Assembly (NCBI GenBank): GCA_001972305.1
Contig: BDDD01000184.1
Coordinates: 82,275 to 146,274, forward strand
From: Cephalotus follicularis
Taxonomy: Eukaryota > Streptophyta > Magnoliopsida > Oxalidales > Cephalotaceae
Length of the DNA: 64,000 bases
Direction of reading: 5' to 3'
In this document: positions 1 through 64,000 of the stretch, piece after piece
Layout of the letters: each line of letters begins with the position of its first letter
Position numbering within the stretch: position 1 is the stretch's first letter
Position numbers and translations under genes: made by a program
Notes under the pieces: model-generated
What the model was told of the DNA's origin: nothing
The model's input: only the letters and a program-made list of their open reading frames with translations
The model's database searches: none

Positions 1-2602
1 TCACTGGACGATAACCTAGGACATGTCCTCCCCGGGCATGACCCATACTAACAAGGCTATGCCCGGGCACAAGAAAACGACAATGCTTAACAAAAGGCTA
101 AGCCTGGGATCAACACAAGGGCCCGGGGTTAAACGCCAAGCCTATGGGACAACCACCTGAGGTCCCACCAACACTCGAACTACACTAAGGAGATAAAATC
201 TCACCCCAGCCAAGTACCCAGGGGATCCATCAGGGCTCACCCACCAAAACATCTCCAGGGACCGAGCTGGTCCGAGGTCGGGAGATCGGGCAAAACTAAA
301 GAAAACTGCTTACTCCCACTTAACGCCTACGGCATGCCCGAGGACAACACCCGGGGACGCCACCAAACCCCAACTTAGGGTTAACCAACCCAACTGCAAG
401 GTCAACCTAAGGTTAGACCAACCAAGACTGAAGCCACCCCTTCCCCCGACATCTCAGCAGAGGTGCCGCGCATAAAAAGGCCTGGGGAGAAACACTGAAG
501 TTTCACCAAGGCCAGGGCTGGGGAGACTTGCTCCTCTGCCCAAGGTCAAACAACCCCCGAACTCATACGTCGTCCCTGGACACCCAAACACTAAGCAAAA
601 ACAGTGCCAGGGCTGGGAAAACAGCACAAACAACAAGGTATATAAAACAAAAGAAATGAATTATATACACGGCCCCGGGCAAACCGCCAAAGATACACAA
701 CATCCAAACAACATATACACATGTTTACAAAGAAGGTTTTTACAACATAGACATTAGCAAAATCTATACAAAAACCCCATGAATGTCCCCAAATGCATGA
801 AGGTGCCAGTGGCCTAGGAGCCATCCTAAGGTGTTGAGTCCAGCGTCTACCTCCCTCAATAAGCTGTCCTTCATGGATCTCAAGACCAATGCTGCCCCGC
901 TCCCTCTGCACACAAAAATGAGAGGGGATTAATCCAACTGACAAGTGAGTAAGATCAAGGAAAAAATCTTGGGCGACCCACTTCCACCAGGGTGCCAAGA
1001 GTCAAGGTGAACGTGCCCTGCCCCTACTGGGCCGGGGATAACCCATAACCACTGCTCAACAAAACAAGGCAGGGGTGAAAAATATACAAGGATATCAATG
1101 AGAAAGAAAGCCCGAGGAGACGTCAGAGCTACCAACTCAATGACTGACCTCAAGGAAAGAAGATAAACAACAGTTTATATATCAGAACATGCCAGGGATC
1201 CAAGGATCAACAAAAGATCAACTCTAAGGATCAACAAATATCAAGGGGACTACTGGTACTGTATCAATCATAAGCACATTCCACACACACACATGCACAA
1301 TCAAACTCACACACTTCCATAGCCGGAACCACCTCGGCAGCATAAATAACAACTCCGTTGATGTTCCATCAACGCGGTCATGGGCTACAGGACTAAACAC
1401 ATCCCTCATATACTCATATAGATACCCACTTCCAGCGCACCGCATGAACATCGGTAGAAGGACTACGCAAGCTCTCCTCCCCTGGCAAATCATGCATTGG
1501 CGCACCTCACTACATAACCTCGATCGAGGGGCTACGCAAGCCCACCCCCATCGGTAATCACGAGCTCAGCACTATACCAGGTGAACCTCAATCGAGAAGC
1601 TACCTCGTCGGCAATCACATAGCGTTAGTATCATCCAAGGGGCCCGCAAATCACCGCTCAGCTCCACCCTTGACGAGATAACAGAGGAGAACCTCAGCTC
1701 AGAGGTAAATGTATCACCGCTTAGACCATCTCATGCCGGCAATCACATACATAACCAAGTAACCAGCACCCAGTAACCAGTACCCGAGGACAACAACACA
1801 TGATATCAAATAAAGCATGAATACTTAAATAGAAAGGGGAAACAACAAGTTCAACACAGTCGTTGAGCCATCAGCTCGAAAACAATAGTATTCACATGCA
1901 ATATCAACAAGATGACAGGAGAAGAATTCCTAGTCAAAGATAATATCATGGAAGGGTATATAATCAATAAACTCTCAGTTATCAATTGATAGAAAGAAGA
2001 ACATCCCACTCACTAGTATCAACAGCTTCCTCAGTTAGCTTCCTTGTAGCGCAGGCTCCGTGCCTAGATCTTCCTCTGCAAGACCAACACACAACAACAC
2101 TTAGCTACCATGAACAACATCTCTGAATCTATGTATGAACCACATACAACCATGAAAACCAAGACGATGCTTTTCCTCGGCCTCAAAGATCATGCCTGCA
2201 CCAACCATGCAATGCACCAAATCGTATTGAGGAGGACACTCACGGGTGAAAGAAAGTTCCAACCTCAAACAGCGCTCAAAGCTTCAGAAGAAAGATGAAG
2301 AAGAAAGATGGAAGATGAAGGCTCACTCTCCCAACTGCTTCTTCCGATGCGAAAAGATGGATATGATATCTGCCGAAGTCAACTATCAAGCTTCCTAAGC
2401 AAGCTTTGCACATATCCCAACACCATCTAACCAACTCTTATCTCTTAACCCATCATAAAACATTGGGCCTTCACCAAGCCCAAACCAAAGTAACACTTGC
2501 CCAAGAGAAGAGTCCAAACCAACCACAACCAAGGAGAAAAGAAAAAAAAAATTCCCCCAGGCCCAACCATCAATTTACCCAAAATTGATGCGGGTCATTA
2601 CA
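1..2602 (-). mobile_element. Partial LTR element of unidentified family (right end only)
   Basis: No protein domain is recognisable here. The right border is clear: on the minus strand the sequence begins TGTAATGACCC at 2602, a typical gypsy LTR start, and it cuts into the 3' LTR of Gy1, whose sequence resumes at 2603 and matches 9385 onward. The flank TAAGT (2603-2607) should be one copy of the target duplication; the other copy and the left LTR end are not in the window. Positions 1-1200 hold repeated CCCGGGCA/CCCGAGG words and look like LTR or leader sequence, perhaps of a Tat-type element, but this is a guess. Positions 1230-2600 look LTR-like. Whether 1-1200 and 1230-2602 are one element is not resolved. 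Confidence 0.5.
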
Positions 2603-2763
2603 TAAGTATTTTCCTAGTACTGAGCTTTATCAGTACAATAATTGGATACATATCTTCGCCATAGAGACAAGCAAAAATCCCACTGTAAGAAGCACAACAC
2701 AATTCACAACAATTAAAACACCACACACAACATCACATACAAACAATCAACATAACAGAACAA

Positions 2764-2795
<32 letters not shown>

Positions 2796-3327
2796 ATACA
2801 CATATGCTAGTAGTTGCTCGGACATATAGGAACCTACCTCAAATTCGGTTGAAAATAGAGATCACTTGATTCCTTCTCGAATCCTGAACTTCTTCCAAGC
2901 CTGGAGCTGCTACACGCCTCATCTTCCTTCTCCTTTCCACTCTGGCATTGCTCCTTTGCTTCAAGGAGATGGGGGATTTATACGAGAGCATGGGAGGCAT
3001 GGAACTCTCCCCAGGAAGCTCCTCTCCTGTAGCTTTCTTTATCTTTCCCATGACATCTCTGGATTTTTCCAGAATGGAAGTGAGTAGATATGTCAAAAGG
3101 TGTATCTCCTAGCATCTCTCTCTTTTTTTGATCATGGAAGGAAGAATCTAGAATTCTCCCGGCATTTTCCCACCTATGCGGGCCGACTTCAACTTCTTGG
3201 TCCATTCTTTTCTTCCTCCATTTTGAGCCCAATACCAATTACTCCTCAAAGTCTGAATTCGGTTCAAGGAAGAACAGTAAGGCCCACATACACATAAAGA
3301 TCCTTTATAACATTGAAGGGCATTACA
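2603..3327 (-). repeat. Gy1 3' LTR, truncated
   Basis: This stretch aligns over its whole length with 9385-10109 of the Gy1 5' LTR, ending (plus strand) in GGGCATTACA. About 1.1 kb that should lie to its left (matching 8251-9384) is displaced by the element ending at 2602. The two copies differ by many substitutions and by an AC repeat that is much longer here, so Gy1 is not recent. Confidence 0.85.
2768..2795. repeat. (AC)n microsatellite in Gy1 3' LTR
   Basis: An uninterrupted AC run. The matching site in the sister LTR (about 9549-9560) has only a few AC units, so the expansion happened after insertion of Gy1. Confidence 0.9.
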
Positions 3328-3345
3328 TCCTCCCCTCCTTAAAGA
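3328..3345 (-). other. Gy1 polypurine tract
   Basis: On the minus strand a purine run (TTAAGGAGGGGAGGA) abuts the 3' LTR start TGTAATGCCC. This is the usual primer position for plus-strand DNA synthesis in LTR retrotransposons. Confidence 0.8.
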
Positions 3346-3370
3346 AATCTCGTTCCGAGATTCTCTGAGG

Positions 3371-4640
3371 TTAAAATAAATGGGGATACATAGATTTCAT
3401 ATCTTCTTCTCTTTCCAAAGTAGCATCCTCCACTCCATGGTATTGCCACAACACTTTCACCAGTGAAATGGTTTTTCTCCTCAACTGTTTAATCCGACGG
3501 TCGAGGATCTGGATAGGTACTTCCTCGAAACTCATATCCGTGCTCAACTCCAACGGTTCCCATTGCAGCACATGGGATGGTACTTCCTCAGCATTGAGGC
3601 ATGGAATACATTGTGTACATCTGCTAGTCTGGGTGGTAAGGCAAGTAGGTAAGTGACGACACCCACTCTCTCAAGGATCTTAAAAGGTCCTATAAATCGA
3701 GAGGCTAGCTTTTGTTTTTTGCCAAACCTCATAATTCCTTTAGTTGAGGAGACTTTAAGGAATACGTGATCACCCACGGCGAACTCCAATTATCTTCTGC
3801 AATGGTTTGCATAGTTTTTCTACCTACTTTGTGCTGTAAGAAGTCTTTCTCTGATGTCCTTTGCATTCTCAGTTGTTTCCTGTACAAGCTTGGGTCCCAT
3901 AAGACTCTGTTCACCGACTTCAAACCAACATATTGGGGTTCTACATTTTCGTCCATAGAGAGCCTCGAATTGTGCCATTCCGATACTGGCATGATAACTA
4001 TTATTGTATGAGAACTCTGCTAATGGTAAGTGGTCATCCCAACTACCACCTCAATCTAGAACACATGCTTGTAGCATGTCTTCCAGAGTCTAAATAATCC
4101 TCTCAGACTGTCCATCAGTCTGGGGATGAAAAGTTGTGCTAAAATTTAGTTGGGTACCAAAAGCTTCTCGCACTTTTCTCCAAAATCGCGATGTGAATCG
4201 GGGGTCTCTATCGGTCACAACGTTAATTGGTACTCCGTGAAGCTCGACAATCTCTGCAACGCATAGGTTTGCTAACCGTGTAAGGGAATAAGTGGTCTTA
4301 ATCACAAGAAAATGGGCTCATTTGGTAAAGCGATCAACGATCACCCAAATATCATCACGGTTATTCTTCGTTCTGGGCAGTCCCATCACAAAATCCATTG
4401 TAATGTGTTCCCGTTTCCATTGTGCCACAGACAACGGTTGTAATAACCCCACTAGTCTTTGATGTTCTGATTTAACCTGCTGACATGTTAGACAGGAAGC
4501 AACATACTCGGCTATTTCTCTTTTAATATTTCTCCACCAATAATTTAGCTTTAAGTCTCGGTAAATCTTGGTACTCCCCGGACGTACGGAGAAACTGGAG
4601 CGATGTGCTTGTGACAACAGTTCATCCTTTAAATCCTTGT
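3371..4640 (-). pseudogene. Gy1 pol: integrase with chromodomain-like tail
   Basis: Translation on the minus strand gives the integrase zinc-binding region (HPGSTK..., CLTCQQVK), then the catalytic core with its first Asp (ITMDFVMGLPR), second Asp ([14 protein letters not shown]) and the Glu in HPQTDGQSERII. After the core come GDHVFLKVS, the FGKKQKLASRFIGPF block, DVHNVFHASMLRKYHP, and a tail ending MYPHLF that in Tekay-type elements forms the chromodomain-like region. Integrase inserts the cDNA; the tail is thought to bind heterochromatin marks. A frame change lies near 3560 and stops occur around 4306 and 4090, so it cannot give a full protein. Confidence 0.8.
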
Positions 4641-4668
4641 CATTTGGAACACATATTCTGCCTTGATA

Positions 4669-6090
4669 TCAAATCAATCCATCATTCTGTACTGAGAAAT
4701 GGGGCTTCAATCCTCCATTGTCTCTCAAGGCTAATTTAAGCAATTCTTCATCTTTACTTTGAGTTGCTCGGATTCTATCCACCAACCATGGTTGTGCTTG
4801 TATATGGGCAACCGTTAGGCAAGCTAATCGATGACTCAAGGTGTCAGCAACTACATTAGCTTTTCTCGGATGGTACTGTATTTCATAGTTGTAGTCATTG
4901 AGCAATTCCATCCATCTCCTCTGTCTCATATCCAGGAATTTCTGGGAAAACAAATACTTCAAACTTTTATGATCAGTATACACCTTGAACTTCGTACCAT
5001 ACAGATAATGTCTCCATTTATGTAGCGCAAAGACTATCGCTGACAACTCAAGATCATGAGTTGCATAACTCCCTTCATGGGGCTTCAATTTCCTTGAGGC
5101 GTATGCAATCACTATTCCATTTTGCATCAGGACACATTCCAACCCATTGCCCAATGCATCACTGTATATCACAAAACCTTCTAGAAAAGCGAAGATTGAC
5201 GCAGAAATCAAACGATGCTTCTACTCTTGAAAGCTCCATACTCAATCTTCATCCCATACAACAGCTATATTCTTCTGCATCAATCGGGTCAGAGGTGTAG
5301 CTATTCTTGAAAATCCTTTAACAAAACGATGGTAATATCCTGCTAAGCCTAGAAAACTTTGGACTTCCGTCACATTCGTTGGTCGCTTCCAGTCCTTCAC
5401 TAGTTCAATCTTTGAAGGATCTACTACTAATCTGGCACTGGATATAACATGACCAAGGAAAGTTACCTCTGATAGCCATGATTCACATTTGCTCAACTTG
5501 GCATATAACTGATGATCTCTGAGGATTTGCAATGCCAAGTGAAAATGTTTTCCATGCTCTTCCATGGACTTGGAGTACAACAGGATATCATCAATGAAGA
5601 CTACTATGAATTGGTCAAGGTACGGACTAAACACTTGGTTCATTAAACTCATGAATACGGCAGGGGCATTAGTTACCCCAAATGGCATTACCACAAATTC
5701 ATAATGTCCATACTGTGGTCTAAATACAGTCTTTGGAATGTCTCCCTTTCTAACTCTGAGCTGATGGTATCCCGATCTCAGATCTAATTTAGACAGTACT
5801 GAAGATCCCTTCAGCTGATCAAATAGATCATCGATGTGCGACAGCGGATACTTGTTCTTGACAGTGACCTTATTAAGCTACCGGTAATCAATGCACATTC
5901 ACAATGATCCATCCTTCTTCTTAACAAATAAGACCGATGCTCCCCATGGGGATACACTTGGTCTGATAAAACCTTTATCAAGCAAATCTTGCAGTTGTAC
6001 TTTTAATTCCTTCAACTCAGGAGGGGCCATCCAATATGGAGTTTTTGATATAGGTGTTGTTCCTGGCAAAAGATCTATGGTGAACTCCAC
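4669..6090 (-). pseudogene. Gy1 pol: reverse transcriptase and RNase H
   Basis: The minus-strand product starts with the conserved [13 protein letters not shown] block and [16 protein letters not shown], followed by the RT core ([24 protein letters not shown] with both catalytic Asp intact, [18 protein letters not shown]). RNase H follows ([59 protein letters not shown]). The frame is the same from 6090 to 4669 but contains stops, including two in the DGSL*MCIDYR* segment near 5880-5900 and one near 5230. RT copies the element RNA and RNase H removes the template. Confidence 0.85.
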
Positions 6091-6099
6091 ATCTATTTA

Positions 6100-8240
6100 G
6101 GGAGGTAAGGATGTTAATTCTTTCGGAAACACATCCGGGTATTCACAAACAACAGGAACATCCTCGATCTTCGACATCCATCTACCGCTATCAACAACAT
6201 GTGCCAGGTAAGCATCACAACCCTGTCTTAAGAGTATGTCAGCCTGAATAGCGGATATCATAGGAACTGGCTGATGCTCTAAGGTTCCAATAAACTAGAA
6301 TGGAGACTGGCCTAGCAAATGGAAGGTTACAACCTTCCTATTACAATCCATATGCATAGTGTGTCAACAACCAATCCATTCCAACAATTACATCAAGATC
6401 ACCCATTGGCAACACTATGAGGTCTGCTGGAAGGACATGACCGAAAATCTCAATGGTACAAGATCTACACACTCACTTGGAGGTAACAAACTCTCCTACC
6501 GGTGTGCTAACTTCTATCACAAAGGGTAAAAGCTCTGGCTTCACATCCATGTAATGCACAAAATGTGATGCAATATATGAATGGGATGAGCCTGGATCTA
6601 TAAGAGTCTATGTCGAAAGCTGAGATATAAATACGGTACCTCCAATCACTGAGGCTGATCCAACCACGGACCTTTAATCCATGGCATATACTCTGCCTTG
6701 CACTGTAGGTGCTGATCCCATCGGCTACTTGCCACGATCTCCTCTTGAGCTAGTGCTAGGATGACCTAGTTGAGAAACTCCATGAGGTTGGGCTGATCTC
6801 TGGCCCAGCATCCCTGGATCATATCTACTATGAGGACACTCAGCATCCACATTGTCCATAGCTCCACAATTTATGCACCTGTTGGCCTTCCACCAACAAT
6901 CATAAGCGGCATGGTTCGTACAGCCACAATGTATGCACGACTCCACAGAATCTTGGCCAACATCACTTGAAGGCCTAAAATGACTTCCTTATGGGGATAA
7001 TAATCCTCCTTGTCGTCTCCGTCGGGAGCCACTACCTCGTCTCCTCTGCTGAGAACCTCGAAATTGTCTTCCAAATCTTGAGGGACCAGCTGGACTATCA
7101 GTGCTACCAGGAGATTCACTCTGCCTCGGACTACTGCTATATCCAGACTTCTGGGATGTATTACTACTCCCATAATTTCTTCCCGAATACCCATCGGAAG
7201 GAACAGGTCTCCGGCTGCCTGCTTGGATTCTCATGTTTTGCAGTTCCTGAGTCATAGCTTCTATTTCTCGAGCCCTGTTAGATAGATCAAAGAAGGATCT
7301 CAAATGTAAGGGCACTAACTTCTCCTTTATTTTTAGGACGAAGTCCTCCAAGGTACTTCTTAGATTTCCTCGATTTAGTGTTAACCATGTACGGAGCTAT
7401 CCTTGATAATTCGATAAACTTGGCCTCATATTGGGCCACTGACATATCTCCTTGGGTTAGGCCTAGGAATTTGGCCTCTCTCTTATCAACTTCAGTTTCA
7501 GGATAGAATCTTTTATTAAACTCTGATTTGAACGGATCCCAAGAATATGCTGTCTCGGAGTCTTTCCAAGAAGACTCAATCATTTTCCACCAATGCTCTG
7601 CTTCACCCTATAACATATATGTTGCAAAAATATCCTTCTGCGAGTCTGAGCATTCCATGACTCGTTAGATATTCTCCAATTGCAATAGCCATCTCTCAGC
7701 TGAAATGGCATCAGGATCCCCTGTGAAAGCTGGAGGGCTCAATTTCAAAAATCTGATTAAAGGGTCCTCACTGCGAGGCTGATCAACTGATCTTCTTGCT
7801 GCTTCAGTCCGCCTAGCTGGTCTCACAACTGATGTATGTTCTGGGGCTTCTGCTGCACGCCTACCTGGTCGTGCAACAGGTGGTTATTCTACTTCAGCCG
7901 CATGCTGTTGCATGCACTCACTCATCTGATTTATCATAGCACACGTCCTCCTCATAAAACCTCTAGGTTCCTCTTGAATAGGAGCAGCAGTTTCTGCTTC
8001 TTGAGCCACATTAACTTCTTCTTGTTCCTCTGCATCTCTATTTGCTCAGGTACATCTAGTCGATGGCCCAGCTCTTGCTCCTCTTGTAGTTCTACTTCAA
8101 CGTCCTTCCATACTTCTGATTGTATGAAAGAAATGGGTCAATGTCCACATATAATATCTGCATACAAAATCTTACTTTATGATAATTGTTCCACTTTCCA
8201 AGGATCCTATCCTGGCATATCCATCATGGTACGGCTCTGA
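6100..8240 (-). pseudogene. Gy1 gag and protease
   Basis: The gag region (about 7990-6720, minus strand) has the retrotransposon gag block (FNKRFYPETEVDKREAKFLG, DMSVAQYEAKFIEL) and two adjacent CCHC knuckles near 6830-6946. The first is C-x2-C-x4-H-x4-C; in the second the His position is Asn. A protease motif of the DPGSSHS type follows near 6560-6610, as usual for this lineage. The coding frame changes at least twice, and stops are common above 7583. Gag packages the RNA; the protease would cut the polyprotein. The Gly-Ser-rich patch (about 6990-7200) is linker sequence. Confidence 0.75.
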
Positions 8241-8245
8241 TACAA
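8233..8245 (-). other. Gy1 primer binding site (initiator Met tRNA type)
   Basis: On the minus strand TTGTATCAGAGCC follows the 5' LTR end after a short spacer. It matches the TGGTATCAGAGC class of sites complementary to the 3' end of plant initiator Met tRNA, with one change at the second position. Confidence 0.75.
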
Positions 8246-8919
8246 AAAACTGTCACGCCCCAAACTGAGGGTTGTTCCCCACGGCCCGATACGTGGCATA
8301 CCGTACAATTTAATAGCAATCCATAATTTCAATCATAATAACAATTTAAAACTTTGATTCATAATCTTATATGCGGATATAAAGTCTAAATATTAATGTG
8401 GATAATCTCTGAAGTACATAACAATTACATAAGGACGCACTGCCACAAACCGGCAGGGAATATAAATACATAAACCTTACTTGCTAAACTGCTCTTCGGA
8501 ACTGCACTACCGAGGAGGACTTACACTATTCTTCTATCTTTTGGATTGTTGTGACGCTTCACATGGCCCATTACAATGAATGGGTCAGCAACCCGTAGGT
8601 TGTGTAGGCTACTATATGCAGAGACACACCAACAGAGGAGATACAATACAATCAAAGAAAATGCTTGCATGCCATGAACATAGCCCATATATATAAACAT
8701 CGTGCAACCTCATAATTCATCTTCAGGAACTAAATGTACTATCCTCCATCTCCTTTGCCCTAGGGATAGACCACACATTATGGATGTCAAAGGTGGAGGA
8801 TCCGGGTAAGGAAAGCCATTGTCACGCAGGCAGACTAAAGTTATCATCTCTTATCGGGCAGACTAGAGCATAGTTGTTTATACATACATGTCTAAGTGTG
8901 TGACCTACTCAGTCATCTA

Positions 8920-9070
8920 CGTGTATAGGTGACCTTTGCGGTCATCTCTCGTATGGGTGACCTCTACGGTCATCTAACATTGGTGACCTCTTTGATCATC
9001 TCTGATAATGGTGAACTCTATGGTCATCTCTGTCATAGGTGACCTCTTCGGTCATCTTCGATAATGACTC
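8920..9070. repeat. Minisatellite (GGTGACCTCT..GGTCATC) in Gy1 5' LTR
   Basis: Six or so degenerate units of about 25-33 bp, each made of GGTGACCTCT (or a variant) followed by a nearby CGGTCATCT. GGTGACC and GGTCATC are nearly inverted copies of each other, so each unit can fold back on itself. Confidence 0.8.
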
Positions 9071-9177
9071 CTATAATATATTTATATCACTAGCTCAGGT
9101 GTATTAATATAGTCTACCTCTGCGCTCTTAGGCACTAGTCTACTCTGCGCCATGAAGGACAGATTTGCTTAGTTCAC

Positions 9178-9385
9178 ATGGCTTGGTGTGCTCGGACACA
9201 TGGTCTAGCATGTTCGGGAGACGCGTGGTCTGGCATGCTCGGGACGCATGGTCTGGCGTGCTCAAGAACGGATGGTCTGGCATGCTCGGTGATGCATGGT
9301 CTGGTATGCTCGTACGACTCAAGGTCTGGCAATGCTCGGATGACTCATGGTCTGGCAATGCTCAGACGACTCATGGTCTGCTCTA
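9178..9385. repeat. Minisatellite (CATGGTCTGGCATGCTCGG) in Gy1 5' LTR
   Basis: About eight tandem units of roughly 22-27 bp with core TGGTCTGGCATGCTCG, ending just before the part shared with the truncated 3' LTR. Units drift in sequence. Because the repeat is open in several frames it creates spurious reading frames on both strands. Confidence 0.85.
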
Positions 9386-10112
9386 AGTACTTTCTTAGTA
9401 CTGAGCTTTATCAATACAATAATTCAATACATATCTTTAGCACAGAGACAAGCAAAAATCATACTCTAACAAGCACAACACAATTCACAACAATTCAAAC
9501 ACCAAACACAACATCACATACAAACAATCAACATAACAAAACAAACAGCAAACACACACAATACACATATGTTGGTAGGTGCTCGGACATATAGAAACCT
9601 ACCTCAAATTCGGTTGAAAACGGAGATCACTCGATTCCTCCTCGAATCCTGAACTTTTTCAAAGCTTGGAGCTGCTACGCACCTCAGCTTCCTTCGCCTT
9701 TCCACTATAGCATTGCTCTTTTGCTTCTATGAGATGGGGGATTTATACAGAAGCATCAAAATCTCCCAAGGAAGCTCCTCTCTTGTCGCTTTCTTTATCT
9801 TTCCCATGACATCAGGGACCCATCTTCCACTTTCTCACCTTTCTCTCGATTTTCCAGAATGGAAGTGAGTAAAAATGTCCAAAGGTGCGTCTCTCGGCAT
9901 CTCTTTTTTATAATCTTGGAATGAAGAATATAGAATTCTCCTGGCGTTTTCCAACCTATGCAGGCCGACTTCAACTTCTTGGGCCATTCTTTTCTTCCTC
10001 CATTTTGAGCCCAATACCAATTACTCCTCAAAGTCTGAATTCGGTCCAAGGAAGAAGAGTAAGGCCCACATACACATAAAGATCATTTATAACATTGAGG
10101 GGCATTACATCT

Positions 10113-12092
10113 GGTGAAGATGTCCATAATTTGGTCTTTAGTAGGCATGAAAATTAGTTCGATGTCTCCCTTTTCTATGTGATCCTTTATAAAATGATAT
10201 CTTATATCTATATGCTTAGTTCTAGAATGGTGTACGGAATTTTTACCGAAGCATATTACAGTAGTATTATCACATCTTATAGGCACATTTTCAAATTTAA
10301 ATCCATAGTCTAGGAGTTGTTGTTTCATCCACATGACTTGTGCACAATAACTTCCTGCTATAATATACTCAACTTCGGTAGTAGAAAGTGCTACCAAATT
10401 TTGTTTCTTGCTAAACCAAGATATGAGCATATTTCCTAAGAATTGGCAAGTGCCACTAGTGATTTTTCTATCTACCTTATAACCTCCAAACTCAACATCT
10501 GAGTATGTATGCAAGTCAAAAGATGAATTTCTAGGATACCATAATCCTAAGGTCAGTGTATATGCTAAACATTTAAAAATTCGTTTAACAGCATGTAAAT
10601 GCGATTCTTTAGGACAAGCTTGAAAGCGAGCACACAAACATACACTGAATAGAATATCTGGCATACTAGTAGTCAAATAAAGCAAGGAACCAATCATACT
10701 CCTATAGAGTTTTTGGTCAATGAGTTTACCTTGCTCGTCTTTGTCTAACCTTGTAGTTGTGCTCATTGGAGTTTTGCTTTTCCTTGCATTTTCCAATCCT
10801 AATCTTTTGAGTAGATCTTTTATGTATTTGGATTGGTTGATGAAGATGTCGTCCTTAAGTTGTTTCACTTGAAGTCCAAGGAAGAAATTAAGTTCTCCCA
10901 TCATGCTCATTTTGAACTCATCCTGCATGATCTTGGCAAAATCCTTGCACAAACTTTTATTAGTAGAGCCAAAAATGATATCGTCAACATATATTTGTAC
11001 AATAAGAATGTCCTCATTATGAGTTTTTGTAAAAATAGTTATATCTATAGATCCTGTTTTAAAATAATTTTCAAGTAAATAACCACTTGGTTTTTCATAC
11101 CAAGCTCTAGGAGATTGTTTCAAACCATATAATGCTTTTGAAAGTTTAAACACATGGCTTAGAAAATGTGGATCTTAAAAACCGGGAGGTTGTTCTACAT
11201 AACCTTCCTCCTTTATCAAACCATTTAAAAATTCACTTTTTACATCCATTTGAAAAAGTGTAAAGTCTTTATATGATGCATATGCAAGTAAGATACGAAT
11301 GGACTCTAATCTAGCTACGGGAGTATACGACTCATCAAAATCAATTCCCTCTTCTTGGGAATAACCCTTAGCAACTAACCTAGCTTCGTTCCTAATAACA
11401 ATTCCTTGATCATCCATTTTATTACGATATACCCATTTAGTACCAATTATGTTGTGATTATTAGGTCTAGGTACTAGGTTCCATACTTTATTATGCTCAA
11501 ATTGAATTAATTCTTCTTGCATAGTATTTAACCAATATTCATCTTTTTCAGCTTCTTCTATATTTCTAGGCTCTATTTGAGAAAGAAAAGCAATATAGTT
11601 TTGATTAATGATACACCTAGTAGATACACCTAGTCTAGGATTGCCTATGATTGCCTCATGAGGATGTCCTCTTACTACCTTCAAAGTCTTGTTATGAAGA
11701 GCTTCTTGGTAGCTTTCTTGAGAGGTTTCTCCTTGTGTAGGATCCTCCTTTTTGCTATCGTCAATGCTTAGCTTCTCAACTCCATTTTCAATGAAATCTA
11801 TAGAATCAACATTAATAACTTCTTTTGGAAGTTTTGGGTTAGATTCATCAAAAATGACATGCATAGATTCTTCAACAAGTAAAGTTCTTTTATTAAAAAA
11901 CCTAAAAGCTCTAATATTAGTTGAGTAGCCAAGAAATATACTTTCGTCGACTTTGGAGTCGAACTTACCAAGATGATCTTTTTCGTTGTTTTGGATAAAG
12001 CACTTACATCCGAAGGCATGGAAGTAGCTAATGTTAGGCTTTCTCCCCCTCCATAATTTATATGGAGTCTTTTTGATAATTGGCCTTATCAA
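10113..12092 (-). pseudogene. Co1 pol: integrase C-term, reverse transcriptase, RNase H (truncated)
   Basis: The minus-strand product from 12092 has the post-integrase block ([25 protein letters not shown]), RT start ([41 protein letters not shown]) and, after a frame break near 11160, RT core (LYGLKQSPRAWYE, YVDDIIFGS with both catalytic Asp present, FLGLQV). RNase H follows (YSDVEFGG, SWFSKKQ, LSTTEVEYI, RTKHIDIRYHFI). The protein stops in the MPTKDQIMDIFTR segment, exactly where the Gy1 LTR begins. Few stops are seen, so decay is moderate. Confidence 0.85.
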
Positions 12093-12095
12093 TAT

Positions 12096-13085
12096 TCATT
12101 TCAAAGAATAACAAGAAGTAGTTATGGCTTCCGCCCAAAAATATTTTGGCAAATTGTTTTCATTTAGAAGTGTTCTACACATTTCTTGTAGAGTTCTATT
12201 CTTCGTTTCAACAACCCCATTTTGTTGAGGTGTTCTATGTGTAGAGAACTCATGAATAAAACCATTTTCATTACAAAAGTTTTCAAAAAGATGATTTTCA
12301 AATTCTTTTCCATGATCGCTTCTAATAGTTAAAATAGAAGTGTCCTTTTCTTTTTGAACAATCTTACAAAAATTCAAAAATTCTTTGAAAACTTTATTTT
12401 TATGAGCAAGAAAAATTGTCCATGTAAATCTAAAATAGTCATCAACAATAACCATAGCATATGATTTACCGCCTAGACTTCTCACATGAATAGGTCCAAG
12501 TAAATCAATATGCAATAGTTTTAATGGCCTAGTTGTAGAGACTATATCTTTGCTTTTAAAAGAAGCTCTAGTTTGCTTCCCGTATTGATAAGCGTCACAT
12601 AATTTATCTGTTTCAAAATTAATTTTGGGAAGGCCCTTAACTAGATCATGCTTTCAAAGCTTCGAAATGGTTGACATAACATTACCTAGTCTCCTATTCC
12701 ATAACCAACTATCATCATTTATGGATACAAGACATTTTACATTTTGTAAATATTTATATCTACAACATACACATTGCCATGTCTATATCCAATAAATTTA
12801 GTTTGGTTATTTTTTATGTCAATTACTTTGCAAAAATCTTTTTCAAAAATGACTCTATAATCCTTGTCACATAATTGACTTATGCTCAATAGATTGTGTT
12901 TGAGTCCATCAACATATAAGATATTATGAATAGAGGTTTGATCATTACCTATGGAGCCAAATCTCATGATCTTTCCTTTCTCATTTTCTCCAAAGGTGAC
13001 ATCTCCTCCTTGCTTTGATTCAAAATTGACGAATAAGGGTCATATGCTTGAGCATCCACTATCCAAGTACCATTGCGTTTTCTTG
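12096..13085 (-). pseudogene. Co1 pol: protease and integrase core
   Basis: The protease active-site block WYLDSGCSS is readable near 13045-13080, with a stop a few residues later. The pre-integrase part (NLLSISQLCDKDY, about 12840-12910) comes next, and then the catalytic core 12515-12096. All three catalytic acids are visible: HIDLLGP, IRSDHGKEF and QQNGVVETKNR. Breaks near 12640-12730 and at 12093 separate the pieces. Confidence 0.8.
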
Positions 13086-13120
13086 GATAATGCCTTCAAG
13101 CATATCTACAAAAAATAAAC

Positions 13121-14441
13121 TCAAAATTTTGCTTGAGGTACCCAACAAATTTTGGGTCCTTTGGGGTTAGTTACAATAGTTCCTTTAGAAATCCAAATTT
13201 TCTTCAGTTTAAAATTTTTTGATTTAAACAATACATTTTTCTTGTAAAAACACGAAGAACAAATATGACCTTGTTTACTACAATAGTTACAAGTAACATT
13301 TACATTTCTGTTATACATTACATTTCTCTTATAATAACAAGATGATGATACATGTCCATGTTTACCACAGTAGTTACAAGAAATACTTACATTTTTCTTC
13401 TTAATAGAAACTTTTTTAATTTAATCTTTTTCGATCCTTTCCTTTGTTTCAAAATTTTTTTGATAAAGCTTAACATTGTTCATTTCCTCATATCCTAGGG
13501 CGGCTTTATCAAAAACGCATATTTGCATGCCTAAAAGATTTTCTAATTTTTCATTACTATTAGAAAACTTTGAGAAAGTTTTCTTTAAAGCATTTATCTC
13601 AATTTTAAAATTTTTATTTTATTTTTCTAAGAAATTTATTTCATTTTCTAAAAATTCTATTTCAACTTCCTTTGAATTATCTTCCTTGGTTAGAGTAATT
13701 GTTTTCAATTGATTATTTTCATTTGTTAAACCCTTAACCTTTTTCTTTAAGGAAGCAATAATAGAACTAGATTTTTCAACTATAATAACAATTTCATCGT
13801 AGCTTACCTCATCAACATTGTCTTCTTCTTCTTCCTCAATGGCCATCAATGCCAATTGAGCAACTTCTTCATGTGAATCTTCATCGGAGCTTGACTCATC
13901 ACTATCATCCCAAGTAGCAAGCATTGCTTTCTTTTTCTTAAAATGCTCCTTCTTTTTAAGTTTCGGGCAATCACTTTTGTAGTGCCTGGGTTTGTTGCAT
14001 TCAAAGCATATTATTTCCTCAAGCTTGCTTGACTCACCCTTTTGATGAATTTTCTTGTTTGGTTTATCACCAAACTTCTTCTTGCTTGTAAGGAACTTCT
14101 TGAACTTCCTTATGATAAGAGCAAGCTCTTCATCACTATCATCTTCGGAATCTTCAATTGTAGATGATTTCAAGGCAATAACCTTTTTCTTCCTTTTCTC
14201 CTTTTCTTCATCATCATCCTTCTTCAACATAGATAGTTCATGGGTCATTAGAGACCCTATGAGATACTCGAAAGGAAGGGTGTTGAGATCTTTTTCTTCT
14301 TCAATCGCGGTCACTGTGGGCATCCATGCCCTTGGTAGACACCTGAGAATCTTCCTCACCATTTCACTGTTAGAATAGATTTTATCCAAAGCTTGCAATG
14401 CATTTATAATATTAGTAAATCTAGTGAACATGGATTTAGTA
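13121..14441 (-). pseudogene. Co1 gag, C-terminal part
   Basis: From the F1 border the minus-strand frame runs about 270 codons. It contains the UBN2-type gag block (FTNIINALQALDK, VRKILRCLPRAW, IGSLMTHELSM), acidic and Lys-rich tracts, a CCHC knuckle C-FE-C-NKPR-H-YKSD-C and a predicted coiled coil (LKKKVKGLTNENNQL). A second knuckle, C-NY-C-SKQG-H-ICSS-C, lies at about 13270-13300 before KGPKICWVP, a pattern known in SIRE-like gags. The N-terminal part is on the far side of F1 at 17307-17745. Confidence 0.8.
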
Positions 14442-15620
14442 TGTAATACCCTGCTTGTTCGTATGTGTTTTACGGACTTTTTATGTGTTTGTTTTCGGGC
14501 TTTTAATTTTGTAAATTTTTAAAGTCCGGTTGCCCTGTGTTTTGGGCCTATGTGATTTGGGCTGTTTGATACCAGCCTAAATATTTTGATATGTTATTGC
14601 TATATGGGTTGGGCTTATATTTATAAATTCTATTCTATCAAAACTTTATTTTATTTTACAACTTTTAAACATTATTAAAACAATTCATTTTTATTTTAAA
14701 AATCCTTTTATTCGCTTTTATTTTATTTATTTATTTTCCCTTCTTTTCCCTTTTCTTTCTTTTCTTCCTTATTTTCTTTCTTTCCTTTCTTTCTTCTCCT
14801 TCTCCCGAACTCACCCTCCTCCCTCATTATTTCTACACGGTGTAATCTTTCTTTCCAATCTAATTCCCTGGAAATCCTCTTTTCTTCCTTCTTGGTCAGA
14901 TTTTGTCTCCTCTTTTCCCTTTTGGTGAGAGATATTGCCATTTTATATGTTACCTCCCTTTTCTGCAAAGCCACTGCCGATTCTACATTGTTGGACTTGT
15001 TTGATCTATTGTGGAGTCGTTTCATCAAGTTTTAGGAGGTAATCTCAGTCCTTTAGTTGTTCTTTTGGGTTGAATTCTTCTGGTTTGTTATGCATATTAT
15101 GTATCTCCTTGTTTTGGTTTTCTTTGGCTTCCTTTTTGTACAGCCGGTTAACAAGTGTTGTGTAGTGCCCTTCTGCTATTTTCCGTGTTCTTTATACCAT
15201 TACAGGTTAGTTAAATTCGTTCCCTACTGTGATGGTTTTGCTGCAATGTTATAATTTAAGTTTTATGTTCTTACTGTCCCTTGGTTTCAATTTCTACGTT
15301 TTTATGTTTAGTCATAGGTGTTAGTGAGTCTGTTAACATGTTTGTTATACCTAGACTTGTCACAAACCGGTTTTAAAAGTCTGCGAATGATAATGGACAG
15401 GAATCTGGACATCATTGAATGCACATGTAAATGTTCTTCTTTCTTTCTCTTAAAGTTAAGCAACTGATCATCTTATTCTGTGTCAATTCTGTGTTTCTAT
15501 GTCATCTAAATGTCACATATGGTCATATTTATGTCCTTGTGTCTCTGGTTTAACGTTGTACTCATTTGAATCAGTTTCTGTATTGAAATTGTTAAGTTTC
15601 TGATGTTCTGTCATCCAGAA

Positions 15621-15870
15621 CAGTCGGCTGTTCCTGTGGACAGTCGGCTGGATTGGATGAGTAGTCGACTGCCACATGAACACAGTCGACAGCTTTGTGT
15701 TGTGTAGTCAACTGCCCTATGAACAAGTCGACTGTCTTGGGTTGTGTAGTCGACTGGATCTATGTGACAGTCGACTGCCTGCATTTTGGTTTGAGTAGTC
15801 GACTGGACCTTGTGATTAGTCGACTGCCAAGCTTCCCCGGTCGGCTGGTGCTCTGTAACAGTCGGCTGTT
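15621..15870. repeat. GTCGAC array, CAGTCGACTG dialect (F1)
   Basis: About eleven copies of CAGTCGACTG or a close variant (AGTCGGCTG, AGTCAACTG), spaced by 12-25 bp of drifting sequence. The core is a perfect 10-bp palindrome. The same array type occurs at the equivalent place in the LTRs of C and F2. Confidence 0.9.
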
Positions 15871-16441
15871 TTGTCCAGAAAGGTACTGTTTTCAACTGTT
15901 TTGATTCATTTGTTCCTCGAATCGATCCGAGTCTTTTCCAAACACAGTAATGAGTCTGTTTAATGTCTCTAATGTTTCTTGGACCCTTATATGAATGATT
16001 TTGGGTGTCTTTTAGATTGTTGTGCTCCGAGTGGAGATTGATTTAAATCATCTATCCGTAAGTGCATTGTGAACACATAAGGTACGAATTTCTATCGTTT
16101 CCTTGGCTATCTGATTTTCGAATTGAAAACAGTTTTGCTTTACGCTATGCTTCTTCGTTTATGAACTTGGAAATGTTTTATGGATTTTGACATGTTTCGG
16201 AAATGAAGTTGGTTTTTGACATTTATAAATGATTCCGACTTTATTCATATGATACGATATGTTAGTTATGATCACCTCTTTATAGCGAAGTATAAATGAG
16301 TTGATGATTTGGTTATGAAATGTATGATATCGTTGTGAACGATTTTCCAATATGTTTTGTGAAAGCATATTTTATGTGGTTTTAAATTGATTTCAATAAA
16401 TCAATGTTTTTGAAATGATTGAATACTGAGTATTGTACCCA

Positions 16442-16461
16442 CCTATGGGACGTACCATAGG
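16442..16461. other. Conserved LTR stem-loop CCTATGG/CCATAGG (family A)
   Basis: CCTATGG and its inverted copy CCATAGG are separated by 6 bp. The same dyad is present in the family-A LTRs at 23515-23533, about 30068-30086 and about 36875-36893, so it is conserved within the family. Function is unknown; an RNA hairpin in the LTR transcript is possible. Confidence 0.7.
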
Positions 16462-16933
16462 CATGTCGTAGGCCTGGCACGGGGATATGACACTTCCGTA
16501 GAGGTGCGATTAGTCTACGGCGTCTCTGAATGTTATGAATAAATCTCATGAGGTGGATTTATGGATCCGCTATGTGATAGAGGCGTATGAATTGATTCTA
16601 GTATATGATATGTGATCGGATGTATGATCTGATATGTGATATGTGAGAATTGACTTGTGTAGTGTCGTACACTTCAATTCTAGTGGGCATGTGGAATTAG
16701 CGCCTCCCTTGCCAATATATGATGTGAAATGTGATATGTATGTGGCTCAGTATGACTTATGAATCATAAAATGACATTTTTGAAATGTTTCGTAAATGTT
16801 TCGAAAGATATGAAATTAGTATTTTATGGATATTCGAATATGATTTAAACTGTTTGAGATTTATGTTATGGATTATATTGAAATCCTTATGCTTTTAAAC
16901 TTATCGTTTATTGTTTCATTTCCCTTATCCGTA

Positions 16934-16948
16934 CTGAGGTTTGCTCAG
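16934..16948. other. Conserved LTR dyad CTGAGGTTTGCTCAG (family A)
   Basis: Five-base arms CTGAG/CTCAG around GTTTG, followed in all copies by GCGTTTTTG..CATGCG.CAGGTTATC. Also present near 23955 and 30510, and as the reverse complement near 36392. It is the best conserved part of the family-A LTR, which suggests a role in RNA processing or packaging, but this is inference. Confidence 0.65.
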
Positions 16949-17306
16949 TTGCGTTTTTGGTTTTCCATGCGCCAGGTTATCGGGAGCAGCGGGGAAATGT
17001 GTGAACGAGAGATGACTACCCTATGTCTTTGGATCCCTAGGAGTGTGATCCTTGTGTTTTTATGTCTGGTGGTCATAAACCATGATACCTATGATTTCAT
17101 CTTTTAAATTTGGAACTTAGATATGTTTTAAGTCTTTCCGAAAACGCTTAATTTTTAAATTTTTATAGTTTTTCAATTATGATATGACCGCCACGTTTTG
17201 GCTAATAAAGTAATGTTATGATTATTTAAAGTTATGTTTATGTTTAGATAAGTCATGATAGGTTTTGTATTATGACCTGTGATGACTCCCGTCCGGGGGT
17301 GTTACA

Positions 17307-17745
17307 TAGTATCTTCATTTTCGTTCATTGTAAACATTTCGTAGTCATGAACTTGCATACTAATTTTAGGTTCTTTGACTTGATTGGTACCTTTATAGGT
17401 AACCTCAAGTCTATCCTACATTTCCTTAGCCGAAATGCAAGACGAAACTCTATTGAAGTCGCTAGAATTTATAGCACAAATTATGATGTGTTTTGCTTTA
17501 GCGTTCATTTGAACTCTCTTCCTATCTTCATCATTATAACTACTTCTAGGTTTTGGAATAGTTTCACCATTTTCATTTCTAATAGTAGGCAAGTTTGGAC
17601 CGTCAACAATGAGGTCCCACAAATTATAATCTAAAGATTAGATAAAAATGGCCATCTTAGCCTTCCAATGGCTATAGTTATTGCCATCGAAATATGGTGG
17701 CTTGGAGATATTTTGACTTTCTCTGGAGTTCAAGTTCATTTCCAT
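17307..17745 (-). pseudogene. Co1 gag, N-terminal part
   Basis: Minus-strand reading starts at ATG 17745 (MEMNLNSRESQNISKPPYF) and continues through WDLIVDGPNLPTIRNENG, AKAKHIIICAINSSDFNRVS and C.SAKEM, the N-terminal gag block of SIRE-like copia elements. There is an in-frame stop near 17628. The start lies about 40 bp after the primer site, as expected. Confidence 0.8.
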
Positions 17746-17786
17746 TGCGGATCTTTAAGACTCTAACAATTAAGAATTATAAGCCT

Positions 17787-17803
17787 ACCGCTCTAATACC
17801 AAT
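17787..17803 (-). other. Co1 primer binding site
   Basis: On the minus strand TTGGTATTAGAGCGG sits directly after the LTR end (..TATTTCA). It is the initiator Met tRNA type site with one change (TGGTATTAGAGC). Confidence 0.8.
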
Positions 17804-19065
17804 TGAAATACTACAAGAGGGGGGTGAATTGTAGTATGTATGAACTTTTTCGGATTATCGGACTAAGCTATAAAATTAAAACAAACAATCAAGAGGCTAT
17901 CAATAAAAATGTAAGTAAAGAGAGGGTAAGAGAGTGCAAACACGGTTTTATAGTGGTTCGACCCAACTCTTGCCTACGCCCACTGTTCCCAATGACCATC
18001 TTGAGTTTCCACTATTCTCTGAACATATTTTCAGGAGCTATTCCACGCACCTTTACAATTCTCTGTGATTGGCCTCAATCACTTACAATTTCGGGTTCAC
18101 TCCCCTTTTATAATCAAATAATTACAATAGATGTTTTGTGTTTGACATGACCTCTCTAATGTTGAATATAGATTAGTAAACTCAAAAATGACAACTCAGA
18201 AATATGCTCACAAAAATCAGAGAATGATGCTTGCTAATGATAGAGAAACTCTTGAAATCGGCTTTGAGCTAATTTTGATTATGATTCTTGTTCTTGTTAT
18301 TGTTGTTCTTTTTTTTTTCTTGTTTCAACCCTCTATTTATAGTTTTCTTCAGTTTGTAGCCGTTGTAGAAGTAATAGAGCCGTTGGAGTTGCCTTGAGAA
18401 TTGTTGTCTTAAAAATGGCGTTGAAAAGCTGGTTCATTGAATGCTTCCCGCGCGCAAAGCGTCGACGGAGTTGTTTTAAGCGTTGACACTTAGGTGACCG
18501 TTATGCATTTGAATTTGAAATTCCCTGCTTAAACCGCTAAAGCTTTGTATTTGACGTCGACAGTTTGGATGAAAGCGCTAACGATTTCTTCAGAGCGTCG
18601 CCACTTTAAGTCCATCAAATGATTTTATTTTTTATTTACTAGACCACTGACATGCTCTCCTTGAGCGTTGGCGTCTTGGTGTTAAGTGTTGACGGTTTCC
18701 TTATGACCGTTGATGCTTTGAGCATTTTTTATTTTCACTTTGAATATTCAACTGTTGGCGCTTTGTGGTATTCCTTCATCGGTTTGCCTAAGCGCTGACG
18801 GTTCCCTATAGACCGTCGACGCCTTGAACATTTTTTTCTTGACTTTAAAAGCTCAACTCACTCTGTACTAAATCGCTGATGCTTTGAGCAATACCTTCAT
18901 CGGTTTCCCTTCAGTGCTGACGATTCCCTACAGACTGTCGACGCTTTGCCCTGTTTTTACAACTTTGTTGTGTTTTGCGATGTCTACTTTTCTTGCACAA
19001 AAAGAAACAAAGTCAGATGCAGATATGTTATCATCAAAATTCGGATTGAGACATAAATGTCAACA
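17804..19065 (-). repeat. Co1 5' LTR
   Basis: A 1.26-kb LTR. On the minus strand it starts TGTTGACATTTATGTC (19065) and ends GTAGTATTTCA next to the primer site. The sister LTR is not in the window, so the outer border rests on the TG start only; AGTTA (19066-19070) would be the target duplication. Confidence 0.75.
18445..18960. repeat. GTCGAC array, GCGTCGACGCTTT dialect (Co1 LTR)
   Basis: At least ten degenerate copies of a GCGTCGACGCTTTG-like word (AAAGCGTCGACGG, CCGTCGACGCCTTG, CTGTCGACGCTTTG and decayed forms such as GCGTTGACAC) spread over 0.5 kb with variable spacing. The same word family is found in the LTRs of gypsy element D and the leader of Co2. Confidence 0.8.
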
Positions 19066-19344
19066 AGTTACAGCGGAAGTCACTCAATATTTTCACAACA
19101 ATTTCGTAAATTGAAAAATGACTACAAGCTTAATGTGATCGAGGAATTGTAAATTGCAAAGGAATGCATGAGAATACAACTAGTAATTAGGAGTTTCTGC
19201 TTCTATTATAAGAGTTGTAAACAAACAAAGCATATTTACTAGTACTGAGATCTCAAATAATATGATTCATAATTTTCGCATGTTAGAATCCTCTTTTCCC
19301 CGAAAGCGTAAGTCACCTCTGAATAGAGCTTGCCTGACAAGAGG
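19066..19344. other. Short unassigned stretch between Co1 and F3
   Basis: About 280 bp, AT-rich, with no recognisable coding or repeat feature. It is the target site of Co1 on the left and of F3 on the right, so it should continue at 31047 once F3 is removed. Confidence 0.6.
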
Positions 19345-19679
19345 TGTCACACCCCGTTTTCCAATTACGTTATAGACAAGCATATGGTGATATCAGAAAT
19401 AAGCATAATAATATTCCAGCAACAATTCATAATTAAATTTGCGGAAGCATTCGATAAGCCGGAATATAATACAAGTCATCCGCACGCATCCCATACTACA
19501 TGCAGGCATAATCCAACAATATCCTTAAACAAAAGGAAATACAACAACACGGGGTATGAACCGTTCATTATAATTACAATACATTAAATAAATTAACAAC
19601 CTTAAGTGGACAAAAGAAGCTCTCCAAGCTTCAGCAGCAATCTTCAAGTCCTCGCTTAATCTGAAACTGTAGGGGGGTT

Positions 19680-19705
19680 AGCCTTTGTCCTCACTCGGCT
19701 AAGTA
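19680..19705. other. Conserved LTR dyad TTAGCC/GGCTAA (family B)
   Basis: TTAGCC and GGCTAA flank a 13-base loop (TTTGTCCTCACTC). The same block lies near 48015 (element E) and 58193 (F4, with one arm changed to GGCGAA). It is one of the few parts conserved across the three family-B LTRs. Confidence 0.65.
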
Positions 19706-20744
19706 GGGAACATGTATGAAAACGAATATATATATGTATCCATGCAAGGTAGTTAAATCTGAACAGTGAAAACATATACATACCAAATTATATATATACG
19801 AGCAATCATGCCAACTACCTAAAATGAATCATTCAATTAATCACGTCACAAAGGACCAATCAATTCTATCTTTAGGGATGCGTACACTCATATGATTAAC
19901 ATCCGGTTACATAACACTCCGTTATTAGTAACCTCGTTACATCACACTCTATTATTGTAACTAATAATATTGACAAGGTAGGGACGCGTACACTCATATG
20001 TTTACCATCCGGTTACATGACACTCCGTGATTAGTAACCACGTTACATCACACTCCATGATTGTAACTAAGTTAAATTACACTCTATGATTATAACGGAC
20101 AATCAGTTCAATAAGTCATTTCAAGTAGTTTATAGAAGTGAAATACTTGATTTATACATTCTCAAAACGTATAGCAACAACATTCAATCTATCGAAAATA
20201 TGTACTTTCGCATAATGACTTCATCTAGGGTGCCCTTCCTCAAAGAAGCAAACAATTCAATAACATTGAGTATCAATGAAGAAACAAACTAAGGTAAGAA
20301 GTCTCACTTGGGAGAAATCAAACCAATAACGCTTAACAAACACACAGTATAACCCATCAGTAGCAGTATGAACAACTAAACCGATTTCATAATTATTCGG
20401 TCTCGAATCCGGGTGCCACCACATAGGGTATATAAGACATTCAATCTCCCGTGTTTTGATTACATTTAGCAGGGACTGATTTTGGAAATCATCCTCTATG
20501 GAAGCTAGTGTAATTACAGGGAAATGGTACAATCGAATTACTCTAGGAATCAAACGGTACATTTTGAAGTTCGATTCAACATTAGCAATAATAGTACACT
20601 ATTGTCTATTATATGAGAGGAATTGATCCTTAGAAGTATGAATCGAATAATCCCATATGAATCAATAATTGTCAAGCTTGAACAGTAGGATCAAATTCCA
20701 GTACTGATCGTCCGTAAAGCCGGACAATTTCCTCTAACAGCCCA

Positions 20745-20912
20745 GAACAGTCGGCTGCCTCCCTGTGGCAGTCGGCTATTTGTCCTAGCAGTCGAATGCT
20801 TTCCTTAGCAGTCGAGTATTTGGGGTTTAGTAATCAGTTGTTCCTTATGAACAGTCGACTGCTTAGGTTGAGTAGTCGGCTGTTCCTTATGAACAGTCTA
20901 CTGCTTTTGTCC
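20745..20912. repeat. GTCGAC array 1 of F3
   Basis: About eight units of the CAGTCGACTG dialect (CAGTCGGCTG, CAGTCGAATG, CAGTCGAGTA, AGTAGTCGGCTG), separated by 8-20 bp. A second array of the same LTR (about 21537-21643 and 30850-30890) is the insertion site of element C. Confidence 0.85.
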
Positions 20913-21536
20913 AGGAGTTCATTCTGCAGAACAGAGCATGCAGGCCCTCAATCCAAATCATTCAAACAATAACATGCAATCAGTATAACTAACAAAACAT
21001 GACATGCATAATATATATTTCAAGATCATATCATATCCCCTACCACAAATCGCTATCCCAAGATCAATTGGAGTTGATCTTTCTCTTTGAGTTTCCAAAG
21101 CCCTTCTCCAACAATCTTTTAATTCCAGCAAGATTACTCAAGAGTCCAAAGCTTCAATCCTCCTTCTTTGAGCTCTCTAACCCTTCCAATGCAAGCTCTC
21201 AATAATCCCAGCAATTCTCCTCAATTTCCAGTGTTTCAAACACTCACTCATAGCTTATGCACAGCTGATATAGGCCTTGAATTCGCCAGCTTCTTTAACT
21301 CCCCTTCTCTCATCACACGCATTTCTTTTCTCTCCTCTTTTCTATCTCTTTCTCACCTTTCTCTCTTTTGATTCTTGCAGGTTGCAGGTCTGAAATTGCA
21401 GGGGGAATAGAGGGCATGCAAGCATGCCTTTTTGCATGCTCTGGCAGCTCCTGTCTCGTGTGACACCTGCCCACCATGCAATCCTCTTTCGTTTCAGTCA
21501 TACAGGCATGCACAGACACCTGTTCTGTACCGATCC

Positions 21537-21643
21537 AGTTGACTATCTTCACTTGGCAGTCGACTGCTTACAACACGCATCTGGCAGTCGACTGCTCCCC
21601 TGTGACAGTCAGCTGCCCCTTCACAAACCAGGAAGTCGACTGC
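21537..21643. repeat. GTCGAC array 2 of F3, split by element C
   Basis: Five units of CAGTCGACTG and variants up to the C border, continuing as CAGTCGGCTGTCGACGGCTG after C at about 30860-30885. The C target duplication ACTGC is the right half of a GTCGACTGC unit. Confidence 0.85.
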
Positions 21644-24294
21644 TGTAATACCCTGCTTACCTGTACGTCTTTTTCTTACGGGTTTTATTTGTTTCGTTTA
21701 TGAAATTGTATGTTTACGTTGGGTTTATATTGGGGCTGACTGATACCAGCCTTAAATTTGTTTGGGTTTGTTAGTATGGACTTTTGGGCTTGGGTAAATT
21801 AGTTATATTATTATTATGATTAATTCCATAAATCAATTTTAAAAAGCCTTTTTAAAATACCATCTTTTATTTTTAATCTTTCCTTTTCTTTATTTTTCCT
21901 TTCCTTTTATTTTCCTTTTTATTTCCTCTCAAATTCTCTCTCCCTCTCACGACATCTCTCCCTCTCAAACTCTCTCTCCCGAATTCTCTCCTTCCATCAT
22001 AATTTTTACACGGCAATAATCCCCTCCTTCCATATCAATATGATTTTGTCTCATTGTTTCCTTATTCTTTCCCCAATTTCCTCTTCTTTTCTGTTTTGGA
22101 TTATGTTGCTATATATGTGTGTCAAGCCTTCGTTTCTGCCATATCTCCTTGCTGCCGAACCTGCCATTGGAAGAGTCACTGAGTTTCTTGTGTTTTTGCC
22201 TCATTAAACAGGTTAGTTCTTCTTGTTTTGTACATAGAAATCGTTCTTGGCAATGTGGGTATTGTTGGCAGGCTTGAATTCTGATGTCTTCCTCTCGTTT
22301 TTCCTTTGTGATCAACCACTGTGTCATTCAATTGGTGATCCTGCAATCGTTTTTGACATCCAGCAGGTTGGTTTTCTATATGGTTATGCCTTAGTAATCT
22401 GTTTTTGGATCATTGTCATCAAAATATGAATTTTGGTTGCTAAAGATGATTTTAATTATGGTTTCGGTATCCTTGTTCTTCTGTCAAGTAACTGTGTGTT
22501 AGCAGCCATCTGTAGACATCTAGGAATCGATATACAATCTGGCTTGATGCATGTAATGGTGATAGTGGACAGAATTGGATTAAATGTTAGTATGCAATGG
22601 TTTAAAGTCCCTGTCACATTGAAAGAATTTTCTGTCAACATGCTTATGTCAAATTCTGTGTTGCTACAATGTTTAACATGTCATATTAAGTTATTTTACA
22701 TGTTGGTAACCTTCTAGGGTCAAACAAATCCAAGTCTTGGTTGCTAAAATTGCACAAACTGCACAGAATTGCTGTTCTGATAACCAGAACAGTCGACTGT
22801 CCGTATGAACAAGTCGACTGTCTGCAAGTCCAGGTTGGGTAGTCGACTGGCCCTGTTGTGTAGTCGACTGCCACCCATTGTTAGTCGACTGGATTCTTCA
22901 AACAGTCAGCTGGTTTGTCCTGTAAACTTCTATTTTCGTCCGTTTATTATTCCGATGATCCGGGTTTATTTGTAAACATCATTATGATTCTGTTTTATGC
23001 CCAAGATGAATTTTAGACCCTTATATGAATGCTTTCGTATTGTTTAGATTATTGTGCTACGTGAAGCAAAATAAATTTACCGGTTATTCGTAAGCTTATC
23101 TGTGATCGTACAAGGTACGAATTCTTCCTTCCATGACACATTCTTACTGTTTCAGTTCTGTTTGAAATTAAATACAGATTTTGATTTTGTTATCACTCGG
23201 TTTTATGAATATGCTTCCGTTTGGTTTATGAATTCCGTATATTTGGGTTTTTGGAAATAAAGTCGTTTGGTATTTTATGAAGTAAACATTCTAACTTTAT
23301 GAAATCAGTTATGATGTATTTACGAAATGATATACAATCATCTCTTTATTGTGAAATTAAATGAGTTTATTTTTTTTCTGATTATGAAAGTATGTGAAAC
23401 TATATCGTTTGAGTACGATTTATGGTAATGGTTTGGGAAACGTTTTATTTACTTTAAAATGATTTGATGAAATCATGTTTTTGGAAATGGTAATATACTG
23501 AGCTTTTATAACCACCTATGGGGGTACCATAGGCATGCTGTGAGCCTGGCACGGGGGCATGACACTTTCCGTAACGGTGTGATTAGTTTACGGCGTCTCT
23601 CTGGGATATCCGTAGATCGGATTTGGGATAGAGGCGTATGGATCGATCCTAGTTATATGTTATTGGGATATGTTTGGGATATGGGAATTGTATGTGTAGT
23701 GCCGTATACTACAATTCCATTGGCAACGTGGGTGTCGCGAACCCCTTGCTACTATATGATATGTTTTGGGTTTTGGTGCTCAGTTTATTGATCCTATGTT
23801 TTGGAAAGGTACACCTTATGGTTTATATGTTTTGCCGTGGGCATTTATAAAACATGTTTAAATTATTTTATTGCTTAAGATTTCAGTTTTAATGTACTTT
23901 TGGAAATCTTCCTGCTTTAAAATATTGTTTACTGTTTTATATTCTATATCCGTACTGAGGTTTGCTCAGCCGCGTTTTTGTTTACATGCGGCAGGTTATC
24001 AGGAGCAAAGGGGCAATGTGTGATGAGAGTGACTCCCATATATCTGAGGATCGTCTAGTAGCTGATCCTTTTGTGTTATGTGGTCATAGTGGAACCCGAT
24101 AATTAAACAATGTGTTATTTCAGTTTATGACTTTTGGATTTTGAATAAGCTTCAGTTTATGATCAGTTTTTATATGTTTTGGTTATGCTTTAAACCATCA
24201 CGTTTTTAATAAAGATGAACGTTATCAATATGATATGTCCTGTTTAGTTTCGGTATTATGCACTGTGGCGACTCCCACAGATCAGGGGTGTTGC
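21644..24294 (+). repeat. C 5' LTR (family A)
   Basis: A 2.65-kb LTR starting TGTAATACCC and ending GGGGTGTTGCA (the 3' LTR has GGGGTGTTACA). It carries an oligopyrimidine CTCTCTCCC tract (about 21930-21990), a GTCGAC array, the CCTATGG dyad at 23515-23533 and the CTGAGGTTTGCTCAG dyad near 23955. Small open frames in it are not conserved coding sequence. Confidence 0.95.
22790..22912. repeat. GTCGAC array (C 5' LTR)
   Basis: About six units of the CAGTCGACTG dialect. The matching array in the 3' LTR (29300-29463) has an additional segment of about 41 bp with two more units, lying between two copies of CGACTGTCT. Confidence 0.9.
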
Positions 24295-24300
24295 AGTTTA

Positions 24301-24312
24301 TGGTATCAGAGA
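24301..24312 (+). other. C primer binding site
   Basis: TGGTATCAGAGA lies 6 bp after the 5' LTR end. It matches the initiator Met tRNA type site except for the last base. Confidence 0.85.
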
Positions 24313-24469
24313 ATAGGTTTTGTTCCTTAGGAGACCTAACTAGGTTTGACCTGTGAGCTTGGGTAGACTTGGGTTAGGACTGTTCTGTTATGTTTCGGTC
24401 TTTCTGATATCTTTTTCTGTTTTGATTTTGGGTTTCAGTTTGATAATACGTGTTCGGTTTCTTTCATAG

Positions 24470-25878
24470 ATGGATGCATAAGAAACGCTCCGCAGAGAAC
24501 TGCACCAGCTGGGGCTTGAAATGAAGCTAGAAATGAGCCTTCTGTGGAAGAGTTGGTCCGTCAAGCAGTTGCTTAGGAAGTGAATCGAGTTATGCAACAA
24601 CAACAGAACCGGGAACAAGTTGTTGAGGAGAATGCTCCGGCAGAGGTTCAGGCGGGTGTGGAAACTGGGGACAGGCATGGCACCCCTACTCATGTTTGGC
24701 TTGAACGGTTTCAGAAACAGAGGCCGCAGTCTTTCAGTTCGGCTGTGACTCCGGTGAAAGCTGAACACTGGATAGCACACATGGAGAAAATCTTTAATGT
24801 TCTGAGGTGTGATGATCAGCAGAAGGTAAGGTTTGCGGCTTACAAACTCAAAGGGGATGCTTAGAAATGGTGGAATGCTCTGAATTCAGCTAAAGGTGGA
24901 GGTTATACAGATACTCTGTCATGGTTTGAGTTCCGGGATGTCTTCTATCAGCAGTATTTCCCCACTGCTGATAAGGAGGCCTATGCTAGAGAGTTCGTAA
25001 ACACCGGGCAGAAAGATGGAGAGACAGTTTCGGAGTTCTTGACCCGTTTCACTAGATTAGCTGGGTTTGCTGGATCCATGGCGGGGTCAGCATCAGAGCA
25101 AGCTGAAAAGTTTAAGTGGAAGCTGCATTATCAGCTTAGGTGAAAACTGATGAACTCCAGGTTTGCGGATGTCGCCAAAGTTGCTAACGCCGCGAAAAAC
25201 ATTGAATTAGAGAGATTGGATTTTCAGGCAGCTCGTCTGGAAGGAGATAAGAAGCGGAATAGGAGTGAACAAGGTTCTGGACAGCAGAACAAGGGTCAAG
25301 GCAGTTCATGGAATAGGGGCAGAGGAGGTAAACAACATAAGAAAGATCACAAGCAGAATAGAGATGGTAATCAACAGCGTCAGCAAGGAAATGACCAGAA
25401 AAATGCACAGGGAGCTGATGGGGGTAGCCCCGATGTTCAGATTGCTAGGTGTGATGCTTGTGGTAGGTATAATCCGGTCGGTACCTGTTATAAAGTCAAT
25501 GGGGCTTGCTTTGTATGTGGGCAGATGGGACACTTCACGAAGGATTGTCAGGATCCTCATGCTAAGGAAAGGAAGGGAAATGGTGCAAATGCTGGGCAGC
25601 GCAATGTTGGAGGCCGAGTCTTCGCAATTATGGCTCATCAGGCAGCTAATGCTCCAGGTACGGTTTCGGGTTTTATTTCTGTTGCTAACCGTAGAGCTTA
25701 TGTGTTATATGATACTGGATCGACATACTCGATTGTGGCGAGGTCTTTTGTTCGGCATCTTGGGATGCCTTCGCAGTTGTTTGATCCAGCTTTGGTTCTT
25801 TCTACCCCTATGGGGACATCTGTTATGATATCTGAGTGTTTTTATGCTTGTCCTATTGTTTTTGATGTTCGGGTCTGA
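24470..25878 (+). pseudogene. C gag and protease
   Basis: A start at 24470 (MDA) meets a stop three codons later and then a frame change near 24530. From there the frame is shared with pol. Gag is recognised by WLERFQKQRPQSF, AEHWIAHMEKIFNVL, the Gln/Asn/Gly-rich linker and one CCHC knuckle, C-FV-C-GQMG-H-FTKD-C, near 25500-25550, preceded by a CDACG..NPVGTC motif. Protease follows: VLYDTGSTYSIVA has the catalytic Asp. In-frame stops lie at 24574, 24862, 25141 and 25876; at least some fit TGG or CGA codons lost by C-to-T changes. Confidence 0.85.
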
Positions 25879-28308
25879 GATGCGGATCTTCTTCCTCTTG
25901 ATATGTATGATTTCGATGTTATTCTGGGGATGGATTGGTTGGAGCGTCATCGGGCTACGATTGATTGTCACGCTCGGAGGATTCTGTTCGGAGATGTGCA
26001 TCGACCTGATTTTATTTATCAGGGTTCATGGCCTATGAAGGATGGTAAGATCATATCGGTTATGAAAGCTCAGAAGTTGGTAGCTATGGGCGTCAAAGGG
26101 TTTCTGGCTGTTGTGAAGGATGTCTCAAGGGCCGAGTCTCGCCTTGAAGATTATCCTGTGGTTAGAGAGTTTTCTGATGTGTTTCTGGAGGAGTTACCGG
26201 GTTTGCCACCGCAACGGGAAGTGGAGTTTACCATCGAACTCATTCCTGGTGCGGCACCTATATCTAAAGCACCATATAGGATGGCACCGCTTGAATTGCA
26301 AGAGCTGAAAGAGCAGTTGCAAGAATTGTTAGATCGGGGTTTTATCCGGCCGAGTGTTTCGCCGTGGGGAGCTCCGGTTTTGTTTGTCAAGAAGAATGAC
26401 GGATCTATGAGACTGTGTATTGACTACAGAGAACTGAATCGAATCACTGTTCGTAATAAATACCCTTTGCCTAGGATTGATGACCTGTTTGATCAACTCC
26501 AAGGTGTACGGTATTTTTCTAAGATCGATTTGAGGTCTGTATATCATCAATTGCGGATAAAAGATGAATATGTGCCTAAGACTGCTTTCCGCACACGGTA
26601 TGGGCATTATGAATTTCTGGTGATACCGTTTGGGCTTACGAATGCACCAGCAGTGTTCATGGACCTTATGAATCGGGTTTTTCGTGAGTTTCTGGATCGC
26701 TTTGTGATTGTGTTCATCGATGATATCCTTGTGTATTCGAAATCGAAGGAGGAACATGAAGAGCAACTTCGAATAGTGCTTAGTATTCTGAGGAAGAATC
26801 AGCTATACGCAAAGTTTTTGAAATGTGAGTTCTGGTTGGAACAGGTGGCGCTTTTAGGCCATGTGGTTACAGCGGAAGGGATTTCTGTGGATCCTGCTAA
26901 GGTTGAAGCTATTACTAAATGGCCGAGACCCACTACAGTATCGCAAGTTAGGAGCTTTCTGGGTTTAGCTGGTTACTATAGGCGGTTCGTGGAAGGCTTC
27001 TCCTCTGTAGCCTTGCCACTGACTCAGCTTATGAGGAAGGGAGCGAAGTTTGTGTGGAATGACGAACGGGAAGCAAGCTTCGAGAAGTTAAAGAACGGTC
27101 TTGTGTCTACACCGATTCTCCGTTTACCGTCTGGGTCGGGAGGATACCAGATTTATAGTGATGCTTCTAAAAAGGGTTTGGGTTGTGTTCTGATGCAGCA
27201 TGGTCATGTGATAGCATATGCTTCGAGACAGTTGAAGCCTTATGAATTGAATTACCCTACGCATGATCTCGAGTTGGCGGCAGTTGTGTTTGCACTGAAG
27301 ATTTGGAGGCACTACTTGTATGGAGAAACTTGTGACGTCTTTACCGATCATAAGAGTCTCAAGTACATCTTCACGCAAAAGGAGTTGAATATGCGTCAGA
27401 GACGTTGGTTGGCGCTTTTGAAAGATTACGATCTGAATATTCAGTACCACCCTGGTAAAGCAAACGTGGTAGCTGATGCTCTGAGTAGGAAGAGTTCTGG
27501 GAGTGTGGCAGCTTTGGTTACGCAGTCGCATTTGATAGCAGATATGGAGCGATTGGATTTGAATCTGTTTGTTCATGGTTCAGATGGGTATATGGCTGGC
27601 ATGAATATGGAACCTACCCTTATATCTCGAATTAAGGCAACTCAAAATGATGACGATGAACTTTGGGCCTTGGTTCAAAATGTTGAAAAGGGGAAACAGT
27701 CAGAGTTCCGTGTGGATGAGCATGGAGTGATCTGGTTGGGTAGTCGGTTGTGTGTTCCGGCAGATGCTTCTATCAGAGATGCTGTTTTATCTGAAGCACA
27801 TAGCTCTCCGTTCTCTATACATCCGGGTTCTACAAAAATGTATAGGGACTTGAAGGAAAATTTCTGGTGGAGCGGAATGAAGAGGGATGTAGCAGAGTTT
27901 ATCAGGAAGTGTTTGGTCTGTCAGCAGGTTAAGATCGAACACCAGCGAGCTAGTGGTTTGTTACAGCCCTTAGAAGTTCTAGTATGGAAATGGGAGAGTA
28001 TTGCGATGGATTTTGTTACAGGTTTGCCGAGAACTTACAGAAGAAATGATGCTATATGGGTTGTTGTGGATCGGTTGACCAAATCAGCTCACTTCTTGGC
28101 AATCCGAGAGGACTTTTCTGTGGACCGCTTGGCGGAAGTTTTCCAACGGGAGATTGTGAGACTGCATGGGACTCCTGTATCTATTGTTTCGGATAGGGAT
28201 CCCCGTTTCACTTCACGGTTTTGGAAGGGATTTCAAAAAGCTTGGGGTACTAGACTAAATTTCAGTACAGCTTTCCATCCACAGACAGATGGGCAGACAG
28301 ATGGGTAA
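25879..28308 (+). pseudogene. C pol: RT, RNase H and truncated integrase
   Basis: A single open frame of about 800 codons from 25903. It has DVILGMDWL (end of protease region), RT blocks ([37 protein letters not shown] with both Asp), RNase H ([56 protein letters not shown]) and integrase ([43 protein letters not shown]). It ends just after HPQTDGQ, before the third catalytic acid, where a deletion joins it to the 3' LTR. RT and RNase H look intact; integrase is dead. Confidence 0.9.
28282..28305 (+). repeat. 12-bp tandem duplication at the C deletion junction
   Basis: CAGACAGATGGG occurs twice in a row (28282-28293 and 28294-28305), immediately followed by LTR sequence that matches 21795 onward. 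The shared GGG overlaps the LTR sequence GGGTAAATT. This looks like end joining with a short templated repeat. Confidence 0.85.
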
Positions 28309-30849
28309 ATTAGTTATATTATTATTATGATTAATTCCATAAATCAATTTTAAAAAGCCTTTTTAAAATACCATCTTTTATTTTTAATCTTTCCTTTTCT
28401 TTATTTTTCCTTTCCTTTTATTTTCCTTTTTATTTCCTCTCAAATTCTCTCTCCCTCTCACGACATCTCTCCCTCTCAAACTCTCTCTCCCGAATTCTCT
28501 CCTTCCATCATAATTTTTACACGGCAATAATCCCCTCCTTCCATATCAATATGATTTTGTCTCATTGTTTCCTTATTCTTTCCCCAATTTCCTCTTCTTT
28601 TCTGTTTTGGATTATGTTGCTATATATGTGTGTCAAGCCTTCGTTTCTGCCATATCTCCTTGCTGCCGAACCTGCCATTGGAAGAGTCACTGAGTTTCTT
28701 ATGTTTTTGCCTCATTAAACAGGTTAGTTCTTCTTGTTTTGTACATAGAAATCGTTCTTGGCAATGTGGGTATTGTTGGCAGGCTTGAATTCTGATGTCT
28801 TCCTCTCGTTTTTCCTTTGTGATCAGCCACTGTGTCATTCAATTGGTGTTCCTGCAATCGTTTTTGACATCCAGCAGGTTGGTTTTCTATATGGTTATGC
28901 CTTAGTAATCTGTTTTTGGATCATTGTCATCAAAATATGAATTTTGGTTGCTAAAGATTATTTTAATTATGGTTTCGCCATCCTTGTTCTTCTGTCAAGG
29001 AACTGTGTGTTAGCAGGCATCTGTAGACATCTAGGAATCGATATACAATCTGGCTTGATGCATGTAATGGTGATAGTGGACAGAATTGGATTAAATGTTA
29101 GTATGCAATGGTTAAAAGTCCCTGTCACATTGAAAGAATTTTCTGTCAACATGCTTATGTCGAATTCTGTGTTGCAACAATGTTTAACATGTCATATGAA
29201 GTTGTTTTACATGTTGGTAACCTTCTAGTGTCAAAAAAATCCAAGTCTTGGTTGCTAAAATTGCACAAACTGCACAGAATTGCTGTTCTGATACCCAGAA
29301 CAGTCGACTGTCCGTATGAACAAGTCGACTGTCTAGTTGAGTAGTCGACTGGACCCCTGATCCAGCCGACTGTCTGCAAGTCCAGGTTGGGTAGTCGACT
29401 GGCCCTGTTGTGTAGTCGACTGCCACCCATTGTTAGTCGACTGGATTCTTCAAACAGTCGGCTGGTTTGTCCTGTAAACTTCTGTTTTCGTCCGTTTATT
29501 CTTCCGATGATCTGGGTTTATTTGTAAACATCATTATGATTCTGTTTTATGCCCAAGATGAATTTTAGACCCTTATATGAATGCTTTCGTATTGTTTAGA
29601 TTATTGTGCTACGTGAAGCAAAATAAATTTACCGGTTATTCGTAAGCTTATCTGTGATCGCACAAGGTACGGATTCTTCGTTCCTTGACACATTCTTACT
29701 GTTTCAGTTCTGTTTGAAATTAAATACAGATTCTGATTTTCTTATCACTCGGTTTTATGAATATGCTTCCGTTTGGTTTATGAATTCCGTATATTTGGGA
29801 TTTTGGAAATAAAGTCATTTGGTATTTTATGAAGTAAACATTCTGACTTTATGAAATCAGTTATGATGTATTTAGGAAATGATATACAATCATCTCTTTA
29901 TTGTGAAATTAAATGAGTTGATTTTTTTTTTCTGATTATGAAAGTATGTGAAACTATATCGTTTGAGTACGATTTATGGTAATGGTTTGGGAAACGTTTT
30001 ATTTACTTTAAAATGATTTGATGAAATCATATTTTTGGAAATGGTAATATACTGAGCTTTTATAACCACCTATGGGGGTACCATAGGCATGCTGTGAGCC
30101 TGGCACGGGGGCATGACACTTTCCGTAACGGTGTGATTAGTTTACGGCGTCTCTCTGGGATATCCGTAGATCGCATTTGGGATAGAGGCGTATGGATCGA
30201 TCCTAGTTATATGTTATTGGGATATGTTTGGGATATAGGAATTGTATGTGTAGTGCCGTATACTACAATTCCATTGGCAACGTGGGTGTCGCGAACCCCT
30301 TGCTACTATATGATATGTTTTGGGTTTTGGTGCTCAGTTTATTGATCCTATGTTTTGGAAAGGTACACCTTATTGTTTATATGTTTTGCCGTGGGCATTT
30401 ATAAAACATGTTTAAATTATTTTATTGCTTAAGATTTCAGTTTTAATGTACTTTTGGAAATCTTGCTGCTTTAAAATATTGTTTACTGTTTTATATTCTA
30501 TATCCGTACTGAGGTTTGCTCAGCCGCATTTTTGTTTCCATGCGGCAGGTTATCAGGAGCAAAGGGGCAATGTGTGATGAGAGTGACTCCCATATGTCTG
30601 AGGATCGTCTAGTAGCTGATCCTTTTGTGTTATGTGGTCATAGTGGAACCCGATAATTAAACAATGTGTTATTTCAGTTTATGACTTTTGGATTTTGAAT
30701 AAGCTTCGGTTTATGATCAGTTTTTATATGTTTTGGTTATGCTTTAAACCATCACGTTTTTAATAAAGATGAACGTTATCAATATGATATGTCCTGTTTA
30801 GTTTCGGTATTATGCACTGTGGCGACTCCCACAGATCGGGGGTGTTACA
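28303..30849 (+). repeat. C 3' LTR, lacking its first ~148 bp
   Basis: It aligns with 21792-24294 almost base for base. Besides point differences it has about 41 bp more within the GTCGAC array (29300-29463). The end GGGTGTTACA is followed by target duplication ACTGC. Confidence 0.95.
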
Positions 30850-30854
30850 ACTGC

Positions 30855-31046
30855 CCCATGTGGCAGTCGGCTGTCGACGGCTGTGTTTAGGGTTTCTTAG
30901 CTTGTTACTTCACCAAATGTTCATCCATTCATCCCAAGCAATTACCAAACACAATTTGATAATAATTGGACAAGTAATTCAATTAAAATGTATATTTATT
31001 TCAACAATGGAATCAATATACATTAATTGGATTTGCGGTTATTACA
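30855..31046 (-). mobile_element. F3: solo LTR of gypsy family B, right part
   Basis: Continuation of the LTR interrupted at 21643. It starts in the GTCGAC array and ends ..TTGCGGTTATTACA at 31046, followed by the target duplication AGAGG. Confidence 0.9.
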
Positions 31047-32510
31047 AGAGGACTTCTAAGGGAAATAATGAAATCACTTAGGTTATTAAACACATTCTTG
31101 ATTATGAAGGGTCAGTGCTTTCACTGCGATGAAGATAGGCACTGAAAACATAATTGTATGGTCCGCCCTACAATTTTGAGCAAACCTTGAGAAGGATTGT
31201 CTCGGTTATTTGATATTGACAATATGAACCGGCAAGTCAAGTCGATGGGTTTAGGTGGTCAGGTTGGTGATTAAGGATATTTTATCCAAGATCATGGAGA
31301 CCAGCCTGTTTATCCTATATCAAAGACAACACTTGTGCCAATGAGGTTAGGATGATTCCTTCTTCAAAGGCAAGAGTCCGGTTTGTATTTAAATAGTACA
31401 TAGATTTTTTCTATTGTACTTAAATATCAAATAAATAACCAAAAGGAAAATGAGATGATTGATATAATCACAAAAATAATCAATATTAATACTGATTTGT
31501 TTATGCGCATTTGTTGTGCACACACAAGGTTCGCATGGACTTATTAGTTGCATATTGATTAATACATGAGATGTGAAGGGCATAGTTAACAATGTAGCCA
31601 TATTGGGTGAATCCATGGGATACATCATAAATCTATACCCTCGGCAATAAAGACTAAGTCAAGTCTGTGAGATAAGGATTAGCGAGTCGGTTTATCCTGG
31701 GTATGTCCATATCCTGGATTGTCAATCCGACCTGCGAATTCTGTCTTACAGGCAACATGACTTAATCTCCCTCTGTACGACATTGGGAGAAGTCTTTAAA
31801 GTTTCCAGTCTTATGTTCGGTTCATGATTCTACGTGGATTGCTAATAGCTGGCGCTCATGGGGATTTTATGTAATTCACATCCTTACTTGTCTTTTATTA
31901 AAGTAAGGAGCATTTGTACTTGAAAGGGTACAAGTGTGAATTCTTTTGAATAGTTCGAAGAATTCAAATGTGAATTATCAGAAGGAACTGAAAGGGTTTT
32001 TGACGGATCTTGATGAGATTGAGAAAGTGCAAAAAATCTTCAGTGAGTTTCTGTTTCATCTCAAACAAGAATGAGATTTTCTATTAAAGGAAGAGCAGAT
32101 TGTGTCTTATGTGATGAGATAAAATGAAGTGTCTATCTTACAGGCTTTCCTTTTTCCTTTTAGTTAATACCCTTCAAATAATTATTAAGTAAGGAACATG
32201 GTGTTGGAAACCTGGGAGGGGTCCTAGTCGATTTTGAGTCTAGGATGCTAGTGTGTATAATTTTTATTTTTCAAAAAACACCAAGACTGCAAGTCATGGT
32301 TCACACTGACATCTTACTACCATAATCAATAAACCGAGGATCTCCGTTTAATTATCAATCGAATTAAAATAAAAACAAGCATGCACACAAAAACATAAAC
32401 CGAAAACACATCGGTAACCATAAAAACAAAAGGGAAGCAACCATACCAACGTTGGAGACTCCACCACTTTGCCACTACGCGCTTGCAGCAGCCACAGCCC
32501 TTCACAGGAC
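31047..32510. other. Old unassigned stretch with a possible copia gag knuckle
   Basis: At 31115-31157 the plus strand reads C-FH-C-DEDR-H-*KHN-C, the spacing of a retroviral CCHC knuckle with one stop inside, similar to copia gag knuckles. Nothing else in 31160-32510 gives a recognisable protein. The stretch 31640-32160 looks like non-coding LTR or leader sequence of a copia element, but I cannot place it. AGGAC at 32506-32510 is the left target duplication of Co2. Confidence 0.35.
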
Positions 32511-33097
32511 TGTTGGAACCTTATGGCGATTTAGCAATAAAATATCTAGATGCATAAAACCCTAATATATATATTGTGTGATCATCTCATGAATATCAAG
32601 CCATATGGTTCGTTTCCATGATCTTTTGAGCATACATATATAGTTAGATATAAATCAATAGGGAGGAGCAAGCGAAATTACTCACATGATTGGAGCGGCT
32701 CCTTCCTTCTTCCACTGTGTCTTCTTGCTCCCAAAAGCAGAGCTACTTGTTGAACGAATGAAACGGTTCTAGCTTCCAAGTATAGAAAGCCTCCAAGGTA
32801 TCCACACCAAGCTTCAATTTCTAACACTAGGTTTCCCAAACTTTCAACTCTTGATTGTATATGAGAGAGAGGAGAGAAGACACCAAGAGAGAGAACAAAA
32901 ACATCCAACAACTCTCTAAATAGGAAGGTGAGTGTGTTCTATATATACTTGCTGCTAGACAATTATATTAGAACACAAACTATTATCCTATCATGCTTAG
33001 GGTTTCCTAATGCATTCAGGATTCTTCCTTAGATAGTCTTTCTCTCCTTTTTGACTTCTACTTTCCTTAATCTCATTCAGGATAATTAATCTCATTG

Positions 33098-33128
33098 ATT
33101 TTATATATATATATATATATATATAAAA
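33098..33128. repeat. (TA)n dyad ATTTTATATA..TATATAAAAT
   Basis: A TA run of about 24 bp flanked by inverted ATTTTA/TAAAAT, a perfect self-complementary stretch within the Co2 3' LTR. Confidence 0.85.
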
Positions 33129-34013
33129 TCTCATTAATTATATTTATATATAATTAGGAAATAACATACCAATTATTTTTCTCTCATCACGTGTTACAAA
33201 AATCAGCCTGTATTGTGTGTGAACCTATGGGTTCACTATTACGCTGGCCGTAGGATTAATATTGTGATGCTCACAATTATTCGATTAAATATTTATTATC
33301 ACATAAAAAAAATTATCTCGAATATTTCGAATCAAAACTCTTTTAATTCTTTTCTTCCAAAATTAATTTATCAATTCAATCTCGGGTATCCTACTGGTCG
33401 ACATCGACATCTAGCAATGCATAACGACCCCCAGGTAATATGAATAATTTGTGAACCACTATTTACAGGTACATGCACGTATAGTCCCTCCACTGACAAT
33501 GCTCTAATTAAATCTAGGGTACGGATTATGTCAGATCCCAATAATTTAATCTTTAGCCTCGTGACTATCTTTCATCAGCCTTAATAATATTAGAGGTGCC
33601 CCTCTAATATTCAACCAATGATATCACACTCTTGATATCGTGGCTAGCCTGGCTAGGCGTTTAATTGCTAATGAAAATCATCCTGAGCATAATCTTCTTT
33701 TACTAGAAGCAATGGATTCATTGTTCCCAGTTCACATGACTCCATACATAAGCGTACTATATCCAACTAATGTCTGTATACACCTCATAGAATATGTATT
33801 TAAGCATCATCAAAACACAGCACCCTATGCACAAGACATCCAGTGACAACTCATGTCCAAGGACCACATGCACTGCTGTAAGACTAGAATTCTGTCTGAC
33901 ATGTAAGCAAAACTCCATACAGATATTCTATCAATAGTCACCTTCAATGAACTCATTAAATGAGCACCCATGTAGTTGTCATAGCATCATCCATGCGAGT
34001 GAGTGTGAGATCA

Positions 34014-34147
34014 GTCACCCTCTGCTTACCAATCTGACAGTACGTGCTGGTCTATCCGGATTGACCGTGCCCTGAGTGTCACCCTCTGTTTACCGATCCG
34101 ACAGTACGTGCTGGTCTATCCAGATTGACCATGCCCTGAGTGTCAAT
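34014..34147. repeat. Tandem duplication (~63 bp, two copies) in Co2 3' LTR
   Basis: Two adjacent copies of a unit running from TCACCCTCTG through ACAGTACGTGCTGGTC to CCCTGAGTG, differing at a handful of positions. Confidence 0.9.
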
Positions 34148-34409
34148 CCTATGACCAGAAAGATTCAAAATAAAGTATACCGAGATTCAAACTCTCTCAT
34201 CATGATCTCATCATGAACTTGGTTCTCTAACTTTATTCCAGGACATTCATTTACAATTAATAAAACATGTATTAATGAAATGAACTCATAGCCATTGATA
34301 AAACATAAACATCTTTATTGAATTTATAAATCGTTTATACAAGATAAAGTAAATATAAGCTCGACACTGGCTCACAGCACTTAATCTCTAAAAATCTCCC
34401 ACTAAGTGC

Positions 34410-36031
34410 TAAAGCCAGTTGCCACAGTGTCTCACACCCATAGCATCAAGGTGTCTGTCCAAGACCGCCTTCGGTAGTGACTTGGTAAGTAGGTCTGCAA
34501 TGTTGTCTTTACTTGGAAATCTTTCAACTTTTATATCTCCACTATCAACGATCTCACGTATAAGGTGGAATCGCAATGTATTCAGCTTCTGTCACTGAAT
34601 CCGTAATGGTAGGCTTCTTGGAACTCTTCCATCTCACTGCTCCACCATTTAAGGTGAACACAAACCCTGATGTCGATTTTGAATCATCCACATCTGTCTG
34701 AAAATTAGAGTCAGTAAAGCCCTCAATCTTCAAACCGTTTCCTCCATACATCAAGAATAAATCCTTAGTCATGTTAAGGTACTTGAGGATATCTTTGACA
34801 GCCTTCCAGTGACCCTCACCTGAATCTGACTGATATCTGCTTGTAACACTTACAGCATATGCGATATCTGGTCTAGTGCAAAGCATAGCATACATGACGC
34901 TTCCTATTGCTGAAGCATATGGAATGTGCATCATACTTTGTCTTTCTTCAACTATCTTGGGAGACATCTATTTAGAAAGTGAAATTCCATGACATAGAGG
35001 TAGATAACCTCTCTTGGAATTTTCCATGCTAAACTTCTTACGCACTCTGTCAATGTACAAAGACTGGGACAACCCTATCATCCTTCTAGATCTATCTCTA
35101 CAGACCTTTATCCTGAGGATATTGTAAGCTTCTCCCAAGTCTTTCATTGAGAAAACTGTAGATAACCAGGCATTTACGTTTGACAACATGATCACATCAT
35201 TTCCTATAAGGAGTATGTCATCAACGTATAAGACCAGGAAAGCCACGAAGCTCCAACTAACCTTTTTAAACACACATGGTTCATCTCGATTCTTAATGAA
35301 ATCAAACTCTTTGATTGTCTCATCGAATCAGATGTTCCAACTTCTCGAAGTTTGCTTCAGTCCATAAATGGACTTATGAAACTTGCACACTTTCTAGTCC
35401 TCACCAGTGGATATGAAACCCTCAGGCTGAGTCATATATATGTCTTCATCAATGTATGCCATATCTCATAGCCAAAATGTGCAGCTATAGCAAGTAAAAT
35501 CCGAATGAATTTAAGCATGGCTACGGGAGAGAAAGTTTCCTCATAATTAATCCCTTCCCTTTGGTTGTAACCTTTGGCTACGAGCCTAACTTTGAAGGTC
35601 TTCACCTTTCCATCATCTCCAAGTTTCCTTTTGAAAATCCATTTGTAACCTAAGGTTTTAACCCCTTTGGGTGCATCCACTAGATTCCAAACTTGATTGG
35701 AGTGCATGGATTCCATTTCAGAATTCATGGATTTGAGCCATTTCTCCGAGTCCATATTGCATATTGCTTCTTTGTAGCTTACCGGATCATCATTAATGAA
35801 ATTTACCTCTTCGGTACCTTCAATGAGAAGGCTACCATAATATCTCTCAGGTTCCCTGGGTAATCTGGTAGTTCTACACGGAGGTTGTGTATCTGTAGTA
35901 GCTGACATTTCAAGAACATCAATTTGAACAGAATTGTATAGGCCCTCAACTTGTGGTTCTTTAGATCGTTCATCTAATTCTATCATACTCCCACTACTGT
36001 CTTCCAACAGGAAGTTCTTCTCAAGAAAAGT
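34410..36031 (-). pseudogene. Co2 pol: reverse transcriptase and RNase H
   Basis: The minus-strand reading has EKWLKSMNSEMESM, NQVWNLVDAPKG, GYKWIFKRK, RLVAKGYNQREGI, then YVDDILLIGND with both catalytic Asp, and after a break near 34970 the SAIGSVMYAMLCTRPDIAYAV block and RNase H (GFTDSNFQTDVDDSKSTSG, WKSSKKPTITDSVTEAEYIA). It ends near 34415 with DNIADLLTKSLPK. Stops and at least two frame changes are present. The first residues directly continue the integrase end on the other side of F2. Confidence 0.8.
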
Positions 36032-37612
36032 TGTAACACCCCCAGACGGTAGGAGTCCTTACAAGTCATAACTTAACAAAACTCAACTGAACACAAGCAT
36101 AACTTTATTAGCAAAATACGTGGTGATCATAACATAGCAATATATGATAACGTAACTGAAAACTCAACATAATCTGAGAACTTAAACATAAACCATTTGT
36201 TAAATACTGAAATCATAAACCAACATATAACATATTGTTCACAGGCTAGTCCTAACATGACCAGATAACCACAGAACATAACAGGATCACAATCCTAGGA
36301 GATCCTCTGACATAAGGGTGACACCTCTCATCACACATTGCCCCGATGCTCCTGATAACCTGCCGCATGGAAACAAAAACGCGGCTGAGCAAACCTCAGT
36401 ACGAATAAAGAATGTAAAAACAGTAAACGATAATTTAAAAGCAGAAGATTTCAGAAATTAACTCACAACAGAAATCTTAAGCAATAAATTATTTAAACAT
36501 TCTTGGAAGTCACATCTGAACTTTCATAAAAGCCAAATCCATAACTTTCGATACATATAGAAAACCTTTCAACATAAAGTCCATACTGAGCCACATAACA
36601 TATCACATATCAGTACACATATATAGCAAGAGAGGCGCTAATTCCACATGCCAAGTAGAATTGAAGTGTACAGCACTACACAAGTCAATTCCCATATCAC
36701 ATCATATCACATATTGCATATCTCATCACGTATGCCATATACTAGAATCGATTCATACGCCTCTATCATACATAACGGATCCATAAATCCACCTCATGGG
36801 ATTTATCGTCGTAGACTAATCACACCGCTACGGAAGTGTCATGTCCCCGTGCCAGGCCTACGACATGCCTATGCTACGCCCCATAGGTGGGTACACTACT
36901 CAGTATTTTTCCCTATTTCCAAAAGATTGATTTTATCTAAATCAATTTAAAACACATATAAAAATGTTTGTTTTCAGACATATCCAAAAATTGTTATCAA
37001 ATGATGTCATTTGCACATTGCATACATTTTCATAATCGGAACATCAACTCATTTATTTCCACCATAAAGAGATGATCATAACATATTTCATAACATATCT
37101 TAGCATAAGTATAAAGTCAGGAACATTCAATTTCTCAAAATGTCAAAATTGACTTTATTTTCAGAACATATCAAGAACATAAAAACATAACCGAATTCAT
37201 AAAAACGAAGGAACATATCATAAAAAATAAAGCTGAATTTATCGAAGAGTGTGTCAAAGAGCAGAATATCCATACCTTGTGCGCTCACAGAAAATAACTT
37301 ACAAAAAGGCTGATAAATTCTAAATTCCCTTCGTAGTACAAAAATCTAAAAGACATAAAACCATTCATATGAGGGTCTGAAAAATCATTGTAAGCATAAA
37401 ACAGTATCACTACTATGTTTAAAACATACCCCAATTAAATGGAAATGCAATCTGACCAAGAAAATTGAAAACAGAAATTTCCTAGACAAACCGGGCGACT
37501 GTTACAGAGCTCCAGCCGACTGCTGGAAGCTTGGTAGTCGACTATCCAACGGGGCCAGCCGACTACACAAACTGGACTGCAGCCAGTCGACTGTGACAGG
37601 GATCCAGTCGAC
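36032..37612 (-). mobile_element. F2: solo LTR of gypsy family A, left part
   Basis: Starts (plus strand) TGTAACACCCCC at 36032 and, after nested element D, continues at 45328 to ..GGTATTACA at 46564. Target duplication AAAGT is perfect (36027-36031 and 46565-46569). Combined LTR length is about 2.8 kb, like F1 and the C LTR. Family-A marks are the reverse-complement CTGAGCAAACCTCAG near 36386 and the CCTATGG-type dyad near 36885. Confidence 0.9.
37480..37612. repeat. GTCGAC array of F2, split by element D
   Basis: CAGTCGACTG-dialect units (GCCGACTG, TAGTCGACTA, CCAGTCGACTG) run up to the D border and continue at 45323-45418. D sits inside a CCAGTCGACTG unit: its target duplication is TCGAC. 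Confidence 0.9.
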
Positions 37613-38862
37613 TTTAATGACCCAAATTTCCATGTAAGATATTAATTATGGAAAATGGTTGCTATTGTGTAAATTGGAAAATAGTTCAAGGGACCCGTAG
37701 TATGACCCTACGCTCGGGGGGTTCGGGGGTTCTGCTCCCCGGTGAGAGGACAGGGGGTCCCACTGCTCTGTCAGCAGGCAGGGGCTCGGGGGCAGCGCCC
37801 CCGAAAGAAAATTGAAATTGGTTATTTGTTTTGGATGAATGTCATGTTGAAAGCGCCAATCTAAAAGGTTAAGAGTTGACAAAGATGTCTAAAGCGCCGA
37901 CGGTTTTATTGAAAGAGTCGACGCGTTGAAGTCAAGTGTGTCAGTTGACCTGGGCGAAGACTTAAAGCGGCGACACTTTGTAAGAAAGCGTCAGCGCTTT
38001 AGTCAGGATAGAAGTGAAAAACTCAGGTCAAGCCCGTGACCGGCGACGCTTAGGGAGAAAACGTCGACGCTTTGAGCTACAGACAAAATGCAAAATCTGA
38101 CTTTTTGGCATTTTGTGAGTGAATATCTTTAATTTTGGACACGTGGCATGCCAGGGGAGGATGATATGAGATGTTATCAGATGATCTAACAAGTGTCATC
38201 ACCTGGATTGGTTGAATTTGATCACATGGGCTGCCAAGAGAGAGAGTTGAGTTGTGTGAGAAAGGTAGAAGACTTGCCTCCCAAGTAATCCTTCTATTTA
38301 ATGGTTAAGAGGGTTGAACTCAGTCATTTTGGCTGAGAAAGAAAGTGCTCCTTCTAAGAGTGAAGTGGAGAATTCGTGGGAGAGCAAAAGAGAAAGAAAT
38401 TCTAAAGCAAAGTAAGGAAATTCTATACCCATTTTCTACAAAGCATCCTCTGTTTTGATTCAAAATTATGCAGCAGATTGTTCTATTGATATCTTGTTCA
38501 GTTCTTGATGAATTTTTGAATGGTTGGATGTTCTGGAAACGTTAGGATGTCCTATTCAACTTTTATGCTTTTAATGTTTCAAGATTCTATCATTTTCTTG
38601 ATGAAAATTCATGTTTTAAATTGCTGTTTGGGTACAATTTTATTCCTGGATTATGCAGCAACTTCTTTAAATCATCTCTTGCTCGTTTCTTGATGAATAA
38701 TTAAATGGTTGGATGTTTTCAAAACCTTAAGATGTCCTCTTTAACTGTTATGTACTTTTAGAGAAGGGTACCAAAGGATGTAACGTTTCACACCCAACGT
38801 AACGCGACCGATCCTCCAGGTTCGCTTTGAGCTATTAGTGGGCTCAGGTCGGGGGCGTTACA
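37613..38862 (+). repeat. D 5' LTR
   Basis: 1250 bp ending GGGGGCGTTACA. It lacks a ~40-bp segment present in the 3' LTR (44340-44379), the gap lying between two GTCGACG copies. A GC-rich patch (37700-37800) is unlike the AT-rich surroundings. Confidence 0.95.
37862..38085. repeat. GTCGAC array, GCGTCGACGCTTT dialect (D 5' LTR)
   Basis: About seven copies of words such as AAAGCGCCGACGG, GAGTCGACGC, GCGGCGACACTTT, AAACGTCGACGCTTTG, with 15-35 bp spacing. Similar to the Co1 LTR array although Co1 is a copia element. Confidence 0.8.
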
Positions 38863-38866
38863 AGAA

Positions 38867-38879
38867 TGGTATCAGAGAG
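38867..38879 (+). other. D primer binding site
   Basis: TGGTATCAGAGAG, 4 bp after the LTR end, an initiator Met tRNA type site identical over its first 12 bases to that of element C. Confidence 0.85.
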
Positions 38880-38935
38880 ATAATTGTGATACGTGTTGAG
38901 GATATGATTCATGTATTTGCTAACCTATTTTTCAG

Positions 38936-39283
38936 ATGTCATCAATGAGCGAATCCAACTCCAATTCTAGTACAGGATTCTCCCATTGTGGGTCATCCGA
39001 AACGGTACACTGGCGAGTACCAACCCTGATAGCTGAAAACCAACAATTATGCGAAGAAAAGGAAGAGTTAATACAAATGGTAGCAAATAATAGAGAGCAA
39101 TTCTATACACACATTTACCAGATGGAGGCTAAGTACCATGAAGAGTTAGAAAGGAAAGACGAAATCCTCAGAGAGATTAAATCTCGCCTTAGGGTACTTA
39201 TGAGATATATTTGGGGACTTAATGACATTGTGATGACTGGTGTGAGAGAGAACCTCCGAATGATGATAAGGCAGATTCAGTAG
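38936..39283 (+). CDS. Short reading frame before gag in D (coiled-coil, unknown)
   Basis: 115 codons, open from ATG to TAG, between the primer site and gag. The product starts with a Ser/Asn-rich segment, followed by a charged stretch with heptad-like Leu/Ile spacing (IAENQQLCEEKEELIQMV, HEELERKDEILREIKSRL) that should form a coiled coil. No catalytic or zinc motif is seen. It is about 240 bp before the gag start. It is open although gag-pol next to it has six stops, but its length is short enough for that to be chance. It could be an accessory protein, a detached part of gag, or not expressed at all. Confidence 0.4.
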   Translation: MSSMSESNSNSSTGFSHCGSSETVHWRVPTLIAENQQLCEEKEELIQMVANNREQFYTHIYQMEAKYHEELERKDEILREIKSRLRVLMRYIWGLNDIVMTGVRENLRMMIRQIQ

Positions 39284-39522
39284 GAGCTACCTGACGATGA
39301 TATCCCTAGTGATAAAGACTAGGGTAACGATAAGAAAGATTTTGTAAAATTGTTTATATGTGACATAAGTGTGAAAGGAAGTGTAGGAAATGTATAAAGG
39401 TTTATAAGATAAATAAAGCTGTTAGTTCTTTGTATATTCTTGAGCATTAGAATTTAACTGCTTTACCTAGCATATGAGTAGAATTGCTTAAGATTAAGAA
39501 CTAACCTACAGATGCTAACTAG

Positions 39523-42500
39523 ATGGCCGATGCGAGAAGAGGAAGAGGACAAAGGCGAAATGCGAATGCACAGAACAATGAGGATGATAATTCGCTAAGC
39601 GCGATTTTAAACAGATTGGCTCAAGTTATTGCCGACAACAACGGCAATAATCATTAAGAGCATCCACCGTCAAGACCGACGCTAGAGCAGTTTGCGAGGT
39701 ACAATCCGAAAATCTTTTCGGGAACAACCGATCCTTTGGAAGCGGAAGCATGGATCCAAGGGAACGAGAAGATTTTTAGAGCGATGGATTGCACAGACCG
39801 ATAGAAAGTAGAGTTTTCAATATACAAGTTAGATGGAGAAGCGGATCAATGGTGGTGTATGATTGAGAGAACCAAGACGCGTCAAGAGAGAGAAGCGATG
39901 ACATGGGAAGGGTTCAAAGAAATATTTATGAACAAATATTTTCCACAAGCCTTGAAGGATAAAATGGAGGAAGATTTTCTCCAACTGGAACAAGGTGAAT
40001 CTGAAACAGTGGCTCAATACGAGGCAAATTTCGCAAGGATGTCTCGTTATGCGAATCATCTTGTATCAACAGAAGAAAGAAGGGCAAACAAGTTTTGCCA
40101 AGGTCTAAAATCTTACATCAGGAGGATGGTAATAGCACAAGATCTGCAGACTTATGACGCAGTTTTGAGGTGTGCACTGAGGATAGAAATTGATAACCAA
40201 AGATATCAGCAAAGACGGGCTGAACAAGGGCAAGGGAAGAGGAAAACAGGTGAATCCTTTAACAGTAAGCATAAGAAAGCAAGGTCCGATGGAGGACAAG
40301 GCTCAAAAATTTGTCAAGAATGTGGGAAAACACACCGTGGAAAATGTTTATGCAGGACGGGAGTGTGTTACAAATGTGGAAATCAAGGACACTTAGCTAA
40401 AGAGTGTCAACAAGGACCAAACCAAGCCCAGAATCAAAGGACGATCAGATGCTACAACTATGGACAGGAAGGTCACATGTCCAAGCAATGCACCCAACCA
40501 AAGATGGGAGGGCAAGGAGGGAACGGAGCCCAGCAACAAAGAGCACCAGCAAGAACCTATGCCATGGCGGCAGACGAGGTGGAAAATCCCAATGATGTGG
40601 TGACAGGTACTTTTCCCATATGCTCTAGATCTACATATGTATTGTTTGATACGGGAGCGACGCATTATTTTGTGTCTTTATCTTTTGCACGATATTTAAG
40701 TACCCCATCACAAGATTTGGAGATAGGTTTAGCTATTGAAACCCCAGGTGTTAATACTTTGGTGGCTGATAAAGTGCACAAGTCTTGTGACCTAATATTA
40801 TGTGATAGGATGATGCTAGTAGACTTAGTACCTCTAGCAATCCTAAAGTTTGACGTCATACTAGGCATGGATTGGCTTTTGCCGAATCATGCTAGTGTTG
40901 ACTATTTTAAGAAGGAAGTTAGGTTTGCTATACCGGAACAACTTAAGTTTGTTTTCCGAAGCATGGGAGCCAGTGAACCCTTAAAGATCATATCGTCGAT
41001 GCAAGCTAAGCGATTGTTGGAAAGAGGATGCGAAGGCTATCTTGCCTATGTGATGGATACCGATAAAGAGAAGATCAAGATAGAAGAGTTACATGTTGTT
41101 AAGGAGCTCACCGATGTTTTTCCTGAAGATTTACCTGGTATGCCAACGGACCGAGAAGTGGAGTTTTCTATTGATGTGGTATCGGGAACAGCTCCTATTT
41201 CAAAGAGCCCTTACCACATGGCACCAGCTGAGCTGAAAGAGTTGAAGGATAAATTACAAGAGCTTTTGGATAAAGTATTTATCCGATCGAGTGTATCACC
41301 ATAGGGTGCACCGGTACTGTTTGTGAAAAAGAAGGACAGGACAATGAGACTCTGCATAGACTACCGAGAGTTGAATCAAGTCACCATTAAGAACAAGTAC
41401 CCACTACCGAGGATTGATGACTTGTTCGACCAGCTCAAGAATGCTCGATACTTCTTGAAGATTGATCTTCGATCGGGCTACCATCAAGTGAAAGTCAAGA
41501 AAGAGGATATACTGAAAACTGCTTTTCGGATAAGATATGGGCATTACGAGTTTTTGGTAATGTAGTTTGGATTAACAAATGCTCCAGCGGTGTTTATGAG
41601 TTTGATGAACAAAATCTTCAATGAATTTTTGGATCAGTTCGTTATAGTCTTCATTGATGACATCCTAGTATACTCAAAGAGTAAGGAGGAGCACGAGGAG
41701 CATTTAACCCGTGTATTACAGATACTGCGGAAGGAGCAGTTCTACGCTAAGTTTAGCAAATGCCAGTTCTGGATAGAAGAAGTATCCTTCTTGGGACACG
41801 TGATCACGAGGGAAGGTATCTCTGTAGACCCTATTAAGACAGAAGCGATAAGAGAATGGCAGAGACCTACCTCAGTAGCCGAGATACGGAGTTTTCTGGG
41901 ACTGGCAGGCTATTATCGAAGGTTTGTTGAGAATTTCTCTCGTATTAAGAACCCGCTCACAAGGTTGACACAGAAGAATGTAAAGTTTGAGTGGCCCGAC
42001 CAATGCGAGAAGAGTTTCTTGGAGTTGAAAGAAAGACTGATGAATGCCCCGATATTAGCATTACCGACGGAATCAGAAAGTTTTGTGGTGTATAGTGATG
42101 CATCTCATAAAGGACTTGGTTGCGTGTTGATGCAACAAGGAAAAGTGATTGCCTATGCTTCCAGGCAGCTTAAAGCACATGAACAGAATTATCCTACGCA
42201 TGATTTGGAATTGGCTGCAGTTATCTTCGCGCTGAAGATTTGGAGACACTATCTATATGGAGCGAAGTGTGAAATCTTCACCGACCACAAAAGCCTGAAG
42301 TATATTTTCACCCAAAAGGAGTTAAACATGAGGCAAAGGAGATGGTTAGAGCTTATCAAGGGTTATGATTGCACCATTCAATACCATCCGGGTAAAGTGA
42401 ATGTTGTGGCAGACGCCCTAAGTAGAAAAAGTATGGGGAACTTGGCTATGATGATCACTACAAAGGAAGAATTGATAAAAGATTTCCAACGGATGAACTT

Positions 42501-43995
42501 GGAAGTGATAAGACAAGGAGAAGTGGCTTCCCTATTTCAAGTCATAGCACAACCTTCTCTAGTTGAGAGAATAAAGCAAAGTTAGTTTGAGGACTTGGAA
42601 TTTAAGGATATAGCAGAGGGAGTAAAGAATGGAAAAGTATCGCACTTCAACTTGGGAGCCGACAACGTATTGAGATTCGATACAAGATTATGCGTTCCAG
42701 CTAAGGCAGAATTGAAAGAGGAACTAATGACGGAAGCACATAGTTCATATTTCTCAGTACACCCTGGAAGTACAAAGATGTATAGATATTTGCGTGATCT
42801 CTATTGGTGGAATAATATGAAAAGAGAAATTGCAGACTTTGTGTCAAGATGTCTTGTTTGTCAACAAGTGAAAGCTGAGTATCAGTTGCCGAAAGGAACC
42901 TTACAGTCGCTTCCCATACCATAATGGAAGTGGGAGCATATTAGTATGGACTTCGTGACAGGACTGCCAAGGACTGCTAAAGCGAATAATGCTACATGGG
43001 TGATTGTGGATCGTTTAACGAAGTCAGCTCATTTTCTACCAATCAAAGACAGTCATTCATTGAGTCAATTTGCAAGGGTATATGAACAAGAGATCATCAG
43101 ACTACATGGTGTACCAGTATCGATCATTTTGGATCGAGATCCCCGTTTCACGTCACGCTTTTGGAAGAGTTTACAGAATGCTTTGGGTACAAGGTTGAAT
43201 TTCAGTACGGCGTACCATCCGCAAACAGATGGGCAATTAGAACGGACTATACAGACATTGGAAGACATGTTACGTGCTTGTGTTATAGATTTCCAAGGGA
43301 ATTGGGAACAGCATGTCACTCTGGTTGAGTTTGCTTACAACAACAGTTTCCAAGCTAGCATACAGATGGCACCTTTTGCAGCTCTTTATGGACGAAGATG
43401 TCAAACGCCTATCTTTTGGGAAGAGGTAGGAGAACGGAAGTTATTGGGACCAGAAATGGTACAAGTAACTACCGAAAACGTGAAGCTGATACGGAAACGC
43501 CTCTTAACGGCGCAAAGTAGACAGAATAGCTATGCGGACAAGAGACGGAGAGAGCTACAGTTTCAAGTGGGAGATCACGTTTTTCTTAAGATATCGCCAT
43601 GGAAAGGAGTGATGCGGTTTGGCAAGAAGGGAAAGCTTAGTCCCCGATACATTGGACCATATGAGATTTTGGAAAGGGTAGGAGAAGTTTCGTATAGGCT
43701 TGCCTTGCCACCAAGTCTATCCCATGTACACAACATATTCCATGTATCGCTACTACGGAAATATATGGCCAACCCATCTCATGTTCTAAGAGTTGAGCCT
43801 ATTCAAGTGCATGAAGACTTGTCATACAACGAACAACCAGTGGAGATCCTGGATTACAAAGAACGAGTCCTGCGGACCAAGACCGTTCCATTAGTAAAAG
43901 TTTTATGGAAAAACCACGAAGTTGAAGAAGCCACCTGGGAGTTGGAAGGCACCATGAGACAAGAGTGCCCTCATCTTTTTAAGTCTAATGTATAA
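39523..43995 (+). pseudogene. D gag-pol polyprotein with six in-frame stops
   Basis: From ATG 39523 one frame of 1491 codons holds everything. Gag has FSGTTDPLEAEAWI and TWEGFKEIFMNKYFP; three knuckle-like motifs follow, the clear one being C-YK-C-GNQG-H-LAKE-C near 40370-40410. Protease has VLFDTGATH. RT has [11 protein letters not shown] and [11 protein letters not shown]; RNase H has [16 protein letters not shown] and [10 protein letters not shown]. Integrase has [29 protein letters not shown] and the Glu in DGQLERTI; the chromodomain-like tail has [18 protein letters not shown], ending CPHLF. Stops lie at 39655, 39802, 41302, 41563, 42583 and 42922, with no frameshift. The 41302 stop replaces the Trp of VSPWGAP (TGG to TAG). 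The second integrase Asp is preserved. Confidence 0.95.
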
Positions 43996-44033
43996 CAAAT
44001 TTTGAGGACAAAATTTTTGTAAGGAGGGTAGAT

Positions 44034-45322
44034 TGTAATGACCCAAATTTCCATGTAAGATATTAATTATGGAAAATGGTTGCTGTTGTGTAAATTGGCA
44101 AATAGTTCAAGGGACCTGTAGTATGACCCTACGCTCGGGGGGTTCGGGGGTTCCGCTCCCCGGTGAGAGGATGGGGGGTCCCGCTGCTCAGTCAGCGGGC
44201 AGGGGCTTGGTGGCAGCGCCCCTGGAAGAAAATTGAAATTGGTTATTTTTTTTGGATGAATGTCATGTTGAAAGCGCCAATCTAAAAGGTTAAGAGTTGA
44301 CAAAGATTTCTAAAGCGCTGACGGTTTTATTGAAAGAGTCGACGCTTTGGGCAACGGACGACGCTCTAATTTTAAACGTCGACGTGTTGAAGTCAAGTGT
44401 GTCAGTTGACCTGGACGAAGACTTATAGCGGCGACGCTTTGTAAGAAAGCGTCAGTGCTTTAGTCGGGATAGAAGTGAAAAACTCAGCTCAAGCCCGTGA
44501 CCGGCGACGCTTAGGGAGAAAACGTCGACGCTTTGAGCTACAGACAAAATGCAAAATCTGACTTTTTGGCATTTTATGAGTGAAAATCTTTAATTTTGGA
44601 CACGTGGCAGGCCAGGGGACCATGATATGAGATGTTATCAGATGATCTAACAAGTGTCATCACCTAGATTGGTTGAATTTGATCACATGGGCTGTCAAGA
44701 TTGAGAGTTGAGTTGTGTGAGAAGGGGAGAAGACTTGCCTCCCAAGTAATCCTTCTATTTAATGGTTAAGAGGGTTGAACTCAGTCATTTTGGCTGAGAG
44801 TGAAAGTGCTCCTGCTAAGAGTGAAGTGGAGAATTCGTGGGAGAGCAAAGAGAAAGAAATTCTAAAGCAAAGTAAGGAAATTCTATACCCATTTTCTACA
44901 AACCATCCTCTGTTTTGATTCAAAATTATGCAGCAGATTGTTCTATTGATATCTTGTTCAATTCTTGATGAATTTTTGAATGGTTGGATGTTCTAGAAAC
45001 GTTAGGATGTCCTCTTCAACTTTGATGCTTTGCATGTTTCATGATTCTATCGTTTTCTTGATGAAAATTCATGTTTTAAATTGCTGTTTGGGTACTGTTT
45101 TATTCCTGGATTATGCAGCAACTTCTTTAAATCATATCTTGCTCGTTTCTTGATGAAAAATTAAATGGTTTGACGTTTTCAAAACCTTAAGATGTCCTCT
45201 TTAACTTTTATGTACTTTTAGAGAAGGGTACCAAAGGATGTAATGTTTCACACCCAACGTAACGCGATCGATCCTCAAGGTTCGCTTTGAGCTATTAATG
45301 GGCTCGGGTCGAGGGCGTTACA
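44034..45322 (+). repeat. D 3' LTR
   Basis: 1289 bp, TGTAATGACCC to GAGGGCGTTACA, preceded by the purine run. It contains the GTCGAC array at about 44273-44540, one unit longer than in the 5' LTR. Confidence 0.95.
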
Positions 45323-45327
45323 TCGAC

Positions 45328-46564
45328 TGTGCAAAGCAAGGTAGTCGACTAATCATACAGATAACCGACTACACAACGTATGACAGCCGACTGTCCAAGA
45401 GAACAGCCGACTATTCTGGACGACAGAACAGCAGAAACTCTAACAATCCTATACAGAAATCTGTCAAAACTTGAATAACCCAATACCAGTGACTCAAAAA
45501 CATTTACATAAGACATTAAATGGAATTTAGATTGCAGAAAACACAGAATTAACATTGACCATGTGACCAGTGGCCAGATTCTAAAAGAAGGATGACTTCT
45601 AATCACATGCATACATAATTTATAGTCCAAGTTTGTTGTCCATTACCATTAACAAATGTCAAAATCAGTATGCAACATATCTATGATGCCTAAAACATGT
45701 TGACAGCTTCATAAACCATGACAGAACATACAATGACAAGAATCAAAACAACAAAACACTAACAGCCTATTTGAACATAAGACCGGATTCATAACAACAC
45801 TAGATACCATCACAGCACAGAATACTAACCTGCAATGGTGTTAAAGACACAAAAACCGTATGAGAAACACCATAATTCAATAATCACTCGGCTGTACACA
45901 GGAACAAAAGAGAAGAGAAAACAAAACAAATATACAGCCTTAAAGTTTGCCAAAGGAAAGTACAACCCAACAAAACAAACAAAGGGCTGAGATTACAAGG
46001 CACAAACCTGACTTTTTTGATGAAGCAACTTGCACAAGAACAAAACGAATTCCTACTTTGTAGAGACGGCAATGGCTATGCAAGTTAAGAGAGGATGGCA
46101 TATAACAGAAGTAATGGCACTCTTTAAATGGATAAAGAAGGGAATTTGGAAAAGATAAGGGAAAAGGGAGAATTTTTAGGAGAAGATATGGAAAGAAAGG
46201 AAGAAACCGTGTGGGAGTGTTAAAAGGAAGAGAGAGTTACGGGAGAGATAAGAAAGAGGGGGAAGAAAAAGGAAAGAGAATTTTAAATAAAAGAAAATTG
46301 TTTTAATAAGTTTTAAAACAGTAAAATTGGAAATTATGAAAGTTAAATAAATCAAAAGGACATAAGCATAATCCAAAAACAATACCCTTACCAAAACATA
46401 AACACATACCATCATACCCAAAGTTCAGGCTGGTATCAGTCAGCCCAAAATACATAGGCCCAAAACAGGGTAAACGGACTTCATAACAAAACAGATTAAA
46501 AGCCCAAAAAAGACAAACTGATTAAAAGTCCGAAAACATGCATACGAATAAACATGGTATTACA
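45328..46564 (-). mobile_element. F2: solo LTR of gypsy family A, right part
   Basis: Continuation of the LTR interrupted by D. On the minus strand it starts TGTAATACCATG at 46564, close to the TGTAATACCCTG start of F1. It begins on the left with the rest of the GTCGAC array (45323-45418) and holds an oligopurine tract (about 46140-46280), the reverse of the oligopyrimidine tract of F1 and C. Confidence 0.9.
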
Positions 46565-46569
46565 AAAGT

Positions 46570-47623
46570 AGCATGCCTGGCTACAAACACTTTGTTGTCA
46601 GGTGGATAATAGAAGTAATATCCTCGTGTTTCTTTAGGAGATCCCACAAGTTTACATTTTATGGACATAGATTACAATTTATCTGTTGTTGCATGCTTAA
46701 CATATGCAGGGCAGGCCCATGTCCTTAGGTATCTAAGATTGGGTTTCTTCCCATTCCATATCTCATCTGGGGTCTTGGGAGCAGATTTTGTTGGAGTCCT
46801 ATTCAATAAGAGAACAGCAGTCTAAAAAGCATAACCCCAAAAAGACAATGGAAGTCCAGCATCACTCATCATGCTACGCACCATGTCAAGCACGGTACAA
46901 TTTCTCTTTTCGGACACACCATTATGCTGTGGTGTTCCCGGAGGGGTCCACTAAGGGATAATCCCATTATCTTTGAGATAAGTTAAAAACTCGGTGGAGA
47001 GATAGTCGCCACCTCGATTTGATCAAAGAGTTTTTAGACTTTTACCAGTCTGTTTCTCTACTTTATGTCTGAATTCTTTGAACTTTTCAAAGGCTTCAGA
47101 TTTGTGCCGCAAAAGGTACAAATAACCAAAACGAGAATGATCATCAATAAAAGTTATGAAGTAGGAATATCCACCTCTAGCATCAACTATCATTGGTCCA
47201 CATACATCAGTATGTACTAGACATAGCAGTTTTGGGGTCCTTTCCCTTTTTCCCTGTGAACGGAGATTTGGTCATTTTACCTTTAAGACAGGGTTCACAA
47301 GTTGTAAGCGGTTGATATGTTGAAAAATCAAAGTATCCATCCGAGATCAACCTGCGGACTCTTTTCTCACTTATATGACCAAGTCTGTAATGTCATAGGT
47401 AGGATTGATTAACTTCATCTCTCTTTCTTTTATTGTCTTTTTGCGTATTGAAAACAGTCTCATGTTTACTCAATATATATAATCCAACATGAAGGAAACA
47501 TTTTGCATAAATCATATTATTAAATAAAATAGAACAGCACTTCTCTTTAAAAAGAATATGAAAACCTTCAGCATCTAATGCTGGAATAGAAATAATATTT
47601 CGCAAAATGTGAGGCGAATAAAT
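46570..47623 (-). pseudogene. Co2 pol: integrase
   Basis: On the minus strand: part of the pre-integrase region (DAEGFHILFKEK), the zinc-binding block (WHYRLGHISEKR, CEPCLKGKMTK), catalytic core with first Asp (HTDVCGPM) and Glu (HNGVSEKRN), then DEIWNGKKPNLRYLRTWACPAYV and a C-terminal part ending at F2. The second catalytic Asp is replaced by Asn (SNRGGDY), next to a stop. At least four stops are present. The preceding protease part is 8.4 kb away across element E. Confidence 0.8.
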
Positions 47624-50304
47624 TCTCACAACCCGTTTTCCAAGAGGACAACATTAAAGCATTAAGGCAATCAACACAACATAATTCAGCTTATGCGATA
47701 ATACGTATAAACAAAAACCTTCAATAGCGGAAGCAATAACATGAAATAAGCTGAATTTAAATATGTATCACGCATCCCATACTACGTGATACCCAACAAG
47801 TTTATATAAAACCCAACATCATAGTCGATTGCCCATAACGGAGCGTGATAAAACAGTACAGGATGATATAAACCACGTTACAATAACCCAATTAACATAG
47901 TCATTGTTCATTAATTCAGTACATGAAATAAGAGAAACAATTCAGTCTTCTCCTTAAGTCTCCTTGCATGCTCCATGTCAAATCCACTCCATCAATCTGT
48001 TACAGTAGGGGTTAGCCTTTGTCCTCACTCGGCTAAGTGAATAAACTCATAAATGCAGTTCGAGGTGTATGATAATGAGTGTCATGAATGAATGCATTAT
48101 GATGCATTACAGTATATATATATATCGCAGTATATATATCACAAAATATACATATGTAAAATATATCCATGTTCACAGTACAGGTATAACCTCATAAGGC
48201 TACATCAACACAAGCAGTAAGTATGTCCCAAAGGAACCAGACAAACAAGTCGTCATGACCGTCGCCACCTCCTGGCCCCAACGTCATGCACTCTTACCCC
48301 ATCCCCGTTTGCGAACGGTTTGGAGCAAGTCCTCCGTACAGGTTGCTTAGCACGACGGCCAAACAATCAACAGGTTATTAGCATAGCGGCTAATAATCAA
48401 CAAGCACAAACATCGTACAGTACAACTCAAGCAATAAAATATAATTACTTGATCAAATATATTTGTTAAAAATATATTACTCCGTTCTCAGGTTGTGATA
48501 AGTTATAAAACTTAAAACAATACATTTTTACTGTGTAACCAATCCTTTAAACATTTCTCTATCTTTGAAAAATACTTTCCCCAGTCATTTTGAAAATATA
48601 TATTCATATATTGGCAGATATACATTTTCGTACAATAATGATTATAATAATCATGCAAGCTTTTCAAAATGGTTAACACTTTTTAGCAATCAACCATAAT
48701 GAAATTCACAGTTCAGTAATAATGCAAACATATGCTCAGGATGCATCTAGGATCGTTTCTAGAGTCATTTAGGGTCTAACGGGTCCCATTCAAGTGAGAG
48801 TTTTCCAAACAGGAGAATAAGCGACGATGCTTATCCCCAGGGAGTAGACGTCTTTACCCTAAGGCGCCAACATTTCGTAAAGTTATTACAAAGCATTTTT
48901 GGACCAAAGACATAGATGCTTTTCAAAAGACGTCAATGTCTTTATGATACCAAGAGGTATCAGTTCGCGAATCTTAATTCTAGGGGGGAGAATCCGACCC
49001 TTAAACCTTCATATAAGCAAAACTCACCCTCTCAAGGTGTAAGACATACTACTGGTTATCAGGATATGTAACCAGAACATCAATTCATGAATAAACATGC
49101 AACCACAAGTGGGCAATTCACCATTTATAGTAAACACTACTGTTCTGCAAATACCCAGAAAAGGCGTCGATGTTTTTACTCAAACATCGATGTCTTTCAC
49201 ATTCACACACGAAGGCATCGACGTCTTTATGTAGGCGTCGACGTCTATTTAACCCAGAACGTTATTTCCATTGTTTTAACACACCAGGTCATTACTAATC
49301 CATCCATTTCACAAACCAGTTCGATTATTCATGTAAATCACACATGCATGGTTACTCCGTACATCATAGCAGTCATCACAACAAATCCAGAGATTTCAAT
49401 TCATCCATTTACATGCAATTCATCAATGGCATATCATTATCTTAAAACTCAAAATGCATGTATAAGATCATCACTTTCCCCTACCTTGTTGTTCCAAGTT
49501 AGGAACTAGAAAGTCCACCTCTTTGTGTTCCAAGGGTTGCTCACAGCAGCTCCAACTCGCCCAAGTTGCAATCCCAGGAGCTCCAAGGTCCAAGCTCCAA
49601 GTTCTCAACAATGGTGGTTCTATCTTCTCTCTTTCTTTCTCTGTTCTGTCTCTTTTCTCACTGTGTTTAGCTGGGAATGAGGGGAAGGAAGAGGTGTTAT
49701 ATGTTGGAAGGAGCCCTCTCCTTCTCTCTTGTTTCACATGTACACACACACCCTCTTGTTTTTTGCTCTCTTTCCATTTTTCTTCTGCAGGTTACAGGTG
49801 GAGAGATGGCACATCCCTTTGCATGCACCAGGTGAGGAACATGTTTTGGAGCATGCCTTGCAACACACCAGCATGATCAACACGTCGCATTGTGCATGTC
49901 AAGATGCCTGGATGATGTCTCAAAAGTTGCCCCATTGCATGTTATTCTATCAGTGTATAACATGACAGATGTTCTTTTCAAAGACATCGACGTCTTTCCT
50001 TAGACGTCAATGTCTTTTCATCTTTCATAAGAGGGTGTCGATGTCTTCATCTACATCGACGTGCATGTACATGCATTCACGTGCGCCCATGTTCCCATAG
50101 ACGTCGACGTCTTTCCAAAGACATCGACGCGTTTATCTCAAAACTGCGCCGTTTTAGTTTAACATACACATTCCTTTCCTCAAAAAAATATTTAGGGTTT
50201 GGAAAACATCATTGGTGTTGAAATCTCCAACATTTTCATTAATTCAAGCATAAGATTACATCTTAAAATGAAATATTACAATAACAAAAATACCGGGCGT
50301 TACA
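47624..50304 (-). repeat. E 3' LTR (family B)
   Basis: Plus-strand ends TCTCACAACCCG (the 5' LTR has TGTCACACCCCG) and CCGGGCGTTACA. It contains the TTAGCC/GGCTAA block near 48015, GTCGAC words at about 48820-49260 and 49975-50145, and a region (49490-49990) nearly identical to 55190-55690 of the 5' LTR. Confidence 0.95.
49160..49255. repeat. GTCGAC array, GACGTCGACGTC dialect (E 3' LTR)
   Basis: Units such as GGCGTCGATGTTTTT, ACATCGATGTCTTT, GGCATCGACGTCTTT and GGCGTCGACGTC. A second cluster with AGACGTCGACGTCTTTCC lies at about 49980-50140, and its copy in the 5' LTR at about 55700-55855. Confidence 0.85.
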
Positions 50305-50321
50305 TCCACCCCTCCTTCAAG
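50305..50321 (-). other. E polypurine tract
   Basis: On the minus strand TTGAAGGAGGGGTGGA directly precedes the 3' LTR start TGTAACGCCCGG. Confidence 0.8.
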
Positions 50322-51690
50322 AAATTTCGTCCTCAAAATTAACACAATACCAAAACAAATGCGGGTAACGTTCTCGGATATCATCCTCACATTCCCAAGT
50401 CTCTTCATCCGGCTGATGAAATTTCCACTGAACCTTTACCATCGGAATGGCCCGGTTCCTCAATACTTGTGTCTTCCAATCCAAGATTCTCACGGGTGAC
50501 TCCTCGCAGGAAAGATCATCCCTCACCATAACCGAGTCATAATCCAGGACATGTGATGGATCTCGGATATAACCTCGTAGCATCGATACATGGAAGACAT
50601 CATGTACGCCCGACAAGGTAGGAGGCAAGGCTAGATGATACGCTACCTCCCCAACTCTCTCCCGAATCTCAAAAGGACCAATATAGCGTGGCGCTAACTT
50701 GCCCTTCTTCCCGAATATTTGCACCCCTTTCCATAGAGATACCTTCAAAAACACGTAGTCCCCAATATTGAAGGTTAAAGGCCTTCTCTTCACACTGTCG
50801 GCATAGCTCTTCTGCCGACTCTGTGCTGCTAGCAACTTCTCTCTGATGAACTTGACTTTCTCCGAAGTCTCCTCCACCAAATCCGACCCAAGCAATGGTC
50901 GTTCACCAACCTCGTCCCAACAGACGGGTGACCTACACTTCCTCCCATACAGTGCCTCGTATGGAGCCATACCAATACTCACGTGATAGCTGTTATTATA
51001 AGAAAACTCTATCAGAGGAATATGGTCTTCCCAGGTTCCAGCAAAATCGATCACACAAGCCCGAAGCATATCCTCCAAGGTTTGGATGGTACGCTCAGAC
51101 TGTCCATCTGTTTGCGGGTGAAAAGCAGTACTGAGATTCAATCTCGTTTCGAAGGCTGTCTGGAATCTCTTCCAGAAGTTGGAAGTGAAGATCGAATCCC
51201 TATCACAAACGATGCTCACCGGAACATCGTGCAGTCTCACAATCTCCTTCACATATAATCGAGCCAACTTGCTTGCGGAATCAGTGACGTGCGTAGGTAA
51301 AAAGTGTGCTGATTTGGTGAGTCTATCAACAATAACCCACACGACATTATGACGGTGCCTAGTCAGTGGAAATCTAGAAACAAAGTCCATCGTGATGTGT
51401 TCCCACTTCCATTCTGCCACTGGTAATGACTGCAATAGTCCTGCAGGTTTCTGCTGTTCGGCCTTAACCCTCTGGCAAGTCAAACACTTTGCGACATATT
51501 CGGAAATTCCGCGCTTCATGTCGGGCCACCAGTAAGTCTTCTTCATATCTTGGTACATTTTGGTGCTACCAGGATGGATACTGTACAGCGACTTATGAGC
51601 CCCGTAAAGCAACTCACTCTTCAGCTCGCTATCATTCGGAAGACACACCCGTCCCCGAAATCTCAGAATACCATGGCGTATACTCAAAAA
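50317..51690 (-). pseudogene. E pol: integrase with chromodomain-like tail
   Basis: A continuous minus-strand frame of about 456 codons. It has the zinc-binding region ([24 protein letters not shown]), core with first Asp (ITMDFVSRFPL), second Asp (VCDRDSIFTSNFW), Glu ([16 protein letters not shown]), then GDYVFLKVSLWKG, FGKKGKLAPRYIGPFEI, HDVFHVSMLRGYI and the tail ending RYPHLF. All three catalytic acids are present and this part alone looks intact. It is separated from RNase H by a frame change near 51690-51850. Confidence 0.9.
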
Positions 51691-51854
51691 TCAGGCTCCG
51701 AATCCAGATTCTCTCGGATCCGCTGCAATTCAGGATCATGTGGTTGTGCATCCCTTATGTGATCGAGTAACACAGGTCGTACCCACATGTTGGCCACAAA
51801 AATCCCCGGTGATTGATTAAACGGAGACCACTCTTGGAAGTCTTCTAACATCTT

Positions 51855-53099
51855 TCATTGCGACACCATCGTACTAGCAACAATAGCCTTGCGACTCAAG
51901 GCATCAGCGACCACATTTGCTTTCCCCGGGTGGAACTGAATACTGCAATCATAATCGTTAAAGAATTCCACCCACCTACGTTGCCTCATGTTTAGTGTGT
52001 CTTGACAAAATAGGTACCTCAAACTCTTATGATCGGTAAAGATCTCAAACTGCGCCCCATACAGATAGTGCCTCCACTTCTGAAGGGCAAAGATAATAGC
52101 TACAAGTTCAAGGTCATGAGTCCGGTAGTTTTCTTCATATGGCTTCAGCTTCCTGGAAGCATAAGCGATCACTCTTCCTCGCTGCATCAGCACGTAGCCC
52201 AAGCCCTTACCCGATGCATCACTATAGACTGCAAAGCCCTCATTACCCTCAGGTAATGCCAAGATAGGGGCGGAAACCAACCGATCCTTCAGTTCATAGA
52301 AACTAGCTTCACAATCTTCGTCCCAGATAAACAAGGTCTTCTTCTGGGTTAGTCTGGTCAAGCGCTCGACTATCCTTGAAAAGTTCTGGATAAACATCCT
52401 GTAATACCCCAACAAGCCAAGAAAACTGCGTATCTCCATCACATTCTTCGGCTGTGGCCAATCTCGTACCACCTCTGTCTTTGACGGATCCACCGCCAAA
52501 CCTTCTCCAGATACAATATGACCAAGAAAGATCACACGGTCAAGCCAAAATTCACACTTACTGAATTTGGCATACAGATGCTGCTCTCGGAGAATCTGCA
52601 AAACCAACCTCAGGTGGCAAGCATGCTCCTCCTCACTCTTTGAGTATACTAGTATGTTGTCAATAAACACAATGACAAACTGGTCCAGGTACGGTCGAAA
52701 CACATCGTTCATTAATGACATGAACACAGCCGGTGCATTGGTAACACCAAAAGGCATCACGAGGAACTCGTAGTGACCATACCTTGTCCGGAAAGCAGTC
52801 ATCTCAATATCTCCTTCCCTCACCCTCAACTGGTGAGAACCTGACCTCAAATCAAGTTTCGAGAACACTCCCGCTCCTTGCAACTGGTCAAACAAATCCT
52901 CGATGTGGGGTAAAGGATACTTGTTCTTGATAGTTGCCTTGTTCAACATTTTATAGTCGATGCAGAGCCTCATTGACCCATCCTCCTTCTTGACAAACAG
53001 TATAGGTGTACCCCACGGAGAAACACAGGGTCGAATAAAACCCCTACCGATCAGATCTTGTAACTGCAATTTCAGTTCCCTCAATTTTGCAGGAGCCAT
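51855..53099 (-). pseudogene. E pol: reverse transcriptase and RNase H
   Basis: A continuous minus-strand frame of about 414 codons with [91 protein letters not shown], then RNase H ([55 protein letters not shown]). The RT active site has Asn in place of the second Asp (FIDN instead of FIDD), which should abolish polymerase activity. Confidence 0.9.
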
Positions 53100-54896
53100 A
53101 CTATACGGTGCTTTAGAAATAAAGTTGTACCTGGTATAAGATCGATAACAAACTCCATATTCCTCTTCGGTGGCAAAGATCCCAAGTCATCAGGAAATAC
53201 ATCTGGAAATTCACACACCACTGGGATCTCCTCCAGGCTCAAACCCTTCTCTTTCCTCCGGTCAATTACATAAGCAAGACCTTCGCATCCTTTCTCGAGA
53301 TACCTCAATGCACGGATGAAGGATATAACCGATGTAGAAAACCCCTTGTCTCCTTTGAACTGGAAAGCAGTACCATCGGGCAGACAAAAATCAATCGTCT
53401 TGCTGTAGCAGTCCATGTAAACATGATGTGCTGACAGCCAATCCATCCCCAAAATCGCATTGAAGTCGCGGATAGGCAATACTATCAAATCTGCATACAA
53501 GGAAATGCCTGCCATAGACATCTCACAACCCCTATATACGGTATCTGTATACATGGAAACTCCAGCATGTGTGCTCACATCCAAGGTATATGGCATACAG
53601 TCTGGTGTTACATCTAAACATGATGCAAATTGTGATGAAATAAAAGAATGTGATGCTCCAGGGTCCATCAACACTCTAGCAGAAAAACCATAAATATACA
53701 GTGTACCTCCAACGACTGAGGTAGACTCCGAAACCTCTGTCTGTGAAAGGGTAAAAACTCTACCTTTCGCAATGCCCTTGCCGATGTCCCTTCGCTGTGA
53801 AGGCCCCGCTGCGGCACCGTTGCTACTAGCTGGTCTAGTAGGTGCTGTAGCCTGACTCTTCAGGCAATCTCTCACAGAATGGCCAGATGCCCCACACCTC
53901 AAACACAGTCCGTTCATCCTCCTGTAGGTGGCCTTTACGACCACAGTGCTAACAAGCTCCAGTTCCCGCATTACTCCCCTGACTAGGAGTACCCTGTGTG
54001 GCAGTCTGTCCACATCTGTTCTTCGATGATTTCGTCGGAGAACCACCGCTTTGCCATTTCGAAGAAGCCGGTCTCGTCGGGCTCTGTTTATTTTGTTGTG
54101 CTCGGGCCCTCTCTGCTCGGTCCTCATTGGATATGCTCTCCAGTAATCTCACTTTCTGAGCAACCTCCACAAAAGTTCCCAACTCCATAGCTCTGATCCT
54201 TGACCGAAGATCCGGTCGTAGACCCCTCAGAAATCTTCGTATCTTCTTCACTTCATCAGCTACCAGATAAGGTGAATGTCTGGCTAGCTCCATGAACCTT
54301 GCTTGATACTCGGACACCGTCATTTCCCCCTGTCGCAACTCCAAGAGCTCCGTGTCCCGGCGCTCCTGTTCAATCCGTGGAACATATGTCTCCAAGAATT
54401 CTGTCTGGAATCTTCCCCAAGTACTGTCAAGCCTCTGAGATTCCCATTTCTCCTTGACCATCTCCCACGAATGAGTGGCCTCACCCCATAGTCGGTATAC
54501 AGGAAACTTCAGTTTTTAAGTGTCAGTACAGTCCATTACTTCAAAGATTTTCTCCAAGTCCTGCAACCATCTCTCAGCCACAGTAGCATCAAGTTCTCCA
54601 CGGAAACTGGGTGGGTTCTGTCTCCTAAACCTTTCAATGTCCCTTCCAAACTGGTTACTATCCTCTCCCGGGTAGTTATTGGGAGCTCTATGTTGCGGCC
54701 GAGCTTGCGCGTAGTACTTGCGCATCTCCTCCGCATTAGCCATATTAAAGGCCATCTGTTGCTGGAAATAATTCACAATCCGGGTCATCGGGTCCCTATC
54801 ATCTCGGGGGACATTCACTCCTTGCGGCATATTCGCTTCCTCAGGGGCATTGGCTCCAACAGCTCTAGCCCTATCACGTGTTCTCCTTCGGTCCAT
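53081..54896 (-). pseudogene. E gag and protease
   Basis: Gag starts at ATG 54896 (MDRRRTRDRARAV). It has FRRQNPPSFRGELDATVAER, a stop at 54516 near the end of LEKIFEVMDCTDT, TWGRFQTEFLETYVP and MTVSEYQARFMELARHSPYL. After a frame change near 53950 come the knuckle C-LR-C-GASG-H-SVRD-C, the linker, and protease with LMDPGASHSFIS (a DPGA/S active site is common in this lineage) and FNAILGMDWL. Another frame change at about 53090 separates it from RT. Confidence 0.85.
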
Positions 54897-54992
54897 TTGT
54901 TCCTATAAGAAGGATGACGATTAGTCACGACTTTAGGAAAACAATTTATAGATTGCCAAGGAAAGTATCCTAGCTAAGCATATATGGAATAT

Positions 54993-55005
54993 GCTCTGAT
55001 ACCAC
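54993..55005 (-). other. E primer binding site
   Basis: On the minus strand TGGTATCAGAGC (complement GCTCTGATACCA), 3 bp after the 5' LTR end. A perfect initiator Met tRNA type site. Confidence 0.9.
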
Positions 55006-55008
55006 TCT

Positions 55009-56021
55009 GTCACACCCCGTTTTCCAAGAGGACAACATTAAAGCGGTAAGGCAATCAACACAACATAATTCAGCTTATGCGATAATACGTATAAACAAAA
55101 ACCTTCAATAGCGGAAGCAATAACATGAAATAAGCTGAATTTAAAACTCAAAATGCATGTATAAGATCATCACTTTCCCCTACCTTGTTGTTCCAAGTTA
55201 GGAACTAGAAAGTCCACCTCTTTGTGTTCCAAGGGTTTCTCACAGCAGCTCCAACTCGCCCAAGTTGCAATCTAGGAGCTCCAAGGTCCAAGCTCCAAGT
55301 GCTCAACAATGGTGGTTCTATCTTCTCTCTTTCTTTCTCTGTTCTGTCTCTTTTCTCACTGTGTTTAGCTTGGAAGGATGGGAAGGAAGAGGTGTTTTAT
55401 GCTAGCAGGAGCCCTCCCCTTCTCTCTTGTTTCACGTGTACCCACACACCCGTTCTCACCCCTCCTACCCTCTTGTTTTTGGCACTCTTTCCATTTTTCT
55501 TCTGCAGGTTGCAGGTGGAGAGATGGCACATCCCTTTGCATGCACCAGGTGAGGAACACGTTTTGGAGCATGCCTGGAAACACACCAGCATGATCAACAC
55601 GTCGCATTGTGCATGTCAAGATGCCTGGATGATGTCTCAAAAGTTTCCGCATTGCATGTTATTCTGTCAGTGTATAACGTGACAGATGTTATTTTCAAAG
55701 ATGTCGACGGCTTTCCTTAGACGTCGATGTCTTTTCCTCTTTCATAAGAGGGTGTCGATGTCTTCATCTACATCGACGTGCATGTACATGCATTCACGTG
55801 CGCCCATGTTCCCATAGACGTCGACATCTTTCCGAAGACATCGACGCGTTTATCTCAAAACTACGCCGTTTTAGTTTAACATACACATTCCTTTCCTCAA
55901 AACAATATTTAGGGTTTTGAAAACATCATTGGGGTTGAAATCTCCAACATTTTCATTATTTCAAGCATAAGATTGCATCTTAAAACGAAATATTACAATA
56001 ACAAAAATACCGGGCGTTACA
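55009..56021 (-). repeat. E 5' LTR, internally deleted
   Basis: 1013 bp. It matches the two outer parts of the 3' LTR but lacks the middle ~1.69 kb (47757-49441). At the breakpoint (55141-55145) the word TTAAA is shared by both flanks. The deleted part includes the TTAGCC/GGCTAA block and the first GTCGAC cluster. Confidence 0.95.
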
Positions 56022-57165
56022 TAAATACAATGTTTGAGTTCTAAACTCTGGCCCGAAGGCAACAAAATATAAACTGATCCTATGGCTGGCTTCAAATATT
56101 GAAGCAATATTTAGATCTCCCTCACCCTTCTCAAGGTTTCTTCGGTTCGTAAGGGCCTGTAAATTAGAACATATGTGAATACCACATCCGCTGTCTAAAA
56201 TCCAGGAAGATGAATGAAAAATATTCATATTCACCTACAAATTAGACAAATGGGGCATACTGTAGCCAATTGATCGAAGGAATGTCACATAGTTCCTTTT
56301 CCAATGTCCTTGCTTCCCACAGTGGAAGCACGGTCCCTTAACAGGAGCTTCTGAGGCAGACTCCTCAGCATGTGCAACTCTTGCGACAGTGTCCGGTGCA
56401 GCAACAACTTGCTAGTTTGTCTGATTATGTGGTCTGGCTTTCGCTGGTTTGAAGGATGTCGGTCTTGGTGGTATCGTCCCATTTTTAGTCTTCCCCTTCT
56501 CAAGGTTGGACTTGCCCTTCTTCTTGGGCCTACGGGACGATCCTACCATCATGACTGGGGCCTTGCACTTATTCATGTTCACTTCGGTTTCCCTTAGCAT
56601 GTTTAGAAGATCAAGCAGAGTAGCTGATATCCTATTCATGTTAAATTTGTGATGAAACCATAGAAGGAAGGTGAAAGCGAGTGAAGAATCAGATCTGTGC
56701 TTAATTCAGCATCCTGAATGAGGCCAAGAGCAGCAAGATGTTCAATTACATTGATCATCTTAAGCACATTATCATTAACAAAAGATCCTTCAGCCATTTT
56801 AGTGCCATACAGCTCAGCAGTGAGCTGGAACCGAGCATTCCTACTAGTATATCCGTATAACTCGCGAAGATGTAGGAGAATTTCCCTAGAATCTCGCATC
56901 GATTCATGTTGGATTTGTAGGGGATCGTTCATCGATGCCATTACGTAGCTTCTGACTTTCTTTTCATCATCCACCCATTTCTCATAAATGGCACGATCTT
57001 CACTTGAGGCATCTTCAGCAAGCAGTGCTGGCATAGGGGCCTCTAGGACATACTCTATGTCCTCAGAATTCATAACTATTTTGACATTCCGTAGCCAGTC
57101 CACATAATTTGGACCTGTCAACTGATTCTTATCAAGAATTACAGTGAGGGGGTTTGTCTACAGAT
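56022..57165 (-). pseudogene. Co2 gag and protease start
   Basis: Minus-strand gag: TNPLTVILDKNQLTGPNYVDW, MPALLAEDASSEDRAIYEKW, VMASMNDPLQIQHE, LYGYTSRNARFQLTAELYGTKM and VNDNVLKMINVIEHLAALG, a UBN2-type copia gag. After a frame change comes the knuckle C-FH-C-GKQG-H-WKRN-Y (56285-56330), in which the last Cys is Tyr. Protease is seen in SWILDSGCGIHICSN, with the catalytic Asp. It stops at the E border; the rest continues at 47623. No clean start codon was found. Confidence 0.8.
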
Positions 57166-57801
57166 ATAAAATAAAGACAATATTCAGATAAATTCAATTT
57201 AAATGTTTATAACCATAAAGATTTTGTCTTTAATCTTTTAGGTGTTTTTCCTCTCAGGCTCCCACTATTTTATGCGAATCCCACAACCCTCAAATATTAT
57301 AGGAGAAATAACAATCCAAGTCTCATGGATCTCATTTTCGAGTGGGGATTAGTGTCCTACAACATATTCGGTATAACCTTGACGGGGGCCAAAACGCTAT
57401 ACTGAATCTTATATTTAGGAAAACTCTTGCAAACCATACAATATCATGATTCCCGATCATCGCTTTTGCCTCTAGTCTACACATGATCTTGACAGGGGCC
57501 AAAACGTCATATGCATTCTAGTCAAGTTTAACCTACCATCCAACACACAATGAATCAATGAATGTGAATCTTGATGGGGACCAAAACATTCACTTTCGCA
57601 ATGCATTTGTATGTACATCTCATGTCCAACTCATATATATGTCCCTAGAAAAAGCAAGCCTTGACAGGGGCCAAAACACTTAAAATTTCCAAAAGCATCT
57701 ATATATGTTGCAATGGCAGAAGGCAACGACCGCACACTCTCTTGTGCCCATTTCGCTTTAACTTAATATCATGGTATAACTGAGGAATAATAATATAAAT
57801 C
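57166..57801 (-). other. Co2 leader, inner part, with CTTGACGGGGGCCAAAAC repeats
   Basis: Non-coding sequence between gag and solo LTR F4. Four copies of CTTGACRGGGGCCAAAAC lie at about 57377, 57489, 57569 and 57660, spaced 80-112 bp. On the Co2 sense strand they read GTTTTGGCCCCTGTCAAG. Such spaced repeats could be packaging or RNA-structure elements; their role is unknown. Confidence 0.7.
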
Positions 57802-59126
57802 TATCACACCCCGTTTATCGAGAAGACAACATTAAAGCGGTAAAGGCAATTCACACATAAATACAGCTCATGTAAAAACCATAAATTTAAACTCATAAAC
57901 AAGATATCAGTTGCGAAAACATACGATTCATAAGCTGAAAATACGTAACGTGCATCCCATACTGCACGCTACCCAATTACAAGGCATTGTTAAAAGCCCA
58001 CAAACGGAGCGTGATCACAGTACATTAAAGGAAGCCCAGTCTTATCAAAACCAACATAACGGTACATTAGAATCTTAACACAACAGTTTATTACAAAGCG
58101 AAAGAACATAAAGCCAACAACAAGAAGCTAAGACTTGCTCTTCGTCCATGCTATCCCACCAGTCAACTGCATCAATCTGTAAAGTAGGGGGTTAGCCTTT
58201 GTCCTCACTCGGCGAAGTCATAAAATTAGTTCGGGATTAACATTAAAAGCATGTCATGATATGAATGCATAGATGATGCGGTGCAGTAGAAATCCAAGTT
58301 TATATATATATATATGAAAATATATATGTTTAACAGTACAGTAAAATATCAGTGGGGGCATATATATATATGTGAAAATATATGTATGCAACAACAGTAC
58401 AGTAGTAACCCGGCCAGGGCTACATCAACAGGCACAGTAATGTCTGAGAAGGACAAAAAGTCAGTACAGGATGTCCATCAAGGACCACAACAGGGAAGCA
58501 GTATATGTAACGCCGCCAACTCCTGGCCCCATGGTACACTCCCACTCCGGTCCCTACTTCAGGAAACCGAGCGAGGCAATAGTACAGCACAGTGAGTCAC
58601 CCAGCCAACTCCTGGCCCCTAGGTCAACCCTACCACTAGCCGGTGTTGACAGTCTCCGCCATGCAACCAGTGGCTCGAGCACAAACACAGTACAATTCAC
58701 AGAGCCAATAGCAAATCCAAGCAGTAACACTGCGATAAACAGTACAGTAGTGATCGTTTAGATCCACAACAGGCAGTTCGTTTCCAAAATGTTTCCAAAA
58801 GTGACAACATTGAAATATGCATTTTCAGTAGAAAATACTTTTAAACAGTTTCAGTAGTGGAAATCGCTTTCCAAAGATGTTTGAGAATACGAAAACAATA
58901 TTCATTTCATACTTAACATAGTAGTTTCGATTTATATATGCATTTCTAAAGTAGCAATTCTTAGAAATCATAATCCGATTACAAACAGTCCAGAACAGAT
59001 AGTAAACAGTGTATATGCAATGCATACAAATGCTCAAATGCATCCTAGCAGGAATCGGGATCGTTTCGCATTGTTTTAAGCAAGAAGAGTCCAACAGCAG
59101 TCCAACCAGTAGGCTAGAATCCTTAC

Positions 59127-59382
59127 CAGTCGACTGTTCTGGGTCGAGCAGTACCAGATAGTCGGCTGGTTCCTTCTACCAGTCGACTGTCCATTAGGCA
59201 GTCGGCTGTTATCCTTCAACAGTTGACTGTTACTGCACACCCGTTCAAAAGCATTACCCAGATCACAATTTCTGCCACTTTCTGGGCAGGATGAAGTATG
59301 AACAGTCGACTGCTTTCCATTGACAGTCGACTGCTTCCATTGAGTAGTCGACTGTCTTCCTTCAACAGTCGACTGCCCCGCG
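59127..59382. repeat. GTCGAC array 1 of F4
   Basis: About nine units of the CAGTCGACTG dialect, including four near-perfect copies at 59302-59382. A second array of about seven units lies at 60205-60352, as in F3. Confidence 0.9.
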
Positions 59383-60204
59383 AACCAGTTGCAAGCAAAT
59401 CGATCTATGTACTCCAACGGATCATTGTAAGCAGAGAATTCAAGCTCAAGGATAAAAACATAACTACAGCTCATCATATCGTCCATATAACACCACATCC
59501 AACATACATTTCATCATACAAGTCAACACCATGCTAAGGTTCAACATGCATGCACATATTCTCGTTTGATTCTCAGTAGCAAGCATAGCAGATGAAAAAC
59601 AGTAGCAACCACGTCCTAAAATCAGTGGTTACAACTCACGCAACCAGGCATTCAAATCATAGAACATGCAGTAACTTTAAACTCAAAATACCATTACAAC
59701 TTCCCCTACCTTTTGATTCCAAGTTAGGAATCTGTAAGTCCACCTCTTTGTGTTCCAACAGTGACGTTTTGGGCTCCCAGAAATTCCAACTCCAAGCCCA
59801 GCAACTCCAAGAACAGTCCAATAGCTCCAACCCGAGCTCCAAGCTTCAACAATGGAGAAACACTCCCTTCCCTATTTTCTCTGTGTTTTTCTCTACTATC
59901 CTCTTTGGTTCTTAGACTTTTCAGTACCAGGACGAAGGAGATGAGTGACGACGTTTTATGCAGAGTGTTTCTCTCCCTCTCTTCCTTAGCTCCCTTCACA
60001 TGGCACTAAATGCCACATTTCTATTCCACATGCATGCACACACTCACAGGTCTAAACTCCTTCCCCCCATGAAGTTTGCATGATCCACAGGTGTCCCATT
60101 CTTCCATCCCTTAGCTGCATGAAACACAGATGGCACCCAGTTCCATCTGTCAGCTGTAGCATGTGATTTCCGTCACATGCAACAAAACAGAGCACGATCC
60201 ATTC

Positions 60205-60352
60205 GGCTGTCCACACCCAACAGTCGGCTGCTCGCCTGGCAGATCCTTACCATGTGGCTCGACAGTTGGCCAGTCGACTGGTTCATCCCACTAGTCGACT
60301 GCTCCCATACACAGTCAACCAGTCGGCTGGTCTACTGTACCAGTCAACTGTT
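60205..60352. repeat. GTCGAC array 2 of F4
   Basis: Units CAGTCGGCTG, CAGTCGACTGG, TAGTCGACTGC, CAGTCAACTG and others, near the plus-strand right end of the LTR. Its position corresponds to the F3 array that holds element C. Confidence 0.9.
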
Positions 60353-60523
60353 CATAGTGTACTTACTAAGTAAGGTGTACTTACTAAGCAATCACACTTC
60401 TAAGTACTTAATTGATTTAAAATCAGCATCACCAAATTCGGAAAATCCATCTTTTTATTAATTCCACAAATAAAGTACATTTACATTGTGAAATTACAAT
60501 ACATGAAATTTCCGAGTGTTACA

Positions 60524-61552
60524 AAATCTCGTTATTATTATTATTATTATTATTATTATCCAAACCTTTATTAATCAAATTACAGGTACATGGCATAATA
60601 TGAAGAGGTTGTTGGAACCTCTAAGGGGGAGGTCGTTGGAACCTCAAGAGAAAAATTTAGACATGCATCACATACATACTATAAACTAATGGCAGGTTAT
60701 GGACTTTACTACAGCAACTTGTATGACTCTCAAACAAGCTGCTGGTCTCATTCATAGGTATGTTATTGCAATCATACATTCGCTCCCATACATGCATGGG
60801 TCTTGTAATATCATCGTTCTCCTCCAACTTGCTTCCGCTGCGACACTCGCTCTTCAATTACATAAACCAACTATAAACTATAGAAACCTTGAAATAAATC
60901 AAAGGGAGTTACAAGGAGGTGAAGAAGAATTACATATATAAATTAAGAGGGAGAAGAGAGACATGCAAGTCTCTAAAATATTACAACCCAAAAAATATGA
61001 AATAAAAACATACATTCAACACTTGAATTAAATAAGATCAAATAAGATCAAATTCATAGCCATACCATCATGCATATTAAATCTCATTGAATTAACTAAT
61101 AATCTTGATAGATATATTTCTAAAAATATAGACAATTGATTGGGTAAATTGGAAAAACTCTTTTTCCCGTAATATTAACACAAAACCGTCGACGCTTTTA
61201 CACAAACCGTCGACATCCATGTGTTGAGCGTCGACGCTTGCGTTCCTTTGTGTGCGTAAGCGTCAACGCTTTTCTCAAAAACGTCGATCGTTTTACGCGC
61301 AGGCATCAACATCTTACTCGAGTGAAGACGCAGTTTTAACGCATTAGTGCCTAAGAGTCTTCGTGCCATTCCTGCAGTGGTATCACGTGTAGGCGTCGAC
61401 ACTTTTCAGGAGGGCGTCGACGCTTTCGCGAATGCGGAAAATTCTAAATCGCAAATTGGCATCCCATGCTTCCGTCTCACGGATTAAACCCAAAAAATTC
61501 AAGCATATCTTCAACAAAAATGTTTCTAACTATATATATGCATCAAATCCGT
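60524..61552 (-). other. Co2 leader, outer part
   Basis: No coding sequence recognised. It holds an (ATT)n microsatellite at about 60532-60560, a twice-repeated GTTGGAACCTC (60610-60646) that resembles the Co2 LTR end, and a GTCGAC array (61185-61430). Confidence 0.65.
61185..61430. repeat. GTCGAC array, GCGTCGACGCTTT dialect (Co2 leader)
   Basis: About ten words such as ACCGTCGACGCTTTT, AGCGTCGACGCTTGCG, AGCGTCAACGCTTTT, GGCGTCGACACTTTT and GGCGTCGACGCTTTCG, about 120 bp from the primer site. Here the array is in the leader, not in the LTR. Confidence 0.85.
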
Positions 61553-61563
61553 CTCTGATACCA
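61553..61563 (-). other. Co2 primer binding site
   Basis: On the minus strand TGGTATCAGAG, 3 bp from the 5' LTR end (61567). Initiator Met tRNA type. Confidence 0.85.
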
Positions 61564-61566
61564 TTG

Positions 61567-62155
61567 TGTCGGAACCTTAGGGCGATTTAGCAAAAAAAAA
61601 TCTAGATGCATAAAACCCTAATATATACATATATTGTGTGATCATCTCATGAATATCAAGCCATATGGTTCGTTTACAGGATCTTTTGAGCATACATATA
61701 CAGTAAGATATAAATCAATAGGGAGGCATTGGTAGAATTACTCACATGATTGGAGCGGCTCCTTCCTGCTTCCTTTGTGTCTTCTTGCTTCCAAAAGCAC
61801 AGCTACTTGTTGAACGAATGAAATGGTTCTAGCTTCCAAGTATAGAAAGCCTCCAAGGTATCCACACCAAGCTTCAATTTCTAACACCAGGTTTCCCAAA
61901 CTTTCAACTCTTGATTGTATATGAGATAGAGGAGAGAAGACACCAACAGAGGGAACAAAAACATCCAACAACTCTCTAAATAGGAAAGGGGGGTGTGTTC
62001 TATATATACTTGCTGCTTGACAATCATATTAGAACACAAACTCTTATCATATCATGCATCTGGTTTCCTAATGCATTCAGGATTCTTCCTTAGATAGTCT
62101 TTCTCTCCTTCTTGACTTCTACTTTCCTTAATCTCATTAAGGATAATTAATCTCT
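61567..62155 (-). repeat. Co2 5' LTR, directly readable part
   Basis: Aligns directly with 32511-33093 of the 3' LTR with scattered differences, up to ..GGATAATTAATCTC. There the match stops abruptly. It resumes only if the sequence is continued backwards from 64000. Confidence 0.9.
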
Positions 62156-64000
62156 TTAAGTATTTCATATACTATGAATTTCTAAGTCCATAAAAAGATA
62201 GAGTATTTTAATAGCAAAATACAAAATACTAAGATATAGGCATGACTCCAAACAAGTCGGCGCAAAAACAAAGGTACGCCGTCCATGATACCCTGTCGTA
62301 GGCCCGTCACACACTACTCGCTCTACAGTGGATACTATTCTAATGAATCCTCTACCTGAGCAAAAACGAATCAATAAAATGCCAGTACAATCCTGGGGCA
62401 TTTTGATATAATACAAAAAGTCAAAAATGAATCTTAATACAAATTCGAAAACCAAATACAAAATTGAAGGTCTAATACAAATTCAAAATATAAACCTTAT
62501 TTCAAAGATCTGGTAATAATCTAATATTAACAATGCAAATCTGGTAGTGCGTTAAACTATTTTCTACTCAATTATAAACTATCATTCTTATTTCCGCTTG
62601 GAACTAAATATCAATTTTTACTTATGTATGATTCAATTATTTAACTATTTTTCTTATTTTGGTTCAGTACAATCTTCTAGCCAATACTTATCAAATCCTA
62701 ATCCTGGGCACTGCTGAGGGAGGCTTAGCCCCCACAATGTCAGGCACAATCTCTAATTCACGACACTCGGCCACAGCTCGAACATAAATGAAATAGAACA
62801 TATTTGCTAAATATTTAAGTTATTTCTACAAATACAAAATAGTTACCGATACTCAAGCAAAGTAATTATGTACGAAATAATTAACATTTACTTACAGGAC
62901 CTTATTTCAATCTCTTGGTTCAAGTACTACTCTAGTACTACACTCTCAACCTTAGAGCCATATGAAATAAAGCTTAGAAGGACCAGTATCCTAACTGTGA
63001 GTCCCGTACTAGTTAGGCCTATCTGGTCGTGCATGACAGCCTAGCCATTCGTCTCCCACTGACTAGAGTGTGAGTGAGCGTACCTACTACGATACTGTTG
63101 ATGCACCCACGAGTAAATTACTCAAGTGACTTCCACTGACAACTATCTTATAGACATACCTCAAAATGAATGTACAGTCTGTCTTAAGATCAAAATGTCG
63201 TCACGTACACCAGGAACCTGTACTCGGCAGTGACCTACAGAACACGTATCCCACGACACAAAACTACTACGAATTTATGTATAAGATACTTCACATATGT
63301 TCGTAATCAACCTGTATCATGCGAATACATACCTCCGTACACTTGACCGTTGTTACTTAGGTAACGAAGATCATTTTCTTCTAATACGAGTCCTACTAAA
63401 AGCAATCGCTAATTTGCGGACCGGTCCGATCGGTGCTATAGTTCTCACACTATAGTAACCAACTTATAATCTCCCCGTGGAGATTATAATAATTCCGATT
63501 ACTTTCTATCAGTGCTCCGATTTCTAATTTAATAACCCCAGACTGTATTAGGCATGGGATCTAAATTAATCTCGTAACAGTTACCTCCCTGATATGCACG
63601 TACATGGACATTTATCACCAAGTGTTTAATAAGTATAATGGACCCCCAGCAATACGTAACGATCTACAGCTACAGCTGGTCATCCTACGGGCTCTAATTT
63701 AACTATTTAATTAAAACCTTCTTTTCTTAATTTTCTCAAAATTAAGCTTTATAAGCTCTATTATAAAAAATACACTATTATTTATAAATTAGCTTATTAA
63801 CACTCGCAGTGTTATAATTAGGATGCCGGTCGCATTATCACTTGGGTATCCCAGTGTGTGTTATGCCCGACTATAAAGATTGTGCACTACTCTCTTTTTA
63901 TTAACCCTACAATAAAGGATTAATATAATCTTTGTGGGGTAAGTTATATTCAACTACTATTATATATATATATTATATAATATATATATATATATAATTA
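62156..64000. other. Mirror-image block: reversed but not complemented
   Basis: Read backwards on the same strand, 64000 to 62746 matches the Co2 3' LTR from about 33094 to 34393. For example the 16 bases at 63639-63654 are exactly 33421-33436 spelled backwards. Then 62745-62741 spells CGGAC (Co2 target duplication AGGAC on the left), and 62740 down to 62156 spells a family-A LTR starting TGTAACACCCCC and including CAAAAACGCGGCTG as at 36375. No direct or reverse-complement match of this kind was noticed. Any reading frame in this block, on either strand, is meaningless. Confidence 0.93.

Follow-up and report, generated by a model that had tools for sequence, protein, structure and literature searches.

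The last 1.85 kb of the window, by which we mean the whole stretch of 64,000 nucleotides analysed here, reads as a mirror image of the sequence expected there: its letters are reversed and not complemented. As far as an AT-rich tract allows it to be resolved, this mirror order continues up to the window's last base. We infer, with very little doubt, an in-place string reversal that affected either the tail of the window or the end of its source record or contig. The block is almost certainly an artefact or a planted edit and not a genomic feature.

Mirror match of the window end

The last 1,845 bases (62156–64000) were written in four forms (direct, reverse complement, complement and mirror, i.e. 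reversed and uncomplemented), and each form was compared with the rest of the window. The mirror was the sole form that matched at length, with 94.5% identity over 996 bases to 33102–34081, 96.5% identity over 314 bases to 34078–34391 and 73.5% identity over 291 bases to 36159–36436. The direct form gave matches of at most 45 bases and the reverse complement of at most 40 bases, both arising from the ~45 AT-rich bases at the end of the block. Matches of 113 bases (79–85%) to 16896, 23919 and 30473 were obtained with the complement form, others being shorter. Such matches are expected if the mirrored LTR, which belongs to a family designated A, also has copies on the opposite strand.

In Smith–Waterman comparisons with 32511–34420, the mirror form scored 2054, compared with 46 for the direct form, 50 for the reverse complement and 46 for the complement. 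The maximum score was 40 among 200 dinucleotide shuffles of the block and 39 among 32 tiles taken from other parts of the window and mirrored. A preliminary description of this DNA had proposed that the end of the window is purely reversed. The alignment of the reversed 62156–64000 segment alongside direct, reverse-complement and shuffled controls bore this out, since the mirror form lay far above all of them, and it confirmed the block as a mirror image. When the whole window was compared with its own mirror and complement (words of 9, low-complexity filter on), no second mirrored block was found elsewhere in the window at E ≤ 1e-8, and all matches listed involved the 62155–64000 block. A distant-mode search of a plasmid collection with the block as given returned no match; plant sequence is not expected in that collection, and near relatives were possibly omitted.

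The inner join was placed by trying 55 first bases (62130–62184), of which 62155 was best (score 409) and 62156 nearly as good (404). The best block end was 64000, the window's last base, when ends from 63900 to 64000 were tried with six first bases; ends at 63996, 63995 and 63993 scored 408, compared with 409 for 64000. The segment had been described as exactly 62156–64000. Its extension to the last base was upheld, and the best first base shifted by one position. Because the join abuts an AT-rich tract, its position is accurate to a few bases only. The tract, together with a short unmatched stretch by the join, differs between the two LTRs. That short stretch, at about 63917–63950 beside the tract in the mirrored part, aligned poorly with the other LTR in its un-reversed form too, probably because of ordinary AT-tract divergence. 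The true end of the block could lie some tens of bases past 64000. A random genomic block is unlikely to end so near the window edge (tens of bases out of 64,000), and this argues for a step that was applied to this text.

The restored copia-like element

When the block was un-reversed, the LTR continued at the inner join and was followed, in the expected order, by the LTR end, a target duplication and the next LTR. The features of this element and of other elements in the window are listed below in window order; those that are mirrored carry no strand.

10083–11153, minus strand: copia-type RT (domain scan)
25903–28308, plus strand: Ty3-type pol (domain scan)
32506–32510, plus strand: left-hand target duplication AGGAC, directly before 32511
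32511–34393, minus strand: left LTR (3' LTR) of the copia-like element, in normal orientation, which reveals the reversal; end placed by eye
34394–34403, minus strand: polypurine-tract-like AGTGGGAGAT just inside the left LTR, from sequence likeness
39859–41304, plus strand: gag and protease (domain scan)
51855–53099, minus strand: Ty3-type pol (domain scan)
61549–61563, minus strand: primer-binding-site-like TGGTATCAGAGACGG just inside the right LTR, from sequence likeness
61567–62154, minus strand: normal-reading inner part of the right LTR (5' LTR) of the same minus-strand copia-like element; pairs with 32511–33093, with 549 of 581 aligned bases identical
62155–64000, no strand: mirrored block (reversed, uncomplemented), from alignment, Markov and join scores; 62156 nearly as good a first base
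62155–62740, no strand: mirrored start of a family-A LTR, with TGTAACACCCCC read downwards from 62740, from restored versus as-given scores
62741–62745, no strand: mirrored right-hand target duplication CGGAC, read downwards; its left partner is AGGAC
62746–64000, no strand: rest of the same right LTR, mirrored; pairs with about 33094–34393, with 1139 of 1178 aligned bases identical over 62748–63925

The right LTR terminated in its outer end, TCTCTAACA, which is read downwards from 62754 to 62746. The preliminary description had anticipated that the block, read backwards, would continue and complete the 5' LTR of the element it called Co2, supply a target duplication and run on into a family-A LTR. 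All three were recovered. The two copies of the target duplication (CGGAC and AGGAC) agreed in 4 of 5 bases. The restored family-A stretch scored 194 against 36032–36800 (plus strand) and 107, 151 and 157 against 16700–17700, 23600–24600 and 30200–31200 (minus strand), compared with only 22–28 for the stretch as given against the same four copies.

The inner end of the left LTR was TTTT where TGTT is expected. We take TGGTATCAGAGACGG to resemble a tRNA-Met primer site, and AGTGGGAGAT is presumably a polypurine-like tract. Between the LTRs, an RVT_2 domain (E = 1.3e-22; 35432–36007) and a Retrotran_gag_2 domain (E = 3.3e-12; 56636–57121) were found on the minus strand. Their order and strand suggest that both belong to one element. 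Only in the un-reversed sequence do the LTRs form a pair that has TG..CA ends and is flanked by a target duplication. The element resembled Ty1/copia LTR retrotransposons in its two LTRs of ~1.9 kb, its primer-binding-like and polypurine-like sites, the 4/5 target duplication, and the combination of RVT_2 with a copia-type gag. It differed in that one LTR is partly mirrored here, and was otherwise an ordinary nested element.

Domain scans of 6 of the 19 open reading frames showed the window to be a nest of LTR retrotransposons, from 10083 to 57121. In the left LTR, a 64-base stretch at about 34026–34089 is absent from the right LTR and accounts for a single 64-base gap in the alignment of the mirrored part with the left LTR. 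It resembles the stretch after it and looks like a tandem duplication.

Composition and mutation patterns

The direction of the block was also assessed without recourse to homology. A strand-symmetric order-4 Markov model was used to score 34 tiles forwards versus backwards, each tile being held out of its own training while the LTR at 32511 was still included. The last tile fitted better backwards (−67.4 bits), and the remaining 33 of the 34 tiles scored between +42 and +143 bits. In a second run the model was trained without 32511–36700 and the last 3 kb, and with the family-A copies around 17, 24 and 31 kb. The block then scored −31.1, −40.7 and −55.6 bits at orders 2, 3 and 4, respectively. 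None of 604 overlapping sliding tiles from the rest of the window was negative at any of these orders, most of these tiles being themselves in the training set. The change point was located at 62191 at order 4 (4-bit range 62086–62218) and at 62197 at order 3 (62076–62827), and both ranges include the join. At order 2 it was located at 62807 (62741–62841), a range that excludes the join and counts against an in-place reversal.

Among dinucleotides, the CG ratio (0.95 in the block and 0.63 in the rest of the window, indicative of CpG depletion) and the GC ratio (0.97 and 0.92) do not separate the forward from the backward reading. Together with the nested copia and Ty3 elements, this CpG depletion of the rest of the window points to a plant source. 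TA, CA and TG do separate them: in the block as given their ratios were 1.18, 0.91 and 0.96, compared with 0.77, 1.22 and 1.13 in the rest of the window.

Substitutions between the two LTRs depended on the order in which the mirrored part was read. In restored order, CpG context was found at 10 of 30 transitions and at 56 of the 411 C/G sites that had not changed (p = 0.007, uncorrected for the four tests made). In the order as given, the corresponding context held 5 of 30 transitions and 74 of 411 sites (p = 1.0). The CHG context (7 of 30 versus 8 of 30) did not separate the readings. In the normal part of the LTR, 2 of 10 transitions and 9 of 199 sites were in CpG context (p = 0.09). Since the context of CpG decay was enriched only in the un-reversed reading, cytosines appear to have decayed in normal order. 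This suggests that the LTR pair aged in its normal reading order and was flipped afterwards, and it supports divergence of the pair in that order.

Both LTR parts were clearly LTR-like in divergence. The normal part (61567–62154 versus 32511–33093) showed 10 transitions and 22 transversions in 581 aligned bases (K2P 0.057), and the mirrored part (62748–63925 versus 33150–34391) 30 transitions and 9 transversions in 1178 aligned bases (K2P 0.034). The two parts differed in their transition/transversion ratio (Fisher p = 0.00024) and in their overall rate (p = 0.038). A late flip alone does not account for this difference in mutation pattern; one guess is that the transversion excess in the normal part came from subfamily exchange between elements.

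Origin of the reversed block

To our knowledge, inversion, gene conversion and template switching always reverse-complement a sequence or leave it direct, and no known recombination gives a pure reversal. The block also ends where the text ends: its best end coincides with the text boundary, and nearby ends score 1 lower. Taken together, these two points led us to a string reversal. The starting material would have been nested plant-type LTR retrotransposons: a copia-like LTR, represented by its outer two thirds, followed by its target duplication and by the beginning of a second LTR. Once the DNA had been sequenced, software or a person would have reversed these letters in place. The preliminary description had already put the likeliest cause in a data-handling error or deliberate editing, and the alignment with its controls, the composition, the repaired anatomy and the mutation context all speak for it. 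A plain reversal of the tail of this window is the probable form of the event, and we hold it with fair assurance.

A block of this kind is invisible to direct and reverse-complement searches, hence its relevance as a data issue. Short-word statistics compared forwards and backwards, which require no homology, could be used to screen assemblies for such errors. The block shares with records or pieces that were reversed without complementing its reversed and uncomplemented letters, its end at a text boundary and its normal appearance when read backwards. It differs from them in extent, since no more than the final 1.85 kb of the 64-kb text is reversed.

The reversal may instead have been present in the public record already, which is a sub-case of the same explanation and one that we consider rather unlikely, though a serious candidate. 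A contig-end or scaffolding script would have flipped the letter order of a piece and left it uncomplemented, with the window ending at or near the end of the record. The mirror alignment and the Markov scores speak for this case just as they do for a reversal of the window tail. It needs, however, a record or block end within some tens of bases of the window's last base. The literature searched yielded no documented example of a record that was reversed and not complemented; a passage of PMC8920891 deals with control motifs. What comes closest is a statement in PMC4304224, made in the context of parallel synthesis, that Veitia and Ottolenghi (2000) failed to amplify 'L15253' by PCR. L15253, which we take to be a GenBank entry written in mirror order, though this is not stated there, would lend some weight to an error in the record.

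It is extremely improbable that the chromosome truly carries a 1.85-kb segment of reversed letters, formed in one step by parallel-stranded copying or by polarity-reversed joining at the AT-rich tract. We know of no cell in which this class of rearrangement occurs. Such a segment, if real, would break the rule that DNA retains its strand polarity when it is rearranged, and read-level proof would therefore be needed. In the copying version, to which we give equally little credence, a polymerase would extend a primer paired in parallel, and the resulting duplex would read as the mirror of its template. Synthesis of this kind by Taq has been claimed in vitro on a 120-base single-stranded template (PD-PCR; PMC4304224), and its product would likewise be in mirror order. 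Formation of parallel strands in vitro is described in passages of PMC7303137, and an AT-rich tract does lie at the join. However, parallel copying would add an extra mirror copy, whereas the block replaces the expected sequence in place, with the LTR, its end and the target duplication each completed once. The CpG context, moreover, points to ageing in normal order. Among the matches listed, the titles and abstracts describe no kilobase-long mirror segment in a genome.

Ordinary inversion, gene conversion or template switching, which are common in nested LTR retrotransposons, can be dismissed as practically impossible. They yield direct or reverse-complement forms, and these scored 46 and 50 against 2054 for the mirror; the segment did not match as a reverse complement. 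A chance or low-complexity mirror similarity, for instance a mirror repeat of the H-DNA kind, merits just as little belief. The AT-rich last bases of the block do match in every form, but the similarity extends over 1.3 kb of complex sequence at 94–97% identity, and neither the 200 shuffles (≤40) nor the 32 other mirrored tiles (≤39) came near it. A short mirror repeat was rejected on the same long alignments of complex sequence. Mirror repeats and H-DNA share with the block a mirror symmetry within one strand. The abstracts of PMC9171763 and PMC13404959 describe mirror repeats made of polypurine–polypyrimidine tracts, whereas the sequence of the block is complex and mixed, and about 28 kb separates the arms.
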